Origin: an uncultured Clostridia bacterium
Lineage (GTDB): Bacteria > Bacillota > Clostridia > Christensenellales > CAG-314
DNA: 64,000 nt
Assembly: GCA_944364615.1 (NCBI GenBank)
Contig: CALVWF010000001.1
Coordinates: 257,840 to 321,839 of the forward strand
Direction of reading: 5' to 3'
The stretch's first letter is position 1. The number at the start of each line of letters is the position of its first letter. Below the pieces are notes generated by a model that ran no database searches, was not told the origin of the DNA, and saw only the letters and a program-made list of their open reading frames with translations. Shown in pieces: positions 1 through 64,000 of this stretch. The translations under genes and the position numbers were made by a program.

Positions 1-205
1 ACTTTTCAGGTTGAAGTCCTTCGGAATCTTCTTTATTACGAAGTATTACTCCGTTTAATGTAAGTGCGAGTCGCTCATATTCCGCTACTTTATCACCTAC
101 AATTTCCTTTTTGTTCCTATACAGGTCTTTAAACCTTACAATTGACCAATTTTCGGGTATTTCTCCAATCCATTCAATTCCACTATATTTCATTTGATTT
201 TCCAT
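1..205 (-). CDS. hsdS: Type I restriction-modification specificity subunit, N-terminal part (cut by window edge)
   Basis: Only about 68 N-terminal residues are present; the gene runs off the left edge. The protein begins MENQMKYSGIEWIGEIPENW, the signature opening of HsdS proteins: a Ser/Gly-Ile-Glu-Trp-Ile-Gly-Glu-Ile-Pro stretch ahead of the first target recognition domain. HsdS recognises the DNA target of the methylase/endonuclease complex. The ATG at 205-203 is taken as the start; a second in-frame ATG at 193-191 is possible and matches the usual HsdS start equally well. The start lies inside the 3' end of the preceding AbiJ-like gene, so the two are probably translationally coupled. hsdR should lie to the left, outside the window. 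Confidence 0.85.
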   Translation of the reverse strand, partial: MENQMKYSGIEWIGEIPENWSIVRFKDLYRNKKEIVGDKVAEYERLALTLNGVILRNKEDSEGLQPEK

Positions 206-1121
206 ATTCATGTATTAAAAAATTAACAATTGCACAACTTGTTACTAAAACAAATTTTGCTTCTTCAAATGACACAAGACTTTCAACTAATTTTTCCGAA
301 TGACGCACTCCACCTTTATCACTTGCATAAGCATATAGTTTGTCTAATGATTGTGATAATGCTGGATGCAAATCCACCCCTTTAGTTTTTAATTTCTTCA
401 GCGCCCCACTCAAATCCACTTTATTATCCTCTAAAATGAATTTACAAGTTGCTTCAATAGCACTGATACTTTCTTTTACACTATTTTTGTAATCAGGCTT
501 TTCCCTGTCGGATAAAAACCCCAAAGCCTTTTCTATATGCTTTTTAGCGGTCTCTACCTTACTATCTAATGTTTCTTCAATTTCGTTTATTTCTACATCA
601 TCAGTAATAGAAACAATATATTCTCCAATGAATCTATATCCAACATATTCTTTTTCGAATATATCATTCATATATTTTCTCTCATCGAAGTAAGATTTAA
701 CTGTCCCATCAAAGTGCGGTTGCCTATTAGCGAAGTTGTTCGACGTGTAATTTAAAATAAACTCTACAACTGTTAAAACGCTATCGTATGAGTCAAGTAA
801 AATTGTGTTGCGAATATAACTTTTAACTAGACGCTCTAAATCATATTGGTCTAAACCTTCCAATTGGTCTTTCTCTTGACTGTAAACATCCGTACCAATA
901 CGCAAGTAAAAGACTGCCCATATATTATTACAATAAGAATAAGAAATCAATTCTTGATCAATAACTTCCATTATTTCATGTAGAGCATTAAGTATAGCGA
1001 TTCTTGTATGTTTATCAAAATCTTTAAATTGCATTTGTGTATTAAGAGGTTTTATACCGTGTCTATCACTGAAACCTTTGCGTAACTGAACAGGGATAAC
1101 TTTTTTTTCATATATTCCCAT
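183..1121 (-). CDS. AbiJ-like abortive-infection protein (AbiJ-NTD4-type N-terminus, HEPN-like C-terminus)
   Basis: A 312-residue soluble protein. Residues about 16-45 carry the FSDRHGIKPLNTQMQ-type opening followed by a hydrophobic helix, as I recall it from the AbiJ N-terminal domain 4 group. The C-terminal 120 residues are helical (a YKNSVKESISAIEA helix, then LSGALKKLKTKG) and contain a GGVRHS motif at 270-275, resembling the R-x(n)-H signature of HEPN ribonuclease-like Abi C-terminal domains. Inferred role: an accessory antiphage or toxin-like component of the type I RM operon, possibly active when restriction fails. The ATG at 1121 is preceded by GAAGGAGG. The 3' end overlaps hsdS by 23 bases. 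The family assignment is by motif memory, not by search; the nuclease role is inference. Confidence 0.6.
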   Translation of the reverse strand: MGIYEKKVIPVQLRKGFSDRHGIKPLNTQMQFKDFDKHTRIAILNALHEIMEVIDQELISYSYCNNIWAVFYLRIGTDVYSQEKDQLEGLDQYDLERLVKSYIRNTILLDSYDSVLTVVEFILNYTSNNFANRQPHFDGTVKSYFDERKYMNDIFEKEYVGYRFIGEYIVSITDDVEINEIEETLDSKVETAKKHIEKALGFLSDREKPDYKNSVKESISAIEATCKFILEDNKVDLSGALKKLKTKGVDLHPALSQSLDKLYAYASDKGGVRHSEKLVESLVSFEEAKFVLVTSCAIVNFLIHEYGKSNEI

Positions 1122-1137
1122 AATTATTATTTTAAAA

Positions 1138-1202
1138 CCTCCTTCATCAATATTTTCTTTTGGGGAAAGTGTCTTAAATTCGGGAAAAATTTCATCACTG
1201 CT
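1138..1202 (-). pseudogene. Decayed copy of the hsdM 3' end
   Basis: Read on the minus strand, 1202-1138 encodes SSDEIFPEFKTLSPKE. The C-terminus of the intact HsdM reads SSDEIFAEFKALTQEE; 11 of 16 positions agree, and the DNA similarity continues past this stretch (compare about 1141-1205 with 2722-2796). No promoter or full gene is attached. The remnant stays in frame with the AbiJ-like gene just downstream. The simplest reading is that an hsdM gene once ended here, directly ahead of the AbiJ-like gene and hsdS, before the KAP gene and the present hsdM end were brought in. Confidence 0.65.
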
Positions 1203-1311
1203 TTTTAAAACACAAAATTATAAAAGGAAAACAATCCACTGCCTTTCATTTGTAGCATGTTTTTGTCCTTTAATTAACACAGGATCGTGCAAATTCATTC
1301 CACTTTATTTT

Positions 1312-2709
1312 TTACTGATCTTCCCTTTCCGATTCTCCGCCGTAGACGATAATTAATTCACGAAGTTTTTCACAATCTTTTCTATTGTTCTCATCAATTT
1401 GGCAACCCATGAATTTTATATCTGTGTCGCCAATAGAAGTCGCTACTATAGCATTAAAATCCCAAACGTTTTGGGAAACCGCCAAATCTGCAGTACTAAG
1501 ATTGGTTGGCAGATTAGTTCTGTCTACACCTATATATTGTTTAATATAATCATAATACGGCATTGTATTAAAATTTTTATTGCTGTTAATATAGATGTTG
1601 TACGCTTTCTGTTGGTTGGATTGTACAATATCTTTATTCAAAAACTTTGAATCAATGTTTTTTCGAATATACAATGCAACGACACTGAAAAATATATATT
1701 CTCTTGTAAGGTTTTCCCATCCAAAATCGTTAAAAACCGATTCGAGAGCATCTCTATATCTCGAAAGTTCCCTGTTGTCAACATTTCTCAATATTTGTTT
1801 GCTTCCCCGCAACAAGCAAAAATATGTACTGTTGACTGCGCTCCTTACTGTTTGTTTAGACAAAACGTTTTCTAACTTTTCGGTAAGGTCATTATAAATA
1901 CTGCTTAAATACAATTCTGAAGAGGTGTCTAACTTAAATGAGAAATCAAAAAATTTTCGTAAATACTCTTCACCGCTTGTTCCGTACAGATTTCGTATTG
2001 TCTTGATTACGCACGTTTGGTTTAGCGCTACAATTACAGCACAGTTCTTGACTTCAAAAAGGTGATGAAGTCTTTCAAGTACAATCAGTTGTTCATTGGG
2101 TAAGCAACGATCTATTTCATCTACTAAAATTATCAATTTTCTTGGTTTTTCCCCGTCGGCAAAACTTGTCAAAGCATTTAATGCGGAAATGCTTTCGTTC
2201 AGTAATGACTGATAGGACTTGAAATCGTCAAATAACTTGTTGTCTAAAATAGAACTTTTGGCTTGCTTTATGACATTTTTGATGACTTCGGCAGAAAAAG
2301 CACATACAGCACCTATCCCACCTGTTTTATACAAATTGTTTACTATTGTATCAAACTGATTTTTTTCCCATTTCGTTGCTTTCTCTTTTGCTAATTTTTT
2401 GACTTCTTTTCTGATTAGATGTAAAAATCTGTCTGCGCCTTTTTCTTTAGACAGCACATCCAAGACACAATACAAAATGGCAATTAAAGGATCGGAATAG
2501 AAATTGTTTTTCCACGCATCGTACCTGACAAAAATACAATTTCTGTCAACAGTAAAACTCTCATCCAGCATTTCCATTACAAAAGTCTTGCCACTGCCCC
2601 ATTCGCCATTTATGGCAATACAAATGTGATTGTCAGGTTTTAATTGATTTACAATGTTTTTAACCTTTGTGACAAATTCCGTTCTGCCAATTCTGTCATT
2701 TAAATCCAT
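1312..2709 (-). CDS. KAP-family P-loop NTPase inside the type I RM operon
   Basis: A 465-residue protein. The Walker A motif GEWGSGKT is at residues 35-42 and the Walker B LIILVDEID at 192-200, followed by RCLP. A DAWKN...DPLIAIL segment near residues 64-78 is the conserved KAP feature between them. KAP NTPases are STAND-like ATPases; many bacterial members are soluble and occur in defence loci, where they are thought to act as switches. I see no convincing transmembrane insertion. The gene starts 2 bases after the hsdM stop and is surely co-transcribed with it. About 190 bases with no gene follow before the AbiJ-like gene. A role as an accessory defence component of this RM system is inferred from position. 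Confidence 0.85.
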   Translation of the reverse strand: MDLNDRIGRTEFVTKVKNIVNQLKPDNHICIAINGEWGSGKTFVMEMLDESFTVDRNCIFVRYDAWKNNFYSDPLIAILYCVLDVLSKEKGADRFLHLIRKEVKKLAKEKATKWEKNQFDTIVNNLYKTGGIGAVCAFSAEVIKNVIKQAKSSILDNKLFDDFKSYQSLLNESISALNALTSFADGEKPRKLIILVDEIDRCLPNEQLIVLERLHHLFEVKNCAVIVALNQTCVIKTIRNLYGTSGEEYLRKFFDFSFKLDTSSELYLSSIYNDLTEKLENVLSKQTVRSAVNSTYFCLLRGSKQILRNVDNRELSRYRDALESVFNDFGWENLTREYIFFSVVALYIRKNIDSKFLNKDIVQSNQQKAYNIYINSNKNFNTMPYYDYIKQYIGVDRTNLPTNLSTADLAVSQNVWDFNAIVATSIGDTDIKFMGCQIDENNRKDCEKLRELIIVYGGESEREDQ

Positions 2710-2711
2710 TT

Positions 2712-4484
2712 CTATTCCCCTAGTATATCTTTCATCAATTTTTGCTCTTCTTGAGTCAATGCCTTGAATTCGGCAAAGATTTCGTCACTGCTTCTCGGTG
2801 GTACAAATTTGTAGAAAAGTCGGGTGAAGGGTACTTCGTAGCCGATTTTATCCTTAGTCCTGTCCATATAGGCAAGGGGATTGTAAGGCAAGACATTTTT
2901 AGCAAAATACTGTTCGACATCCTGTTGCAACGGGACAATTTCGGTGTCTGTCTTGCCCTTGACGGGTTGCGGCTTGCCCTTTTTGTAAATGATTCCGTTG
3001 TCGTCGGTTTGCGCGGTTTCAACAGTGACCTTGGTGTACCCGAAGAAATTGTTGTCAAATACCTTGCTTTCAACAGTCAACGCGCCGTCATTGTACTGTT
3101 TGTCTTTAAATTCGCCGTATGCCTGAATTATTAAATTTATACATCTGTCATCCAGGTCCACGCGCTTGTTGCCTATATTTTTGCGACGTTTGACAAAACA
3201 TTTCGCCGCATCAATAAGTTGAACCTTGCCCAACCGTTGAGCGGGCTTGTTTTTGGAAATTACCCAAACATAAGTCGATATACCCGTGTTGTAAAACAAA
3301 TCGGTAGGTAGTTGTATTATTGCGTCAACAAGATCCTGCTCTATAAGATATCTGCGGATCTCAGAGGAACCGCTACCGGCATCTCCGGTAAACAAGGACG
3401 ATCCGTTTTGTATGATAGCCATACGCCCCGAATCTTCTTTAAGTTTCTTGACTCCGTTTAACATAAACAGCAACTGTCCGTCGGATATCTGCGGTAACCC
3501 GGGCCCGAATCTTCCGTCGTAACCGAGTCGGTACTCTTTTTCTACCGCTTCTTTTTCTCTTTTCCAGTCTATTCCGAATGGGGGATTGGAAATAATGTAA
3601 TCGAATCGGAACCCGCTGTAAGCGTCCTCAGACAACGTGTCGCCAAACTTCATGCCGTCGGCGTTGCCTCCCTTTATCATCATGTCGGCCTTGGCAATGG
3701 CGTAGGTCTCGGGATTGAATTCCTGTCCGAAACAAGTGAGATCCGCTTCGCTGTTGATTTCCTTTATACGCTCGGTAAGGCATCCCAACATCTGACTTGT
3801 CCCCATAGTCATGTCGTATGCCGTCTTGTAGCAACCTTTCTCCTTGATACGGTCTTTTTCGGGAAATACAAGCAGTTCTGCCATGAGGTAAATTATATCT
3901 CTGCTGGTAAAGTGAGCTCCCGCTTCTTCGTTGTAACTTTCGGAAAACTTGCGTATGAGTTCTTCGAAAATATAGCCCATATCGGCTGACGTTATCTTGT
4001 CGGGCGACATGTCTGCTTTTTTAGAATTAAACTCCTGCAACACCACATACAGTACGTTGGCTTTTACCATGTTTTTTACTTCATCGTCAAATTTGAAGTT
4101 GGCAAGTATATCCTTAACATTGTCAGAATACCCTTTGATGTAGTCTTCAAAATTGGCGGATAAATTGTCAGGATCGGCAAGCAAACGAGCAAAATCAAAT
4201 TTACTGGTGTTGTAAAACGTATAACCCGACGCCCGGCACAAAGCTCCGTCGCGGACTTCTCCTTCGTAGCCCAATTTGTTTAACCGATCACATGTCTCGA
4301 TGACTTTTTGTTTGGTTACTGCCAACGCGTCGTCAAATCTCTTTAACACCGTCATTGGAAGTATTACCTTGCCGTATTCGTGCGGTTTGTAAAAACCTGA
4401 CAGGTGAGTGGCTATTTCCCAAATAAGATTGGCTTTTTCCTGTATGTTAGCGTTGGTCTGATTTTGCAATTCTTTGATTGCCAT
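2712..4484 (-). CDS. hsdM: Type I restriction-modification DNA methylase subunit
   Basis: A 590-residue N6-adenine methyltransferase. The N-terminal helical domain (HsdM_N, residues about 10-150) includes the typical IWEIATHLSGFYKPHEYGKV run. The SAM-binding region is at 224-233 (DMTMGTSQML, a divergent form of the usual DPxxGTGGML, keeping Asp and Gly-Thr), and the catalytic motif is NPPFG at 300-304. A HFTSRDI segment at 191-197 matches the conserved FTPR region just ahead of motif I, with Ser replacing Pro. With HsdS it methylates the recognition site; with HsdR it restricts. The variants of motif I and FTPR belong together and suggest a distinct HsdM subgroup. Its 3' end is partly duplicated at 1138-1202. 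Confidence 0.95.
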   Translation of the reverse strand: MAIKELQNQTNANIQEKANLIWEIATHLSGFYKPHEYGKVILPMTVLKRFDDALAVTKQKVIETCDRLNKLGYEGEVRDGALCRASGYTFYNTSKFDFARLLADPDNLSANFEDYIKGYSDNVKDILANFKFDDEVKNMVKANVLYVVLQEFNSKKADMSPDKITSADMGYIFEELIRKFSESYNEEAGAHFTSRDIIYLMAELLVFPEKDRIKEKGCYKTAYDMTMGTSQMLGCLTERIKEINSEADLTCFGQEFNPETYAIAKADMMIKGGNADGMKFGDTLSEDAYSGFRFDYIISNPPFGIDWKREKEAVEKEYRLGYDGRFGPGLPQISDGQLLFMLNGVKKLKEDSGRMAIIQNGSSLFTGDAGSGSSEIRRYLIEQDLVDAIIQLPTDLFYNTGISTYVWVISKNKPAQRLGKVQLIDAAKCFVKRRKNIGNKRVDLDDRCINLIIQAYGEFKDKQYNDGALTVESKVFDNNFFGYTKVTVETAQTDDNGIIYKKGKPQPVKGKTDTEIVPLQQDVEQYFAKNVLPYNPLAYMDRTKDKIGYEVPFTRLFYKFVPPRSSDEIFAEFKALTQEEQKLMKDILGE

Positions 4485-5058
4485 TTTGTGTTCTCCTTAG
4501 TAATGCGCGCACTTTAGCCTGACAGCAAAGTTTTATACACTTGCTTTGTCAGTACAAAACCCGAACAATGCACCACTGTTTGTCTGCATCGCAATAAAAT
4601 GCGTGTTGTGCAACTCTTTTTGCGCCATTGAATTTGTATCAGTTCTAATATAACACAATACTGTAAAAAATTCAATGCAAAAGCGCAAATTTGAAAGTGC
4701 GGGAAACATCCCGACAATTTCGCGAGCATCGGTTGCCGTGCTTTGTCGCAAAGTGTTTTTAAATTGCACGACGTCGCAAATGCAGCGATAAAACGATGAT
4801 CGGGAGACTGTTTACAACATTGTTACCAAACAAACAAGACCGCTTCATTCACGTTTCAAAAAACAGTGTGCCGTGCAACTAAAAGATGACGCAAAAACGT
4901 GTCTTTTTACAACATATTTTAAAATTCTATGACGTGCCATACTGGTCAGGTAATACTGTTTAAACAGGCATTTTATGCCTGCTTTTTGCTTGCGAAATTT
5001 TGTCTAAATGTCAGAACAGATATTGTAAACACAAAACTTTTTCTTCGATTACTGTTCT
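4485..5058. other. Intergenic region with one terminator-like hairpin
   Basis: The region is AT-rich and I find no convincing gene: short open frames near 4514-4769 lack a ribosome binding site and have no recognisable content. It separates the divergently read hsdM (minus) and glycerate kinase (plus) and should hold the hsdM promoter. A hairpin with a 7-bp stem (4965-4971 with 4975-4981, loop TTT) followed on the plus strand by CTTTTTG looks like a weak intrinsic terminator, although no plus-strand gene precedes it. Confidence 0.5.
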
Positions 5059-5106
5059 GCAGTCAACGGCAAAGGCATTGACTGCGGCAAAAGATTGTAG
5101 TAAAAT
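5059..5106 (+). promoter_or_regulatory. Sigma-A-type promoter of glycerate kinase with an overlapping inverted repeat
   Basis: TTGACT (5078-5083), a 17-base spacer and TAAAAT (5101-5106) form a good vegetative promoter; transcription would begin near 5113, giving a leader of about 13 bases. GCAGTCAA (5059-5066) and TTGACTGC (5078-5085) form a perfect 8-bp inverted repeat with an 11-base gap whose right arm covers the -35 box. That is the position expected of an operator for a repressor. The cognate regulator is unknown. Confidence 0.6.
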
Positions 5107-5125
5107 CTTTTAAAAGTGAGGTCAC

Positions 5126-6217
5126 ATGAAAGTTCTTGTAGCGGGAGATTCGTTTAAAGGAAGTCTGACGGCATTTGAATTTACCGAAACGGTAGCAAAA
5201 GTACTGCGTTCACACGGGGCGGAATGCCGTGTTCTTGCGCTGTCCGACGGCGGAGAAGGGTCGTTGGAAATACTTACAAAACTGTTTGACGGACGCATTG
5301 AAAAAACGGTTGCAAGCAACGCACTGCTCAACCCCGTGACCGTGAAAACGGGCATAACGGACAAAGCCTGTTTTATAGAAAGCGCGCAGGCAATAGGTCT
5401 TCCCCAACTGAAAGGGAATACGGACATCTGCCAAACGTCTTCCTACGGAGTGGGCGAAATGATAGCCTTTGCGGTAAAACACAATCTGAACGACATAGTG
5501 TTGACGCTGGGGGGCACTGCTTCCGATGACGGAGGAGCGGGCATGCTGTGCGCATTGGGAGCGCGATTTTCCGACGGGCAGAGCGATTTTATACCCACTT
5601 CCGGAACACTTTGCCGTATAAAATCCTGCGATTTAACTCCTTCAATACGGCTGTTGGAACATACTCGCGTTACAGTACTGTCCGATGTTAAAAATCCGCT
5701 GTTGGGAAGTAACGGGGCGACATACGTCTACGCTCCGCAAAAGGGAGCGACCGCTGACCTCCTGCCTTTTCTTGAAAAATCGATGGAACACTACGCAAAT
5801 ATCGTCAATCGCCACACCCATACCGACCGCACCGCTTGCCCGGGCGCAGGTGCCGGAGGCGGTCTGGGATTTGCGTGTATGCAGTTGCCACATGTGACGT
5901 TTTTACAGGGAAGCAATGCCATACTGGATATGGTAAACTTCGACGGTCTGGTTAAACAATGTGACTGGGTAATAACGGGAGAGGGAAAGTTCGACAAGCA
6001 AAGTTACATGGGAAAAATAGTCGGCAACGTGATAAACAGAAGCAAAGGCAAAAACATCGCTGTGATTTGCGGTGTAGCCGATGAAGAAATGTACAACGAC
6101 AAAAACATAAAACTGCTCAGGGAAATAGGCAAAAACAAGCCCGACTCTCTCACAAACGCAAAGAAATATCTGACGGAAGAAACGGAAAAACTGTTTCCCT
6201 TGCTGTCAGGTTGTTGA
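5126..6217 (+). CDS. glxK: Glycerate kinase
   Basis: A 363-residue cytoplasmic kinase of the GlxK/GarK family (about 370-380 residues), which phosphorylates D-glycerate with ATP, most often to 2-phosphoglycerate. The N-terminus MKVLVAGDSFKGSLTA is the family hallmark, and an LSDGGEGSLE segment at about residues 32-41, a GGTASDDGGAGML loop near 131-143 and ITGEGKFDKQS near 284-294 are all conserved. The ATG is placed by the AAGTGAGG ribosome binding site. It stands alone with its own promoter, oriented opposite to its neighbours, and is convergent with the glycan operon; both end at the shared terminator at 6444-6472. Confidence 0.93.
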   Translation: MKVLVAGDSFKGSLTAFEFTETVAKVLRSHGAECRVLALSDGGEGSLEILTKLFDGRIEKTVASNALLNPVTVKTGITDKACFIESAQAIGLPQLKGNTDICQTSSYGVGEMIAFAVKHNLNDIVLTLGGTASDDGGAGMLCALGARFSDGQSDFIPTSGTLCRIKSCDLTPSIRLLEHTRVTVLSDVKNPLLGSNGATYVYAPQKGATADLLPFLEKSMEHYANIVNRHTHTDRTACPGAGAGGGLGFACMQLPHVTFLQGSNAILDMVNFDGLVKQCDWVITGEGKFDKQSYMGKIVGNVINRSKGKNIAVICGVADEEMYNDKNIKLLREIGKNKPDSLTNAKKYLTEETEKLFPLLSGC

Positions 6218-6443
6218 AAGGCATTTCCGTTTTAAAACGCTTTGTTTAAACGCGACAAAATAAACTTGCCCCCTTTTGTCGAATATTTCGGCAAGCAAAC
6301 TTACGTAGTCGCCTGATTTACTTGTTTCGGGCAAAAGCTTTCTGATTTCCGACAAAACCGCAAAAACAAACCTCGCTTAATACTGAACTTTGTTACGTTC
6401 CAAAGCCGTTGTAGAATAATAACACTTTTGTTTACCTACAAAC

Positions 6444-6474
6444 AAAATACCGGAACATTTGTCCGGTATTTTTT
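6444..6474. terminator. Bidirectional intrinsic terminator between convergent genes
   Basis: A perfect 11-bp stem (6444-6454 with 6462-6472), loop of 7 bases, with the A-rich left arm and T-rich right arm giving a U tract in both directions. It serves glycerate kinase on the plus strand and the GH2 gene, the last of the long glycan operon, on the minus strand. The rest of 6218-6618 shows nothing gene-like. Confidence 0.85.
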
Positions 6475-6618
6475 CGATATTGAAATTAAGTAACAGTCAC
6501 TTTTGTCGGCGTTTAGCAAATAGTTTCCCTTTAGACGATTGGGGTACTGTCTTGACAACAGGAAATAAACAAGTTGATTGTCTTTGCACAGCATTTGTCC
6601 GCCGTGTCTGTTAAACAT

Positions 6619-9390
<2,772 letters not shown>

Positions 9391-9402
9391 TTAAAATAAA
9401 TT

Positions 9403-10914
9403 TCAAAAAACAGCCTTGGCAGTTACGGCGTCAAACAAATGGAGTTTGTTGCGACGGAAACTTACCTTTACTACCTCTCCCACTTCCACTGTCGTATCTG
9501 TGGGCATCTTGAAGACAAAAAGTCTGTCAGCCACTTTGATTTTTACGTGATATTCGTCACCCAGCAATTCTTTGCTTTCCACCACGCCACTGACAGCGCC
9601 GTTTGCGTCGATAAAAATATCTTCCGGTCTTACTCCGAGTTTCAAATCAAACCTGTCGTCTTTCAGAAGCGTACCGATCTTGTCGATTTTTTCGTCGTAT
9701 TCCTTGCCGACGGCGCTTTTCAACGCTTCGTTGCTTACTCCATCCAACTCCTGTCGCCGTTGTTCTTCGAGCAAACTTTTCTGCTTGCGGTAAAAATCGG
9801 TAAGTCTGTCGTGCAAATCGTCGCTGCCGTAAACGACATTGTCGCCTATCTGCAAATTGCCGTTGCTGAATGCGACAGGCGTGATGTTCATGTTGGGAGA
9901 TCCTATAAACGTAGCCACGAACAGCGAATTGGGATGTTCGTAAACTTCTTTAGGCGTTCCTACCTGAATTATTTTCGCCCTGTCCATAACGACTATTCTG
10001 TCAGCCATCGTCATTGCTTCCACCTGATCGTGAGTTACATATACGGTAGTCGCTCCGATACTCTTGTGCAGTTTAAGTATTTCCGAGCGCATCGAATCCC
10101 TCAACTTGGCGTCCAGATTGGACAGCGGTTCATCCATAAGCAACAACTTGGCGTTGTTGACTATTACTCTGCCCAACGCCACACGCTGACACTGTCCGCC
10201 CGACAACTGAGCGGGTTTGCGTTGCAGCAATTCCTTCAGGTTGAGAATTTCGGCGGCAAAATTGACCTTGTCTTCCACTTCTTTGGCGGTCAGTTTGCGA
10301 TACTTGAACAAGGGTATCTCGTGAGTCATGTACTCTTGTATGTCGTGGTCTATGTTCTCAATGTCTTCTTTATTGTTCGGATCGTGTTTTAAAATCCACC
10401 TCTTTTCCTTCTCGAGAAAAGCAATTGCGTCGTGGTCTATACCCACCACCTGATTTCCCTCTTTGTCGTAAACGGGGGCTTTGACCTTTTTTATCTTCAG
10501 CCCGTAAGCGATATTTTCGTACGCGGTAAGGTGAGGAAACAACGCATAGTTCTGAAATACCATGGAAATGCCCCTTTCCGACGGAGAAAGCAGATTGGAG
10601 TAAACGCCGTCGATAAACAGCGATCCCGCGCTGATCTCTTCCAGTCCGCAAATCATTCGCAAGGTGGTCGTTTTTCCGCATCCGGACGGACCTACGAAAA
10701 CCACGAATTCGCCCTTTGATATTTCCAGATTAAAGTCTACAACGGCGTGATAACCGTTGGGGTATATTTTCTGTATGTGTTGCAGACTTACAAAACTGTC
10801 CTGCGGACATTGCGGAGCATTCGACTTCTCCCGTTCTGCCTGACTTTTGACCTTTTGGACGTAGTGAGCAATCATAAGTTCTCTGACGTTATTTTTTTCT
10901 TTTTTCTTAAACAT
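9403..10914 (-). CDS. ABC transporter ATPase of the MsmK/UgpC/MalK family
   Basis: A 503-residue nucleotide-binding subunit for carbohydrate uptake. Walker A GPSGCGKTT at 75-83, Q-loop Gln121, signature LSGGQ at 237-241, Walker B LLLMDEP at 257-263, then the SNLDAKLR D-loop and a C-terminal regulatory TOBE region. Typical members have about 365-380 residues. The extra length comes from a 45-residue charged N-terminal extension, an insertion of about 65 residues between the Q-loop and the signature (about 144-210) and additions in the C-terminal region (about 365-425). It follows the two permeases and the 39-residue peptide. The second transporter (36860-40023) has no ATPase of its own, so this protein may serve both. 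Confidence 0.93.
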   Translation of the reverse strand: MFKKKEKNNVRELMIAHYVQKVKSQAEREKSNAPQCPQDSFVSLQHIQKIYPNGYHAVVDFNLEISKGEFVVFVGPSGCGKTTTLRMICGLEEISAGSLFIDGVYSNLLSPSERGISMVFQNYALFPHLTAYENIAYGLKIKKVKAPVYDKEGNQVVGIDHDAIAFLEKEKRWILKHDPNNKEDIENIDHDIQEYMTHEIPLFKYRKLTAKEVEDKVNFAAEILNLKELLQRKPAQLSGGQCQRVALGRVIVNNAKLLLMDEPLSNLDAKLRDSMRSEILKLHKSIGATTVYVTHDQVEAMTMADRIVVMDRAKIIQVGTPKEVYEHPNSLFVATFIGSPNMNITPVAFSNGNLQIGDNVVYGSDDLHDRLTDFYRKQKSLLEEQRRQELDGVSNEALKSAVGKEYDEKIDKIGTLLKDDRFDLKLGVRPEDIFIDANGAVSGVVESKELLGDEYHVKIKVADRLFVFKMPTDTTVEVGEVVKVSFRRNKLHLFDAVTAKAVF

Positions 10915-10946
10915 ATTTATTCCTCTATGGCAGATAACTCTATTTT

Positions 10947-11066
10947 TTATACCTTGGGACTGTAAAATCCGTATTTGTTAGCCAATGCAACGTAAACGAT
11001 CATCGCTGCGACCGTGAGGGTTATAAGAGTTATCCAAACAAAGCAAATGATGCGATTTTTTCTCAT
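10947..11066 (-). CDS. 39-residue single-pass membrane peptide between permease and ATPase genes
   Basis: An open frame of 39 codons with start ATG at 11066-11064 and stop TAA at 10949-10947. The start lies 3 bases after the stop of the permease gene and has a good ribosome binding site, AAAGGGGTGA, about 4-5 bases upstream. The product starts MRKNR, has one hydrophobic helix (about residues 6-29, IICFVWITLITLTVAAM...) and ends with a short polar tail GFYSPKV: a positive-inside N-terminus, one span, and a small exposed tail. Its position within the transporter cluster suggests a small accessory subunit or stabiliser of the ABC complex. I do not recognise a family. Confidence 0.7.
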   Translation of the reverse strand: MRKNRIICFVWITLITLTVAAMIVYVALANKYGFYSPKV

Positions 11067-11069
11067 ACG

Positions 11070-11984
11070 TCACCCCTTTATTCCCGAAATGGCATTGGAT
11101 TGTATAAAAGCCTTGTTAAGCGCTATAAACAGCAGTATTATCGGCAATGACGACATAAACGCCGCCGCCATCATAAAGGGCATGTCTATAGAAGCCTGCG
11201 AAGTCACGTCGTTGAGCAACAACAGCGCGACCTGCACTGTCTTGACGGACGGGTCGGTAAGATAAATGGACGGACCGAAAAAGTCGTTCCAGATACCCAC
11301 AAACCAAAACAGAACCTGAGCCACGATCGCCGGTTTTATCAAAGGCACAACCACCTTAATAAAAGTCTTGAACCAACCTGCGCCCTCTACCCTCGATTCC
11401 TCGATGAGCGAATCGGGAACAACGTTTCTGATCGTTGTTATTAAAAACAGCATCATTCCGACGTTGCCGAAAAAGCCGGGGATTATCAACGGCCACAATG
11501 TATTTACCAATTGCATTTCGCTGAACACACGGTACTGAGGCAACATCACCGCAGCATAAGGAACCATCATTGACACCAGCAGAACAATCAGTATGGTGTT
11601 TTTGTAAGGAAACTTCATTTTGGCAAATGCAAACGCCGCCAATGTTGATACGAACGTTCCCACGGGAATCACAAGCACTTCTATTATAAGCGTGTTTTTT
11701 ATTGCGTCGAGCATGTTAAAGGAGGACAGAGGATATCTCTCGTTCCCCGTAAACACGTCTACAAAGTTGTCCCAGACGGGATTTTTAGGCCAGAAATTCT
11801 TGTCAATCGTTCCGGCAATGGCTTCGGCGGGCGTTTTCAATGCGTTGATGATCATATAGAAATACGGAAAAATCATCAGAAAAGCACCGAAGCAAACGAT
11901 TACCGTACTTATCACAAACAATGTTCTGTCGGTAATTTTTCTTTTTTTGTAATTCAACGAAATCAGACTTTCTCTGTAACTCAT
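11070..11984 (-). CDS. Carbohydrate ABC transporter permease, MalG/AraQ type
   Basis: A 304-residue inner-membrane protein with six predicted spans. The cytoplasmic EAA loop (EESRVEGAGWFKTFIKVVVP, about residues 200-219) contacts the ATPase and marks a CUT1-type sugar importer. It pairs with the permease encoded just upstream, whose stop overlaps its start by 4 bases. The binding protein, two permeases and ATPase form one complete importer; substrate is probably an oligosaccharide handled by the GH43- and GH2-type enzymes of the operon. Confidence 0.93.
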   Translation of the reverse strand: MSYRESLISLNYKKRKITDRTLFVISTVIVCFGAFLMIFPYFYMIINALKTPAEAIAGTIDKNFWPKNPVWDNFVDVFTGNERYPLSSFNMLDAIKNTLIIEVLVIPVGTFVSTLAAFAFAKMKFPYKNTILIVLLVSMMVPYAAVMLPQYRVFSEMQLVNTLWPLIIPGFFGNVGMMLFLITTIRNVVPDSLIEESRVEGAGWFKTFIKVVVPLIKPAIVAQVLFWFVGIWNDFFGPSIYLTDPSVKTVQVALLLLNDVTSQASIDMPFMMAAAFMSSLPIILLFIALNKAFIQSNAISGIKG

Positions 11985-12892
11985 TTTATTTGTCCCCTGA
12001 ATACCGACGAGAATTTAAACAAAATCACCGTGATGACAAGTATTATAAGCACAAGTATCATACTTGCCGCAGACGCGTAGCCGTATTGTGCCGAATTGAT
12101 ACCGTTTGTCCATATATAATACACTATAGTTCGGCCTCCGGGCAATCCCTGCGCGAAAACCGTCGAATCGGCGTAATTTTGCAGACCTGTCATTACGCCC
12201 GTGGTGATAATGTAAAAAGTAGTCGCATTAGTCATTGGCATAGTCACGTCTACAAATCCGTGCCATGCATTTGCGCCGCACACCTTGCCCGCTTCGTAGT
12301 AAGAACCCGGCACGGACGTCAGTACAGCAAAATACAGTATCATCGATCCGCCCACGGACGCCCAGACGTTCTTGACAATGATCGCTATCTTTATAAGCCA
12401 CGGGTCCGCTCCCAGCCACTTAAGGTCAACGCCGAACAATGTGTTGATAAGTCCTCCGTCGCTTCGGAAGATATCCCTGAACACCAGCATTATGGCAATC
12501 GAAGATGTAACCGCCGGAAGGTAGTACAGAATCATCAGCACTATTCTGCCCTTTGCCAGTTTTTTAAGATAAATTGCCAGAAGCAATCCCAAAAACGTGC
12601 CTATGGGTATGGACAGCAACATTATAACCGTGTTGAAAAAAGCCGTGCGGAAAAACTCTTCTTTGAATATCGCAACGTAATTCTGGAATTCCACAAACGT
12701 ATACGTGCCCTTGATGGGATTGTAATCGGTAAAGGACATGTAGAAGGAAAATCCCAATGCGGAAAGAGTAAACACCAGAAAGCCTATCACAGGGACGGCG
12801 ACAAACGCGTATCCATGCAATGCTTCGCTGACCTTGTCGGTTAATTTTTTCCGATGAGGTTTCGGCTTGTATTTAAGATCTAATTCGTACAT
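11981..12892 (-). CDS. Carbohydrate ABC transporter permease, MalF/UgpA type
   Basis: A 303-residue permease with a cytoplasmic N-terminal tail rich in Lys/Pro and six membrane spans. The EAA loop reads YYEAGKVCGANAWHGFVDVT in the C-terminal half, with Gly-Ala conserved. It forms a heterodimer with the MalG-type permease downstream, with which it overlaps by ATGA-type coupling of 4 bases. The start is 4 bases after the stop of the solute-binding protein gene, so the cluster is certainly one transcript. Confidence 0.93.
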   Translation of the reverse strand: MYELDLKYKPKPHRKKLTDKVSEALHGYAFVAVPVIGFLVFTLSALGFSFYMSFTDYNPIKGTYTFVEFQNYVAIFKEEFFRTAFFNTVIMLLSIPIGTFLGLLLAIYLKKLAKGRIVLMILYYLPAVTSSIAIMLVFRDIFRSDGGLINTLFGVDLKWLGADPWLIKIAIIVKNVWASVGGSMILYFAVLTSVPGSYYEAGKVCGANAWHGFVDVTMPMTNATTFYIITTGVMTGLQNYADSTVFAQGLPGGRTIVYYIWTNGINSAQYGYASAASMILVLIILVITVILFKFSSVFRGQIK

Positions 12893-12896
12893 AATA

Positions 12897-14276
12897 TCAT
12901 CCCAATCTTTGTCTTGTCTTGGTCAATTCCTGTTGGTAAGTTTCCTCGTATTCTTCTATTACCTGACGGGCTGTTTTCAGTCCCGCCCAGACATCGTTGA
13001 ACTTGTCCATCAATGCGTCGTAGGCTATTTTGTCGTATGTGTAGTAATAAGGTCTCGATTTGCCGAAAATATTGTCGTCGGCTTCGTTTATTACGTCCAC
13101 GAAAACTTGCTTGGATTGAGGATATTGATAAATACCGTCCAATTCGACGTTGTTCACCCAATCGTCTACCGCCATTTCCTCAATGTTGGGCATTGCCTGT
13201 CCCAACTTGTAGTTGTACTTGGCACATTCTTCGCTGCAAGCAAGATACTTTGCCAGTTCCACGGCGGCTGCCTTGTTGTCCGATGCCGCTGAAACGCCGT
13301 AAGCGACGGTGCCTATGGACGCACAGGAAACGGAACCTTCCGCGTCGCCCTTGGGGGCGGGTATCACATCGAATTCAAATGACAATCCTTCCCAGAACGT
13401 CGCAATGTCCCAAGGTCCCATCCACGTAAACAGATAGGTGTTGGAGGCAAATCTTGAAAAGGACGAACCCGACGTAGAGTAATCTGCCGCAAGTCCGCTT
13501 GTAGACAAATCGGCAACAAACTGTATGGCGTCGATGAAATTGTCGGTGCCTATAGCGGATGTGGTAGCGCTGTCGTCCGTGTAGAAATTAGCGTTGTTGG
13601 AGTAAACCGCCGATTGCACATCGTAGTACGCCAGAGGTATCACTTCCGAGCCGTCCACTTGCAGTCCCTTGAATTCGGACAGATAATTTTTAAATTCGGT
13701 GAAAGTCATCGGTTCGGTATTCGAAGGCAGATCCACGTCGAGGTTGTAGTCTTCTATCAACTGAAGCATCAGATCTTTGTTGTAGACAAGCGCGAGCGGT
13801 CCCAGATCCTTGGGCAAACCGTATATTTTGTCTCCCGTTCCCACCGTCTTGGTAGTTTCGTCGTATCTGAATATGTCAATGGACATATCCCACATCTTGT
13901 CGATTTCTTCCTGATCAAGATAGGGTGTAAAGTCCACTAATTTGCCTGAATCGGCCCACTTAATGTAATCCCAGTCGGGTACATAAAATATGTCGGGCAG
14001 GTCGTTTGCTCTGTTTATCAGGTTTTGCGAATAAGTGGATGTGTCGCTGATCGCACTGTAAAACACCTTGACATTGGTGTACTTTTTCATAAACTGGTTG
14101 ATCATGTACTGGAAGTTGCTTTGTTCGGCAACACCGCCCCATCCCAAAAAGTCTATTTCGTATTCCTTGTCGGGGTCAAACGGTTCGTATTCCTGACTGG
14201 TTTGCGCACCGGGGGTGCACGCCGTCAGGGAAAAAAGCAACACCAAAATCATCAAAAACGTAACAATTTTTTTCAT
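12897..14276 (-). CDS. Extracellular sugar-binding lipoprotein of an ABC transporter
   Basis: A 459-residue family 1 solute-binding protein. Signal peptide of about 19 residues with lipobox LTAC and Cys20 as the acylated residue, so it is anchored outside the membrane. The mature part has the usual two-lobed character: IDFLGWGG at the first strand, an aromatic- and Gly-rich middle (FTWMGPWDIATFWEG) and a helical C-terminus. It captures the sugar for the permeases encoded directly downstream. It follows the GH43-type gene by 18 bases. Confidence 0.92.
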   Translation of the reverse strand: MKKIVTFLMILVLLFSLTACTPGAQTSQEYEPFDPDKEYEIDFLGWGGVAEQSNFQYMINQFMKKYTNVKVFYSAISDTSTYSQNLINRANDLPDIFYVPDWDYIKWADSGKLVDFTPYLDQEEIDKMWDMSIDIFRYDETTKTVGTGDKIYGLPKDLGPLALVYNKDLMLQLIEDYNLDVDLPSNTEPMTFTEFKNYLSEFKGLQVDGSEVIPLAYYDVQSAVYSNNANFYTDDSATTSAIGTDNFIDAIQFVADLSTSGLAADYSTSGSSFSRFASNTYLFTWMGPWDIATFWEGLSFEFDVIPAPKGDAEGSVSCASIGTVAYGVSAASDNKAAAVELAKYLACSEECAKYNYKLGQAMPNIEEMAVDDWVNNVELDGIYQYPQSKQVFVDVINEADDNIFGKSRPYYYTYDKIAYDALMDKFNDVWAGLKTARQVIEEYEETYQQELTKTRQRLG

Positions 14277-14294
14277 TGCGGGTCTCCTTTTCGT

Positions 14295-16721
14295 TTATAA
14301 TACAGTTATTTTCAGATTGTTGAAACGTGCGTTTATAAAATTGGAATAAATTCCGACGTAGCCGCGCGTTCTGCCGAGATTGCTCGTCGTCTGCAAAATC
14401 AATTCGCCGTTGATGTAGAAACTGAGTTGTTTGCCTTGCTTGACGGCAGTCAGGTGATAGGTGACGTCCATATCCATAAAGTATATGTCACGGCAGGATT
14501 CGTCGGTATACTGATAGTTTCCTACCATTATTTCCGCCTTGTTGTTGTTTACCATGAAGTAGTAGCCCTGCATGGATTTGTAATTGTCCAGATCGAGGTT
14601 GGTAAACGCAAAGTTGTCGGCGGCAATGACAATACCGCATGTTCCCGTACCGTTTTCCCCATAAAGACTGACATCCAGATCCACCTGCACGTCTTCCAGT
14701 CCGCCGTTGCCGAAAGTCACAAGGTATCTTGCGGAAGTGTCGCTGTAAAAACCGTCCTTGTCCTTGTTGAAGAAAGTCGGGTAATTTATTCCGCTTTGCG
14801 GATAAGTCAATAAATCCTGTTCGTAAACGTATCCTTCCACGTTGAAATTCCTTTCCAGATGCATCATGTTGAAAGTTACGTTTTCGTCCAATGCAACTAC
14901 CGTCAGATTGTGAGCGCCTCTTTCCAACTTAATGTCGGCGACCTTTACCCTTGCGTATCCCGCCATGTCGGTGGAGCCTATGTTCCATTTGTATATTTTG
15001 CCTCCGTCCACCTGAATACCTACCGTCTTACCGAAAGATGTACTTGGCACTACCATGTCCAGTCCGTAAGAACCGCTTTCCGCAGCAAATATTTCATATG
15101 TAGCGTAGTCCATCGGTGAGGACAACACGATGTCTTTGGTTCCCTGTACATATTCGCCATCCAGTTCGGAGTCGGTGTTTTGCAAAGGATCTTTTGCGGA
15201 AAACTCGGAAAGGCTGTCAGTGTAGGAATTTGCGGGAATGTTTTCCTGTTTCAACGTGAGTTTGTCTCCGTCCCCCTGTGCGGAATTGTTGAAAGTAAGA
15301 CAACCCTTGTAAGAGTAGGTGTCGGAGTACCCCACCTTGCCACCGCCGAATTCGCCCACTTCCACGTGTGCAGCAACTTCCTGCTGATCGATGGAAATGT
15401 TGGCGGTGCCGTTTTTGTAAGAAATCATAAAGGTGTGCTGAACGTCCGTACTTAACGGACGGTAAGCGTCAGCCTCGCCCACCAATACGTCCGATCCGTT
15501 TGTGACCTTGCGTATACTGACCGTCGTTCCGTCAAAACTCATATAGCCGTAATTGGACGCGTCTTTGTAAGAAAACACCATTTTTCCGTTGCCCGTAACG
15601 TTGTATTCGACGGTAAAACTGTCTTCTGTCTGTTCCGATGAAAGCAGGAACGAACCGTCAGTAGAAAGGTTTGCTGAATTGAAGTTACGGTAGTCGGGCA
15701 ATCTCGGCATAATGTTGTCGTACAAACCGTTGTGTTGCATCACGATTTCGTTGCCGTTCATCAACAGTCTTGACAAATTAAACCGTCTGCCTCCCGAATT
15801 GCCTTCCATATAAGAGTTGTGATAGCCCATATACACCGAATCGAGGTCGGGTCCCATGACTACCGTACAGTGTCCCAGTCCGTACCAATCGGGGTCGGTG
15901 TTGAGCACCACGTTGTGACCTTGCGTTATGTTGTTGCCTGACATTATGCTTTCCGAAGCGTCCTGATAGGAATAGTCAACTCTGTAAGACCACTGCGTTA
16001 CGCCGTTTCCCGTGTAGAAGTAGTACCTTGTGCCGTTTTTGGTAAATACTTCCGGTCCCTCCGTCCAACCTTCCATAGAAGTGTTGGGAAGCAGGATGGG
16101 CGTGTCTGCGTCCGTCATGGCGTCGTTCATAGTCTTTGCCGAAATTCCGCCCGATGCGGCAAACAGCAGCACCATTTTGCCATCTGTGTCCATATACAGC
16201 GATCCGTCTATACGGGATTCGTCCAAACGCGAACTGATGACTTCGAAAGGACCTATCGGACTCTGACTTCTTAAAACGTAGTGTCCCTTGCCGTTGCTCG
16301 ATTCCACCAGATAAAAATAGCCGTCAAGATAATATACTTCGCTTGCCCAGGCGTCGAAACTTTCCGCCACGTCGGGACCTACGACATAACCGACGGGATC
16401 CACACCGTTGTCCACTTCTTCCCAGTGATACAGATCGGTGGATGTCCAGCCTTTTACGCCCTTTTCCGTAGCCTTGGTGGAACAAATCAGATAGTAACGA
16501 CCGTCAAATCTGTATATGTAAGGGTCTCCCAACCCGTATTCCGCCCATTGATCGGGAAGCCTGTCTTCCAGAAAGGTGTTCTGGTACAACTCCGGCATTT
16601 CCGGCACGGTGAGCAACAGGTCGGAAGTTTTTACCACAACATCCTTTACCGTTGCGGGGGAACATGCGCCCAATGAAACAAGCATAACTAAGGCGCAAAT
16701 TATACAACCTAATTTTTTCAT
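14295..16721 (-). CDS. GH43-type glycoside hydrolase lipoprotein with C-terminal binding domains
   Basis: An 808-residue surface lipoprotein (lipobox LGAC, Cys20). Residues about 60-330 form a five-bladed propeller of the GH43 type: GDPYI with the likely base Asp66, WASEVYYLDG (cf. the common WAPEV) near 125-134, IDGSL with Asp172 as likely pKa modulator, and TEGPEVF with Glu224 as likely acid. The C-terminal 450 residues hold two sandwich domains of the LamG/DUF1080 kind (the last ends RFNNLKITVL) and a CBM6-like sandwich between them, probably for glycan binding. GH43 enzymes mostly cut alpha-L-arabinofuranosyl, beta-xylosyl or beta-galactosyl links. Likely role: trimming glycans at the cell surface before import. 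Confidence 0.82.
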   Translation of the reverse strand: MKKLGCIICALVMLVSLGACSPATVKDVVVKTSDLLLTVPEMPELYQNTFLEDRLPDQWAEYGLGDPYIYRFDGRYYLICSTKATEKGVKGWTSTDLYHWEEVDNGVDPVGYVVGPDVAESFDAWASEVYYLDGYFYLVESSNGKGHYVLRSQSPIGPFEVISSRLDESRIDGSLYMDTDGKMVLLFAASGGISAKTMNDAMTDADTPILLPNTSMEGWTEGPEVFTKNGTRYYFYTGNGVTQWSYRVDYSYQDASESIMSGNNITQGHNVVLNTDPDWYGLGHCTVVMGPDLDSVYMGYHNSYMEGNSGGRRFNLSRLLMNGNEIVMQHNGLYDNIMPRLPDYRNFNSANLSTDGSFLLSSEQTEDSFTVEYNVTGNGKMVFSYKDASNYGYMSFDGTTVSIRKVTNGSDVLVGEADAYRPLSTDVQHTFMISYKNGTANISIDQQEVAAHVEVGEFGGGKVGYSDTYSYKGCLTFNNSAQGDGDKLTLKQENIPANSYTDSLSEFSAKDPLQNTDSELDGEYVQGTKDIVLSSPMDYATYEIFAAESGSYGLDMVVPSTSFGKTVGIQVDGGKIYKWNIGSTDMAGYARVKVADIKLERGAHNLTVVALDENVTFNMMHLERNFNVEGYVYEQDLLTYPQSGINYPTFFNKDKDGFYSDTSARYLVTFGNGGLEDVQVDLDVSLYGENGTGTCGIVIAADNFAFTNLDLDNYKSMQGYYFMVNNNKAEIMVGNYQYTDESCRDIYFMDMDVTYHLTAVKQGKQLSFYINGELILQTTSNLGRTRGYVGIYSNFINARFNNLKITVL

Positions 16722-16723
16722 TG

Positions 16724-19069
16724 TTAACCTCCGATAGTCACAGTGCCGTCAGGCGCTACCTTGATGAATGTCGACGGATCCGCAAAGTCGGGTTTCTGAC
16801 CGTTGAATATCAGGTAGTCGTTTGTTGCGGCAGCGTCATTCCAGTATCCCAACGCAAACGCTATGACGCTGTCCTGCGAACCGCCGAAAATTTCGTAACT
16901 CAAATGTATGTAAAGTTTGTTTTTGTAACGCACTTCGAAACGTGCGTTGATGTTTTCTTCGTAGTTGTATTTGTTTTGTTCCAATCCGTTTTCGTTGTAT
17001 TGTCTGTAAGCCGCCACAGCCCGTCCCGGATAAATGCTGAGATGGTAACACTTTTCGTCAAGTCGGTTGTTTCCGTCGTAATCGGTGTCAACATAGACGT
17101 TTAAAGAATGTGCCTGTATTGCCATATCGAAAGAAGCGTCTCTTTGCTCTAAAACTATCGTCACGCCTTTGTCGTCTCTGTACACCGAAACGCCGTATTT
17201 AACTGCGTCGGCTACGGACGGGAAATTTCCTATTTCGTTGAGATAGGTAACGGTGTCCGACGGAACGGGTTCAGCGTTTGCCGATGCGCTGAACAATGTC
17301 GAATCCACGTCCAGCCTCAGGTAATTGCGCGGGTATTCCGCCTGAATGTATTTGTTGTTGTGGTCGTACATTCCTGCCCAGTTCCAGTTGCATTTTATTG
17401 CGAAATACAACCCGAAGATTTCATCGGGCTCCACTCCTATAAAATCGTAATCGATGTCCGCTTCCACAAAATACAGATCGTTTATTCTGCCCGACGTCCA
17501 GGAAAATCCCGTACGAGGCAACGTCAGATCGCCGTAGTTTTGGAAACCGACAAGACCGTCGGTATAGGATATGTCCAGACGGTAATCGGTTCCGTCGCGC
17601 TGTTCGAAAGCGGACGAATCCTTGGTGTCGATAAACAACTCGAAGTAAGATCCCGCCCCGCCGTCCATCGGTTCGGCTGTTTTAAACAATACTTTAAATG
17701 ACTTGTTGTCTTCGTTTCTGAGCACTCTTGCCTGACCGAAACCTACCGTGCTGTCGCCGAATCCCACCGTTGAACCGTAGTTCTCGTCAAGAGCGACAGA
17801 TTGAATTGCCGTTGTTTGTCCCACGGCTATTTCGGCAAACTCTACCGTCTTGGTGTACGGACTGTGACCGTCAGCAGCAAACGTCACTTGGTTGTCGTAG
17901 CCGAAACAGGTTGCCTCAAAGGAGTATTTGCCCTCCGAGTCGGTTGTAGCCGAACTTTCGTTGACCGTTACCGTTGCTCCCGCTATAGGAGTAACTCCGT
18001 CTCTTTCGGTTATTTTTCCTTCAAATACGGTGTTGTAGTAGCTTTCCTCTTCTTTGAGCAACACCTGATTGTAAGAAATGTCTTGTTCCTTGATTATTTC
18101 CTTTTTGGAAAGAGTGTGAACGTAAGTTAAATAGCCGTTCTTTTCAAAGGACAGACTGAAATTGTCCGTTCCTTCGAGTTTTACCCTGTAGTTACCGTTT
18201 GTGTCGGTAAAACCGACCTCTCCGGCGGAGGTTACGACCTTGGCAAGGGCTACGGGATCATTGTTCAGGTCCTTGACCGTACCGGACACGGTAGCCGACA
18301 CCGGACATTCGTCCAGAGTGTAAAACTTGTTGTCCGTGTGCAATGTCAGATAGTTGTCGGGAACCTTGGGATCAACCGAGCCGTGCCATACAAACCCTGT
18401 ATTTCCCGTCTTGGTAACTCTTGCAAAAGCAAAGGACGTTGGGGTGTATTTGTCCACGTCGGCGCCCAGAACGCTGTAAGAAATGTACCCTTCGACGTTA
18501 AATCCTTCGTCTATATCGGTGCCGTCGTTCACCGTACCGTATGTAAACACCTTTGCAACAAATCCCGTAAGATACGAGTAGACTCTGGATGCCACAGATA
18601 CTCTGAATTCGTAGTCGGTGGAAGTCATTGTCTTGCCGCCCAGACCGTATGTAGACAAGTACAACTCCACCGAGTCGCTTTGCGCGGTGGAAATATTGAT
18701 GTCTTCCACCGTCAACGCCGAAAGATATTCGTCTTTACACTCAAAAAGAAAGTAGATTGCAGATTCTCCCTTGTAAATAGATACGTAGGTCTGCTCGTTT
18801 CCTTCGATGTACACTTCGTGACGTCCCGAACCCGTTGGGTAGTCGTACTCTTCGTCTCTGACGCCGTCTATTTCCAGTTCGGGATCGGTGTAAATGCCGA
18901 TATTGTCAAATTCGCCGCCTGTCGCGTCGTCCCGTTCACCCTCGGTAAGCAACGAATCGTTGTCTATAAAGTTGTACTGCACGTCTTTTTGCGAACAAGC
19001 AGTCATAATACACGCAACCATCAGTACAACCAGGATCAATCGTATCAAACGCAATTTGTTTTTATTCAT
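16724..19069 (-). CDS. Surface lipoprotein with CBM9-like and carboxypeptidase-regulatory-like domains
   Basis: A 781-residue lipoprotein (lipobox IMTAC, Cys25). Domain order: a CBM9-like sandwich (about 55-250: IDGVRDEEY opening, AQSDSVELYL), two carboxypeptidase-regulatory-like beta domains (about 255-325 with VSGTVKDLNNDPVALAKV and about 342-410 with FEGKITERDGVTPIAGATV), then two more CBM9-like sandwiches (about 430-600 and 610-780). No catalytic signature is visible. A glycan-binding or display protein is the best guess, acting with the GH43-type lipoprotein and the binding protein encoded downstream. The gene is separated by 2 bases from the GH43 gene. Confidence 0.75.
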   Translation of the reverse strand: MNKNKLRLIRLILVVLMVACIMTACSQKDVQYNFIDNDSLLTEGERDDATGGEFDNIGIYTDPELEIDGVRDEEYDYPTGSGRHEVYIEGNEQTYVSIYKGESAIYFLFECKDEYLSALTVEDINISTAQSDSVELYLSTYGLGGKTMTSTDYEFRVSVASRVYSYLTGFVAKVFTYGTVNDGTDIDEGFNVEGYISYSVLGADVDKYTPTSFAFARVTKTGNTGFVWHGSVDPKVPDNYLTLHTDNKFYTLDECPVSATVSGTVKDLNNDPVALAKVVTSAGEVGFTDTNGNYRVKLEGTDNFSLSFEKNGYLTYVHTLSKKEIIKEQDISYNQVLLKEEESYYNTVFEGKITERDGVTPIAGATVTVNESSATTDSEGKYSFEATCFGYDNQVTFAADGHSPYTKTVEFAEIAVGQTTAIQSVALDENYGSTVGFGDSTVGFGQARVLRNEDNKSFKVLFKTAEPMDGGAGSYFELFIDTKDSSAFEQRDGTDYRLDISYTDGLVGFQNYGDLTLPRTGFSWTSGRINDLYFVEADIDYDFIGVEPDEIFGLYFAIKCNWNWAGMYDHNNKYIQAEYPRNYLRLDVDSTLFSASANAEPVPSDTVTYLNEIGNFPSVADAVKYGVSVYRDDKGVTIVLEQRDASFDMAIQAHSLNVYVDTDYDGNNRLDEKCYHLSIYPGRAVAAYRQYNENGLEQNKYNYEENINARFEVRYKNKLYIHLSYEIFGGSQDSVIAFALGYWNDAAATNDYLIFNGQKPDFADPSTFIKVAPDGTVTIGG

Positions 19070-19109
19070 ATTTACCTCTTATAGTTACAGAGAATATCCG
19101 ATGCGAAAT

Positions 19110-21488
19110 TCAGACCGTTTCCTTTTTTGTCACGGTAATTCCTTTGCCAACGGGATCCCACACGTCGGGATGAGCTTGTTCGAACGCCGCATTGTCCGCA
19201 AAGTTTTCTTCAACTATTATGTCGGAAATGGTAAGACTTTGCAAAGCCCACGATTGAAAACGGAAATAACCGTCAATCAATTCGGAATCTTCACATCTGA
19301 AAATTACCGTGCCGTTTACTTTGATGACTTTTTGCCAGCCGCTCTTCAATATTTCCACGTGGTAATCGGTGTTGTCTTCAAATTGGAAACCTTCTATTTC
19401 CCAAGAAGATTTAATTACCGCGGCGGAACTCGCGTCGTCCCATTTGTTCTTATTTACCACAAGATTTTTATTATAAATCTTGCAATCTCTGAGAAGTTCA
19501 ATATTGTTTGCTCCGTCCCATCTTGCAAAATACAACGAGAATTTGCCCCAGTCAGAAGCAACGAATCGCAGTGTAAAGGAAATGTACTGATTGGGGTTGC
19601 CCGACTGTGTACCGAAACTGATGGAAACTTCCTGATCGGCATCGCCCCTTGTGTAGGTCAGCGAACCGTCTGCCTGCTGTGTAAGATTTTGCGTCAGTTC
19701 GTCTCCGCTGTTTACCGCGTCGTCGATGTACTTGTATTGCTGAGGCGCTTCGAAAGTATCCGTATCGGACTTCGAACCTACACCGCAAACGCAAGATTTG
19801 TAATATATCGCGCCGTGCTCGTAAGTTTCGGCGGATTTGAGATATTTTTCCTCCGCCACTTCACGGTCATACACGTGATCCTCAAGCACGCCTGTTTGTC
19901 CGCATCCGGAACAAATTCCCCAGTGCTGCGTCTCGTTGTGTCCGTATTCGACGTAAGTGTGTTCTCCCGCGCTTTCCACTACATTGTCGGTATATTCGTC
20001 ACCGCAGTATTCGCACTTGTGCAACGTGTAACCGTCTTCTGTACATGTGGCAGGAACAACCGTTTCGATGTAATTGTGAGCACACGTGTTGGTGACGGAT
20101 TCACTCAATTCGTCCCACATATACGGGAAATCCGATTCCATCGCGGCTATCTTTTCCTCGTCGTTTCCTTCAACATAATATCTGAGGACGGCGTTTTCAA
20201 TAGTTACGCTCTGCAAAGCCCAGCCTTCGAAACCGAAATAACCTTCACATCCTATACTTTCAGACACCTTGTACACTATCTGATCGTTTATCCTTATTAC
20301 CTTGTCCCAACCGATACACATTATTTCAATGCGGTATTTTTCGTTGTTGGCAAATTTAAATCCGTTTACATTTGTTTTGTGCACAGCCACTGCGCCGCCT
20401 GCGGTATTGCTCCATTCCGTTCTTGTCACAAGAATCTGACCTTCATCTTCTGCCGCATTGCCGCTGTGCAGACTGTATCTGCTGTTGCCGTCGTACATTC
20501 TGAAAAGTATTGCAAAGTCTCCCCAATCGCCGGAATTTACGGTAAGGTCAAACTGTATAGACGCAAAGTTGAAGCCCGTCTGTGAACCGAACAGCAGTTG
20601 AACAAACTGATCGGTGTCCCCTCTTGTGTAGGTGATCTTGTCCCCGCTTTGTACAAACAGCGAATCGGAATTTGTCGTGCTGTCTGCCAAGGTAAGAACT
20701 CGGCCTATTGACGTAGATTTGATTTCGTCCATCGTTGTTTCCTGCGTTCCCGCCTCATCCTTGTACAACTTGTTGCATGTACTGCATTCCCAATACTCAA
20801 GGTAAGAATAAGTTGTTTCCGTGCCGGGTACTGCCGGATGATGAGTCATTGTGTGTCCGAGCGATTCGCCGTCGGTAAAGGTTTCATCGGAAGACATCCA
20901 TCCGCATTTGCAAGACTTGAAGTAAGTCGCGGGTTCTGTGCAGGTCGCCTCGCTCTTCAACGTATCTTCGTTCATTACTTCCACGTCAAAAACATGCGCT
21001 TCGACTGCAGACGTTGCACCGCATTCGCAAGTTTGCCAATGACCTTCGGCAGAAAAACCGTAAGCCCCTTCAAACGTGTGAGGAACTACCTGATCCTTTT
21101 GACCGCATACTTCACAAACGTGGTAATGTCCCTCTGCGTCGAACTCAAGAGTCTGTCCGTATGTGTGACTGACCGTGGGTACTTCGTTGTCGCGGTAACT
21201 GTCTTTGCATCTTGTACAAGTGTAAAGAGTATATCCTTCTTCGGTACAAGTAGGCGCGACGACTTCTTCGGTGTAGTTGTGTCCCAAAGCTTCCGTCGGA
21301 GTGTCGGTGTACGATTCACCGCACTTGGAACAAGTGTGTTCCGTATACCCTCCTTCCGTGCAGGTTGGCTCCACCACCTTGTCAACGTAAGTGTGTTGAC
21401 ACTCGGGCGAACAGCCGACAAGCATGCCCGTCACAAGAAAACACACAACTACGATTGCTGCCAGAACAGTGTAATTTTTCTTTTTCAT
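19110..21488 (-). CDS. Large lipoprotein with zinc-ribbon-like repeats and two sugar-binding-like sandwiches
   Basis: A 792-residue lipoprotein, first gene of the glycan operon. The start at 21488 is preferred over an upstream in-frame ATG at 21530 because AGGGAGGA lies just ahead of it and the signal peptide (MKKKNYTVLAA..., lipobox LVGC, Cys26) begins there. After the lipobox come several Cys-x2-Cys/His-rich repeats of about 45 residues (PTCTEGGYTEHTCSKCG type). Two related sandwich domains of about 190 residues, one ending near residue 460 and one near 780, share TYTRGDxDQ, SDWGxF and WALQSLTI-like motifs, showing an internal duplication; another Cys-rich set lies between them. Probable glycan- or surface-binding protein; family not recognised beyond its repeats. 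Confidence 0.75.
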   Translation of the reverse strand: MKKKNYTVLAAIVVVCFLVTGMLVGCSPECQHTYVDKVVEPTCTEGGYTEHTCSKCGESYTDTPTEALGHNYTEEVVAPTCTEEGYTLYTCTRCKDSYRDNEVPTVSHTYGQTLEFDAEGHYHVCEVCGQKDQVVPHTFEGAYGFSAEGHWQTCECGATSAVEAHVFDVEVMNEDTLKSEATCTEPATYFKSCKCGWMSSDETFTDGESLGHTMTHHPAVPGTETTYSYLEYWECSTCNKLYKDEAGTQETTMDEIKSTSIGRVLTLADSTTNSDSLFVQSGDKITYTRGDTDQFVQLLFGSQTGFNFASIQFDLTVNSGDWGDFAILFRMYDGNSRYSLHSGNAAEDEGQILVTRTEWSNTAGGAVAVHKTNVNGFKFANNEKYRIEIMCIGWDKVIRINDQIVYKVSESIGCEGYFGFEGWALQSVTIENAVLRYYVEGNDEEKIAAMESDFPYMWDELSESVTNTCAHNYIETVVPATCTEDGYTLHKCEYCGDEYTDNVVESAGEHTYVEYGHNETQHWGICSGCGQTGVLEDHVYDREVAEEKYLKSAETYEHGAIYYKSCVCGVGSKSDTDTFEAPQQYKYIDDAVNSGDELTQNLTQQADGSLTYTRGDADQEVSISFGTQSGNPNQYISFTLRFVASDWGKFSLYFARWDGANNIELLRDCKIYNKNLVVNKNKWDDASSAAVIKSSWEIEGFQFEDNTDYHVEILKSGWQKVIKVNGTVIFRCEDSELIDGYFRFQSWALQSLTISDIIVEENFADNAAFEQAHPDVWDPVGKGITVTKKETV

Positions 21489-21543
21489 GTCGTTTCCTCC
21501 CTGAAAGTTTAATATCGGTGATTTATACAAATGCCACCGCGCA

Positions 21544-21559
21544 TTTTAATCGATATAAA
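21544..21559. promoter_or_regulatory. Possible LacI-type operator ahead of the glycan operon
   Basis: TTTTAATCGATATAAA is a 16-base imperfect palindrome (12 of 16 positions) centred on CG, the usual symmetry of LacI-family sites. It lies 56 bases upstream of the first glycan-operon start and downstream of the lacI-type gene. No second copy was found at the regulator's own promoter, so this is a weak call. Confidence 0.3.
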
Positions 21560-21670
21560 ACAATGTCCGACTTCCTCCGCGGGAACTAAAATACTTTAAT
21601 TCGTCACGATTTTAATGTCTACGCGTCGTCGGACAACCGCCGCCGGGACATAAAGAACTGCCACGCCACA

Positions 21671-22648
21671 TCAATATTTGCAATTTCTCTGATGCAGTGA
21701 AACGGGAACGATTATTTTGTGGTGCGGGCTGTTCGGATCGTACAAACGCTGTTTTACCACTTTGTAAACCGATTCGGTAAAACGCTCGTAGTCGATGCTT
21801 ACGGTTGTGATCTGTTTCATTCCCGCGATACTTTGACACAATCCGTCGAATCCGACAATGTGAAAATCAGGATAAACACGGCGGACATCTACCACCATCT
21901 TGTCCAGATCGTCCAATACATTGTAGGCAATGTGATCGTTGAAAGCAAATACGCTGCGGTAACCCTGATCGAGATACCTGTACAGTTTTGCAGTGTCGTT
22001 TTTGTCGTAACAGGTGTATTCAACATCGGTTACGCCCATTGACGCCAACTCGCTTTTAAACACCTTGTATCTGTAATCGAAGACAGGCTCCTGTCCGACG
22101 TAGAGAAACTTTCTGCTGCTGTGCAATCCGTAAAGATATCGCGCCGCTTGCTTGCTTCCCATCTGCTCGTCTACGGTAACGCAGTCGACGTCGGTGCGAA
22201 CGTTTTTTTCTCCCACAACCACTATTCGTATATCGTTGATTTTGGCAAATTCCATGGTTTCGTCGTCAACGCAACTGTGAGTGACCAACAAATCGATTCT
22301 TTGCAATACGCACTGTTTGATTACTTCCACATTGATTTCCGACGAACACAGAAAAGAACAGTAAAACTCGCCCTTTTTCTCAAAAAGCGAAGCCAGTTGA
22401 TTGGCAAAGGAAATAAAATACAGATTGTCAAAAGAACATATAAGTATAGCAACAGAGGGCAACTCCGTTTTTTTGGGGTTGAGAGATACCGCGCTGGATA
22501 TGTAGCCCATTTCTATCGCCTTGCGCCTGACTTTTTGTTTGGTAGGCTCGGATATGTCGTCCATGTCTCGCAACGCATGCGACACGGTATTTATAGATAC
22601 TCCCAATTCGTACGCTATCGTTTTTAAGTTGACGTTTTTTCTTCCCAT
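21671..22648 (-). CDS. LacI/GalR-family transcriptional regulator
   Basis: A 325-residue repressor-type protein. The N-terminal helix-turn-helix (residues about 7-27, LKTIAYELGVSINTVSHALR) includes the hinge helix region near 45-60; the rest is the periplasmic-binding-protein-like effector domain, with VFAFNDHIAYNVL and IVGFDG segments typical of the family. It sits 182 bases upstream of the nine-gene glycan operon in the same direction and is its obvious regulator, sensing an imported sugar. It may also be co-transcribed with it. Confidence 0.9.
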   Translation of the reverse strand: MGRKNVNLKTIAYELGVSINTVSHALRDMDDISEPTKQKVRRKAIEMGYISSAVSLNPKKTELPSVAILICSFDNLYFISFANQLASLFEKKGEFYCSFLCSSEINVEVIKQCVLQRIDLLVTHSCVDDETMEFAKINDIRIVVVGEKNVRTDVDCVTVDEQMGSKQAARYLYGLHSSRKFLYVGQEPVFDYRYKVFKSELASMGVTDVEYTCYDKNDTAKLYRYLDQGYRSVFAFNDHIAYNVLDDLDKMVVDVRRVYPDFHIVGFDGLCQSIAGMKQITTVSIDYERFTESVYKVVKQRLYDPNSPHHKIIVPVSLHQRNCKY

Positions 22649-23767
22649 TTTCCGTTTCTTCCCCGTAACGTTTGTTGACCGTTGAACACCGACGCTTTAC
22701 GCCTAAGTCGCAACGAACAAATCACAACAAATGTCGCCTTTTACAGTAAACAATTTCCATTTTCAAATGACGTTGTGTTGTTTATTGAATGAAAATTTGA
22801 CATTCGGTATCAGATCTGCCGCGTGTTTGACGCAATTGACGGCGAATCTGACTGAATAGACTGCGAACAACCGAATATCAATTGAGTAGCCTTGTGCCAC
22901 GTCTCACATTAATGCAAGCAATTTTTTCTGTTCAACACGTCTGATTTCAGTAATTTTCTGCACTGTAATTGCCAACTCGAGGCTTACAGCATTTTATATT
23001 TAAATTTTAGCACTCCGATTACATTAATACAACTGTTGATTTTAATATTTTCGACATTATGATTAATGTAAATATTACTATTATTACATTTTTGTTCGCC
23101 GCCCCTGATTTTCGTATCGTTTAGTGCTTTTTTAGTCGCACTTTTAATTCGCATCTGAGTAATTGCACCGTCGTTGATTTGGGCAAACAATATCTGTACC
23201 TACCCCGACTCCGTCGGTGACCTGAATCCGTTCCGCCGCAAGAGTTTGTTTGGACGAAGAAACAGGCTTGTTGGATGTAAATGACGATTTCTCCAGATTC
23301 GATGCAATGCCCGTTTTCTAATTGATGGAAGATTGTTTGCAAATCGGCTCTCTTTATAAAACGAAACCGTGGTGAGCCGACGTAACCGTAAAACGATGTT
23401 CGGGCATCGGCATAAAGGATTCTACAGAAAATGCGTGCGGATTCATTTAAAATGGCAGGGAAATAGTTTTAGTCGGAGGAAAACGATTATATCGTTTGAA
23501 TTACGAAAATAATAATGTCGGCGAAAAAGTGATAAACAATACTTCTTTTCAAATCGAGATAAAGCATTATACGTTGATTAAAGAAAACAGCTTTTTGTAT
23601 TAGCGCGAGCAAGTTTGGTGAAATTTCGCAATCGAAGATAAATTTCAGCAAAACAATCAAGCAAATAAGCAAACGAAAAATTGTATTAGTATGGTTACTT
23701 TACCAATTCAGATACATACTTGGTAGATTAAAGTTTTGCCAAGAAAAGTCACGAAAACAAGAACAAT
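22649..23767. other. Long intergenic region without a recognisable gene
   Basis: Only short frames without ribosome binding sites are present on either strand. The part near 22650-22900 should contain the promoter of the lacI-type gene. I see no tRNA, no repeat array and no mobile element. Confidence 0.4.
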
Positions 23768-23810
23768 AAAGACGGCGTAAATGTACAAAAAGTACTTCTA
23801 TGCCGTCTTT
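23768..23810. terminator. Intrinsic terminator, probably of the small membrane protein gene
   Basis: AAAGACGGC (23768-23776) pairs with GCCGTCTTT (23802-23810), enclosing a second short stem GTAC/GTAC with an AAAAA loop. On the minus strand it is followed by a T-rich run. It lies about 95 bases downstream of the gene at 23905-24429. Confidence 0.65.
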
Positions 23811-23904
23811 TCATTTAAAAAATTATCAAAGGGGAAATTACTTCGGAACTTAAAAACAGACAAAGAGGTGTTGCAGTTAAAGTCGATTTGTTCCCGACAG
23901 ATTT

Positions 23905-24429
23905 CTATATTTCTTCGTTTTCCAACTTTTCCAGCCCGTATATTGGACAATGTGCATATTTCTGCAGTAATGTCAATGCACCTTCCTTGTACAAACAAAC
24001 AATATGTTTTCTTATATATGCCAAATCGATATTGTGCCTCAGAAAAAAGTTGGGCTTATTTGTTTTGCTGAAAATTATATACGGATTGGCAAGGCATCCT
24101 TGTCCGTAGATCCATATTTCAAGACGTTTAATGTCCTCCCAGCTGTAATTTCTTATAGTTAACTTGCCCAAACGCTGCTTTACTCCATGTTCGTCTATCG
24201 TTACATGTGAAAAAAGCAGGAAAAACACAGTAATTCCTAAAGGATAAACTATAAAAATCATAGATAACAACCAGTATCCCGGCCAACCGATGTCCCACAT
24301 TGCCACAATAAAACATTTTCGAAAACCAAGTTGAAAGAGAAGAATAATAATTATCAACATCGCTATAGCAAAACAAGCGAAAAATATGTTTATTTTCAAA
24401 GAACCCTTGTCAGACAACGGCAGTTTCAT
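23905..24429 (-). CDS. Small membrane protein with PH-like cytoplasmic domain
   Basis: A 174-residue protein with two hydrophobic spans (about 13-33 and 47-73) followed by a soluble part that starts VTIDEHGVKQRLGKLTIRNYSWEDIKRLEI, the strand pattern of bacterial PH-like domains seen in small membrane proteins. The ATG is preceded by AAAAGGAGAGA. It is monocistronic, flanked by long empty regions, and ends at a terminator. Function is unknown; a stress or envelope role is only a guess. A Cys-containing tail has no recognisable motif. Confidence 0.75.
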   Translation of the reverse strand: MKLPLSDKGSLKINIFFACFAIAMLIIIILLFQLGFRKCFIVAMWDIGWPGYWLLSMIFIVYPLGITVFFLLFSHVTIDEHGVKQRLGKLTIRNYSWEDIKRLEIWIYGQGCLANPYIIFSKTNKPNFFLRHNIDLAYIRKHIVCLYKEGALTLLQKYAHCPIYGLEKLENEEI

Positions 24430-25602
24430 GATTCTCTCCTTTTAATATGAATAACGGTTAAAGTACTCATATGCTTTAGGTGATTGTGCGGAATTTCCTC
24501 TTGTAGAAATTGCTCCGCTACCTACAAAATATATTCGTAGCAATTCCCAAGCCGAATGAAGAACAAAAGTCTGATGACCATAATGTAACTTTTAAAATTA
24601 TTATTTATCAATTTGTAAGTTTAGACCCTTGCGAAAAACATGCCTTACAGATATTTAAACATATTTGTACTGCATTTACACAAAGACTATATAAACGTTT
24701 AAATCAGAGATAAGTGCGAAAACCCCAGAGGCGAAATTTTACAAATAAGTTTGCTGAATTTATTCTACGGCGTTAAATAAGCTGAGAGTTTTTTACTCTT
24801 GGCTGTTGTTTTGAATGTGTATTTTTATCTGCATATTGCTTTGTAACGTTTGGGAATAGTTTGAAAACAATCTTATGTTGTGCTGATTGCTCGTTAAATT
24901 ATCGTTGCATTTCAGGGTAACTCATTCCGCTCATTCGACATCGCAATGCGGTAAGTTGTGTTTCGATGAGATTTAAACTGCAATTATTCTGTACAATGCT
25001 TGGTAACTTTTATAGAATTCTTCTGAAAGATGGCTTACACAGTATGTCGTCGGCAAAAGTTTCAAGACGGCAATCAGTTTTTAATTGACGCATTTTGTAA
25101 CTCACAAGTTTGGACATTTCCCAATAGATTGAATGTGTATTGTTATTGCTTTGACCTTTTTAGTCAATGTGATGAACAGCAGTTTTTATTTACATCCCAT
25201 TATTCAGTATCCTAATACTTAAAACCAGAAAAATCATATTTTGTATGATCAGTTAGCCGTACCGATAATGAATTTCTTGTCAAACATCTTACCACTTTCC
25301 CAAAAAATGCAAACGTTCTGCAAAAACCGATGACAGAAAAAAAATACAGCAATTTAAAAACATCAGTTGGTTTGTTGTTTTAAAATCATTAGTTTTAAAC
25401 AACGGACAAACATTGACACAACCGACAAATTATATAGGTTTTATTTAATTATACGCCAAAACTTTTATTTCAGCTCACGGCAGTCCTGTAGTAATCAACG
25501 GCAGGTAAAAATTTTACCCGCCATATATGTTATGTGGATTCTTGCGTCACGCCTAAGTACGGATTTTTACTGTATTTAAAAGTTCAATTTTTCTCAACAA
25601 AT
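24430..25602. other. Intergenic region without a recognisable gene
   Basis: About 1.2 kb of AT-rich sequence. Short open frames (for example near 24510-24713 and 25030-25215) have no ribosome binding site or recognisable product. One notable item is a 23-base near-perfect palindrome at 25501-25523 (GGCAGGTAAAA ... TTTTACCCGCC, one mismatch), which could form a hairpin. Confidence 0.4.
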
Positions 25603-25636
25603 AAAAAAACCTGATTATTGCTAACCAGGTTTTTTT
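25603..25636. terminator. Strong bidirectional intrinsic terminator downstream of the second sugar operon
   Basis: A perfect 11-bp stem: seven A then CCTG (25603-25613) with CAGG then seven T (25626-25636), loop of 12 bases. It works in both directions. On the minus strand it lies about 270 bases past the last gene (25907-27832). Another 7-bp hairpin (25775-25781 with 25786-25792, TCCCGAA/TTCGGGA) lies between but has a T run only on the plus strand. Confidence 0.8.
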
Positions 25637-25906
25637 CTTGGTGCGCTTAGCGCGCTTTTAGATTTGTCTTTTTCTAAGCACAACTGTCGTGGACAAGTTG
25701 ACTACTGATTTAATGAAATCAAACTGCGCTGTTTGACGGAATGCAGTTGTCGGGATCAGTGCATATCTCTTTATTCCCGAATCACTTCGGGATTTTCAGT
25801 AAAAGCACCCGTTTTACGTTGTTTTAAATCTTTTAATTTCATCGAGCAGGTTCGCAAACATTTTTTACAGTCAGTCATTGCTCAACGGTGAATTTATTTT
25901 GTCGGA

Positions 25907-27832
25907 TCAAATAACAGCGGTAACCTGATGTATTGCAATATCATCTATATAAACGAAGTTTTCCGCACTCTGAACGGTGTCATTGTTCAAAGTCACCCAG
26001 AAAAACAGGTTGATGTCCGTAGTATCGGGTTGCACGTCGGAAACAAAATACGCTTCTATAGTAATCCATTCTTCGCTGCTCACCATATCCACACCTGCAA
26101 AAAAGGTTTCCTCTACAAGACGATATGCATCGGCAGATCCCTCACTCCAAGCCCATGCGGTAAACCCTATATGGGTCAATGCCGTTGCACCGGCACTTTT
26201 CTTTACGCGCATTGTGATTTTATAAATGCCTCCGTCCGCCAACGCAAGATCGCCCTTCAGATCAAATTCAACGTTCTTGCTGTTTGCCGAATATGCTTTA
26301 AACACATTATTGGGTAAACCGTCTTCCGTCTCATTTACAAGCTGACTGCCTATTGCCGAAGGCTCTATCAACAACGTATCATTCAAATACCACCTGTTTG
26401 CATTAAACGTCGATTGCGAAAACATTTCAAGATCTCCGCCCGCAATCGTATCCACATTGGTGTTTCCTGCCACATTGTCAATCACTTCGTACACTTCAAT
26501 GTTGTCAATTAAAACGTAATTGTCTTCGCCGACATAGTCTTCCGGCCAATATACGAGGTTGAATTGTGCGTACTCTCCGTCCGTATCACCCGTAGTATAA
26601 CGCACACGAACGTTACTCCATGTGTCAGACGTTGCTATATCTTTAACGACGGAACTTCCTATAAACGTAAACGCATGAGCGGAACCGTCCCACATATATC
26701 CGTCAAGTTTGCCGTATACGCCGTTGTTGTTGGCAGTCAATGCCTTTTCGCTTGCCTTGATATCGAAACTGATTTCAAATGTTTTTCCCGCCTGCGCACA
26801 GTTGGGACTCATATCTTTTTTAACGGTTGTATTTCCCGGGAACCACACTACCGCAGGCATCTTAATTACCATATTGCCGTCTTCATCGGGGCATATATAA
26901 TACCAGCCGCCGACATCGCCGTTTCTGTCGCTCCAATTTCCGTAGGGATAACTGTTCCAATCGTTTATACAATCCAACTTGATTGTTTCCTCTACGGGGT
27001 TTTCGAAATCGCCATTGTGCTGACTTAGCAAATTGTTGTCAGATAAGTCAAAAGTAATTTCGCAACTGCTTTCGCCCATGTACTCTTCATTGTCCGTATA
27101 TGCCGCGACTTTATATGTGTGCTGCATACAATCGACACCCAATTCGTATGACAACCCGGCGCCGACATCTACAACCGTTTCATCCACATAGACCTTGTAA
27201 CCGGTAGCGTTTTCAACCTGTGCCCAAGACAACGAATTTCCTGTCATTGTAACGCTCGGAACCCGAAGCGTCCTGAAAGTCTTGGTTGTTCCGCATCCTC
27301 TCTCGCAGGACATTTCTACGGAACCTTCATTATTTACATCGGCGGCAATTTCTTCTACAACAACCCACTTGTGTTCTAACGGTGGGATAATCACGGTTTC
27401 CAGTTCAACGTATTCTTCGTCGAAACACTTTCCGCAACCGCTGCAACAATAATGTGCAACCGTGCCTTCTTCCTCGCAAGTTGCAGGCACTTCCTGAATA
27501 AGCTGACCGTAATCGTGCACATGCTCGATCTTGCCGATTGTTTCCGTCTTGGTCTTGGAACAAACAGTGCATGTATAAGTTTTTACACCCTCTGATGTTT
27601 CTGTTGCAGGCTTGGTGATCTGTCCTTCATCCCAACTGTGAGGAGCCAGATCGGATTTAGCGCCATCGTTTGCAACACAATCATGCCAGTGTTCTGTTTC
27701 ATTGAAAGACCATCCATCAGAGAACTGATGGGTATGTGGCGGCTGAGACGACTCACTCGGATCACATGCGCAGAAACAACCGAGAATACAGACAATCAAC
27801 AGCACAACCGTCAACGTCATTAACCTTTTCAT
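25907..27832 (-). CDS. Surface lipoprotein with zinc-ribbon-like repeats, Fn3-like and carbohydrate-binding-like domains
   Basis: A 641-residue lipoprotein (lipobox CFCAC, Cys23). Residues about 30-190 are His/Cys-rich repeats (HTHQFSDGW, YTCTVCSKTK, YCCSGCGKCF). Residues about 193-270 resemble a fibronectin III domain (VENATGYKVYVDE). Two sandwich modules follow (about 280-460 and 470-640), each starting with a GDxExF-like strand and ending with VLIDNIEVYEV or VYIDDIAIHQV, the pattern of CBM4/9-type domains. It is the last gene of the operon after a 92-base gap. Likely a glycan-binding surface protein; no catalytic residues were identified. Confidence 0.75.
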   Translation of the reverse strand: MKRLMTLTVVLLIVCILGCFCACDPSESSQPPHTHQFSDGWSFNETEHWHDCVANDGAKSDLAPHSWDEGQITKPATETSEGVKTYTCTVCSKTKTETIGKIEHVHDYGQLIQEVPATCEEEGTVAHYCCSGCGKCFDEEYVELETVIIPPLEHKWVVVEEIAADVNNEGSVEMSCERGCGTTKTFRTLRVPSVTMTGNSLSWAQVENATGYKVYVDETVVDVGAGLSYELGVDCMQHTYKVAAYTDNEEYMGESSCEITFDLSDNNLLSQHNGDFENPVEETIKLDCINDWNSYPYGNWSDRNGDVGGWYYICPDEDGNMVIKMPAVVWFPGNTTVKKDMSPNCAQAGKTFEISFDIKASEKALTANNNGVYGKLDGYMWDGSAHAFTFIGSSVVKDIATSDTWSNVRVRYTTGDTDGEYAQFNLVYWPEDYVGEDNYVLIDNIEVYEVIDNVAGNTNVDTIAGGDLEMFSQSTFNANRWYLNDTLLIEPSAIGSQLVNETEDGLPNNVFKAYSANSKNVEFDLKGDLALADGGIYKITMRVKKSAGATALTHIGFTAWAWSEGSADAYRLVEETFFAGVDMVSSEEWITIEAYFVSDVQPDTTDINLFFWVTLNNDTVQSAENFVYIDDIAIHQVTAVI

Positions 27833-27924
27833 ATTTTCCTCCTAAAATATTTTTATTTAAGCAACCGCTTATTTACAGGAACATTAAAAGCAAAATGAAT
27901 AAACCCGCATACAATATTGAAATT

Positions 27925-30189
27925 TCATTGTATAATCTCCAGCATGTACGCTTCCCTTGCATCGAGCGTCAGGTTTATTCCGACATCGCCGTTGTCAAAA
28001 CTTGTCAGATTCCAAGTTTTTCCTTGTGTGTCGGTTACTCGTATCTGCCCGCTCTGTATTCCGTAATCTCTCAAAGCATGAAGAATAAATTTGCAGTCTA
28101 TTGATTTTTCCGTTACGTTAGACAAAAATACGGCAACCGTTCCGTCATTTTTCTTATAAGCGGAAACGACAACGTCGTCTAAAACCGTCGTGCCGCCGAT
28201 ATACGGCGTATCGCATGTAGGTCTTATGTTAGAGTTGAAATATTCATACTCGGCGCTACCCGTGCCGACATCGGGACTGCGCACCATCTGACCATAAACA
28301 AGATAATCCTTGCCAAACGTTGCGCGTATGTTGCTGATTTTGTTCAGATACTGCACCATGTCAATGTTAATCATTGATGAACTTGGAATCTTGTCGTCGG
28401 GATAATACTCGGGATTGTACTCCGGTATTCCGCCGTTGAGCACGGTATAGGACACGATGTTGTAGTAAGCCTGTCCTATTTCGTCCAAAGGCATCAGATA
28501 TCCGTCCACGCGAACTGCTCCGTATTCGTGATAAATATAGTCGAACAACGGTATTTTTACCGCGCAACCGTTTTCCAGCAACGGACGTATGCTGTCAGTC
28601 TCCATCCATCCTACCAAACCGGCGTTTGCCCGCGCCTGATAGAAATCTATATATTGAATGGTTTTTTCGGTAAGCATTTCCGTCCCTACCGTGTAAACGC
28701 CTGCTTGCTCCGCCTGCGTGTCGGAATTTTTGAGTTGTTTGTAAAAGTAAGGCAACATATTGGTCAGCGCCTTGTGATCGTGCGTTTCGTTGAAACATTG
28801 GATCGGATGAACGGCGGTAAAGGCAACATCGTAATAGAACCCGTCCGCGTCGAACTGTGCAAGATAACCTTCGTCCACTTCAATACGATATTCAAGCCAT
28901 TTTTCGTTGTAGGGACACTGATAATAAAACGGAATACCGTTTACGGAAAATATCTGGTCCATATCCCGAACGTTTATCATCTTGTTGCTGCGATACTCTT
29001 CAAGATCGGATATACTGTTAAATTCAAAGGGAATATATGTATGTCCGTACTCTCTGACCAAATCGTAATATTTCTTTACGTTGTAAATCGAAACATTCAA
29101 AATATTGTTGTCAATCTGAGAGGCTATCATGTCATAAATGCTGACCATATCTTTCCAACCGGTAATATCCGCTCTGTAACCGAAAATCGCAAGAGTGGTC
29201 TGTTCATACAACTTCTTGTCGATGTCCGTTCTTTCCGTCAGTTTTTCAGGCAAGAAATCCTGCTGAACAGCCCAATCCTTGTAACGCTCCGCAGCCTCAT
29301 ACCAATTTCCTTGATTCATGTTGCAAATAGCGAAATCGTAATCGAAAGACGTGTCGCCGTCGTCCATGGAGTCAAGGTAGTGATACATACTCATGCGCAA
29401 GTCGCCGTCATCTCCCGTAAAGGAAAAGCTTTTTATGCCGTCTGCTGAATCTCTTGTAGTCCAGTAAAAACCGCCTATTCCTTGCGAATAGTAAGTGGCG
29501 AATTGCATGGTATAATACCATCCGCTCGGATAAAGTCCCATTGACTTGCCTATTCCGCCCGTGCCTTCGTTGAAGTATTTTACTGGGTTGTTAAAGGAAA
29601 ATCCCGTGGCATAGGGACACACGAAATAGTCTTTTTCGGGGGTATCCAACGTCTTGATGTTTTCTACGATAGGATACTCAACGTCTATTACCGTGTCTGA
29701 ATACTCGTTACCCTCCAACGCCAACCGAAATACAACTTCGTCAGAATTATCAGCCAATGAAACAGTTGTAATGACTGTGACCGGGTCGAAGAAATAAGTA
29801 AACTTGAGTGTTTTGTTTTGCGTTGAGTTTTCCACCACCTCGAACGTATAATAAGAATACGAATCAATGGCATACTCTTGTTTTTTGTCTATTCTGACGG
29901 GTGTAGCGTCCACGGCGTCTTTGGTCAGATACAAGTCAACGTCTTTGTTGGCATACTCTCTTATAGAACCGTTGCCGTTGAGTACCATTCTTACATGTTC
30001 GTTTTCCAGGATTTTTAATCCGTCTTGTTCCGCATATGTCAACATATCGTATTCTCCGATATTCAATTTACTGGAGCGTTTGAGTTTTTCATCGTCGTAA
30101 TACCCCATCCCTGAACAGGACGCAAGCATAGGAAGAACAATTAAAAAAACTAACATGATACAAATGCACCCATATATTCTCTTTCTCAT
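27925..30189 (-). CDS. Lipoprotein with DUF6259-like glycosidase-type fold
   Basis: A 754-residue lipoprotein (lipobox MLASC, Cys25). An N-terminal beta-rich domain (about 45-240: VRMVLNGNGSIREYANKDVD opening) resembles the super-sandwich that precedes barrels in several glycosidase families. It is followed by a GNWYEAAERYKDWAV helix (about 298-312) and a probable TIM barrel (about 330-640). Acidic residues in DADGFYYDVAFTA and VGWMETDSIRP are candidates for catalysis. The overall plan matches the DUF6259 family as I remember it; activity of that family is not established. Together with its neighbours it probably acts on an extracellular glycan. Encoded between two binding-type surface proteins. 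Confidence 0.6.
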   Translation of the reverse strand: MRKRIYGCICIMLVFLIVLPMLASCSGMGYYDDEKLKRSSKLNIGEYDMLTYAEQDGLKILENEHVRMVLNGNGSIREYANKDVDLYLTKDAVDATPVRIDKKQEYAIDSYSYYTFEVVENSTQNKTLKFTYFFDPVTVITTVSLADNSDEVVFRLALEGNEYSDTVIDVEYPIVENIKTLDTPEKDYFVCPYATGFSFNNPVKYFNEGTGGIGKSMGLYPSGWYYTMQFATYYSQGIGGFYWTTRDSADGIKSFSFTGDDGDLRMSMYHYLDSMDDGDTSFDYDFAICNMNQGNWYEAAERYKDWAVQQDFLPEKLTERTDIDKKLYEQTTLAIFGYRADITGWKDMVSIYDMIASQIDNNILNVSIYNVKKYYDLVREYGHTYIPFEFNSISDLEEYRSNKMINVRDMDQIFSVNGIPFYYQCPYNEKWLEYRIEVDEGYLAQFDADGFYYDVAFTAVHPIQCFNETHDHKALTNMLPYFYKQLKNSDTQAEQAGVYTVGTEMLTEKTIQYIDFYQARANAGLVGWMETDSIRPLLENGCAVKIPLFDYIYHEYGAVRVDGYLMPLDEIGQAYYNIVSYTVLNGGIPEYNPEYYPDDKIPSSSMINIDMVQYLNKISNIRATFGKDYLVYGQMVRSPDVGTGSAEYEYFNSNIRPTCDTPYIGGTTVLDDVVVSAYKKNDGTVAVFLSNVTEKSIDCKFILHALRDYGIQSGQIRVTDTQGKTWNLTSFDNGDVGINLTLDAREAYMLEIIQ

Positions 30190-30230
30190 CAGTCATACCT
30201 TCCTTTTAAGTTTGCTATAAACTTCTTGTG

Positions 30231-32375
30231 TCAAGCGCGTCCGTTCTTTTTTCTGCGCAAAAGTACAACCGTCAACGCCACGCCTGCCGCAACAAGCACC
30301 GCGCTTACGGAAATAGCGACAACAGTTACGACTTTGTCTGTTGTCTGTGGCTGTACAGCGCCGCCGGTGACGGTGATTTCAAATGTCGTTTCGTATTCCC
30401 GATCCAATATAACTGTTTTAACGGTGACCGTCGTAGTACCTGCGGATTTTCCGATAACAAATCCGCCCGACTCACAGGCAATATGATAGTCTTGGAAAAT
30501 CGCACGGATATTGCTTGTAATCTTTTCAGTAGTACCGTCCTCATACTGTGCAAAGACATCGATTTTGGCAAGGTCGTCTACGCTTATAGATTCCGTGTTT
30601 ATTCCCGCGGTAATTTTTACGGGATACTCGGCGTTGGTAAGACTCATATCATCCAACTGCATACCCAACCCCAACTTTTCGTCGCCTGCTACGCTGAAAT
30701 ATATAAGGTAATTGCCTTCATCCAGTATATCGAAAACAAACGATATCTTTTCATACTGCCAGCCTGTGCCGTACGATGTGTCGAACTCTTTAGAAAAACG
30801 TTGGTCCGTTTCATTCAGATTCTGATCGAGTCTGACCGCTCCGATTGTCACAATACCGCCCTGTCCGCTCAGCATACCGTCCACGCCCGTAGCATTGTAC
30901 CTGTTGATATGTGCCGATAAAGCATATTTCCCCTGTTGTAACGGCACAATCTGTGAAATACGGGCTGTAGAACCCGGTTGCACGGTGCCGTCCCACCAAA
31001 CAGGAGCCATAAGCCAGAAATTGGCAATTCCGCTGTGCATATATCCGTTGGTTGTACCGTCGTCTACACCTGTTCCGGCAGTGCCTTCGCTTGCCCAGAA
31101 ATGCATGGTAGACTGCACTTCGAATCCCGGGTCAATGAGATAGTTGTCGCTCTGTAAGGATACAGAAAAACTTCCTATACCGACAGACGAGCCTTGTCGT
31201 ACAGTGGCAATTATTTCGGCATTGCCGCTGCCTACCGCGATTGCGTTTACAACCCCGTTTATTTCCCTTACGGAGACAACGCGCGGATCGGTGGATGTGT
31301 AAGTTACGCTGAATTCGTCGGTTTCGGCAAAACTGCCGTCCGCCATTTCAACCGAAGTTCCTATTTCGACAAATTTCTGGAAATTGATTTCCGACAACGG
31401 CCTTACCGTAACGTTTCTTATATAATTGGAATCGTTTCTGTTCCTCTCATCCGCAACAAGATTTTTGGCAGGAGCGACTAACGTTTTTCCGAATATATCC
31501 AAGGACAATTCTATCGTTGTACTGCCCTCTCCGTTTGCAACCAAACAGTTGTCCTGATTGAAGGTAACATTGTTGTCGCCGTCAACTACCCTGTAATCGG
31601 TGCGGATGTAGGCATTTGTTTGTATCGGGAAAAAGTTTGTTTCGCCCTGAAATCTGACTTGTATAGAAGGATCTATGTTTTCGCCTATTTTATAATCGTC
31701 CGGTATGGTAAAATCCACTTCCTCGGGCGTCTTCACCTTGTGCATTTGAACGTGATCCAAATGGTATCCGCCCAATGTACCTCCGACCCATATGCTGTCG
31801 GTACCTATCGTCAGACGTATCATGGAATAATTTTGCGTGTAAATAACTGTGTAGTATTCTTCCCAGTTTGCCCCGATACCGCTTATAGGATGAGTCTGCA
31901 AATTTAACCAGACGTCGTTGCCTGTAGGAGATCTGTAACCTACTTTAAGATCCGGTTGCTGATCAATGTAACCGAAGGTATGAGCATACAACGAAACCAC
32001 GTAGTAGGTGTTCTTTTCCACTGCTACGTCCTGATAAATTACCGGTTCTTCCCCCGCAAGCAAGTTCGGCTCGCTGTATATCACAAACACATTGTTGTTG
32101 CTTTCGTACCCCCATCCGTTGCGGTCCGTGCCGGCAAAGGAAACGGATTTCCACGTCTGAGCAATTTCTCTCGGATCGGTAAATGCCGAAGTTCCCGATT
32201 GCTCAAACGACGAATCGTTGAGAATATTTTCTCCGTCGGCGTACGGGCAGAAAGACGCAATATCCGAATCGGAGTTTTCGGCGTATGCATTGTGCCACGC
32301 AGGCAAAACCGATACCAAAACAGAAGCAACACATATAAATGCTATCAACACCAACCATTTAGTTTTTCCCGTCAT
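30231..32375 (-). CDS. Secreted membrane-anchored protein with binding-type sandwiches and Ig-like domain
   Basis: A 714-residue protein. The start ATG at 32375 follows GGGAGAAAG; a TTG 5 codons earlier is not needed. It has a Sec signal peptide with a likely AYA cleavage site near residue 34, and ends with a hydrophobic helix (about 679-704) and RRKKNGRA, so it is anchored with its bulk outside. Domains: CBM-like sandwich (about 45-220), beta/Ig-like segments (about 225-400), a second CBM-like sandwich (about 415-590) and a Big_4-like Ig domain (about 595-675). No catalytic motif was seen. It starts 1 base before the kinase gene stop ends, so it is tightly coupled to the catabolic genes. Confidence 0.75.
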   Translation of the reverse strand: MTGKTKWLVLIAFICVASVLVSVLPAWHNAYAENSDSDIASFCPYADGENILNDSSFEQSGTSAFTDPREIAQTWKSVSFAGTDRNGWGYESNNNVFVIYSEPNLLAGEEPVIYQDVAVEKNTYYVVSLYAHTFGYIDQQPDLKVGYRSPTGNDVWLNLQTHPISGIGANWEEYYTVIYTQNYSMIRLTIGTDSIWVGGTLGGYHLDHVQMHKVKTPEEVDFTIPDDYKIGENIDPSIQVRFQGETNFFPIQTNAYIRTDYRVVDGDNNVTFNQDNCLVANGEGSTTIELSLDIFGKTLVAPAKNLVADERNRNDSNYIRNVTVRPLSEINFQKFVEIGTSVEMADGSFAETDEFSVTYTSTDPRVVSVREINGVVNAIAVGSGNAEIIATVRQGSSVGIGSFSVSLQSDNYLIDPGFEVQSTMHFWASEGTAGTGVDDGTTNGYMHSGIANFWLMAPVWWDGTVQPGSTARISQIVPLQQGKYALSAHINRYNATGVDGMLSGQGGIVTIGAVRLDQNLNETDQRFSKEFDTSYGTGWQYEKISFVFDILDEGNYLIYFSVAGDEKLGLGMQLDDMSLTNAEYPVKITAGINTESISVDDLAKIDVFAQYEDGTTEKITSNIRAIFQDYHIACESGGFVIGKSAGTTTVTVKTVILDREYETTFEITVTGGAVQPQTTDKVVTVVAISVSAVLVAAGVALTVVLLRRKKNGRA

Positions 32376-32376
32376 A

Positions 32377-33297
32377 CTACTTTCTCCCAAGATTACTTTG
32401 TAACACCTCGGCTATATACGGAATCGACGAAGCGGCACCGCTTCTTGACACGGTTATAGCCGAGCATTTGCTTGCAAAATCCATAGATTCCGCTACGCCA
32501 TTACTACATGATTTAGACACTGCAATAGCGCCTATAAACGTATCGCCTGCAGATGTGGTATCCACTACGCTGACATTGTATGGAGCACAATACCTGACGA
32601 CGTTTTCGCTCAGATAAACACTGCCCTTGCCGCCAAGCGTTACCACAACTTCTTTTACGCCCAGCGCGTGAAAAAACTTAAAGGCTTCTTCTTCATTGCC
32701 TTCAACGTCTTTGTCAAACAACGACTTGAATTCGGTCTGATTGGGAACTATAAGGTCAACGTTTTTCAGACAACTTTTGTCAAACTCTACGAAAGGCGCA
32801 GGGTTTAAAATGGTATACATGCCCAATTTTTTAGCCGTTTGCAATCCGCAATAGACTGCATCCAGATTGATTTCGAATTGGGTCACGAATACATCGTCTT
32901 TACTCGCATTGGCAACGAGATATTCGTTGACAAACGTTTGAGATACGCATTGATTTGCTCCTCTGTCGACAACTAAAATATTGTCACGCGCGGATTGGTC
33001 AAATATTATCATGCACGCGCCGCTGGAAACCTGCTCGGACAAAGACACCGCATCGGTGTTTACGCCGTAAGATTCAACGCTGTTTTTTAATCTGACTCCC
33101 TCTTCGTCCTTCCCCACGCAACCGATAAAATAAACTTCTCCGCCGAGTTTGGAACATGCGGCCGCCTGATTGGCTCCCTTGCCTCCCTGATTACGACTAA
33201 ACCCGAATCCATCTTTTGACTGCCCCAACTGCGGCAAACCGTTTACTCTGATGGTGTAATCCGTGTTTACACTGCCAAGAACAAATATCTTACTCAT
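32377..33297 (-). CDS. PfkB-family sugar kinase, ribokinase-like
   Basis: A 306-residue kinase starting MSKIFVLGSVNTDYTI at 33297, with CAGGGGGAAA ahead; an upstream extension of the frame lies within the epimerase gene and is not used. PfkB signatures: GGKGANQAAA near residues 40-49 and DTTSAGDTF near 249-257, whose Asp is the catalytic base. Closest in look to RbsK (about 305 residues). With the isomerase and epimerase encoded next to it, the expected substrate is D-ribulose (giving D-ribulose 5-phosphate) and not ribose; this is inference from context. Its start overlaps the epimerase stop by 8 bases (ATGAGTAA). Confidence 0.85.
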   Translation of the reverse strand: MSKIFVLGSVNTDYTIRVNGLPQLGQSKDGFGFSRNQGGKGANQAAACSKLGGEVYFIGCVGKDEEGVRLKNSVESYGVNTDAVSLSEQVSSGACMIIFDQSARDNILVVDRGANQCVSQTFVNEYLVANASKDDVFVTQFEINLDAVYCGLQTAKKLGMYTILNPAPFVEFDKSCLKNVDLIVPNQTEFKSLFDKDVEGNEEEAFKFFHALGVKEVVVTLGGKGSVYLSENVVRYCAPYNVSVVDTTSAGDTFIGAIAVSKSCSNGVAESMDFASKCSAITVSRSGAASSIPYIAEVLQSNLGRK

Positions 33298-33976
33298 CGG
33301 TTTCCCCCTGTTTAATCGCCCGACGCAATTTTTCCACCCCTTCTGCAATGGAAAACTCTTTTTGGAAGACACTGCTGCTACCCGCAACAAAAATATCGGC
33401 GCCGTATTTTCTCATCAGACACGCATTGGGAAAACTTACGTTACCGTCCACCTGCACAGAGCAATCGTACTTGCCGCGAGAATCAAGAAGTTGACGCGCA
33501 GCCGTTATTTTAGACAGAGTGTTCGCGACAAGTTTTTGTCCCGCAAAGCCCGGATTGACCGTCATTACCAATATTCCGTCTATTTCATCCACGACAGCGT
33601 CAATCAATGACAACGAAGTGCCCGGATTTGTCGCAACAAAAAAACCGGCGCCCTTTTGCTTAGCATACTGTAAGGACTTCTGCAGATGCCAATTTCCTTC
33701 CACGTGGATACTTACAATATCTCCTTGACGTATATCGAACAACGGCATGATACTGTTTGGCTGTTCTACCATAAAATGATAATCAAACGGAATTGTGGTC
33801 AGTGCGCGCATGGCGTTGACAATGTCACTGCACAACATGAGATTGGGCACAAAATGTCCGTCCATCACATCGATGTGAAAGTAATCTATCTGAGCCCGAT
33901 TAAGTTGTTCGATCTGACTTTTCATTTCGGTAAAATCTATGCACATCATTGAAGCGGAAACTGCACTTTGTTTCAT
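33290..33976 (-). CDS. rpe: Ribulose-phosphate 3-epimerase family protein
   Basis: A 228-residue TIM-barrel epimerase. Metal ligands and catalytic residues are in place: His34 and Asp36 (FHIDVMDGHFVPN), His67 (YHFMVE) and Asp177 (VQVDGN), plus the phosphate-gripping NPGFAGQ at 141-147. Rpe interconverts D-ribulose 5-phosphate and D-xylulose 5-phosphate; allulose-6-phosphate 3-epimerase (AlsE) is the main alternative, as the two are hard to tell apart by eye. It lies between the isomerase (15-base gap) and kinase (8-base overlap) genes, which fits a pentose route. A housekeeping rpe would be expected elsewhere in the genome. Confidence 0.87.
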   Translation of the reverse strand: MKQSAVSASMMCIDFTEMKSQIEQLNRAQIDYFHIDVMDGHFVPNLMLCSDIVNAMRALTTIPFDYHFMVEQPNSIMPLFDIRQGDIVSIHVEGNWHLQKSLQYAKQKGAGFFVATNPGTSLSLIDAVVDEIDGILVMTVNPGFAGQKLVANTLSKITAARQLLDSRGKYDCSVQVDGNVSFPNACLMRKYGADIFVAGSSSVFQKEFSIAEGVEKLRRAIKQGETDE

Positions 33977-33991
33977 AACTCGTCTCCAATG

Positions 33992-35749
33992 TCAGCGGTA
34001 CAACGGTCCCAACGAACCGCATGCACGGTAATCTGCTCCCGTAGTATCATCAGCACCGAAAGCATCCCACATGTGCGGACGGAATATTTTTTCTTGCGCG
34101 ACGTTGTGCATGCTGACGGGTATTCTCAACATACTTGCCAACGTAATAAGGTCAGCGCCGATGTGTCCGTATGTGAAACACGAATGGTTGGCACCCCATT
34201 TGGACATAACTTCATATACGCTTCGGAATGCGCCCTTTCCCGTCAATGTGGGAGCAAAGAATGTAGTGGGCCATGCCGGGTCTGTACGTTTCTCTATCTT
34301 TGACAGCAATTCATCATCCAGACTGACAGTATAGCCTTCGGCAATTTGCAAAGTCAGACCAACACCTTTTACCCTGTTAAGCCTTATCATGGTTGCAGGC
34401 ATCTCTGCCCGTGTGACAAAGTGCGAACTAAATCCGCCGCCACGGAAATATTCAAGATTCGCAGGCGGCCACTCCGTGTTGCGCATTGTGTCGGCAATGT
34501 CTTTTTCCGATATTTCCCACCATGGTTTCATTGCGGGTTTACCGTTTTTTCTCATCACGGCAGCGCCGTCCAAAGCGGCGGCTCCACTGTTGTTGAGATG
34601 TATAATTCCGTTCTTTGCCTTGCCTCGGAGAGTACCGCCTATTCTCTGGATTGCTTCGGGACTCCAATATGTACGCACATCGGCAAATACGCTTGCCTGA
34701 TTTGTCAGTAGCGTTTGCAGCATCATTGACAAACCGTTCAACGTGTCGTTTTCGGTGGCAAATGAAATGGGCGGACGTGTTCCGTTCCAGTCGAACGAAG
34801 AACACAATATACTTTCGGCAAAATCGGCATTGGGCATAAAATCGGTCCATTGACGCTGACCTTGAAAACCGCCAGCAATTGCGTTTCTTCCGAAACTTTC
34901 TTCTCCCCATCCCATTTCTTTCAGTACGGGATTGCCGTGCAGAAGATCCTTGAAAATTAACGCCATTTTTATACTGATTTCCCAGTCCTTTTCCTTTTGT
35001 TCGGCAGAGTGCATCGTTGTCTCGTCGTTGTAGTATTCCTTGCCCTCTTTGACATACTTTTTAACCCACGCCCGTGCTCTTTCATATTCGGCGTGATCGT
35101 ATATCTCCTTTTGCAATCTGCGTTGCACTTCGCTCATGTCTATCCATTCCGCATGCATGCCGAAGTAATCGTTGAGCACGTACGGGTCCATGAAACTACC
35201 TACAATACCCATCGAAACTCCGCCTATGGAAAGGTAACTCTTACCTTTCATCTGTCCGACCGCGGATGCACACCGTGCAAACGCTAAAATTTTCTGCTGC
35301 ACGTCGTCAGGAATCGTCGAGTCGTCCAAATCCTGAACATCCTTACCGTATATCGAGAAAACGGGCAATCCGTATTCGGCATACCCCGCCATAGCACAAG
35401 CAAGATATACCGCGCCCGGTCTTTCCGTTCCGTTAAATCCCCACACTGCCTTCAGAGTGTGCGGATTGAAGTCCAGCGTCTCAGTGCCGTAGTCAAACAC
35501 GGGCGTGACGCTCAACGTCGCCACAACGCCTAAACGTGCGAATTCATCGTCAACTTCAACTGCTTCCGCCCTGCAACTGATGGAAGTCTTTCCTATCACA
35601 CACTCTACGGCGTTACCCTGTATGTCAAATACATTACTTTCTATAAGTTTTTTTGCCTCTACAGCCATGCGGTGCGTCTTGTCTTCCAACAATGCCCTTA
35701 CCTTTCCGCGTCCGTCAATAATCGGACGAATGCCTATTTTTACGCTCAT
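33992..35749 (-). CDS. fucI: L-fucose isomerase family protein (L-fucose / D-arabinose isomerase)
   Basis: A 585-residue aldose-ketose isomerase, co-linear with E. coli FucI (591) from the N-terminal KIGIRPIIDGRG to the C-terminal GPLYR. Metal ligands are conserved: Glu333 in ATENDTLNG, Asp357 in VFADVRTYW, and the late His in the GANHSCFTYGHIGAD segment. FucI enzymes convert L-fucose to L-fuculose and also D-arabinose to D-ribulose. No fuculokinase or fuculose-phosphate aldolase is encoded here. A ribokinase-like kinase, a ribulose-phosphate epimerase and a GH172 enzyme are, which favours D-arabinose as the natural substrate. That choice is inference. Confidence 0.93.
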   Translation of the reverse strand: MSVKIGIRPIIDGRGKVRALLEDKTHRMAVEAKKLIESNVFDIQGNAVECVIGKTSISCRAEAVEVDDEFARLGVVATLSVTPVFDYGTETLDFNPHTLKAVWGFNGTERPGAVYLACAMAGYAEYGLPVFSIYGKDVQDLDDSTIPDDVQQKILAFARCASAVGQMKGKSYLSIGGVSMGIVGSFMDPYVLNDYFGMHAEWIDMSEVQRRLQKEIYDHAEYERARAWVKKYVKEGKEYYNDETTMHSAEQKEKDWEISIKMALIFKDLLHGNPVLKEMGWGEESFGRNAIAGGFQGQRQWTDFMPNADFAESILCSSFDWNGTRPPISFATENDTLNGLSMMLQTLLTNQASVFADVRTYWSPEAIQRIGGTLRGKAKNGIIHLNNSGAAALDGAAVMRKNGKPAMKPWWEISEKDIADTMRNTEWPPANLEYFRGGGFSSHFVTRAEMPATMIRLNRVKGVGLTLQIAEGYTVSLDDELLSKIEKRTDPAWPTTFFAPTLTGKGAFRSVYEVMSKWGANHSCFTYGHIGADLITLASMLRIPVSMHNVAQEKIFRPHMWDAFGADDTTGADYRACGSLGPLYR

Positions 35750-35767
35750 TTGTTATACCCCCCCCTT

Positions 35768-36841
35768 TTAATCGTAACGTTTTTCTTCATCTGTTTCGTA
35801 AATTTGACAAAACGGCTTGTTCAGATAATAAAAAGCAACGCTTCTTACGTCTTCGTCATGGTGTTCGTACTTGGAAAAATCTTCTTTCCATCCAATTGTA
35901 TCGACTGTAACTCTGATGTCTTTTACAAAGCCTATGCAATCTTCTATATGGAATCTGTACATGCTGAAATGCTTGGGAATACCATCCTTTACATGAACCA
36001 TGGGTAAACCCAAAAAGGGCGAATTAAAACTTTGTTCATCCGAACCGGGAACAATGCCGTATCCGCCGAAGTTCCACGCGCCGCCAAAATAATCTTCGGT
36101 TCCGTTGTCGCAAATTGTAGGCTTTTCCTTATCGCCGTCCAGGTAGAACTTTACTTCGCCTTCCCCCCACCAACGGTCATGCAACTCCGTCCAGGCAAGA
36201 TATGTGCCGACATAAACACCTTTACCGTGCACATTGTCCAAAATAATATGAGTAGGATTTTCTGCGAGCGTTTCTGTTCTTCGGTATTGTGCGTAAAAAT
36301 AAGAAATATCCTTTTCAACCTTTTGTTGATGGAACAAGACTTTATAGGCGAAAATCTCCGTCATTGTGTCCCCTCTGTTTTCCACCTCGATTCTGAATCC
36401 CGTTCTGAACGGCATTGACCAATAGCAGTTGCAACCCCTGTGCGGAGCAACCACAATCGGAAGCGAATACACTGTATGAGGTTGTGAATCATGACCCATA
36501 CAGAAAAATGCACCAAGCGGACACTCTACCGCAGGAACATCACTGCCATCCCAATAAATGCGGATTACCAATTCGGAAAAACATGCCCTGTCGGACGTCA
36601 TAAAAATTTGCTTTATAACGCCTTCCCCTTTAAAATCGGCAACAATAAAGGTTGAATGCGCCGGTATTCGAACGAACGGGCAAACCTTGTAGTTTTCGCC
36701 CAAAGAATTTTTGCTCCAATACAATCTGGGGTCTGTCGTACTCGGTACATCCAAACACGCTTTTCCCTTTTCCCCCGTTGGGTTTTCCGCGGAAATCATT
36801 CGCGTTACCACTCCGGACTTTTTGTATAAATCATTCAGCAT
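35768..36841 (-). CDS. Glycoside hydrolase family 172 protein (formerly DUF2961)
   Basis: A 357-residue cytoplasmic protein without signal peptide, co-linear with the DUF2961/GH172 family: AENPTGEKGKACLD at 20-33, GVIKQIFMT, IYWDGSDVPAVECPLGAFF, PHRGCNCYWSMPF, and in the C-terminal half WWGEGEVKFYLDGD and DNGTEDYFGGAW. The glutamates of the last two motifs are the probable catalytic pair. Characterised members include difructose-dianhydride I synthase/hydrolase and exo-acting D-arabinofuranosidases. Its place directly upstream of fucI, epimerase and kinase genes points to release of D-arabinose from imported D-arabinofuranosides. Alternative: a fructofuranoside substrate. Confidence 0.88.
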   Translation of the reverse strand: MLNDLYKKSGVVTRMISAENPTGEKGKACLDVPSTTDPRLYWSKNSLGENYKVCPFVRIPAHSTFIVADFKGEGVIKQIFMTSDRACFSELVIRIYWDGSDVPAVECPLGAFFCMGHDSQPHTVYSLPIVVAPHRGCNCYWSMPFRTGFRIEVENRGDTMTEIFAYKVLFHQQKVEKDISYFYAQYRRTETLAENPTHIILDNVHGKGVYVGTYLAWTELHDRWWGEGEVKFYLDGDKEKPTICDNGTEDYFGGAWNFGGYGIVPGSDEQSFNSPFLGLPMVHVKDGIPKHFSMYRFHIEDCIGFVKDIRVTVDTIGWKEDFSKYEHHDEDVRSVAFYYLNKPFCQIYETDEEKRYD

Positions 36842-36859
36842 AATACACCTCTCGATTGT

Positions 36860-37717
36860 TTATTTTGTACCCGTAAGGGCGATACCTTCCACTATGCGTT
36901 TTTGGAAAATTGCATACAAAACCATAGGAACAATAAGCGAAATCAGGGTTGCCGCAATTACAACACCGTAATCGCCGGCATAAGATACGTTAAGCATTCT
37001 GATTATTTGCATTATTTGCGTCAGTCCTGCATTTTCCATAACCGTCAACGTCGGCCATATAAAACTGTTCCACGCTCCCATAAAAATTCCCACTCCGTTG
37101 ATGACCATAGGCGTAACGGAAAGAGGAACGTATATCTTAAAAAAGATTCCTATATTTGAACAGCCGTCTATTTCGGCAGCCTCCTCAATGTTACGAGGTA
37201 TATTCAGATAAAATTGCCTGAAAAAGAATATCTGATAGGCGTTGGCCATCCCCGGAACAAACAGTACAAATATTGTATCAACCATGTTGAGCATATTTAC
37301 TACTCTGATAGAAGTCAGCATAATGGTAATTCCCGGGATGAACATGGGAAACAACAATAAAGGCCAAAGAAACTTTTTAAAAGGAAACTCTATGCGAGCA
37401 AGCGCGTAAGCGCACAGCATGTTTACGAACAATGATCCTATGACAGACAAAACCGCAACCGCCAGAGTTATAAAAATAGACTGTAAGAAAGTCGTTCCGT
37501 TTATATCCGCGCTGAACACTTTTTCGAAGTTTTGCCACGTGAAATTCTGCGGAAAGAATGTGTTAGGAACGCTGAACAATTCACTTTTTCCCTTGAACGC
37601 GGCAGGAATAATCCATATAATCGGGAAAAACACAATCAACGCAACCAGGACAGCAATCGCAATCAATATTGCTTTTTTTATTTTCTTTTTCGTCTTGTTG
37701 GCAATTGAACGTTTCAT
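36860..37717 (-). CDS. Carbohydrate ABC transporter permease, MalG/AraQ type (second transporter)
   Basis: A 285-residue permease with six spans; the N-terminus is strongly basic (KRSIANKTKKKIKK). The EAA loop reads IEEAAEIDGCSNIGIFFKIY in the second half. It pairs with the permease encoded 6 bases upstream. The GH172 gene starts 18 bases downstream. No ATPase gene occurs in this operon, so the importer must borrow one. Confidence 0.93.
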   Translation of the reverse strand: MKRSIANKTKKKIKKAILIAIAVLVALIVFFPIIWIIPAAFKGKSELFSVPNTFFPQNFTWQNFEKVFSADINGTTFLQSIFITLAVAVLSVIGSLFVNMLCAYALARIEFPFKKFLWPLLLFPMFIPGITIMLTSIRVVNMLNMVDTIFVLFVPGMANAYQIFFFRQFYLNIPRNIEEAAEIDGCSNIGIFFKIYVPLSVTPMVINGVGIFMGAWNSFIWPTLTVMENAGLTQIMQIIRMLNVSYAGDYGVVIAATLISLIVPMVLYAIFQKRIVEGIALTGTK

Positions 37718-37723
37718 GTCTTG

Positions 37724-38638
37724 TCAGTCCTCCATTTTTTCGGAATGAATACACTTGAAAGCAATAATATTGATTGTCACAATAACTATCATGATCAGGA
37801 TAGAACCTGCTATAGTTACGTTTTGCGGACGGTTTACATCCCTGAAGGAGTTAAAAAGATACAACGAAGGTGTCATTGTCATGTCGAGCGGTCCGCCACC
37901 CGTAATCATGTACGGAATGTCCAACATCTGCAGACTGCCCGTGATCAGATTTATCAACGAAAGAATAAATATATTTTTCATGTAGGGTATGGTCACATAT
38001 ATCATCTGCTTGAAAAAACCTGCACCGTCTATCTGCGCCGCTTCGTAATAACTCTTGGGAACATTCAGAAGTCCGGCATACATTACCAGTGTGTTGTAAC
38101 CAAAGCCCAGCCACCAGGTGGGCACAATTACACAAGCAATAGGCCAATACCCTTCGGTGGCAAAGGCAATAGGATCTATATCCAGCCCTATAAGAATTGA
38201 AGTAATCAACCCTCCGCCGTAGTTGAGAATAAACATGAATATAATCGACGCAACTACACCTGAAATAAGACAGGGCACGTACAACAATATTTTTACGGCA
38301 TTTGCAACTTTTGCATTTATTGCTTTTAACACGTGTGCAAAAAAGAAGCTCAATACCATCTGTGCCACCACAATTATTGCCGTAAATAAAATGACGTTTC
38401 CGAATGCCTTGGTGAAGGATGGCGTTTTCACAATGTAATCGTAATTTTCAAACCACACAAATTCACCCGTCGTGTAATTCTGAAAAGATCTGACAATTGC
38501 CATTGCAAGAGGGATGTAAGCAAAAATAAGTAACAACAGGACAGCGGGCGCCATCATGGCAAACGCACTTTTAGCATTTCTGTATTTGAACAAACGTGGT
38601 TTTTTACTTTTGTCAGAATAATTACTTAACATTTTCAA
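37724..38638 (-). CDS. Carbohydrate ABC transporter permease, MalF/UgpA type (second transporter)
   Basis: A 304-residue six-span permease. The EAA loop is YYEAAQIDGAGFFKQMIYVT, with the conserved Gly and Ala. Its start overlaps the stop of the binding protein gene by 4 bases. It is the partner of the MalG-type permease and would carry the sugar or oligosaccharide delivered by the lipoprotein encoded upstream. Confidence 0.93.
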   Translation of the reverse strand: MKMLSNYSDKSKKPRLFKYRNAKSAFAMMAPAVLLLLIFAYIPLAMAIVRSFQNYTTGEFVWFENYDYIVKTPSFTKAFGNVILFTAIIVVAQMVLSFFFAHVLKAINAKVANAVKILLYVPCLISGVVASIIFMFILNYGGGLITSILIGLDIDPIAFATEGYWPIACVIVPTWWLGFGYNTLVMYAGLLNVPKSYYEAAQIDGAGFFKQMIYVTIPYMKNIFILSLINLITGSLQMLDIPYMITGGGPLDMTMTPSLYLFNSFRDVNRPQNVTIAGSILIMIVIVTINIIAFKCIHSEKMED

Positions 38639-40023
38639 TCTCCGTAATCATATTTGGGATTAGAGGGATAATTACTTCTTGACATAATAATTTCAATGTT
38701 TTCCTGTGCGGTTTGCAAAGCCGTAGCATACAGTGTTTCAAATGCACCCGTCTTGCACCTGACTTGCATTGTTTCGAAAATCTTGCCGGTTTCCAGAGAA
38801 ATGTCCCAAGGATAGGTTGCTTCGGGAATACCCGTTGCCGCCACATCATTGACAACCTTAATCCACTCTTGCGGCACTTCACTGTTGTAACCGTCCAAGT
38901 AATCTTTGACAGACTGTGATGTGGGTGCTTTGGAATTATATGCCTCTATAAAATATTGCGCGGTTCTCTCGGCATTTTCCGTAAACATCCAGTTTAAAAA
39001 CTTTGCCGCTTTATCGGCATTTTTAGACTGTTTGGAAATGCAATAGCACCATCCACCGTTTGCACTCGTCGTGCCGGTCTGATCACCGCTTTGGGTGGGT
39101 ATAGGCGCGACACCGATATTGTCGATAATTGTTTGATCCGACTCTGTATAATTGTATATTTCGGCAATGCTCCAACTTCCGCCAAACGTCATTGCCAATT
39201 TGGGATTATTGTCACACAGCGCATCTACAATGTAGGTATATCCTTCAGAAGTCAATGCAGATGTCGGAGCCCAATCGTTAGAGAAAATAGTATAGAAAAA
39301 CTCCGCTATATCTTTGAATCCGGGTTCATCAAGACGACTTACGCGCCAACTTTCATCGAGCGTCAGTCCTCCGGTGGTATTCTGTTGCATTCCGTATGTG
39401 ACCCACGTGCATTCGTAACTGCCCAGCGGCAGTCCGATACAGTATTGTCCTCTGGACAGTATTCCGCTCAGTTTTTCACATGCATCGTACAATTCTTCCC
39501 ATGACGTGGGTACTTTTTCAATACCTGCTTCTGCAAACAAGTCCTTGCGGTAAAAAAACATACTGCCCGGTTCCATATTCCAAGGATATGCGTATATTGA
39601 GTCGTTGTAAGTTACCATCTCTTTGCATACGTCAAGGATGTCATCTACCGCCTCGGTCGAAAGGTATTCGTCAATAGAAATACAATAGTTGTTCTGTATA
39701 TTTGTGTAAAGTTCGCCGTAAGTAGTCATGTATAAATCGGGAGCCTTGCCGTTTTCTCTGGCTACAGTAAGAGCATCCGCATATGTGTCCTGCGTGTAAA
39801 ATTGAATCTTTACCTGAATTCCGTCCGTCAAATCTTTGTTGAATTCATTTGCAAGATTGTTTAAATGATCTTTAGCCCATTGTTCGAACTCACGTGCGTA
39901 AACTTTAATTTCCGTTGCCCCTTCTTCCACATAAACTTCCTCGCCGCCGGGAGTACATCCGCTGATAAGCAGCGCAGAAAGCAGCATTGTTAAACAAATT
40001 ACCAGTGCCAAAATTTTTCTCAT
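38635..40023 (-). CDS. Extracellular sugar-binding lipoprotein (second transporter)
   Basis: A 462-residue family 1 solute-binding protein with lipobox LISGC and Cys23. The mature protein begins with a Gly-Gly-Glu linker and a KVYAREFEQW strand, and has WNMEPGSMFFYRKD near the middle and the Trp- and Asn-rich ligand regions usual in this family. The start follows AAAAAGGAGG. It is the first gene of the ten-gene operon and lies about 90 bases downstream of a perfect LacI-type palindrome. Confidence 0.92.
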   Translation of the reverse strand: MRKILALVICLTMLLSALLISGCTPGGEEVYVEEGATEIKVYAREFEQWAKDHLNNLANEFNKDLTDGIQVKIQFYTQDTYADALTVARENGKAPDLYMTTYGELYTNIQNNYCISIDEYLSTEAVDDILDVCKEMVTYNDSIYAYPWNMEPGSMFFYRKDLFAEAGIEKVPTSWEELYDACEKLSGILSRGQYCIGLPLGSYECTWVTYGMQQNTTGGLTLDESWRVSRLDEPGFKDIAEFFYTIFSNDWAPTSALTSEGYTYIVDALCDNNPKLAMTFGGSWSIAEIYNYTESDQTIIDNIGVAPIPTQSGDQTGTTSANGGWCYCISKQSKNADKAAKFLNWMFTENAERTAQYFIEAYNSKAPTSQSVKDYLDGYNSEVPQEWIKVVNDVAATGIPEATYPWDISLETGKIFETMQVRCKTGAFETLYATALQTAQENIEIIMSRSNYPSNPKYDYGD

Positions 40024-40114
40024 ACGAGCCTCCTTTTTTGTTTTCTATTTACGATGCTTTCCGCCACGCGGCCAACCGCATGACAACCAAACATTTACCT
40101 TGCAGTAACAAATA

Positions 40115-40126
40115 TGAAACGTTTCA
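40115..40126. promoter_or_regulatory. Perfect LacI-family operator ahead of the second sugar operon
   Basis: TGAAACGTTTCA is a perfect 12-base palindrome with the central CG and TGAAA half-sites characteristic of LacI/GalR-family operators. It lies between the stop of the lacI-type gene (40146) and the start of the binding protein gene (40023). The same site with one change is found at the regulator's own promoter (41173-41184). Confidence 0.75.
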
Positions 40127-40145
40127 GTTTATAATTAAAAAAAAA

Positions 40146-41156
40146 CTATTTGACTCTTATATCTTTGACGGAATCGTATACCAGGAAAGAACAATTAAGC
40201 TTGGTTATACGATATTCGAAGTTTTTCTGCAACATCAGCTCAAATATTCGCCTTTTGGCAAACATTGCAATTTCCGCTATCGGCTGATCGATCATAGTCA
40301 GTTTTGGGCGAAACAATTTTGTAAGCATCATATCGTCGAATCCCACAAACGACAAATCGTCAGGTATGGATATTTTTAATTCGTTTATTGTAAAAATGCT
40401 TCCGAAAGTATTGGGAAAGTTTGCGGCAAACAACGCAGTACATCTTGTTTCTTGCAACTTTTTTTTGATGCAATAGTACGCTTTATCTATGTTTTCCTCA
40501 ACACGCATTATAAGATCTTCGTTGACGTTCAAGCCTCTGTTTTCGTAAGCGTCATAATAACCGTTTACCCTTTCGTCGGAAGTATAAAGTCCCTTCGGCG
40601 CTACCACCATGAGTATGTCGCGATGTCCGTTATCCAACAAGTATTCAATACATGTCTCACAAACTTCACGATTGTTTACCAACACAAATTCGTAATTCAA
40701 ACCGGCAATGTACTGATCTAAAAATATAATCGGGATATCGATTGATTTTAGATAGTCGTAGTTTTCGGCATTTTTCCCACATGGAACAACGACGAGAGCA
40801 GACATTCTGTGCGACGCAAACCAAAGCAGATTTTTCTTCTCGCGCTCCGTGTCGTAAAAACTTTCGCATACGACTACCGTGTAACCCTCACTGCCTATGG
40901 CAAGCTCCAGTTCGGAAGCAAGCTGTGCGTAAAATAAATTGTTAAATTCGGGAATTACCAACCCTATCGTTTTTGTCTTGTTTGTTATCAGTCCGCGTGC
41001 ATATTCGTCCGGACTGTACCTTAAATTTGCAATTGCTTGCTTGATTTTAATTTGATTGGCTTGTTTTACCCCTCTACTGCCGTTGAGATACTTAGAAACA
41101 GTTCCCAATGACAATCCCGATTCACGCGCCACATCTTTTATCGTAGCCTTTTTCAT
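40146..41156 (-). CDS. LacI/GalR-family transcriptional regulator of the second sugar operon
   Basis: A 336-residue regulator. The ATG at 41156 is preferred (TTAGGTGAT ahead); an in-frame GTG at 41165 is possible. Helix-turn-helix at about 3-24 (ATIKDVARESGLSLGTVSKYL), hinge near 45-58, then the sugar-sensing two-lobed domain with TIGLVIPEFNNLFYAQLA and FVGFDD. It is encoded just upstream of the ABC/GH172/fucI operon in the same direction. Palindromes at both promoters suggest that it controls the operon and itself. Expected effector: a sugar of the D-arabinose route, by inference. Confidence 0.92.
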   Translation of the reverse strand: MKKATIKDVARESGLSLGTVSKYLNGSRGVKQANQIKIKQAIANLRYSPDEYARGLITNKTKTIGLVIPEFNNLFYAQLASELELAIGSEGYTVVVCESFYDTEREKKNLLWFASHRMSALVVVPCGKNAENYDYLKSIDIPIIFLDQYIAGLNYEFVLVNNREVCETCIEYLLDNGHRDILMVVAPKGLYTSDERVNGYYDAYENRGLNVNEDLIMRVEENIDKAYYCIKKKLQETRCTALFAANFPNTFGSIFTINELKISIPDDLSFVGFDDMMLTKLFRPKLTMIDQPIAEIAMFAKRRIFELMLQKNFEYRITKLNCSFLVYDSVKDIRVK

Positions 41157-41172
41157 AACAATCACCTAAAAA

Positions 41173-41184
41173 TAAAACGTTTCA
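41173..41184. promoter_or_regulatory. Near-perfect LacI-family operator ahead of the regulator gene
   Basis: TAAAACGTTTCA differs by one base from the perfect palindrome at 40115-40126. It lies 17 bases upstream of the regulator start, where binding would block transcription or early elongation, so autoregulation is likely. Confidence 0.6.
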
Positions 41185-41345
41185 CTTCTAAGGCAAGTAT
41201 AAAATTTTAAAATGTCTTTGTCAATAGGTTTTGAAAAAAAAGTTAAGGAAAATTGAACAATTTTACTTCAACTAAAAAATTCTTTTAAAACTTAACATAA
41301 TTATGGTAACCGATTGGTATTACTTTGCTTGGTTTTAACACGCTT

Positions 41346-41678
41346 TTAATAGAAACGTTTACCACAATGATTTCTGACTCGGGCTGCAATTTTGGGCAAA
41401 TCCATTACTTCCACTTCGGTGCGACGCCCGGCAATATCATACGAAATAATTTTGGACTCTTCATTGTAATCAGTACATATAAAAGTATTTGTTTCAGAAA
41501 ATAAAACGGTTGGATCGCTTGGAGAAAAAGACATACGCCCTGTAAACGCAAATATCGTTGCGATACGATTTACAGACAGAAAACTTACAGACGCGACAAT
41601 CAACAATGACGAAACAACTACCCTTTTTAATGTTTTTTCAGGTTCAAATCTCCCCATCTGAATATTATTCAGTTCCAC
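41346..41678 (-). CDS. Small membrane-anchored protein, coupled to an LRR lipoprotein gene
   Basis: A 110-residue frame starting with GTG at 41678, overlapping the preceding lipoprotein gene by 10 bases; an in-frame ATG at 41657 is the alternative. One hydrophobic segment (about residues 19-38) is followed by about 70 polar residues with no motif that I recognise. There is no clear ribosome binding site, so translation would depend on coupling. It could equally be the frameshifted end of a longer ancestral lipoprotein gene. Low certainty. Confidence 0.4.
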   Translation of the reverse strand: MELNNIQMGRFEPEKTLKRVVVSSLLIVASVSFLSVNRIATIFAFTGRMSFSPSDPTVLFSETNTFICTDYNEESKIISYDIAGRRTEVEVMDLPKIAARVRNHCGKRFY

Positions 41679-42412
41679 TTAGCATAAGGTCTAAACTCGT
41701 AAAATCCCTCGTCGGATTGCGGAATCACATTGTTGCTAAAGTCCCACTCGTTTATACATTCTGGTTCGGTGTACCATCCGCCGAAAGTGTATCTATCCCG
41801 AACAGGATCGCTTGGTGGTACATCTACAATCTTTTCACCTTGCTCAACGACGTCCAGCCAAAATACTCCGCCGTTGTCAGGTCTTTCGAAGTTGTAGTAG
41901 TAAGTGACATTAGCAGGAAATATCAAATTTGACCAGTTGTCTTCGTATCTTTCAAAATATATATCCGAAAAAACATATATATTGTGATCATTACCAACTG
42001 ATGGCAGAAATTCATTAAATTCTTCATTGTAATCAGCAATGGGTAGTATTATTACATATTCAAGCGCAGCACACTCGCTCAATGTCATCTGGTCAAAATT
42101 CACAATGCAATCCGGCAGATACAATTTTTTTAACTTTGGAGACTGCCAAATGCTGTTGCCGTAATTTCCAATGCCTGCCTTCCAAACATGTGATACGGTT
42201 ATTCCGTCTATTTCAGCAGGAATGGCAAGAACTGACTTGTCCATTCCTTGTTCGGTAAGGCCTGTAATCTTAATGTACTGATGATCACGACCAACGAAGG
42301 AGTATAGAAAATCCCCGCAAGTATACTCTTTTTCAAGCTCACAAGCACTCAAAAAAGAAAGTGTTACAATGCACAGTAAAACTAACGTTGTCGCTTTAAA
42401 AAACTTGCTCAT
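41669..42412 (-). CDS. Surface lipoprotein with a short leucine-rich part and one InlB-type repeat
   Basis: A 247-residue lipoprotein (lipobox LSAC, Cys24). Residues about 55-150 contain BspA-like LRR segments (LKKLYLPDCIVNF), and residues about 200-245 one InlB B-repeat (YTFGGWYTEPECINEW). Start follows AAGGGAGAAA. It is much shorter than the two other repeat-rich surface proteins in the window. Adhesion or recognition at the cell surface is a general expectation for such repeats. Confidence 0.75.
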   Translation of the reverse strand: MSKFFKATTLVLLCIVTLSFLSACELEKEYTCGDFLYSFVGRDHQYIKITGLTEQGMDKSVLAIPAEIDGITVSHVWKAGIGNYGNSIWQSPKLKKLYLPDCIVNFDQMTLSECAALEYVIILPIADYNEEFNEFLPSVGNDHNIYVFSDIYFERYEDNWSNLIFPANVTYYYNFERPDNGGVFWLDVVEQGEKIVDVPPSDPVRDRYTFGGWYTEPECINEWDFSNNVIPQSDEGFYEFRPYAKWN

Positions 42413-42733
42413 TGATGTATTTCTCCCTTATTGTTATTTAACATTACTACGCCAAAACTAATATTTACACAAATTAAAAAATACAACAAGTTACATTTTA
42501 TTGTAAATTGTTGTACATCACAAAAGCACCATCGGACTGTCTCCATTATACATGCTAATAACCATTTTTGATTTAATTCAAGTTGCATTGGTCGTTAATT
42601 AATATTTGCATTCTAATTTTACTATAAAATATATCCAATGTAAATACCAACTGTAAAATTTAATATAGCTTTTCTAAATGGTTTAGCACCTGTTTCGTAA
42701 ATCGACAGAAGTAATATTAGTTTGACATAGAAT

Positions 42734-42761
42734 AAAAGTCGCCTAATCGGGCGGCTTTTTT
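42734..42761 (+). terminator. Intrinsic terminator upstream of the leader RNA
   Basis: A 10-bp stem (42734-42743 with 42750-42759, one G-U pair), loop TAATCG, followed by six T from 42756. It insulates the downstream promoter and leader from upstream transcription. No plus-strand gene precedes it within the window, so it may be left over from a rearrangement. Confidence 0.65.
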
Positions 42762-42781
42762 CTGTGAAGGAACTTATTATC

Positions 42782-42810
42782 TTGCCTTTTGCGTCTATTT
42801 ATGCTATAGT
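42782..42810 (+). promoter_or_regulatory. Sigma-A-type promoter of the leader RNA and giant surface protein
   Basis: TTGCCT (42782-42787), 17-base spacer, TATAGT (42805-42810). The start of transcription would fall at about 42817, exactly at the first base of the long stem described for the leader RNA. Confidence 0.65.
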
Positions 42811-42816
42811 GTGATT

Positions 42817-42955
42817 GCCACTTAAACTTTATAAATTTACCTAATGAGGTACGAATAGGCATTTCGTATCTCTATTTCCTGTTAGGTAAAAGTTTGAGTG
42901 GCATCAATCGGAGATACAATGCAGGGCGTGTCTTCGGTTGGAGGCACGCTTTTTT
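42817..42955 (+). ncRNA. Structured leader RNA with intrinsic terminator, candidate riboswitch or attenuator
   Basis: About 139 nt between promoter and coding region. Outer stem P1: 42817-42829 with 42890-42902 (13 pairs, one U-G). P2: TTACCTAA 42837-42844 with TTAGGTAA 42882-42889. P3: 42846-42855 with 42863-42872 (10 pairs, one G-U), 7-base loop TAGGCAT. P1 and P2 are separated by a 5' bulge, P2 and P3 by a one-sided 9-base bulge. GAGATAC at 42911-42917 could pair instead with GTATCTC of P3. Then comes a terminator hairpin (42926-42935 with 42940-42949) and TTTTTT at 42950-42955, only 17 bases ahead of the ribosome binding site of the BspA-like gene. I match it to no known riboswitch class; a stand-alone small RNA is the alternative. 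Confidence 0.6.
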
Positions 42956-42986
42956 GCTCTGCGAAATTGGCTCGGAGGGCTATCCT

Positions 42987-45900
42987 ATGAAACGAAAGTT
43001 GGCATTGGTTTTTTTAGCAGTCGTCATGGTTATGGCGGCGGCGTTCGGCTTGGCTGCATGCGGGGATAAACCGGCAGAAAACCTCGACGAATACGAAGAA
43101 TTTGAAACGGTTGTAAAAACCGTCCTCAACAATAGCGTGAACAAGATGGGCGAAGAAGCGGAAGCCGCCGCGTTACGTGCTACATCTTTCAATGTCATGC
43201 CGCTGGCATTTACGCAGGAGGAAAAGGAGGATTTATTCGGCATCATTGACAAATATTCTTCCGATGCCGAAATTATGGAAAAAAACTACGTCAAAGGGAT
43301 GTTTGATCTCGTCACACAGACGACGATGGCATTTCCGCTGATCGCGGGTGACGCGCTACGCACTTATCCGAAAGTGAGCGAATTTTACGGCGTTTCCGTC
43401 GGCTGCCGCGAAGAAGGCGTCTATATCCGTGTGAATAAAGATGAAACGTTATATACAACTTCCGTTTATACCGGCGGCGGAAATTATTCCGAGAGTTACT
43501 ACCGCATGGAGATCGATTACAAGAGCGAAACGGAGTTTTCGTTCATGATATTTCAGGATTCGCCTGCGAATGCGGAAACGAATATGGACGCCTATAAAAT
43601 GTTCTATTACGGCGACAGCGAAATGAATTTTCTCAACGGCATATTCAATGACGAAGGAGGCATGTTTGCCTATTATAAGAGCGGTGTTGACTACGTGCTC
43701 AACTCCGCTGCCGCCGCCAAGGAGATGTACCCGCTGTTGAGCGCGGGCTTTGAAAACGTCGACCGCGAGGAAATAAAAGCGATTGGCGCTGACACCGACC
43801 ATATCGTTACCGCCGAGCAGTGGGCGGAATGCTATCTGAAATATATGAATGGCGGCGAACATTTTGACGGGCAAGACGGACAGTTTGAAATCAAAAACGG
43901 CGTTTTATACGGCTGGATAGGGAAAGAGGAAGATTGCCCTTCCGCGGTTACACTCCCTTCCACGGTCAGCTCTGTCTATTATGAGCTGCGCTTTCCCGAT
44001 CACGTAAAGGAGATCTCCATTCCCGCAACGGTTCAATCGGTAAAAGTTGAGCGCGGAACGCTCGAATGGCTGGAAAGCGGCAACGAAGGGACGGACGAAA
44101 CGCTCGTCGAATGTCCTGTAAAATATTTCACCATCATTTTGAATACGCAGGATGGATCGTATAAATTTCTCGAAAAAATCGACGTGTCCGCGCAGTCTCC
44201 GCTGTTCGAATCGGACGGGAATTTCCTTTATTCCAAAAAAGACGGCATGCTGCTCTATGTGGCGGGCGCGGATAAGCTCACTTCCTTATCCCTTGACACA
44301 GAACTTTCCGACAGAGCATTGATCTGCCTTGCGGGCAGCGATCTTTCAAACCTGAAAACACTCACAGTCAACGAACAGACGGCGGAGGCCGCAACGTATG
44401 CCGTCTTTGATTCCACAAACGGAGAAATCCGACTGAACACGTTCAATATGAATCTTTCGGGAGACATGTTCGGCGGAACGTTCGGGGGAGCAGTCCACTC
44501 GATCGAAACGGTCAACATTACATGCGACAACGTTCAAACGGAGCGGGAAATTGATTTTGAGTGCACTATCGGCACGCTGAACATCGGCGGGAACGGCGTC
44601 TGCCGCATCGATACGACTTCCGTGATACAAAAAGTCAACGCCGATTTTACCGGAACACTCTCGCTGGATTCCATCGACAACGGGCAGATAAAAAACATAG
44701 AACTTTCCGATGGAGTGGAAACATTCACGGCGTTCAGTCCCGTTCCCATGACCGTAACGCTCCCGTATTCGCTGTATGCGTTCAAAGCGGCTGATAAGTA
44801 CAATTTTTCAGATCTTAACAGCCTAATTAGTGAGCTGAACTGGGAAGATTTGCTCGGAAAAACCGAACTCAAAGCTGAGGTCAATCATGACGGCAATGTT
44901 TTTTATCATACATACCGTTTTGCCGCCATGACGAAAGAAGAAGAGATAGAATGTAAAAAATTTGCAGACTTTAAGGATGTCTATTATTATACGGCGGAAG
45001 AATCGGAGTACGGCGTGCTGTACGCAAAACTTTCCTGCTATTGGGGAGATGACAGCATCGTTAATGTGCCGGAAACAATCAACGGGTATCCCGTATTGGA
45101 ATTTGAACTTGCAACGCATCCTTCATGGGGCGGATACCCTCCGGTGTCGGTGGAGAATGTAAAAGAAGTACATTTGCCTGCTTCTCTGAAAAAGTTTGAT
45201 ATAATGAATTGGTCAGCTGACGAAAAGCAATATGCTTTGGAAAAAATCGTCTTTGGCGGAACGAAAGAAGAATTTTTGAAAATCATTAACGATATAGATT
45301 TTTATGCCCTATATTCCATGCTGGAATATACCGATGAAATAGAATGTAAGGACGGAACATTTACACAACAACCTATGCGGGAAAGCTGGTTCTTTGCTGA
45401 TGAAAACGATAATATTTTGCAAATAGACCTCGATTGGAGCGAATACGATACAAATTACAATGTAAAAGAAATTCAAGTCAGGCTCGTCTATAACGGAAAT
45501 GAATATTTCGTACACGATTTTAATCGAAATCCAAACCTATATTTCCAATTCGGTAACGGCGAAACTGCCGAAGGGGAAATGAAGGACTATATTTCAGTCC
45601 AATTTGAAGCAACTCAGTACGACAGTGAAATCAATCGAAAAGTTATTAAAAATTTACAAGTTTATTATAGCGCAATCGGTGATTTGAATTTTACTCTCGT
45701 TTCGACGGAAGAATTTACGGGAACGATCGAGCACGATTTTTCCGTATCGCATACGCGCGAGCCGGATTGCTTGGCCGGCGGTGGCACCGATTGGTATTGC
45801 TCCGTGTGTGGGATGTTCGGTTACGTTACGGACGAAGAACCGCCCCTCGGGCATGACTCCGATGAATACGGCACATGTAGCCGCTGCGGTCAGAATACTT

Positions 45901-48900
45901 ACTTTGACTTTGATTCCTATATCGACGATTACGGGCAGGAAGCGTACGCGTTGGTGCGCGTAAAGGAAGACTGTAAAACCGCAGCCGAGCTGCGCGTACC
46001 GGAAGAAGTAAACAGCGTACCCGTCAGAAAAATCAATTACGGAGCATTCGCAGGATGTTACGAGCTGGAGAGGGTGTATTTGCCCTCGACTTTGGTATCC
46101 TACGAAGCTGATGCCTTCCGCGATTGTAGCAACCTACGCGAGGTACATATCGACAACGTTGCCGCCTGGTTCGGCATTGCTTTTGAAAATCGGGAAGCAA
46201 GTCCTCTGAATACGGGCGCAGCCCTGTATTACGGCGGCGGGAAGATCACCGATCTCGTCATTCCGGACGGGGTCACAAAGATCGGCGATTACACGTTGGC
46301 TAACTGCGATCTAAACAGCATCACGATTCCTGAAAGCGTCGTTGCGATCGGCGATTATGCGTTCCAGGGCAATTGCAGCATCCGGAATGCGACCGTAACT
46401 GCCTTTGCTGCGTACAAAATTCCCAAAAGCTCTCTGCTAGCGGTTACTGTTACGGGCGGAGAACTGACCGATGGCGTATTTTACGATTGTCCGGTTCTGG
46501 AAAGCGTCGTTCTGGCGAACGGTATACAGGCGATTTCCAACTATGCGTTCCAAAATTCAGCCATGCTTACGAGTATCGATATTCCGGAAAGCGTGACGTC
46601 GATCGGGTACGAGGCTTTCAGCGGATGCGCCAGCCTTACACAAATAACCCTGCCGAGCGGACTGCGGGAAATCGTTTCGTCTCTGTTTTACGGGTGCACA
46701 GGCCTTGAACAGGTCGTGATCCCGGAAGGCGTTGCAAGGATAGGACAGCAGGCGTTTTACGGCTGCAGCGGCCTTACAAGCATCACTCTCCCTGCTTCCG
46801 TAACCGCGGTGGACAACATGGCGTTCGGTGGCTGCGATAACCTGCAGAAGGTATGTATCGACGACCTCGCCGCATGGTGCAATATCGAATTTACGGACGG
46901 AGAGTCAAACCCGCTGTTCAAAGCGCAGTATCTGTATCTGAAAGGGGAAAAGGCTGAGTATATCGAGATTCCTGACGGTGTTGAGCAGATCAAACAGTTA
47001 GCGTTTTTCGGGTATAAAAATTTGCGGGGCGTCGTCATTCCCGACAGCGTGACGGAAATCGACAGTTCTTCATTTGAAGATTGCAGCAACTTGAAAAGCG
47101 TAGAAACGCCTGCTTTTGCAATATCGTATATTCCGACATCAAGTTTAAAAACGGTTGCCATAACCAGCGGGGAAGAACTTCCATGGGGAGCTTTTAGGGC
47201 CGCCGCTTTCTTGACGAGCGTCTCTCTGTCAGACAGCGTAACGAAGATTGGCAGAGAAGCTTTCAGCGGCTGTTCGTCGCTTGAAGCGATAGAATTGCCC
47301 GGCCTTTTGACGGATATCGAATACTGTGCGTTTGAAAACTGCACATCACTTGTCTCCGTCACGATTCCGAACAGCGTTACGCAAATTGACCAATATGCTT
47401 TCAGAGGCTGTTCAAACTTGCAGAGTGTTTCGTTGCCTGCTATTGCGGCGGTTTGTTTTACAGAGCACGAGTTGCTATCGGTAACAATAACCGGCGGGGA
47501 GAAAATTCCCGCGAATGCCTTCCAAAACTGTACCAGTCTTGAGACGCTTGTTCTTAAAGAGGGTATCGGGACGATCGGTTCATATGCTTTTGCCGGCTGT
47601 ACTTCGTTGGAGCGGATTAGTATTCCTGCCAGCGTAACTTTTATGGAAGCGTATGTGTTTAATGATTGCACGGGGTTAAAGGAGGTTGTATTCGCTGCTG
47701 AAACAAGACTTGAGTACGGTCGCGGATTTGAAGGTTGCATGAATATCGAATCGGCAACGTGCTTTGCCGATATGATGTACTATCTGCCGCAAGATAGTCT
47801 GCAAACGGCAAATATCATCGGCGGCAGCACGATAAGCAACGATACGTTTTATAATGCTACTCATCTCCGCGAGATCCACATTTCTGACGGCATCAGAGAG
47901 ATCGGCGCGCGCGCTTTCTCCGGTTGCGTTAATCTGTCAAGCCTTGAAATTCCCGATTCGGTTACAAGTATAGGGGAACATGCTTTCTCTAACTGCGGGG
48001 TGAAGGAATTAATTCTGTCTTCTGCGGTTGAGTCTGTCGGGTATGCCTGCTTTGCAGATAGCATTGCGCTCGAATCGGTCATCTTCGAAGAGGGCGCGTC
48101 TATATCCGTACTTGAAAAAACTTTATTTATGGGTTGCGTCAACCTTAGGCGTTTGGTTCTGCCCCAAATCTCCGATGGAATCGAGCCAGACGCGCTGGTA
48201 GACTGCACAAAACTGGAAGAGCTTTCTGTCCCGTTTGTCGGGCAGAATGCCGAGGGGACTGGAGCAACGAATTTAGGGTACCTGTTCGGCGACGAAACGG
48301 ATAATTATTCCACGGTTCCGAGTAGCCTCAAAAAGGTATGTGTCAGCGGAAGTTATCCGATCCCGGACGAGGCGTTTGATTCTTGTCGGTTTATCGAGGA
48401 GGTAATCCTTTCTACTGAGATCCGTCAGATCGGCGCAAACGCGTTTGCTCGTTGCGTGAATCTCGCAGTTATATCCTTTGGTGAGAACAGCGCACTGCAA
48501 ACGATTGGGGTTGGCGCTTTTACCGGCTGCTATGATCTGGTCGCTGTTGTGATTCCGTCGGGAGTTTATCAGTTGGGTGAAGTCGCGTTTATGAATTGTA
48601 GGGAACTGAAAACGGTCGTATTTGAAGCAAACGACCTGTTGCAGACTATTGAACGGATGACATTTGCCGGATGTTCGGGCCTGACCGGTATTGCGATTCC
48701 CGCAAGCGTGACGCAGCTCGGTGTTTCGGCGTTTTCCGGTTGTTCGGTTTTGGAGAGCATCAATATTCCGCAGGGTGTCACAAAACTTCCTGACAATGTT
48801 TTTGCCGGATGTGGATTCAGAACGCTGACGTTCGGCGCAGACTGTACAATCACCGAAATCGGCGAGTTTGCCTTCATGGGCTGTTCCCGTTTGGAATCTG

Positions 48901-49796
48901 TCCGGTTTAGCGAAGGAAGCAAAGTCAGAAGCATTGGAAAGAATGCGTTTTCCGGGTGCGACCTTTTGAATACTGTCGAGCTTCCCGAAGGTTTGATAAC
49001 GCTTGGCGAGAGTGCATTCATGCAATGCTTCGCTTTAAAAACGGTGTCGTTCGGAGAGGAGAGCGCGTTGGAATCACTCGGAATGTTTGCTTTTTACGGT
49101 TGTGTAAGCCTTGTCGACATCTGTATTCCTGAAAAGATAACCGAAATCGCGAACTCAACATTTTACGGGTGCAGCGCCCTTGTATCCGTCGAATTTTCAG
49201 AAAACCTCGTAAAAATCGGAAGCCATGCTTTCTTGATGTGTGAAATGCTTACGGATGTCGTATTGCCGGAAAGTCTGGTTACGATTGAGGCGGAGGTATT
49301 CTTAGGTTGCAGCGCCCTTAGGCAGATTTCCATTCCCGAAAGCGTTACGTCGATCGGTTCCGGTGCGTTTCAAGGATCGGGGCTTACCGATGTTGTTCTC
49401 GGCGGCAGCGGAACGACGATTGCTGCCGGTGCTTTTTATCAGTGTACTGCGCTTCAAAACGTTACTTTCCGGAACGGAACCACATCCATAAACGGATTCA
49501 GTGCATGCAATAATCTGAAAAATATTATTATTCCCGCCAGTGTAACTGCCATTGCTGATTACGCTTTTACCGATTCGGGTTTGACGATCGGTGATTCCGT
49601 CAATATCTTCTATGACGGAACAAGCGAACAGTGGAACAGCGTCGAAATCGGCACGGAAAACGATATACTGGATGTCGCCATTGTATATTATTACAGCGAT
49701 ACGCCCCCGGAAGATGATGGAAACTATTGGCATTATGCCAAAGATAATGTAACTCCGATTATTTGGGTTAAAGGAGAAGGGATTTACTCAGTTTGA
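42987..49796 (+). CDS. Giant BspA-like leucine-rich repeat lipoprotein
   Basis: A 2,269-residue surface lipoprotein. The start ATG at 42987 follows GGAGG, and the signal peptide MKRKLALVFLA... ends in lipobox LAAC (Cys25), so an upstream in-frame ATG at 42894, inside the leader RNA, is rejected. Residues about 30-330 are a unique N-terminal domain; about 340-950 contain diverged repeats; about 950-1000 hold a Cys/His-rich zinc-ribbon-like element (DWYCSVCG, GTCSRCGQ); from about 1030 to the C-terminus there are dozens of LRR_5/BspA repeats of about 23 residues (IPESVTSIGYEAFSGCASL type). Such proteins mediate adhesion. Base composition is visibly richer in G+C than in its neighbours, suggesting transfer. 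Confidence 0.9.
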   Translation: MKRKLALVFLAVVMVMAAAFGLAACGDKPAENLDEYEEFETVVKTVLNNSVNKMGEEAEAAALRATSFNVMPLAFTQEEKEDLFGIIDKYSSDAEIMEKNYVKGMFDLVTQTTMAFPLIAGDALRTYPKVSEFYGVSVGCREEGVYIRVNKDETLYTTSVYTGGGNYSESYYRMEIDYKSETEFSFMIFQDSPANAETNMDAYKMFYYGDSEMNFLNGIFNDEGGMFAYYKSGVDYVLNSAAAAKEMYPLLSAGFENVDREEIKAIGADTDHIVTAEQWAECYLKYMNGGEHFDGQDGQFEIKNGVLYGWIGKEEDCPSAVTLPSTVSSVYYELRFPDHVKEISIPATVQSVKVERGTLEWLESGNEGTDETLVECPVKYFTIILNTQDGSYKFLEKIDVSAQSPLFESDGNFLYSKKDGMLLYVAGADKLTSLSLDTELSDRALICLAGSDLSNLKTLTVNEQTAEAATYAVFDSTNGEIRLNTFNMNLSGDMFGGTFGGAVHSIETVNITCDNVQTEREIDFECTIGTLNIGGNGVCRIDTTSVIQKVNADFTGTLSLDSIDNGQIKNIELSDGVETFTAFSPVPMTVTLPYSLYAFKAADKYNFSDLNSLISELNWEDLLGKTELKAEVNHDGNVFYHTYRFAAMTKEEEIECKKFADFKDVYYYTAEESEYGVLYAKLSCYWGDDSIVNVPETINGYPVLEFELATHPSWGGYPPVSVENVKEVHLPASLKKFDIMNWSADEKQYALEKIVFGGTKEEFLKIINDIDFYALYSMLEYTDEIECKDGTFTQQPMRESWFFADENDNILQIDLDWSEYDTNYNVKEIQVRLVYNGNEYFVHDFNRNPNLYFQFGNGETAEGEMKDYISVQFEATQYDSEINRKVIKNLQVYYSAIGDLNFTLVSTEEFTGTIEHDFSVSHTREPDCLAGGGTDWYCSVCGMFGYVTDEEPPLGHDSDEYGTCSRCGQNTYFDFDSYIDDYGQEAYALVRVKEDCKTAAELRVPEEVNSVPVRKINYGAFAGCYELERVYLPSTLVSYEADAFRDCSNLREVHIDNVAAWFGIAFENREASPLNTGAALYYGGGKITDLVIPDGVTKIGDYTLANCDLNSITIPESVVAIGDYAFQGNCSIRNATVTAFAAYKIPKSSLLAVTVTGGELTDGVFYDCPVLESVVLANGIQAISNYAFQNSAMLTSIDIPESVTSIGYEAFSGCASLTQITLPSGLREIVSSLFYGCTGLEQVVIPEGVARIGQQAFYGCSGLTSITLPASVTAVDNMAFGGCDNLQKVCIDDLAAWCNIEFTDGESNPLFKAQYLYLKGEKAEYIEIPDGVEQIKQLAFFGYKNLRGVVIPDSVTEIDSSSFEDCSNLKSVETPAFAISYIPTSSLKTVAITSGEELPWGAFRAAAFLTSVSLSDSVTKIGREAFSGCSSLEAIELPGLLTDIEYCAFENCTSLVSVTIPNSVTQIDQYAFRGCSNLQSVSLPAIAAVCFTEHELLSVTITGGEKIPANAFQNCTSLETLVLKEGIGTIGSYAFAGCTSLERISIPASVTFMEAYVFNDCTGLKEVVFAAETRLEYGRGFEGCMNIESATCFADMMYYLPQDSLQTANIIGGSTISNDTFYNATHLREIHISDGIREIGARAFSGCVNLSSLEIPDSVTSIGEHAFSNCGVKELILSSAVESVGYACFADSIALESVIFEEGASISVLEKTLFMGCVNLRRLVLPQISDGIEPDALVDCTKLEELSVPFVGQNAEGTGATNLGYLFGDETDNYSTVPSSLKKVCVSGSYPIPDEAFDSCRFIEEVILSTEIRQIGANAFARCVNLAVISFGENSALQTIGVGAFTGCYDLVAVVIPSGVYQLGEVAFMNCRELKTVVFEANDLLQTIERMTFAGCSGLTGIAIPASVTQLGVSAFSGCSVLESINIPQGVTKLPDNVFAGCGFRTLTFGADCTITEIGEFAFMGCSRLESVRFSEGSKVRSIGKNAFSGCDLLNTVELPEGLITLGESAFMQCFALKTVSFGEESALESLGMFAFYGCVSLVDICIPEKITEIANSTFYGCSALVSVEFSENLVKIGSHAFLMCEMLTDVVLPESLVTIEAEVFLGCSALRQISIPESVTSIGSGAFQGSGLTDVVLGGSGTTIAAGAFYQCTALQNVTFRNGTTSINGFSACNNLKNIIIPASVTAIADYAFTDSGLTIGDSVNIFYDGTSEQWNSVEIGTENDILDVAIVYYYSDTPPEDDGNYWHYAKDNVTPIIWVKGEGIYSV

Positions 49797-49962
49797 TTTT
49801 TACACGAAAGGGGGAGTGCCGAAAGCAACGGTATCCCAAATCCTAAACGGCAATAGGAAGAAGAACATAGCAATTTCATCCCTATACCAAATGACCTCGA
49901 CAATGGGGGTATCATTAGGTGAGTTTTTTAACGATCCTATTTTTGATGAAGTAACAGATTAA
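49753..49962 (+). pseudogene. Remnant of an XRE-type helix-turn-helix regulator
   Basis: In the frame one base ahead of the BspA-like gene, the sequence reads GFTQFDFYTKGGVPKATVSQ and continues as an HTH protein to VSLGEFFNDPIFDEVTD and a TAA at 49960-49962. This is the typical central and C-terminal part of a small Cro/CI regulator; the N-terminus and start codon are missing. The recognisable part begins inside the last codons of the BspA-like gene, so the two share a junction. It ends at its own terminator. Confidence 0.75.
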
Positions 49963-49965
49963 GAA

Positions 49966-49998
49966 AACACCTATGGCAAAGACCGTAGGTGTTTTTTT
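49966..49998 (+). terminator. Intrinsic terminator after the HTH remnant
   Basis: An 11-pair stem (49966-49976 with 49983-49993, one T-G), loop CAAAGA, followed by seven T. A second hairpin lies just after it (50012-50018 with 50022-50028, CCCGCGA/TCGCGGG), then TTTC and AAAGGAGG. Confidence 0.8.
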
Positions 49999-50066
49999 GT
50001 ATAACGAAAACCCCGCGATAGTCGCGGGTTTCAAAGGAGGCTAAGCCGATGAGGATGACAAAAGAA

Positions 50067-50125
50067 CTCCGATTGTGTAAAATAAGAACTGACCTGCCAG
50101 TCAGAAAAAGAATACACAATCGGAG
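50067..50125. repeat. Nested inverted repeat
   Basis: A perfect 13-bp inverted repeat, CTCCGATTGTGTA (50067-50079) and TACACAATCGGAG (50113-50125), encloses a second, 5-bp one, CTGAC (50089-50093) and GTCAG (50100-50104). The left arm follows a ribosome binding site and ATG at 50049, giving a 28-codon frame through the repeat; the right arm's GGAGG precedes an ATG at 50135 opening a 33-codon frame. It may be the end of a mobile element or a regulatory hairpin. Confidence 0.6.
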
Positions 50126-50199
50126 GATATCATAATGCAGGAGCAAAACAATATCGTAAACAGTTTAACTCAATTAATTAATAGAAATAGTCTTTCTTT

Positions 50200-50412
50200 G
50201 GCGTCGATTTCAGAGATGGTGATTCTTATTTAGAATTTGAATAAGGATCCATTAAAAATAAATGGGAGATCTTACAAAATGTAAAAGATCCGCGAAAAAT
50301 ATATATGCCAACTCCTAAAAATCAAATTCATATTAATGGAATGTATGAGGGTAGTTTGTTTTATGAATTTAGATTTCAGAATTATAATAAAGTTAAGAAT
50401 AATGGGTATTAA
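50200..50412 (+). pseudogene. Degraded coding remnant of unknown family
   Basis: One frame reads GVDFRDGDSYLEFE, stop, then KNKWEILQNVKDPRKIYMPT and onward through HINGMYEGSLFYEFRFQNYN to a TAA at 50410-50412. The composition looks like real protein (aromatic and charged, amphipathic), interrupted by a stop and lacking a start. I cannot name the family. No gene is seen between here and 50573. Confidence 0.4.
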
Positions 50413-50573
50413 AAATTAATTTTAGCTTTTGTTCCATGAAAAGGGGGAACGAATCAAGCCAATAAAAATGTGCAACCGATGATTCACAACAAATAGCACT
50501 GTAAGAAGCGGTTTATTTATTATACTCCATAAAAGTATTAAATTGTATTTTGACTTATTTAACTTTTATATAG

Positions 50574-50615
50574 AAAACGCAAGCCGGACTTTATCGGTTC
50601 GGCTTGCGTTTTTTT
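50574..50615 (+). terminator. Strong intrinsic terminator
   Basis: Stem AAAACGCAAGCCG (50574-50586) with CGGCTTGCG and TTTT (50600-50612), followed by more T. It probably ended the degraded gene upstream. Confidence 0.85.
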
Positions 50616-50641
50616 GGCAATAAATACCAATTGTGATGCAC

Positions 50642-50692
50642 TTGCGACCCCTAACTATCGTTTGCAACCCCCTTGCCAACTTTGCGACCCCT
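50642..50692 (+). repeat. Three iteron-like direct repeats with 20-base period
   Basis: TTGCGACCCCT at 50642, TTGCAACCCCC at 50662 and TTGCGACCCCT at 50682 are spaced exactly 20 bases apart, two helical turns. Such phased repeats are typical of binding sites for replication initiators of plasmids and conjugative elements or for phage-like regulators. No initiator gene is present nearby, so this may be a remnant. Confidence 0.55.
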
Positions 50693-50886
50693 ACTACATA
50701 GGGTTGTTTATTACTATTGAAGTTGAATATCTATATAAAAGTCTTTTTCTTCACCAACTTTTCGAGACTTTACTATTTCTCTTTTAATGTCGAATCAAAA
50801 AAAGACATTGATAATACTTTCACAAGCATTGGCTTTCCTAATAAAGTAGAAATTAATACTGAGTGAATGTTTACTTAATCTATTTT

Positions 50887-51537
50887 TTAATATTCACTAT
50901 AATCACGTATCTTTTTAATAATGCCAACATAATCATGTGCCGTACCTTTGAAATTTTCTGGATTAATAGGATGATGAATATTGTAAAGAATCCCGGTCTC
51001 TCCAGTTCTACCAAGATCGTTTTCATCCATATGTCTTTCGTCAATATGCACTTTAACTATTTCAAGAACCACTAAAGCATAATCATCCCCTTCAGAAATT
51101 TCTTTTTCCCACTTAAAACGGCACTCTAAATTCATAAAGCATTCATCAATCATAGGAGCATTGACCATATCTGCTTTAGATGATGTTAAACCCGCTGATT
51201 TAATTTCATCTGTCCCAAAACCATTATTTTTAATGGTTGACATGCATTTATCATACAAATCAGCAGACATAAAATTTATAACAGCATCGCCGGTTTCATG
51301 GAGCGTTTGGTATAAATGCCCATATTTGCTAACAGCAGAAACAATCGCGAAGAAGCCATTTTTCCCACCTGTAAATGTTGTCCATGATTGCATACAAGCA
51401 TTGGACTGACCGTTGCTTTTATATGATGTCATTATGTAAAGTGGGGAAGGAATAGAGACTACAAACTCCATCCAATTAAATCCATACATCTCCATATTTT
51501 TCATTGATTCAGGCAGTGTGTTGTATTTCTTTTTCAT
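50887..51537 (-). CDS. Flavin reductase family protein (FMN-binding split barrel)
   Basis: A 216-residue protein of the flavin reductase-like family, which binds FMN. Supporting segments: VVSIPSPLYIMTSYKSNGQSN near residues 27-47 (first strand and the Ser/Asn-rich flavin-phosphate loop), SWTTFTGGKNGFFAIVSAVSKYGHLYQTL, GDAVINFMSAD, and the late conserved LECRFKWEKEI strand. The ATG follows GAGGAGG. It stands alone between decayed regions and has no adjacent redox partner, so its physiological partner is unknown. The stretch 51538-51794 contains no gene. Confidence 0.88.
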   Translation of the reverse strand: MKKKYNTLPESMKNMEMYGFNWMEFVVSIPSPLYIMTSYKSNGQSNACMQSWTTFTGGKNGFFAIVSAVSKYGHLYQTLHETGDAVINFMSADLYDKCMSTIKNNGFGTDEIKSAGLTSSKADMVNAPMIDECFMNLECRFKWEKEISEGDDYALVVLEIVKVHIDERHMDENDLGRTGETGILYNIHHPINPENFKGTAHDYVGIIKKIRDYSEY

Positions 51538-51794
51538 ATTAACCTCCTCAATATTAATCCGTGTTTCTTGCCATGAAATTAAGTGTGATTATAACTTCTA
51601 TTTAAATTTAACTTGTAAATTAGTAGCAAGTGATATTGTTTAAGCGAGTATGCTTCATCAATGTTTTTTTGTTTTCAAAACTTATTGCTTTATAATATTT
51701 TATCAAAAAATCTATATCTTAAAAACAATAAGAAAAAAGTTCGCTAAAATTTAATCTAGTGAACTTAATAAAAAACAATGCAAAACCCTTATAT

Positions 51795-52307
51795 TTATAT
51801 ACTAATGTCTATACCTACAATAAATTTAAAAGTTATTGTTCCATCTCTATTTACTATTGCTTTATCAAGAACGGTCATCCACAGATTATCGTCCCAATCA
51901 GTTATCATTTTCCCTGCTTCCTTAAATGATGCTAAATAAGAGTTTAATTCTAAAAGCTTACCTTTTCTGATTTGTTTCTCATCATTTAATTCGTCTAATT
52001 CACTTTTGGCTTTATCATACCTTGCTTCTAGCTCTTTATACTTTTTAGTGTAATCATCCTGACTTTGAGAGTGAGAAGCATTTTCTCTTACTAGTTTTCT
52101 AACTAATTCACTAATAACTTCAAGTTCGCTTTCGGTTTCATTAATGGCATTATCAATTAGCGAGGTATCAGTTAAAGCTTTGGTCACTTCATTTGCATCA
52201 TTTATAACCTGCTCTTTATTAATCATTACTTGATTGTAAGCTTTTATGAATTTGCTCTTAACTTCATCTTCAGTTATAAAAGGCGTTTGACATTTATCAT
52301 GAGCTGA
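51795..52307 (-). pseudogene. C-terminal fragment of a large serine recombinase
   Basis: The frame open from 52307 reads AHDKCQTPFITEDEVKSKFI and then a long coiled coil (about 52220-51930) ending in WMTVLDKAIVNRDGTITFKF. This is the end of a TndX/Tn5397-type large serine recombinase: zinc-ribbon tail, coiled coil and final beta hairpin. The N-terminal catalytic domain with its active Ser is missing; a stop codon at 52308-52310 and the neighbouring nucleotidyltransferase gene take its place. It is a clear trace of a former integrative element. Confidence 0.8.
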
Positions 52308-52611
52308 CTATCGTTATACTTTTAGCAAACTCAACAATATTTCGATATATAATATCGATATCTATACCATCTTTAAATGTACAATTATCTTCTAATTCCC
52401 AATAACAATTAGAAAGCTCTTTATAACAACAATATTTATTTAATATCTTTTCTCTTACATCTCTAGATGGAACATTTTTGACATAAACATAAAGGTCATA
52501 ATCAGACCTTTGATCAAAATGAGAAGAAACTCTTGAACCTCCTAATTTAATTGCTTCTACATCTAAAAGGTTTTTAAATTCATCTACTAATTTTAAAAAA
52601 TACATACTCAT
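52297..52611 (-). CDS. Nucleotidyltransferase-domain protein, C-terminally truncated
   Basis: 104 residues with the signature of the polymerase-beta-like nucleotidyltransferase fold: IKLGGSRVSSHFDQRSDYDL near residues 22-41 (GGS...DxD) and the third acidic residue in DGIDIDIIYRN near 81-91. The protein stops soon after the third strand (AKSITIVSS), at the junction with the recombinase fragment, while intact relatives have about 150 or more further residues. It probably once modified a small molecule or RNA; whether the stub is active is doubtful. The gene is 3 bases from the small gene upstream. Confidence 0.7.
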   Translation of the reverse strand: MSMYFLKLVDEFKNLLDVEAIKLGGSRVSSHFDQRSDYDLYVYVKNVPSRDVREKILNKYCCYKELSNCYWELEDNCTFKDGIDIDIIYRNIVEFAKSITIVSS

Positions 52612-52614
52612 GTT

Positions 52615-52878
52615 TTAACCTAATCTAGCGTTTAAATCATCAAAATCGATATCATCAATATGTGTTTTTAGTTCTTCGAGTACTTTTGAGATTTTCTCTT
52701 GTAAAACTTTAAATTCTTCATCTTGTCCTTTATTAAACCCTGCCACCATATAAGTTAATGACAAAGCAAGACCTAATTCTTTGATATCTTCTTTAGATTG
52801 CGGTTTAAACTCTTTTTCACTCTCACTTTGAAGAGATTTGATGGTATCAATTGCTAAATCACTAAGTTTATAACCCAT
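52615..52878 (-). CDS. Small hypothetical protein next to the nucleotidyltransferase gene
   Basis: 87 residues, acidic and helical, with a hydrophobic central helix (LGLALSLTYMVAGFNKG) and a coiled-coil-like C-terminus. The ATG is preceded by AAAGGAGATAA. It ends 3 bases before the nucleotidyltransferase start and is surely co-translated with it. A two-gene unit of a small helical protein and a nucleotidyltransferase recalls toxin-antitoxin arrangements of the MNT type, but the partner here is not a recognisable HEPN protein. Family not recognised. Confidence 0.6.
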   Translation of the reverse strand: MGYKLSDLAIDTIKSLQSESEKEFKPQSKEDIKELGLALSLTYMVAGFNKGQDEEFKVLQEKISKVLEELKTHIDDIDFDDLNARLG

Positions 52879-53326
52879 AGTTATTATCTCCTTTATTCTT
52901 ATTTAAAGTATTTCATATCCATCTTTATGTAGTCAGTGCTTTTCTACTAGTACACATGCCTAATAGAACAAGAAAAGTTCGCACTAATATAAATAGTAAA
53001 CTCAAAATGTAGGAAATGGAGTGCAGACAAAAACTACCGTTTGAACTTGTCATTTACATATGCAAAATTAATCCCGTGATTAACACCTCAAATTGTTATC
53101 AGTATTTTAACATAAACAAGGTTTAATTTCAATATTTTCATAGAACTTTGACGAGATTTTTTCTCAAAAACGATAAAAAGTATTTTGTGGGACAAAAAGT
53201 TTATTGTGCTATAAAAAGTTTTTAGTGCAAAATCACAAGTTAAAACTTCATTGGTAGATGATAGGTGTTAAGTCGCTTATGCTCAATTTATGTTAAATAT
53301 ATGCTAAAATTTGCTAATTTAGGCGC
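52879..53326. other. Intergenic region without a gene
   Basis: AT-rich stretch with no frame or structure that I can support on either strand, apart from the promoter region expected for the small gene at 52615-52878. Confidence 0.4.
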
Positions 53327-53366
53327 AAAAAAAGGTTTGAATAGCCTTTTATAGCGTATCAAACCT
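53327..53366 (-). terminator. Terminator following the tRNA fragment
   Basis: On the minus strand, AGGTTTGA and TTCAAACCTTTTTTT (arms at 53359-53366 and 53333-53340, T run complementary to seven A at 53327-53333) make an intrinsic terminator 12 bases past the CCA end of the tRNA fragment. It is the natural end of the original tRNA transcript. Confidence 0.7.
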
Positions 53367-53378
53367 ATGCTTTCTATA

Positions 53379-53425
53379 TGGTACTCCCGACGGGAATCGA
53401 ACCCATAACTAGCCCTTAGGAGCTA
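53379..53425 (-). tRNA. 3' fragment of a tRNA, probably tRNA-Arg(CCT); attachment-site remnant
   Basis: The minus strand reads CTCCTAA (anticodon loop, anticodon CCT), a spacer, then GGGTTCGATTCCC (T arm), CGGGAGT, A and the encoded CCA. The T arm pairs well. No D arm or 5' acceptor strand (ACTCCCG expected) is present upstream. A 3' piece of a tRNA followed by its terminator is the usual scar (attL/attR) left where an integrative element entered a tRNA gene. The intact copy should lie at the other end of the element, to the right of this point. The stretch 53426-53932 holds no gene. Confidence 0.7.
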
Positions 53426-53932
53426 TAACATTTTACAAAAATAGCCTTTATATGGTCAATTTTATTTCACTTCATTGCCTAATTTACAGTACATACACCA
53501 CTTAACTTTTGCATTATACAGTAACTTTCATCCTATCAACTAATTTCCAAACAACTTTTATACCAATTTTATACCAGTTTTTAGGTTTAAAATCACAATT
53601 AAATTAAGGGTAAGGTAGGCCATATTAGACGTTTTCCTCAATAACCTTACAATGGTTCATTGTAATAACTGTTTAACAAATCCCGGCAGTGGCAATTTTT
53701 ATTGATTAACTCAATCTATATTTACTTTGTCTTTATTATTTGTTTAACAGCTTTCCAAATGTTTTTTTAATTAGTCGAAAAACAAAACAGTCCAATACAA
53801 AGTAATTAACGGTTGTTTTTAGCACAAGCTCATTGCGCGACAATACAACCACATGTCAATTCATTAGTTACAAATACTTGCACTACAACACTTAATGATG
53901 AAGCCACTCAAAATTGCCACATGACAATAGAT

Positions 53933-54853
53933 TTAGCAAGTAAGCCCCCTAATATGCTCTACTGCTTGCAAATAAGCATCTTTGTATTTATTTTTTTCAT
54001 CGCTGTCGAACCTATCAAGCTCCACCACCTCCACTCCCAAAACATCTAACAATTTGTCTCGCTCTGGTCTTTCACCTTTGATTGAAAAATAGTATGTTTT
54101 GCCATGGACATTTTTTTCACGCTTTTTACGATTTAAAAGCCACCATATATCCCATTCGGAGAAATCACACCCAAACCCTAGCATATAAACATTTCCATAA
54201 AGAAAGGATTCTATCCAAGTAGTGCGCTCTAGGGGCGACAATCCAACTCTTCGTCTGTAATCTTCCCTATTGTCAAGAGTGTTTTTTAGTTTGTTTAAAT
54301 AAGTACCATAGTAATATGCACCCAAAATCATGCTGTTTGGCTTTTTGGCCTCACCATGAATATGCCAAATTTTTTGAGCCTTATTGTTGTAATCAACTTG
54401 ATTATTATTGTTGTAATCAACTTGATTATATGTGTGCAACAAATACTTTGGTTCACATTTCTTGCTGCCACTGGTATGCTGAGCAATATATCCGAGTTTA
54501 TTATTTGTTTTTTTTAGTTCACCTCGCAACAAACTTGTACACACATTTTCAATTTCGTAACCGTAGTTTGTGGTAATTATTTCATCAAATCCGATATCTA
54601 ATAGTTGTTCACAAACTTTTAGAGCTGTATCACACAATGGCTTGCCGTAAAACTTTTGTTTGTTTTCTTTTAGAAAAACATCAACATTATCTTCTGTTTT
54701 GGCAACAATGCGGAAATTCAATGGCAACGCGTCAAAAGGTTCATCCTTGTATTTACCTCTACTTAACGTATTTATCAGATCTTCCCAAGAGTCCTCACCC
54801 TGTAATCTAAGCAGTCCGTTGCCCAAAAATAAAATGTTGGGAAACTTTTGCAT
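53933..54853 (-). CDS. SIR2-like domain protein, probable defence NADase
   Basis: A 306-residue protein with a SIR2-type NAD-binding fold: FLGNGLLR near residues 11-18, TTNYGYE with the likely catalytic Asn98, WHIHGE with His166/168, then VYMLGFGCDFSEWD (numbering from an ATG 2 codons earlier at 54859). Start at 54853 is preferred from the GGAG spacing. Stand-alone SIR2 proteins of this kind often deplete NAD in phage-infected cells; here that is inference, supported by its position next to an attachment site. It has an 8-residue exact tandem duplication (NQVDYNNN / NQVDYNNK) just ahead of the His motif. Confidence 0.8.
   Translation of the reverse strand: MQKFPNILFLGNGLLRLQGEDSWEDLINTLSRGKYKDEPFDALPLNFRIVAKTEDNVDVFLKENKQKFYGKPLCDTALKVCEQLLDIGFDEIITTNYGYEIENVCTSLLRGELKKTNNKLGYIAQHTSGSKKCEPKYLLHTYNQVDYNNNNQVDYNNKAQKIWHIHGEAKKPNSMILGAYYYGTYLNKLKNTLDNREDYRRRVGLSPLERTTWIESFLYGNVYMLGFGCDFSEWDIWWLLNRKKREKNVHGKTYYFSIKGERPERDKLLDVLGVEVVELDRFDSDEKNKYKDAYLQAVEHIRGLTC
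54381..54428. repeat. 24-bp tandem duplication within the SIR2-like gene
   Basis: Bases 54381-54404 are repeated exactly at 54405-54428 (each begins TTATTGTTGTAATC). The unit is a multiple of three and adds 8 residues in frame. Gain or loss of units would change the loop length ahead of the catalytic His without breaking the frame. Confidence 0.9.
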
Positions 54854-54910
54854 TAACATTTCTCCTTTGCAAGTTTAGAGGCGATGGCATTAACCACCGC
54901 CTGCATTATT

Positions 54911-57900
54911 TTATCCAATTATTTTTACGATTTCACTCAATGGTAATTCTGTGCCTAATGTATTAAATGCCGAACCTCTTGTTGTATATTGAGTAAGAAC
55001 TTGTTCGCTTGCTCTAAAACAATTGACTATCAATGATTCATCAACATCATCACCCACAAAACCTCCATTTTTGCTATAACTGAATGCTGATCCTTTTGCA
55101 GTAACGTTGCCCGCAGCATAACAATCTTGTATTGTCGCAGTAGATGTTCCCACGAAACCGCCTGCATATGCCATAAAGTTCGCACTGTTACAAGTTACAT
55201 TTCCTGTTGCATATGAGTCTTTGATACTTTTTTTGTTTAATCCCACAAATCCACCTGCGTATCCTGCGTAGGAATAATTAGCAACAACATTGCCGCCACA
55301 ATGGCTGTTGGTAACCAAACCATCATTCGCACCAATCAATCCGCCAACATAACTGTCCTTTACCAGCGTCGCATTTACGCTGGCATTTGAATAGCAGTTG
55401 TCTATTGTACCACTTAGCCATCCAACCAAAGCCCCAACATATGCTGAAGAATCACTTGTCGAATTTGCTGTAATTGTTCCGGATGCTAGTCCAAGATTTT
55501 TGATTGTACCACTGCAATATCCAAACAATCCTACATAATTGCCCGAGCTTGATATATTGATTCTACTTATCGTAAATCCATTTCCATCAAAAACTCCGGC
55601 AAAAGGTGTTTCGGGAGATCCACCAATAACATTCAAGGCATATCTGTTCAGATTAATGTCCGAAGCTAGCTTGAAGTACACGCCACTGTAACTATTTCCA
55701 CCATTTACTTGACTTGCAAAGTAAGCAAATTGCTCAGGCGTGAAAATTACAAATGGGTCTTCCTTGGTACCACTTCCTGAATTATATGCAGTTGCTACCG
55801 ATCCCTTCCAAGGCATACTAATTTTGGGAATTACATCATACAAAATAGTCGCACTGCAATTTTGAAATGCGTAACTTCCAACACTGCCATATGTTTCAAC
55901 ATATTTTGGAAGATGAATGGTTTCTATGAAGTCACAGTTTTTAAATGCATATGCTGGTATGTTAGTTTGAACCGTTACTGTTACATTCTTTATACTACTT
56001 GGTATGTAGTAGTAATAATTGGAACATTGATTGACAGTACCACTTGCTGATGATGTGCTATATCCAAATATATACCCAAATGTTGCATAGTAAGTCGTCG
56101 AGGTCAAGCTACCTCCCACAAACGGCAATGTAATGTCTTCTATAGCAACACATCCTTTGAATGCCCCACTGCCTATACTTGTTACACTGTCCGGGACTAC
56201 TACCTTGGTTACTTCCAAATGATTAGCAAATGCAGATGCGCTGATTGAGGTCACTGCAACATCGCCAATATATGATGGTATCCAAAGCGTGGAATCGTTT
56301 CCCGTGTAGCCGCTCACTGTAATGGCTGTTGTACCGCTGTATTTAAAATCAGCGGGTTTGTTTTCTTCACACCACCAAGCATAAAGTGTCTGGTCGTCCG
56401 AATGCATCGTTTGGACATCAAATGATGTCTGCAAATTCTTGTCGATAAACCACCCGCCAAATGTAAAGTCCTCACGAATACCTACAGGCATATTTACGGA
56501 CTCTTGGTACTTGACTTGAATATCAGAAATTTCTTGTCCTCCATTCATAACAAATGAAAGAGTGTAGCAATTTCTTATATAGAAGTAATCAACAATCAAT
56601 GAGCCATCTGGTGCAATGGTAACTGTTTGTCTTTCGGGAGAAGTAAAACCCTCATAAGTATTTACTTCGGGCGTGACAAAAGAATCGGACGCACCCGTCA
56701 GATTTTGAGTCTCATATAAAGTATAACTATTGTCATTAGCATTTTCCTTGTAGTGATTGACAATATAAGTAGTATCGGTTTTGGCCGACCACATTGCAAT
56801 TAAAGTACAATCATCTGCTATTTTCCACACTGATCCAATCTGGGAATTATTGTAGTACCATCCAGTAAAAATATATCCTATCCGTGTGGGTGTAGGCAAC
56901 GAACACATTTCATCAAAAACAAATTCCTTTGTTTCGATATCACAAGTGCCACCATCTGCATCAAATATGGCAGTATACGTATTTGCCGTCCAATGTGCAG
57001 TAAAAGTTTTTGCACCGCTGCTTCCCTTCTCAATTTTTATAGACTTTGTTGGACTTGTAATTCCATCTGTTGTCCAACCTATAAAGCTATAGCCGGTTCG
57101 AGTTGGGTCAAGCAATGTCACTTCCATCTCTTTCGTGTAAGTATTCGGATTGAGAAGATTATTTTTGCCACCATCTAACACGTAACTAATACTGTATTGC
57201 TTAAGTGTCCACTTGGCTGTTAGAGTACAATTGTTTGGCACCCTCCAAGTACCGTTTTCAACCTTTGTAGCACCATTATACCAACCTACAAAATCGTAAT
57301 CTTCCTTATAGGGCACCGGTAGAGTAACTGAATTGCCGTATGTATATTTTGCAGTTTGAACGGAACACTGACCACCGTTGGCATCAAACGTGACATTATA
57401 CGTGTTTGCCGACCAGTTGGCGGTAAATGTTTTATCACCGTAGTCAGTTGGCTTGATACTAATATTTTTAGTAGGAGTAGTTACATTGGACGTTGTCCAT
57501 CCAATAAATGTATAGCCTGTTTTTGTTGGTTCCAATAATGTTATTGATGCCCCTGTGCTGTAAGAAGACGGATTACTTGAATTGTTTCTTCCGCCATTAA
57601 GGCTATAAGTAATTGTGTAATTTTTAGGTGTCCATTTTGCGGTGAGTGTTACATCATGATTGATTGTCCATTTTCCACTTGTAACCTTGGTGCCATTGTA
57701 ATACCAACCGTCAAAATCATATCCATTTCTTGTAGGCGTCAAGAGCACACAATAACCCTCGTACTTTACAGTTTGAGTTTTAGAAGAAACCTGCCCGTTG
57801 TTTGCATCATATGTGATAGTGTAACTTGGATTGGTAGCAAGTTTTCTGAGATTTGTCAATCCGTCGATGACATCGTCCAAAATGTCACGGGCATATGACT

Positions 57901-59125
57901 TTGCTGTTGTCATATGTGTTCCGCTATAGGTGATATTATAAGACAGACGGTCTTGCGTATATGAACTACTGTCAAATGTCACATAATAGTCAAATTCTTT
58001 ACCAAGATCGACTAGTGAAAAATCAAAATAAAGCGTTGTGCTTTTGCTTTCCGTTGTTTTAAGGCCGGTATAAACGCTACCGGAATATTTTATGGTTGAG
58101 TAAATGGAATATCCATCTGCCGTACCGTCTTCATAAATATTTCCGCTAAATATAACTGTGGTGCTTGAGGTGTACAATACCGTTTGCGTTGCTTCCAATG
58201 AAATATGGATTGAATTGCTTTTGTTTTCAAGAGTAATCGATGCACCCAAAAGCACACCAACCGAAACTTTTCCACCACTTTCTTCAATAGCATCTCTTAA
58301 AATCTCATAACTAGATTGAACGGTTACCGTGCACTTTGCTGTCTTGTTTCCGTCTTGCGACGTTGCAGTTATTACCGCCGTGCCACTACCAACTGCCACA
58401 ACTCTACCATTTGTAACCGTTGCTACGTCGTTATTAGAACTGCTCCACAATATAGTTTTATTTGTAGCATTGCTTGGAGAAACTGTAGCTGTTAGGCTAG
58501 CCTCCTCTCCGGCTTTAAGCGATAAAGTTGACTTGTTTAGCGAAACAGATGTTACGCGTGTAATTTGTGGAGCCTCAGATCCTCCACCATTTTCTCCGGG
58601 GACATGTTCAGTTGGATTATAGATGTAATTTACAAATCCAAAATTATCTAGTGTTAAGCACTCATCAGCTGCCATCGCAACATCCGCCAAAAATTCAATT
58701 AGTCCCTTTGCAAGTGTAGCAGAAAGCTCTTGTGCACTATTAATCTCCGAGTAATATCCCATATCGGTAGTTAGATAAAGCAACGAATCCGTATTGTTTT
58801 TGAGGGTAGCAGAGTAGATGGTCCCCTCCATATCACCATAGTAGGAATACTCCCAGTCATAACTACCATCAATTTGGCTTATATCAATAGAAAAGAAAAT
58901 TGGAACTATTCCACCATCAACAGCTGGCGGTGCAATGAATGCATTCAAGTGTAAGGCCCCATCACCATACAATTGAATCATATATCTAGCGGTATAATCA
59001 GGAATATTAAGCTTACGCACAATCGTGTAAGTCCCTGAAGAATAATCATCCGCATGTGCTTTAATATACGTAGTGATTGTGGCAAGAAAACTATCGCCAC
59101 ATCTCATACATGAGCCAACACCCAT
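54911..59125 (-). CDS. Large repeat-rich surface protein, main part of a frameshifted gene
   Basis: 1,404 residues from the first Met after a frameshift. In order: unique N-terminal domain (about 1-170), Big_2 Ig-like domain (about 190-268, VTSVSLNKSTLSLKAGEEAS), a second unique domain (about 275-430), a row of InlB B-repeats (about 435-990, YDFDGWYYNGTKV type, at least seven), a short BspA-like LRR part (about 1000-1130) and GLUG repeats (about 1160-1380, GGFVGLNKKSIKDSYATGNV). Surface adhesin by its modules. The true N-terminus, with the lipobox, is encoded at 59104-59373 in another frame; joined, the protein would have about 1,485 residues. The C-terminus is complete. Confidence 0.85.
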   Translation of the reverse strand: MGVGSCMRCGDSFLATITTYIKAHADDYSSGTYTIVRKLNIPDYTARYMIQLYGDGALHLNAFIAPPAVDGGIVPIFFSIDISQIDGSYDWEYSYYGDMEGTIYSATLKNNTDSLLYLTTDMGYYSEINSAQELSATLAKGLIEFLADVAMAADECLTLDNFGFVNYIYNPTEHVPGENGGGSEAPQITRVTSVSLNKSTLSLKAGEEASLTATVSPSNATNKTILWSSSNNDVATVTNGRVVAVGSGTAVITATSQDGNKTAKCTVTVQSSYEILRDAIEESGGKVSVGVLLGASITLENKSNSIHISLEATQTVLYTSSTTVIFSGNIYEDGTADGYSIYSTIKYSGSVYTGLKTTESKSTTLYFDFSLVDLGKEFDYYVTFDSSSYTQDRLSYNITYSGTHMTTAKSYARDILDDVIDGLTNLRKLATNPSYTITYDANNGQVSSKTQTVKYEGYCVLLTPTRNGYDFDGWYYNGTKVTSGKWTINHDVTLTAKWTPKNYTITYSLNGGRNNSSNPSSYSTGASITLLEPTKTGYTFIGWTTSNVTTPTKNISIKPTDYGDKTFTANWSANTYNVTFDANGGQCSVQTAKYTYGNSVTLPVPYKEDYDFVGWYNGATKVENGTWRVPNNCTLTAKWTLKQYSISYVLDGGKNNLLNPNTYTKEMEVTLLDPTRTGYSFIGWTTDGITSPTKSIKIEKGSSGAKTFTAHWTANTYTAIFDADGGTCDIETKEFVFDEMCSLPTPTRIGYIFTGWYYNNSQIGSVWKIADDCTLIAMWSAKTDTTYIVNHYKENANDNSYTLYETQNLTGASDSFVTPEVNTYEGFTSPERQTVTIAPDGSLIVDYFYIRNCYTLSFVMNGGQEISDIQVKYQESVNMPVGIREDFTFGGWFIDKNLQTSFDVQTMHSDDQTLYAWWCEENKPADFKYSGTTAITVSGYTGNDSTLWIPSYIGDVAVTSISASAFANHLEVTKVVVPDSVTSIGSGAFKGCVAIEDITLPFVGGSLTSTTYYATFGYIFGYSTSSASGTVNQCSNYYYYIPSSIKNVTVTVQTNIPAYAFKNCDFIETIHLPKYVETYGSVGSYAFQNCSATILYDVIPKISMPWKGSVATAYNSGSGTKEDPFVIFTPEQFAYFASQVNGGNSYSGVYFKLASDINLNRYALNVIGGSPETPFAGVFDGNGFTISRINISSSGNYVGLFGYCSGTIKNLGLASGTITANSTSDSSAYVGALVGWLSGTIDNCYSNASVNATLVKDSYVGGLIGANDGLVTNSHCGGNVVANYSYAGYAGGFVGLNKKSIKDSYATGNVTCNSANFMAYAGGFVGTSTATIQDCYAAGNVTAKGSAFSYSKNGGFVGDDVDESLIVNCFRASEQVLTQYTTRGSAFNTLGTELPLSEIVKIIG

Positions 59126-59373
59126 ATGTTCACCAATAGTATAATTGTCCTTATAAGTATATCCGCATTTACTACATGTGTAAGTTGTGTATCCTTGCTC
59201 CTTGCATGTTGGCGATGTAATGTATACTCATGGTTGCACGTTTCGAGATTGTTTGAACCGCCACCCGTTCCGCCACCTGGCGTGTGATTTGCAGGTTGAC
59301 AAGCAGCCATGCTAGCACAAAGACAAATGATTGATATAATTGTAAACAATATTATGCATGATTTATTTTTCAT
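59104..59373 (-). CDS. N-terminal lipoprotein part of the frameshifted surface protein
   Basis: Start ATG at 59373 after TTGGGGGCA; the signal peptide MKNKSCIILFTII... ends in lipobox MAAC (Cys25), followed by a Gly-rich linker and CNHEYT. After that the frame turns into a basic, unrelated sequence. In the next frame the expected zinc-ribbon continuation is found (TSPTCKEQGYTTYTCSKCGY), leading straight into the 1,404-residue frame. The shift lies at about 59216-59227. It is either a real inactivating change or a sequencing error. The upstream part 59407-59634 is empty apart from the promoter region. Confidence 0.75.
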   Translation of the reverse strand: MKNKSCIILFTIISIICLCASMAACQPANHTPGGGTGGGSNNLETCNHEYTLHRQHARSKDTQLTHVVNADILIRTIILLVNIWVLAHV

Positions 59374-59634
59374 AATTTGCCCCCAAATTTTCAAAAGCCG
59401 TAACACCTTGTGAATACGTCTTGTCTTGTATTATATTGCATTTATTGACATCAAAACTTGCTAAAATCCAAAATTAGAATATTGTTTTGATTTATCTAAT
59501 TATTTCTTTTCTTGGTGTTACTCTCAGTTTGACAGTTCTTCATTATTAAACGAAAATTCATTTACGCAGCCCATTACAGCCCATCAACAGTTATGTATTC
59601 GATAACAGGCACCGATCGTGAAGATAAAATTGAC

Positions 59635-59913
59635 CTACGCTGTTTTATTGACAAAGTAAACCTCAGCGTGAAATGGGGAATCCTTGCCACGCACCAACGA
59701 TTTTAGTATTCCCCCCACCATTGGGATATTTTGTGTTTCAAGAGTATATCTTCCCGGACCAAAGATATCCAACACCTGACCATTCATCATGAATATAGCC
59801 TCTTGAGACTCGTGGACAATTAGCTGTGTCATTGAATTGAAGTCTTCGCTTGGATGCTTCCAAATAAAGACGTTGTTGTTGCCTTCATGCTTGATAAGTT
59901 CTGCAACTGCCAT
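59635..59913 (-). pseudogene. Truncated SPFH-domain (YdjI/virion-core-like) protein
   Basis: 92 residues starting MAVAELIKHEGNNNVFIWKH after CGGAGGAT, matching the start of bacterial SPFH proteins of the YdjI group, including FGPGRYTLETQNIP and FHAEVYFVNKT. Intact relatives continue for 200-350 residues (SPFH core and often a zinc-ribbon tail). Here the frame ends two residues after VNKT with no trace of the rest downstream, so the gene was cut, probably by a rearrangement at about 59635. Confidence 0.8.
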
Positions 59914-60354
59914 TTAAAATCCTCCGTTTTACATGCTATTTGCGTGTGAATTTTGTTTGCACGCAAGAATTCAAGTATATTTTAGCTTATTTCGATTATA
60001 CCATCATACTTACGATATTTCAACAAATCGGGAATAAAAAGTTAGAAAAAAATTATATAAATGACAGTTTTTGTCAGTAGCGTTGTCGACGCATTGGCGA
60101 CCTGCCTAGGAGATAAGATACATACGGTTTCGAAGCACTTACATCACATTGCATTTGCGTTATTTTATTAACATAATCAACATTGTCACGTTTCTCCGAG
60201 TAAAAAATGAGATGTATCTCAGTGGCTTTGCTGTATTTGTTTGTAAAAAAATACAATGACAGACACGATATTACATCACTGCTTAACTAGATGAAGGTTC
60301 GAGAAAAACGACGATTGCCCAGCATAATAGGCCCTGCACATTGGTTAAGAAAAT
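59914..60354. other. Intergenic region without a recognisable gene
   Basis: AT-rich sequence with short frames but no supported gene on either strand. The promoter of the SPFH fragment should lie near 59930-60010. Confidence 0.4.
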
Positions 60355-60651
60355 TTACCCCAATGCCATGACTACACAACCATTCCCTTCCACCCCATTA
60401 ATTTTCAACGATTTACCATCTATCCCCTCATCTACTATTGTCGCTTTTGCTCCGCTTTCCCAGTCACTGAAAGCAGAATCCCAGGGGCTTTCAACATCAA
60501 AATTTTCGTAGAAATATTCTAGATATTCACCCGCATACGCTGTCTTCACTGAATCATTCAACAAAACTAACGATACAACACAAACCAAGATAACTGCACT
60601 TAGAATGGCAATACCTATTTTTCTAAAATCCCCTCTCACCTTTTTCGCCAT
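60355..60651 (-). CDS. Truncated secreted protein, N-terminal part with start of a binding-type domain
   Basis: 98 residues starting at an ATG at 60651 preceded by GGGAGGTT. MAKKVRGDFRKIG followed by a hydrophobic segment (about 14-32) and a possible AYA signal cleavage site near 40-42, then EYLEYFYENFDVESPWDSAF: the first strands of a sandwich domain. The frame ends in VVMALG with a TAA. The segment resembles the start of large surface proteins in this window, so it is likely the stump of one; no continuation is seen downstream. Whether it is expressed is doubtful. Confidence 0.5.
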   Translation of the reverse strand: MAKKVRGDFRKIGIAILSAVILVCVVSLVLLNDSVKTAYAGEYLEYFYENFDVESPWDSAFSDWESGAKATIVDEGIDGKSLKINGVEGNGCVVMALG

Positions 60652-60841
60652 AGTAATTCTAACCTCCCGTTCAGAAATCGTTAAAAATGCGGTAGCATTC
60701 ATTGACATTTGTGCAACCACAACAGACGAATGATTGTTGACTTCAAGGACGGCTTTCCTACTTGTACATCCTTGCCCAACCACTAGCCACACTGCGACAA
60801 AAGGAAATTTCCTGCCGATACGCAACATGTTTACTAAAACC

Positions 60842-60876
60842 AAAAGGACCAAGCGGTTTAGCCACCCGGTCCTTTT
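60842..60876. terminator. Bidirectional intrinsic terminator at the end of the third sugar operon
   Basis: AAAAGGACC (60842-60850) pairs with GGTCCTTTT (60868-60876), followed on the plus strand by a run of T, and on the minus strand by TTGGTTTT. On the minus strand it lies 145 bases after the stop of the oxidoreductase gene (61021), so it terminates that operon. Confidence 0.75.
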
Positions 60877-61020
60877 TTTTTAAATCACATCAATTACACC
60901 GCAACAAAACAAATGTCACCTACGTAAACAATTGTTACTGCGATTAGATTCCGTTGTTGCGCACAACAAACGGTTCACGTTACGTTACAATCAACTTGGG
61001 ATTGTAAACTTGACTGCTCA

Positions 61021-62568
61021 TTACAGTTTCCAGTATCTTTGAATACCGTTGTCATCCAACACTGTGCAAAATTCTTCAAACAATTGCTTGTTCAAATAGA
61101 CATCACGTGCAAGCACATTTTTGTCCACGACAAAGGAGGCAAGCAAACCTGCGACTTCGCCAACGTTCCATTCGACAGGATGCAATCGGTAACAGCCGTT
61201 TGTCAAATGAGTACATCCTATATTCTTACATGCAGGAAGCATGTTTTTCATTCGAACAGGAATCAACGCCCCCAGCGGAATGGTGAAACGCTTGGTGGGT
61301 TTGTAGAAAAACGTGTGCGACTTGGTGGTAATGTGCAAGTCAATGGGATAGCTTCCCACCCCTACACTGTCGGAAAATCTTGCCTTGTGTCCGTTGCACA
61401 CATGATTTTCCGTGACGGTAAACATTGCCTTGATACGGCGTGATTCCCTGATGTAGGGCGACATGGACAAACCGTCACTTGTGCCAAGGTATTCCGTTGC
61501 CAGCCTAAATTCAGGGTAACCCTTACCGCCGTCACGGCGTGGAGCTTCCGTTTGCAACCAGTACACAAAACCCAATGTGAACTGTTTGGCAAGTTCCTTG
61601 TTGTCGTGAGCTTGTTCGCAATCGAACAAATTGCCCAAGAAGTAGTCATTTTGTGGCCAATTCACCAACGTGACATCGTAAGGATGTCTGCCGTCCTTGA
61701 AAAAGTCGGCGCAAACAATGCGTCTGTACTTGAACAGCGGAAACAATTCATTGCCGTTGTCGTCCACTTCCCCTTCGAACATTCCGAATTCCTTGGCTTT
61801 ACCAGTTGAAGAATCGGGTCCGAACATTGAGTACACGTTGTACTTGTCGTAAGGCATCATGATGCTCTTGAATTGCTCGTACATCTTCGGCTTATCAATT
61901 GTGTAATTTCCGCTACGGCGATTTTCAAGACATGCCGAGTAGGTTGCCGGTTGCATGTCCGAACTATCCGCAACTTCGGGAGCGGACGGTTCGCCCGTTT
62001 CGCCCTTACTTTCCGCACCTACACTGTATTCAGTGCCACTTAGTGCAATCAATTCGCCCGTATCCGTGCCGTCAAGGAAAACATCCCCCACGAAGGAAAC
62101 TAGCTCGTTGCCTATTTGATAAGTAACACTGTCAATCACATCACCACTGACCTTGCAGGCGACAAGTCTTGCATTGGTGTACACGTCGAGCAGTCCGCTG
62201 TCAATGTACGGTTGCAACATATCCGTCAAGATCTTCAATGCCAATTTCGGAGGATGTGAGATGTAACTTACTTCGGAATCGGCGGGGCAAAAGTACTTCC
62301 TATTCTTCATCTTGGATGAGTAGCCGTTCAAATTGCGGTAGCAATCCCTTACCTTGTTTCGGTACATTCGGTAGGATTGAGTACAACCTTGACGTTCAAT
62401 CCACTTGTGTTCGTCAGGGGGTACGGCTTGTGATGTAAGCTGTCCGCCAATCCAAGCGGATTCTTCTAAAAGCACAACTTTTTTGCCACACTTTGCCGAA
62501 CTGTAAGCCGACAAAGTACCGCCAAGACTTGCTCCGCACACAACAACCTGTGCATGTAAAACTTTCAT
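61021..62568 (-). CDS. FAD-dependent oxidoreductase (FAD_oxidored family)
   Basis: A 515-residue flavoprotein. The start at 62568 (MKVLHAQVVVCGASLGGTLS) is set by GAGGATT ahead and by the nucleotide-binding fold at the N-terminus, where GASLGGT is a variant of GxGxxG, followed by the Glu-containing second strand (VVLLEES) and GGQLTSQAV. Further conserved parts are FLDGTDTGELIALSG near 195-209 and the C-terminal NIGCTHLTNGCYRLHPVEWN with the flavin contact. Such proteins often sit in bacterial operons for uncommon glycans; the substrate is unknown. It overlaps the ROK kinase gene by 4 bases. Confidence 0.88.
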   Translation of the reverse strand: MKVLHAQVVVCGASLGGTLSAYSSAKCGKKVVLLEESAWIGGQLTSQAVPPDEHKWIERQGCTQSYRMYRNKVRDCYRNLNGYSSKMKNRKYFCPADSEVSYISHPPKLALKILTDMLQPYIDSGLLDVYTNARLVACKVSGDVIDSVTYQIGNELVSFVGDVFLDGTDTGELIALSGTEYSVGAESKGETGEPSAPEVADSSDMQPATYSACLENRRSGNYTIDKPKMYEQFKSIMMPYDKYNVYSMFGPDSSTGKAKEFGMFEGEVDDNGNELFPLFKYRRIVCADFFKDGRHPYDVTLVNWPQNDYFLGNLFDCEQAHDNKELAKQFTLGFVYWLQTEAPRRDGGKGYPEFRLATEYLGTSDGLSMSPYIRESRRIKAMFTVTENHVCNGHKARFSDSVGVGSYPIDLHITTKSHTFFYKPTKRFTIPLGALIPVRMKNMLPACKNIGCTHLTNGCYRLHPVEWNVGEVAGLLASFVVDKNVLARDVYLNKQLFEEFCTVLDDNGIQRYWKL

Positions 62569-63440
62569 TGTAAATCCTCGCTGTTGATATAGTGAGCGTA
62601 CGCACCGTAAATTCCGGCGCTGTTGCCAAGAGAAGCCCTGACAATGTTGTAGCCAAGACCTGACGTGATACTGTCGAAATGTTGTGCCATCCAATCGGCG
62701 ACACCGCCACCGATAAGACACACATCGAATGCATTAACCATGTAAACCTTGTCCAACGTTTGTTTGAGATAGTCTCGCAACTGCTCTACAAACTGCACGT
62801 TGTCGGGATTTCCCGTTGCGTACTTGTCGAACAACTGACCGTCATCTATTCCCATTTGCTTGGCATCACGGTGGATTGCTCTACCCGACAAATACATTTC
62901 CACACAACCAAGTTTACCGCAAGTACACTTGATACCGTTGTCCACAAGGCAAATGTGACCGAATCTGCCGTAATCGTTAGTGGCGTCGGCTACAATGCCG
63001 TTGCGGTAAAACCCACCGCCTACACCGCTACCAAGCGTCAGCATGGCTACTCGTTTGTCAAGAAACTGCTTGCCTGCACCGTAAACCATTTCACCCAGCA
63101 ACGCCGAATGAGCATCGTTTAATGCCCTTGCCTTCAGCGAAAACCTTTCGTTGCAAAACCGAGCAAAATCGAAACCCGTCATTCCGGGAAGATTGTCCGT
63201 TGCGTAGGTGATTGTTGAAGTAGCCGTATCTACATCCCCTGCCGAAGCAATGGCAATGCCTTCCGTTTGTGGGCAAAGGTGCATTTCAATCGCCTTGGTC
63301 AATGCGTTTAAAATTCCTTGTTTTCCCTCATTGGCATTGGTGGAAACCTTGTCCACCTTGCCAAATGTGACAATTCCGTTGATTTTTTCAACGGGCGCAA
63401 CCTTGATTTCCGTTGCGCCCAAATCTATACAAATTACCAT
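62565..63440 (-). CDS. ROK-family sugar kinase
   Basis: A 291-residue member of the ROK family. DLGATEIKVA (ATP-binding) lies near residues 6-15, catalytic Asp109 in ALNDAH, GSGVGGGFYRNG at 137-148, and the zinc motif CTCGKLGC at 172-179 preceded by GHICL. There is no N-terminal helix-turn-helix, so it is a kinase rather than a repressor; glucose, mannose or N-acetylated hexosamines are typical substrates of the family. Neighbours are an ABC permease (1-base gap) and an FAD oxidoreductase (4-base overlap), so it likely phosphorylates the imported sugar. Confidence 0.92.
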   Translation of the reverse strand: MVICIDLGATEIKVAPVEKINGIVTFGKVDKVSTNANEGKQGILNALTKAIEMHLCPQTEGIAIASAGDVDTATSTITYATDNLPGMTGFDFARFCNERFSLKARALNDAHSALLGEMVYGAGKQFLDKRVAMLTLGSGVGGGFYRNGIVADATNDYGRFGHICLVDNGIKCTCGKLGCVEMYLSGRAIHRDAKQMGIDDGQLFDKYATGNPDNVQFVEQLRDYLKQTLDKVYMVNAFDVCLIGGGVADWMAQHFDSITSGLGYNIVRASLGNSAGIYGAYAHYINSEDLQ

Positions 63441-63441
63441 A

Positions 63442-64000
63442 TCAACCCTTTACACTACCTACAGTTACACCCTTAGTAAAGAACTTCAACACAAATGGAT
63501 AAACAACAAGTATCGGAATGATACTCAACACAATCATTGCCGCTTCGATATTGGCTTTTTGGATGTTTTCCCAAGTACCAACCAATGCGTCAGGTTCGGA
63601 CTGTATGTAGTTCAAGATAAACAAGGACAAAGGATACCACTTCTCTTCCGTACCGAGGTAAATCAATGCACTTGTGTAGTTGTTCCAAAATGTAACAGCA
63701 GTAAACAAACTTACGCTTGCCACACAGGGCATCGAAACGGGAAAGAGTATCTTGAACATGATTTGCAAGTTACTTGCGCCGTCGATTTTCGCCGATTCTT
63801 CCAGTTCGGGAGGTAATCCTTGAAGGTAGCTCTTGATGAGAATCAGGTTGTAAACCTGAACTACCGATGGCAAAATCAACGCCAATGGAGAACGGGTAAG
63901 ACCCAATGAATTTACAACCAAATAGTTGGGAACCATACCACCCGAAAAGATCATGACGATGATAAAGAACACCATCAAACCTTTACGGAAGGGGAAGTCA
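63442..64000 (-). CDS. ABC transporter permease of the LplC/YtcP type, C-terminal part (cut by window edge)
   Basis: At least 186 residues are visible; the frame is open to the right edge (DFPFRKGLM before the first internal Met). The FFIIVMIFSGGMVPNYLVVN segment is characteristic of the LplC group, which imports complex or uronic-acid-containing oligosaccharides. The EAA loop reads LEESAKIDGASNLQIMFKIL. The C-terminal spans end at GVTVGSVKG, typical for the group. The partner permease (LplB type) and binding protein should be encoded to the right. Confidence 0.92.
   Translation of the reverse strand, partial: DFPFRKGLMVFFIIVMIFSGGMVPNYLVVNSLGLTRSPLALILPSVVQVYNLILIKSYLQGLPPELEESAKIDGASNLQIMFKILFPVSMPCVASVSLFTAVTFWNNYTSALIYLGTEEKWYPLSLFILNYIQSEPDALVGTWENIQKANIEAAMIVLSIIPILVVYPFVLKFFTKGVTVGSVKG

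Follow-up and report, generated by a model that had tools for sequence, protein, structure and literature searches.

Few membrane machines have been studied as closely as the MalFGK2-type sugar importers, which are considered complete with four kinds of part. We know of no small subunit of the sort described below in the CUT1 systems of E. coli and B. subtilis. Elsewhere, KdpF is a small single helix encoded within the operon of the KdpFABC transport ATPase, and the gene for CydX sits in the operon of cytochrome bd oxidase. CydX is a hydrophobic helix of 37 residues and a component of its complex (PMC4325964, PMC6005532). AcrZ (49 residues) and YajC each lay a single helix on the membrane domain of AcrB, changing transporter activity (PMC10710835), and LucB is an additional small membrane subunit that belongs to the Mce1 lipid importer, an ABC-type system, in one transporter lineage only (PMC9882608). 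Passages of a review of transporter modulators name SgrT, MgtS, MntS, AcrZ, WatS1, MgtR, MgtU and FeoC, as well as LucB, and in those passages no small protein of a sugar ABC importer is among them (PMC10710835). Further, a limited search of the open-licence literature showed no CUT1 importer with a small subunit.

In the 64,000-nucleotide stretch of DNA analysed here (hereafter, the window), a small ORF (sORF) inside an operon for sugar import is a conserved gene that codes for protein, and purifying selection acts on the protein it encodes. We consider it somewhat better than an even bet that its product is a small membrane protein accessory to one clade of CUT1 importers, with putative binding and function there. 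The operon, on the minus strand, runs from a GH43 lipoprotein through a sugar-binding lipoprotein, a MalF-type and a MalG-type permease, the sORF and a MalK/MsmX-type ATPase to a LacZ-type beta-galactosidase:

14295..16721, minus strand: GH43 family lipoprotein, 808 aa (Pfam Glyco_hydro_43, E 1e-32)
12897..14276, minus strand: sugar-binding lipoprotein, 459 aa (Pfam SBP_bac_1, E 4e-23; best NCBIfam model GanS, 8.9e-14, far under its cut-off)
11981..12892, minus strand: MalF-type CUT1 permease, 303 aa (Pfam BPD_transp_1, E 2e-9)
11070..11984, minus strand: MalG-type CUT1 permease, 304 aa (Pfam BPD_transp_1, E 5e-16)
11073..11080, minus strand: ribosome-binding site (RBS) of the sORF, TAAAGGGG, overlapping the last permease codons (sequence, duplex energy)
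10947..11066, minus strand: sORF, 39-aa single-helix membrane protein (open reading frame, homologues, selection)
10983..11051, minus strand: approximate transmembrane segment, codons 6-28, including the invariant W11 and Y25 (hydropathy, AlphaFold2 helix, alignment; exact ends estimated)
9403..10914, minus strand: MalK/MsmX-type ATPase, 503 aa (Pfam ABC_tran and TOBE_2; best PDB relative MsmX, 6yir)
10306..10467, minus strand: ATPase insertion of about 54 residues (150-203), located between Q-loop region and LSGGQ (alignment to MsmX)
6619..9378, minus strand: LacZ-type GH2 beta-galactosidase, 919 aa (Pfam Glyco_hydro_2_C, Bgal_small_N)

The operon thus holds the parts of a CUT1 importer, namely an extracellular sugar-binding protein, two BPD_transp_1 permeases and an ATPase with a C-terminal TOBE domain, and these belong to the same families as their counterparts in GanSPQ/MsmX and MalEFGK2.

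The sORF extends from ATG to TAA (11066..10947, minus strand) and encodes the 39 residues MRKNRIICFVWITLITLTVAAMIVYVALANKYGFYSPKV. A first-pass annotation had placed this frame 3 nt after the permease gene and 32 nt before that of the ATPase, and both distances are correct: the permease stop TGA (11072..11070) is followed by CGT and then by the sORF ATG, and positions 10915-10946 separate the end of the sORF from the ATPase start. The strong RBS that it had described is there also. Scored against an assumed 16S tail, TAAAGGGG reaches -12.4 kcal/mol, the strongest value among the 7 operon genes scored (the remaining six range from -6.1 to -10.7 kcal/mol), and only one of 400 random ATGs on the same strand has an RBS as strong; because part of the site doubles as the end of the permease gene (K-G-stop), it is not independent evidence. 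The single membrane helix that had been proposed agrees with a hydropathy maximum of 2.66 (19-residue window) and with an AlphaFold2 model of the window member, based on an alignment of three rows, that predicts one helix over residues 2-32 (mean pLDDT 83.5). The first-pass annotation had thought the frame short enough for routine gene calling to miss; common gene finders take frames as short as about 90 nt.

Short length is the one feature that would favor a chance open frame. We regard that explanation as negligible: when gaps were simulated behind the real permease end, a frame starting with ATG, 39 residues or longer and with a comparable helix and RBS, appeared in 3 of 20,000 trials with the composition of the gap, a comparable frame appeared in 4 of 20,000 with that of the window, and the real frame has seven homologues. 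The permease and the sORF happen to share a reading frame in the window (TGA CGT ATG, 11064-11072, minus strand), such that read-through would fuse the two. A fused product was considered and rejected, and the shared frame is probably a chance occurrence, since the frames differ in the two nearest relatives, L027 and L028.

These relatives came from a contig scan with the MalG-type permease of the window, which gave 12 loci (L027-L038). The permeases of L027 and L028, both labelled Anaeroplasmataceae, are the nearest (68 and 65% identity) and lie in syntenic operons, each with a homologous frame in the same place as the sORF (L027 4924-5079, 51 aa; L028 4923-5072, 49 aa), just where the first-pass annotation had advised looking. 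The three peptides align from the start codon without an internal gap, and their BLOSUM pair scores (83, 82 and 173 for the three pairs) were equalled by none of 2000 shuffles each, whether or not the shuffling preserved the hydrophobic pattern. A three-row profile built from them was applied to each frame in all the loci examined; it detected one in L031 (E 1.7e-5) and, more weakly, another in L029 (0.004). Both directly follow a GH43 gene that itself comes after the permease there, and equivalent frames were found in L030, L032 and L033 by reading the same junction. Diverged members following GH43 are therefore present in 5 of the 10 distant permease loci (L029-L038), and all seven members outside the window derive, according to their records, from metagenome-assembled genomes. 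The location between permease and ATPase, described in the first-pass annotation, holds for the window, L027 and L028; it is not a fixed feature of the gene, because the other five of the eight members follow GH43, with no ATPase within the stretch read.

In the alignment of eight, M1, W11 and Y25 are invariant, and the spacing from W to Y is always 14 residues, ungapped. The helix carries most of the conservation (W11, followed by I/L-I/V-Y25-V/I), the tail beyond it differs between members in both length and sequence, and positively charged residues are found at the N-terminus of every member. Leave-one-out profile searches returned the window member at E 3.8e-7 and the others at 3.3e-12, 1.8e-11, 5.3e-11, 2.5e-10, 1.5e-8, 1.2e-10 and 1.1e-10, values that are slightly optimistic because the omitted rows had helped to build the alignment; the best non-family frame with the eight-row profile, among 13,904 frames, had an E-value of 0.0016. 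By inspection, an RBS-like stretch lies upstream of 8/8 members, so that both the peptide and its start signal, on whose conservation in relatives the first-pass annotation had staked its claim, are retained. All eight operons contain both permeases, and seven contain the binding protein, which in L031 falls off the end of the stretch and in L027-L030 and L032 was assigned by length and a lipoprotein-like start rather than by Pfam.

Selection on the frame is evident at the codon level. Each of the five pairs tested shows an excess of synonymous over non-synonymous changes, the bias that had been suggested as a check: P is 4.8e-5, 1.9e-3 and 3.0e-7 for the three pairs among the window, L027 and L028, 3.0e-10 for L030-L032 and 1.4e-3 for L029-L033. 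Between L027 and L028, the first 39 codons carry 9, 1 and 19 changes at the three codon positions, and dN/dS is about 0.11, equal to that of the ATPase and higher than the values for the two permeases (about 0.06 and 0.04). Stops interrupt both alternative reading frames in the window, L027 and L028.

These results bear on the idea that the sORF is a translational spacer or coupler, handing ribosomes on from permease to ATPase while its peptide has no role. The junctions are tight enough for it: starts and stops overlap the neighbours or fall within a few nucleotides (the sORF overlaps both neighbours by 4 nt in L029, L031 and L033, and one more member does so at its stop alone), and the RBS in the window is embedded in the last permease codons. 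However, conservation at the protein level and the synonymous bias speak against a peptide without a role, five of the eight operons have the frame at a different junction, and elsewhere permease and ATPase genes are separated by just 4 nt (L085) or 13 nt (L026), with no sORF between them. In L030 and L032, the gaps from the sORF to its neighbours are 21-22 nt. Because the sORF changes place within the operon, we consider a mere spacer very unlikely.

Genome searches with the 39-residue peptide (its own genome and 41 of its family) and with the three-row profile (396 genomes of the order and 391 of the class around the window genome; 4 individually chosen genomes; 55 of the family, 160 of the order and 395 of the class around the L028 genome; the sets overlap) gave, between them, in-context matches only to the window, L027 and L028. 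Five weak matches whose surroundings were read (L083, L042, L044, L071 and L040) lay in other contexts. The sensitivity of this profile is low: members were found in 2 of 4 genomes and are present in all 4, and the genome-wide negatives are weak because the true members in the genomes of L029 and L033 were missed. Viral and plasmid collections contained no useful relative, and a profile scan revealed no second copy of the family elsewhere in the window.

The window member has no Pfam match. Across the eight members, no Pfam or NCBIfam match was convincing or at the curated cut-off, the best E-values being 0.003 (DUF5411) and 0.0049, respectively, each for one member of eight; the tables for several members list E-values without bit scores. 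A profile search of the PDB returned nothing significant (YajC, 2rdd_B, at E 0.6). Since there is no convincing Pfam/NCBIfam match, no significant PDB match and no counterpart in the review passages, the sORF protein is, as judged from sequence, a new family of small membrane helix encoded with a transporter. Its size and single hydrophobic helix would also suit a type I toxin-antitoxin toxin or a bacteriocin-like peptide. We find this highly improbable, as all eight members are inside sugar operons, no Rfam family occurs in window 6000-17500 (a new antisense RNA would be absent from Rfam), and bacteriocin matches were weak and confined to single members (E 0.11 and 0.71).

Compared with the systems introduced above, the sORF protein shares with the transporter-bound helices a predicted single helix of fewer than 60 residues (modelled for the window member only) that is encoded and co-inherited with a transporter. 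CydX likewise consists of one hydrophobic helix, but it serves another complex, and none of the Pfam matches for the eight is to a CydX model. Nor do those matches include a model for KdpF, which belongs to a P-type ATPase potassium pump, or for AcrZ, whose host is an RND exporter. LucB differs both in having several helices (TM2-TM4 are mentioned) and in its host, the Mce system, which is not CUT1 (PMC9882608). By analogy, the sORF protein may work like CydX, KdpF or AcrZ while belonging to none of those families, and the transporter-tuning role that the first-pass annotation had raised is plausible on the same grounds.

The inheritance of the sORF was followed on a tree of 18 MalG-type permeases (the window, the 12 loci and five further relatives; L024 and L025 were left out), built for this one protein of the operon and without a placed root. 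The eight rows that bear the sORF form one side of a single branch with 100/98 support. One change suffices to explain its presence, which none of 500 label shuffles achieved, and a single gain is the simplest reading of this unrooted tree. Outside the clade, no convincing profile match was present in the 8.6-8.9 kb read at L034-L038, and the larger stretches scanned around the five further permeases had no member. The stretches scanned in this way, L114-L122, surround seven permease relatives beyond the 12 loci (L119 for L024, L114 for L025) and two relatives of the ATPase, and none has a member; these absences cover the stretches read around the permeases rather than whole genomes. Horizontal transfer of the operon as a unit is suggested, because the window genome is of a different family from L027 and L028 (the 41 and 55 family genomes searched are separate sets) and the best other permease in its own family is only 36% identical. 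GC content is 42.6% in the window, 46.2% in the operon and 33-34% around L027 and L028.

Taken together, the evidence suggests an undescribed small helper of a sugar importer, and a role alongside the permease pair has the best support, because the sORF stays with the permease clade while moving from behind MalG to behind GH43. The protein would be synthesised beside the permeases, from a message shared with the membrane and secreted proteins of the operon, as its tight junctions with neighbouring genes also suggest, and would sit in the membrane as a single helix with its positive N-terminus in the cytoplasm; this predicted N-in, C-out topology follows from the N-terminal positive residues of all eight members and the one predicted helix. 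The helix is probably the working part, since conservation is mostly there and the tail is variable. It may pack against the MalF/MalG-type pair and, as CydX, KdpF and AcrZ do for their hosts, stabilise the complex or adjust its activity, stabilisation or activity control being the likeliest effect. A helical-wheel analysis gave no one-face pattern of conserved residues (power at 100 degrees, p = 0.67), so that no packing face stands out. The permease relatives L034 and L038 lie outside the clade and, in the stretches read, do without the sORF; CUT1 transport per se therefore does not depend on it.

Another product of the operon is a possible partner, because GH43 also accompanies the sORF as far as the operons were read. 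The protein might be a membrane adaptor that either directs turnover of the importer through a membrane protease or anchors or assists the secreted lipoproteins (GH43, binding protein). The former has a precedent in small proteins that direct the turnover of transporters by FtsH, for example MgtR and MgtU with MgtB (PMC10710835). Consistent with the latter, five of the eight sORFs lie between GH43 and a lipoprotein-like gene, and in the three such genes tested, which directly follow the sORF (L029 7103, L031 3949, L033 5617 (+)), the products have CBM9-like domains and are possibly surface glycan binders. Yet the gene after the sORF in the window encodes the ATPase rather than a lipoprotein, and L038 combines permease and GH43 with no sORF, which counts against GH43 itself as the partner. 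We deem such an adaptor unlikely, if credible.

If the sORF protein does act with the permease pair, one CUT1 clade may have a fifth kind of subunit, a dedicated single helix acquired once, kept through rearrangement, and altering coupling or stability as a standing part of a MalFGK-type machine; we offer this stronger version tentatively, at somewhat less than even likelihood. With a conserved additional helix in one of their clades, MalFGK2-type importers, too, would prove able to gain small regulatory subunits, and the case would provide an example of a gene that stays with its likely partner despite moving within the operon. The defined gene, the motif W-x13-Y in one helix and the set of operons are the basis for a direct test.

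The ATPase insertion is also present in L027 and, by the spacing from Q-loop to LSGGQ, in L081 (= L028) and other loci. As a candidate partner of the sORF it was rejected: ATPases with a similar Q-loop-LSGGQ length occur without an sORF (e.g. L085, L089-L093), and therefore the two are not tied.

The window importer probably takes up galactose-containing substrates such as beta-galactosides or arabinogalactan-type oligosaccharides. This is suggested by LacZ, by GH43 and by the surroundings of L027 (L112, 364-4095, minus strand), where Pfam matches place aldose 1-epimerase, galactokinase and galactose-1-phosphate uridylyltransferase (GalT) after LacZ. Judged by eye, three look-alike genes lie past LacZ in L113 (2190-5900, minus strand). 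The window is without this three-gene extension of both close relatives, and its gene after LacZ is on the opposite strand. L112 (11924-15322, minus strand) and L113 (13708-18087, minus strand) each also encode a very long lipoprotein-like protein (1132 and 1459 aa) that contains repeated segments and has only a weak DUF6250 match; its gene directly precedes that of the binding protein and is missing from that place in the window. Elsewhere in the window, a second binding protein and two permeases, CUT1-like by eye, are encoded at 36860-40023 (minus strand), and one open frame of 2300 codons (42894-49796, plus strand) lies among minus-strand genes.

What the first reader, a model, noticed from the sequence alone, without database searches (positions are those of the whole stretch)
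42782..42986. Structured leader RNA with terminator ahead of the giant BspA-like gene
A good promoter starts transcription at the first base of a three-part long hairpin; an intrinsic terminator follows and the ribosome binding site comes 17 bases later. This is the layout of a riboswitch or attenuator, but the fold matches no class that I know. GAGATAC at 42911-42917 can pair with one strand of the apical stem, offering a second fold. Control of a 2,269-residue adhesin by a leader RNA would be biologically sensible.
Basis: partly seen in the sequence, partly recalled or inferred. Interest (0 to 1): 0.7.

Follow-up and report, generated by a model that had tools for sequence, protein, structure and literature searches.

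The report
New leader-RNA switch for surface proteins
The stretch in front of a giant surface-protein gene is a member of a large, apparently undescribed family of RNA switches that sit at the start of messages for surface proteins in gut Clostridia, and the bases show that each can fold either to stop the message early or to let it be made.

Summary
A sigma-70-type promoter (TTGCCT-17-TATAGT) starts a 140-nt leader at window 42816-42955: a long hairpin, a linker, an intrinsic terminator, then RBS and the BspA-like lipoprotein gene. The leader is single-copy in this genome, but covariance models built here found well over 100 relatives in the class Clostridia (this order, Christensenellales/Borkfalkia relatives, and other orders), up to 11 per genome. 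Apart from the window's own genome there were none in 398 genomes drawn from the phylum, and there is no Rfam match.

Terminator and antiterminator are nearly isoenergetic. Downstream genes are mostly lipoproteins (63/94 versus 22/340 background), and half are BspA LRR proteins.

Best reading: a cis-acting transcription attenuator (orphan riboswitch-like RNA). A:B + C:D permits readthrough; B:C + D:E terminates. The folds are shown by covariation. The signal, the polarity and actual readthrough are inferred. A few copies stand alone, so a trans role is not excluded.

The parts
42782..42810 (+). sigma-70-type promoter (TTGCCT, 17 nt, TATAGT, extended TG)
   Evidence: Consensus scan. The -10 box ends 4 nt before the model start in 119 of 139 relatives, and 81% score at least 9/12 against 6% of shuffles.
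42816..42829 (+). P1, 5' arm; first transcribed bases (TSS about 42817, predicted)
   Evidence: P1 has 95% paired cells and 13 of 13 pairs with changes on both sides; partner-swap z -18.0.
42839..42845 (+). P2, 5' arm (partner 42882-42887)
   Evidence: MFE; P2/P3 partner-swap z -19.9.
42846..42855 (+). strand A, 5' arm of the apical stem P3 (GAGGTACGAA)
   Evidence: MFE; covariation of P2/P3.
42859..42872 (+). strand B: GCATT-TC-GTATCTC, pairs with A (P3, through 42863-42872) or with C (P4)
   Evidence: B:C paired in 84% of cells (core 97%), 38 double changes against 15.7 in shuffles, 0/500; partner-swap z -8.3, and -4.9 in other orders.
42873..42881 (+). U-rich 3' bulge between P3 and P2, recurring in relatives
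   Evidence: Sequence comparison.
42882..42887 (+). P2, 3' arm (TTAGGT)
   Evidence: MFE.
42890..42903 (+). P1, 3' arm
   Evidence: Covariation.
42905..42922 (+). strand C, linker CAATCGGAGATAC-AATGC: pairs with B (P4), or as antiterminator (42905-42917) with D
   Evidence: C:D paired in 91% of cells, 57 double changes, 0/500 shuffles; partner-swap z -12.3, and -6.2 in other orders.
42926..42940 (+). strand D: 5' arm (42926-42935) and loop of the terminator; 42928-42940 is the antiterminator partner of C
42940..42955 (+). strand E (42940-42949) and T-tract (42950-42955) of the intrinsic terminator
   Evidence: Terminator scan; D:E 98.7% paired cells, 9 of 10 pairs with double changes.
42974..42978 (+). 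Shine-Dalgarno GGAGG of the downstream gene
   Evidence: Sequence.
42987..49796 (+). regulated gene: 2,269-aa BspA-like lipoprotein with signal MKRKLALVFLAVVMVMAAAFGLAAC
   Evidence: Translation. Relatives' downstream proteins are LRR_5 in 43 of 83.

Best explanation
It is a cis-acting transcription attenuator: a family of 5' leader RNAs that decide, by mutually exclusive folds, whether RNA polymerase stops at a terminator or reads through into a surface-protein gene. Shown here by comparative sequence evidence: promoter at fixed spacing, hairpin P1-P2-P3, terminator D:E, a competing antiterminator C:D, and a competing helix B:C between the hairpin's apical strand and the linker. Inferred: with the hairpin intact (A:B), the linker C pairs with D, the terminator cannot form and the gene is transcribed. 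When the apical strand B captures C (a pseudoknot with P1 in place, P2 bent back or opened), D is freed, the terminator forms and transcription stops. A signal acting on the P1-P2-P3 hairpin, most likely a small ligand or an RNA-binding protein, sets the balance. The regulon is mainly exported lipoproteins, above all BspA-type LRR proteins.
For: DNA and covariance searches found relatives in other genera, families and orders. Partner-swap test on 37 non-redundant members: P1 z -18, P2/P3 -19.9, D:E -12.5, C:D -12.3, B:C -8.3; controls C:E -1.2, C:P1 -0.7, B:D +0.5. An independent replicate on 18 other-order members gives C:D -6.2 and B:C -4.9 with controls at -1.3 to +0.2. Column counts agree. 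Terminator and antiterminator are nearly isoenergetic (mean difference -1.4 kcal/mol over 37; window -16.7 antiterminator, -14.9 terminator). The promoter places the start at P1. In the Christensenellales set 99 of 121 are followed by an RBS and ORF; lipoprotein signals 63/94 against 22/340 background (Fisher p about 2e-33). LRR_5 in 43/83. Other orders also precede BspA-like, RCC1-like or lipoprotein genes.
Against: No RNA-seq, term-seq or in vitro data. The direction of regulation is inferred. B:C requires the apical strand to reach the linker past P1/P2, so a bend or opening of P2 is needed and was not tested. Some copies (G005/L031, G748/L228) have no sense gene behind them. Tandem units each carry their own promoter and terminator. 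Orthologues of this gene in G001 and G007 lack the leader, so it is not essential to the gene.
Confidence: 0.8

Rival explanations
1. A metabolite- or ion-binding riboswitch: the P1-P2-P3 hairpin with its asymmetric P1/P2 junction and U-rich bulge is an aptamer whose ligand controls the B:C/A:B choice. This is a special case of the best explanation.
For: Recurrent sequence features inside the hairpin (N-AUA after P1, U-rich bulge, CAA after P1), many copies per genome in front of unrelated genes, poised expression platform.
Against: Few invariant unpaired bases; most conserved bases are explained by the competing helices. Target genes do not point to a metabolic pathway. c-di-GMP, the obvious surface-protein signal, is unlikely: no GGDEF protein was found in 6 of 10 leader-bearing genomes, including this one.
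Confidence: 0.45
2. Protein-controlled attenuation: an RNA-binding protein recognises the conserved P1 (GYSACACAA/UUGUGUSGC) or the linker and sets terminator against antiterminator, as LicT/SacY or PyrR do.
For: P1 keeps its sequence CACAA/UUGUG far beyond what pairing needs, which suits a protein recognising a duplex.
Against: No candidate protein identified; downstream genes are not RNA-binding proteins (the zinc ribbons are mostly N-terminal parts of larger proteins). P1 does covary at several positions.
Confidence: 0.27
3. A stand-alone trans-acting small RNA gene with its own promoter and terminator that merely tends to lie before surface-protein genes.
For: Own promoter and terminator; tandem units; copies with no sense gene behind them (L031, L228/L232); the terminated product would be about 140 nt.
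Against: Most copies end 10-45 nt before an RBS and start codon. A covarying antiterminator has no obvious use in a terminated sRNA.
Confidence: 0.1
4. Leader-peptide attenuation, with a ribosome starting at the linker GGAG...AUG and translating through the terminator.
For: GGAG followed by AUG/GUG occurs in the linker of about half of the non-redundant members; in the window it gives MQGVSSVGGTLF..., whose TGA stop overlaps the adhesin's ATG.
Against: 18 of 37 lack it and the reading frame is not conserved (MQGV against MQAC). The GGAG is already explained by pairing with B and D.
Confidence: 0.04
5. A mobile inverted-repeat element or structured-DNA site (MITE, attC-like).
For: Long hairpin, multiple copies in some genomes, near-identical tandem copies in G748.
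Against: Single copy here. Different members covary in helices that compete with one another, which DNA hairpin function does not need. Promoter at fixed spacing and sense orientation to genes.
Confidence: 0.03

Closest known systems
SLH motif (riboswitch candidate upstream of S-layer homology genes; PMC6429828)
   Same: Leader RNA candidate before surface-protein genes in Clostridia and other groups, ligand unknown.
   Different: The SLH motif was reported mainly from Synergistaceae, Clostridia and Negativicutes with 80 examples, about 60% before SLH-domain genes; here the targets are BspA LRR lipoproteins. Its alignment was not available to compare directly, and no Rfam family matches.
Terminator/antiterminator riboswitches with a third competing pairing (SAM-I type expression platform)
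   Same: Terminator, antiterminator and anti-antiterminator strands compete.
   Different: No known aptamer matches; the anti-antiterminator is a long-range pairing of the leader's own apical strand with the linker.
trp-type attenuators (1:2, 2:3, 3:4 logic)
   Same: Four strands A-B-C-D plus E with alternating pairings.
   Different: No conserved leader peptide or regulatory codons.
T-box leaders
   Same: 5' leader with terminator/antiterminator in Clostridia.
   Different: No T-box hit at the element, although the same Rfam scan found a real T-box elsewhere in a fetched locus.
c-di-GMP riboswitches controlling adhesins in Clostridioides (from general knowledge)
   Same: Surface-protein regulon under leader RNAs.
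   Different: Rfam models do not match; no GGDEF found in 6 of 10 carrier genomes.

Membership tests
Any described Rfam family (release 15) | Score above the curated gathering threshold | tested here: not met
   No hit in the window or at the element in 20 other-order loci; permissive scans give only scattered sub-threshold matches.
Transcription attenuator leader (kind, not family) | Promoter, leader, intrinsic terminator, then RBS and gene on the same strand | tested here: met
Transcription attenuator leader (kind, not family) | Conserved antiterminator that excludes the terminator | tested here: met
   C:D covariation, near-equal energies.
Transcription attenuator leader (kind, not family) | Condition-dependent readthrough | not testable with these tools
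   Needs term-seq or in vitro transcription.
Riboswitch | Direct ligand binding by the RNA | not testable with these tools
   Needs in-line probing or equivalent.
Riboswitch | Conserved aptamer fold next to an expression platform | tested here: inconclusive
   Conserved hairpin and platform, but few invariant unpaired bases.
T-box | T-box core recognised by its covariance model | tested here: not met
   No hit at the element.
Leader-peptide attenuator | Conserved short ORF with SD in the leader | tested here: not met
   18 of 37 lack a GGRG plus start in the linker, and the frame is not conserved.
c-di-GMP riboswitch | c-di-GMP made by the host (GGDEF) | tested here: not met
   None found in 6 of 10 carrier genomes, including the window's and three of 98-99% completeness.
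Mobile inverted-repeat element | Dispersed near-identical copies | tested here: not met
   Single copy here; copies elsewhere usually differ strongly, with local tandem exceptions.

The most novel reading that the evidence does not exclude
A previously undescribed orphan riboswitch class, spread over several orders of Clostridia, whose unknown ligand coordinates a whole set of exported lipoproteins and BspA-type surface proteins through a pseudoknot-gated terminator/antiterminator switch.
Probability: 0.45. Interest if true: 0.88.

Novelty: new variant of a known kind. Interest (0 to 1): 0.77.

Why it matters
BspA-type LRR proteins and other surface lipoproteins are abundant in uncultured gut Clostridia, and almost nothing is known about how they are controlled. 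A leader-RNA family with well over 100 members found here, clear competing folds and a consistent regulon gives a testable handle: find the signal and one learns what these bacteria sense when they change their surface. It also adds a large family that Rfam release 15 does not hold.

Tried and rejected
Rfam scans, strict and permissive: no family. Plasmid searches: nothing. Phage records: nothing for the window's own leader; one other-order member matched two unannotated fecal phage-labelled contigs, one of which has a full leader before a lipoprotein gene. Viral contig patterns: 0 and 3 hits, and the 3 do not match the model. Low-scoring R1/R2 hits below about 40 bits were distrusted because the antisense strand of the hairpin scores 26-28 bits. 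The four loci of unrelated phyla in the pattern scan did not match the model, a useful negative control. A first context script with exact arm matching failed and was replaced. Literature searches found no description of this element; the library is open-access only, so absence is weak evidence. c-di-GMP as a universal ligand was rejected; c-di-AMP synthase is in all ten genomes but tells nothing, since it is widespread in Firmicutes.

Full report
WHAT IS THERE. The window sequence from 42782 holds a promoter (TTGCCT, 17 nt, TATAGT), a long three-part hairpin (42816-42903), a 22-nt linker, a terminator (42926-42949 plus T6), an SD at 42974-42978 and ATG 42987. The fold is far more stable than shuffles (z -7.2, 0/200). 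The gene encodes a 2,269-aa BspA-like lipoprotein. The leader occurs once in this 1.69-Mb genome and matches no Rfam family.

RELATIVES. A DNA search of 151 related genomes found strong matches in G005, G068 (two) and G138, centred not on the hairpin's outer stem but on the apical 3' strand, the linker and the terminator. Five sequences gave model R1, which hit 90 of 396 genomes of the order at E <= 0.01, up to 7 copies each (hits under about 40 bits are doubtful because the antisense strand scores 26-28 bits). A pattern scan of the genome collection gave 107 stretches, mostly uncultured Clostridia including Candidatus Borkfalkia, Gallimonas and Coproplasma. 76 of the 80 fetched loci contain the full or end-truncated RNA; the four that do not are a spirochaete, a Zixibacteria, a Phycisphaerae and an archaeal contig, the expected chance hits. 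Model R2 (101 members) hit 84 of 391 genomes of the class, most of them in other orders. In a draw of 398 genomes from the phylum it hit only the window's own; these larger searches use stricter filters that lose weak matches. Sensitive searches of single genomes gave up to 11 copies.

ANATOMY. Members are 131-174 nt in the non-redundant set. P1 has the form GYSACACAA...UUGUGUSGC and starts at the transcription start: the -10 box ends 4 nt before the model start in 119 of 139 members, and 81% have at least 9 of 12 sigma-70 matches against 6% of shuffles. Inside lie P2 and the apical stem P3 (A:B), with a U-rich 3' bulge. The linker C begins (A/G)CAAU in most members. Its first 13 bases pair with the terminator's 5' arm and loop (C:D), and its second part pairs with the apical strand B. 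In other orders the sequence changes (apical GGUAAAAAUGCA, linker UGCAUUUUU) but the pairings persist.

COVARIATION. Own-partner duplex energies were compared with swapped partners in 37 members under 80% identical. z is -18.0 for P1, -19.9 for P2/P3, -12.5 for D:E, -12.3 for C:D and -8.3 for B:C. Three control pairings on the same sequences, hence the same tree, give -1.2, -0.7 and +0.5. Eighteen non-redundant members from other orders, not used to build the models, give -6.2 for C:D and -4.9 for B:C, with controls between -1.3 and +0.2. Column counts agree: C:D 91.1% of cells paired with 57 double changes (shuffles 14.5, 0/500); B:C 84.3% with 38 (15.7, 0/500), core helix 97%; P1 94.7% and terminator 98.7%. 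A:B/B:C and C:D/D:E are mutually exclusive by sharing B and D; B:C and C:D overlap within C. This is the signature of a switch and not of a static fold.

MECHANISM. In isolation the antiterminator (linker plus D) averages -15.7 and the terminator -14.3 kcal/mol over 37 members; in the window -16.7 and -14.9. C and D are transcribed before E, so C:D can form first. Holding B open costs 7.3 kcal/mol on average and B:C returns 16.4, before any loop penalty. Inferred logic: hairpin closed, C:D, readthrough; B captures C, D:E, termination. B:C is compatible with P1 if P2 bends back or opens; full coaxial P1-P2 would keep B too far from C. Which state the signal favours is not known.

REGULON. Among 121 distinct leaders of the Christensenellales set, 99 have an RBS and ORF directly behind; several of the 17 without are lipoprotein genes that the script's RBS rule missed, and about half look stand-alone. 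Lipoprotein signals: 63/94 against 22/340 for other ORFs of the same loci (odds ratio 29, p about 2e-33). Of 83 downstream proteins, 43 match BspA-type LRR_5 and 13 match zinc ribbons. Other orders precede BspA-like, RCC1-like and small proteins. A fecal phage-labelled contig carries a leader and a lipoprotein gene. Orthologues of the window's gene in G001 and G007 have no leader, so the leader is a module that genes gain or lose.

SIGNAL. c-di-GMP is unlikely as a general ligand: GGDEF was not found in 6 of 10 carriers. c-di-AMP synthase is present in all ten but is uninformative. No leader peptide is conserved. The choice between small ligand and protein remains open.

NOVELTY. No Rfam family, and nothing in the papers that could be searched, describes it. 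The nearest published idea is the SLH motif, another leader candidate before surface-protein genes (PMC6429828). The logic is that of known attenuators and riboswitches, so it is filed as a new variant of a known kind, with the sensor unknown.

Noticed in passing
window 42736-42762: A second hairpin with a T-run on the + strand (GTCGCC...GGGCGGC-TTTTTT) just before the leader's promoter, with no + strand ORF of 100 aa or more before it; R2 does not recognise it as a family member.
   Followed up: partly
L095 3806-4151; L137 1553-1894; L107 3623-3970; L230 1235-1637; L229 1288-1672; L222 1291-1669: Tandem leader units before one gene; in the two read in full (L095, L137) each unit has its own promoter and terminator.
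   Followed up: partly
L228 and L232 (G748 contig C33): Two tandem leaders with identical terminators and no sense ORF behind them, possibly a stand-alone RNA.
   Followed up: no
L031 1501-1644 (G005 contig C9): A leader whose downstream neighbour is a convergent sensor-kinase-like gene, so no gene to control in cis.
   Followed up: partly
L242 2074-2230 (MT835845.1): A fecal contig deposited as bacteriophage carries a full leader followed by a lipoprotein gene.
   Followed up: partly
L230 and L235 (G138): Two near-identical 88-aa, possibly thioredoxin-like proteins, each behind a leader of the family.
   Followed up: no
L036, L043, L061, L070, L072, L077, L100, L103, L109, L128: Many leaders precede proteins that begin with a double zinc ribbon (MNKCPNCGTEFEGKFCPECG); their role is unknown.
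   Followed up: no
window 42920-42989: A 23-codon ORF starts in the linker (ATGCAGGGC...), runs through the terminator and ends in TGA overlapping the adhesin's ATG; not conserved in relatives.
   Followed up: yes
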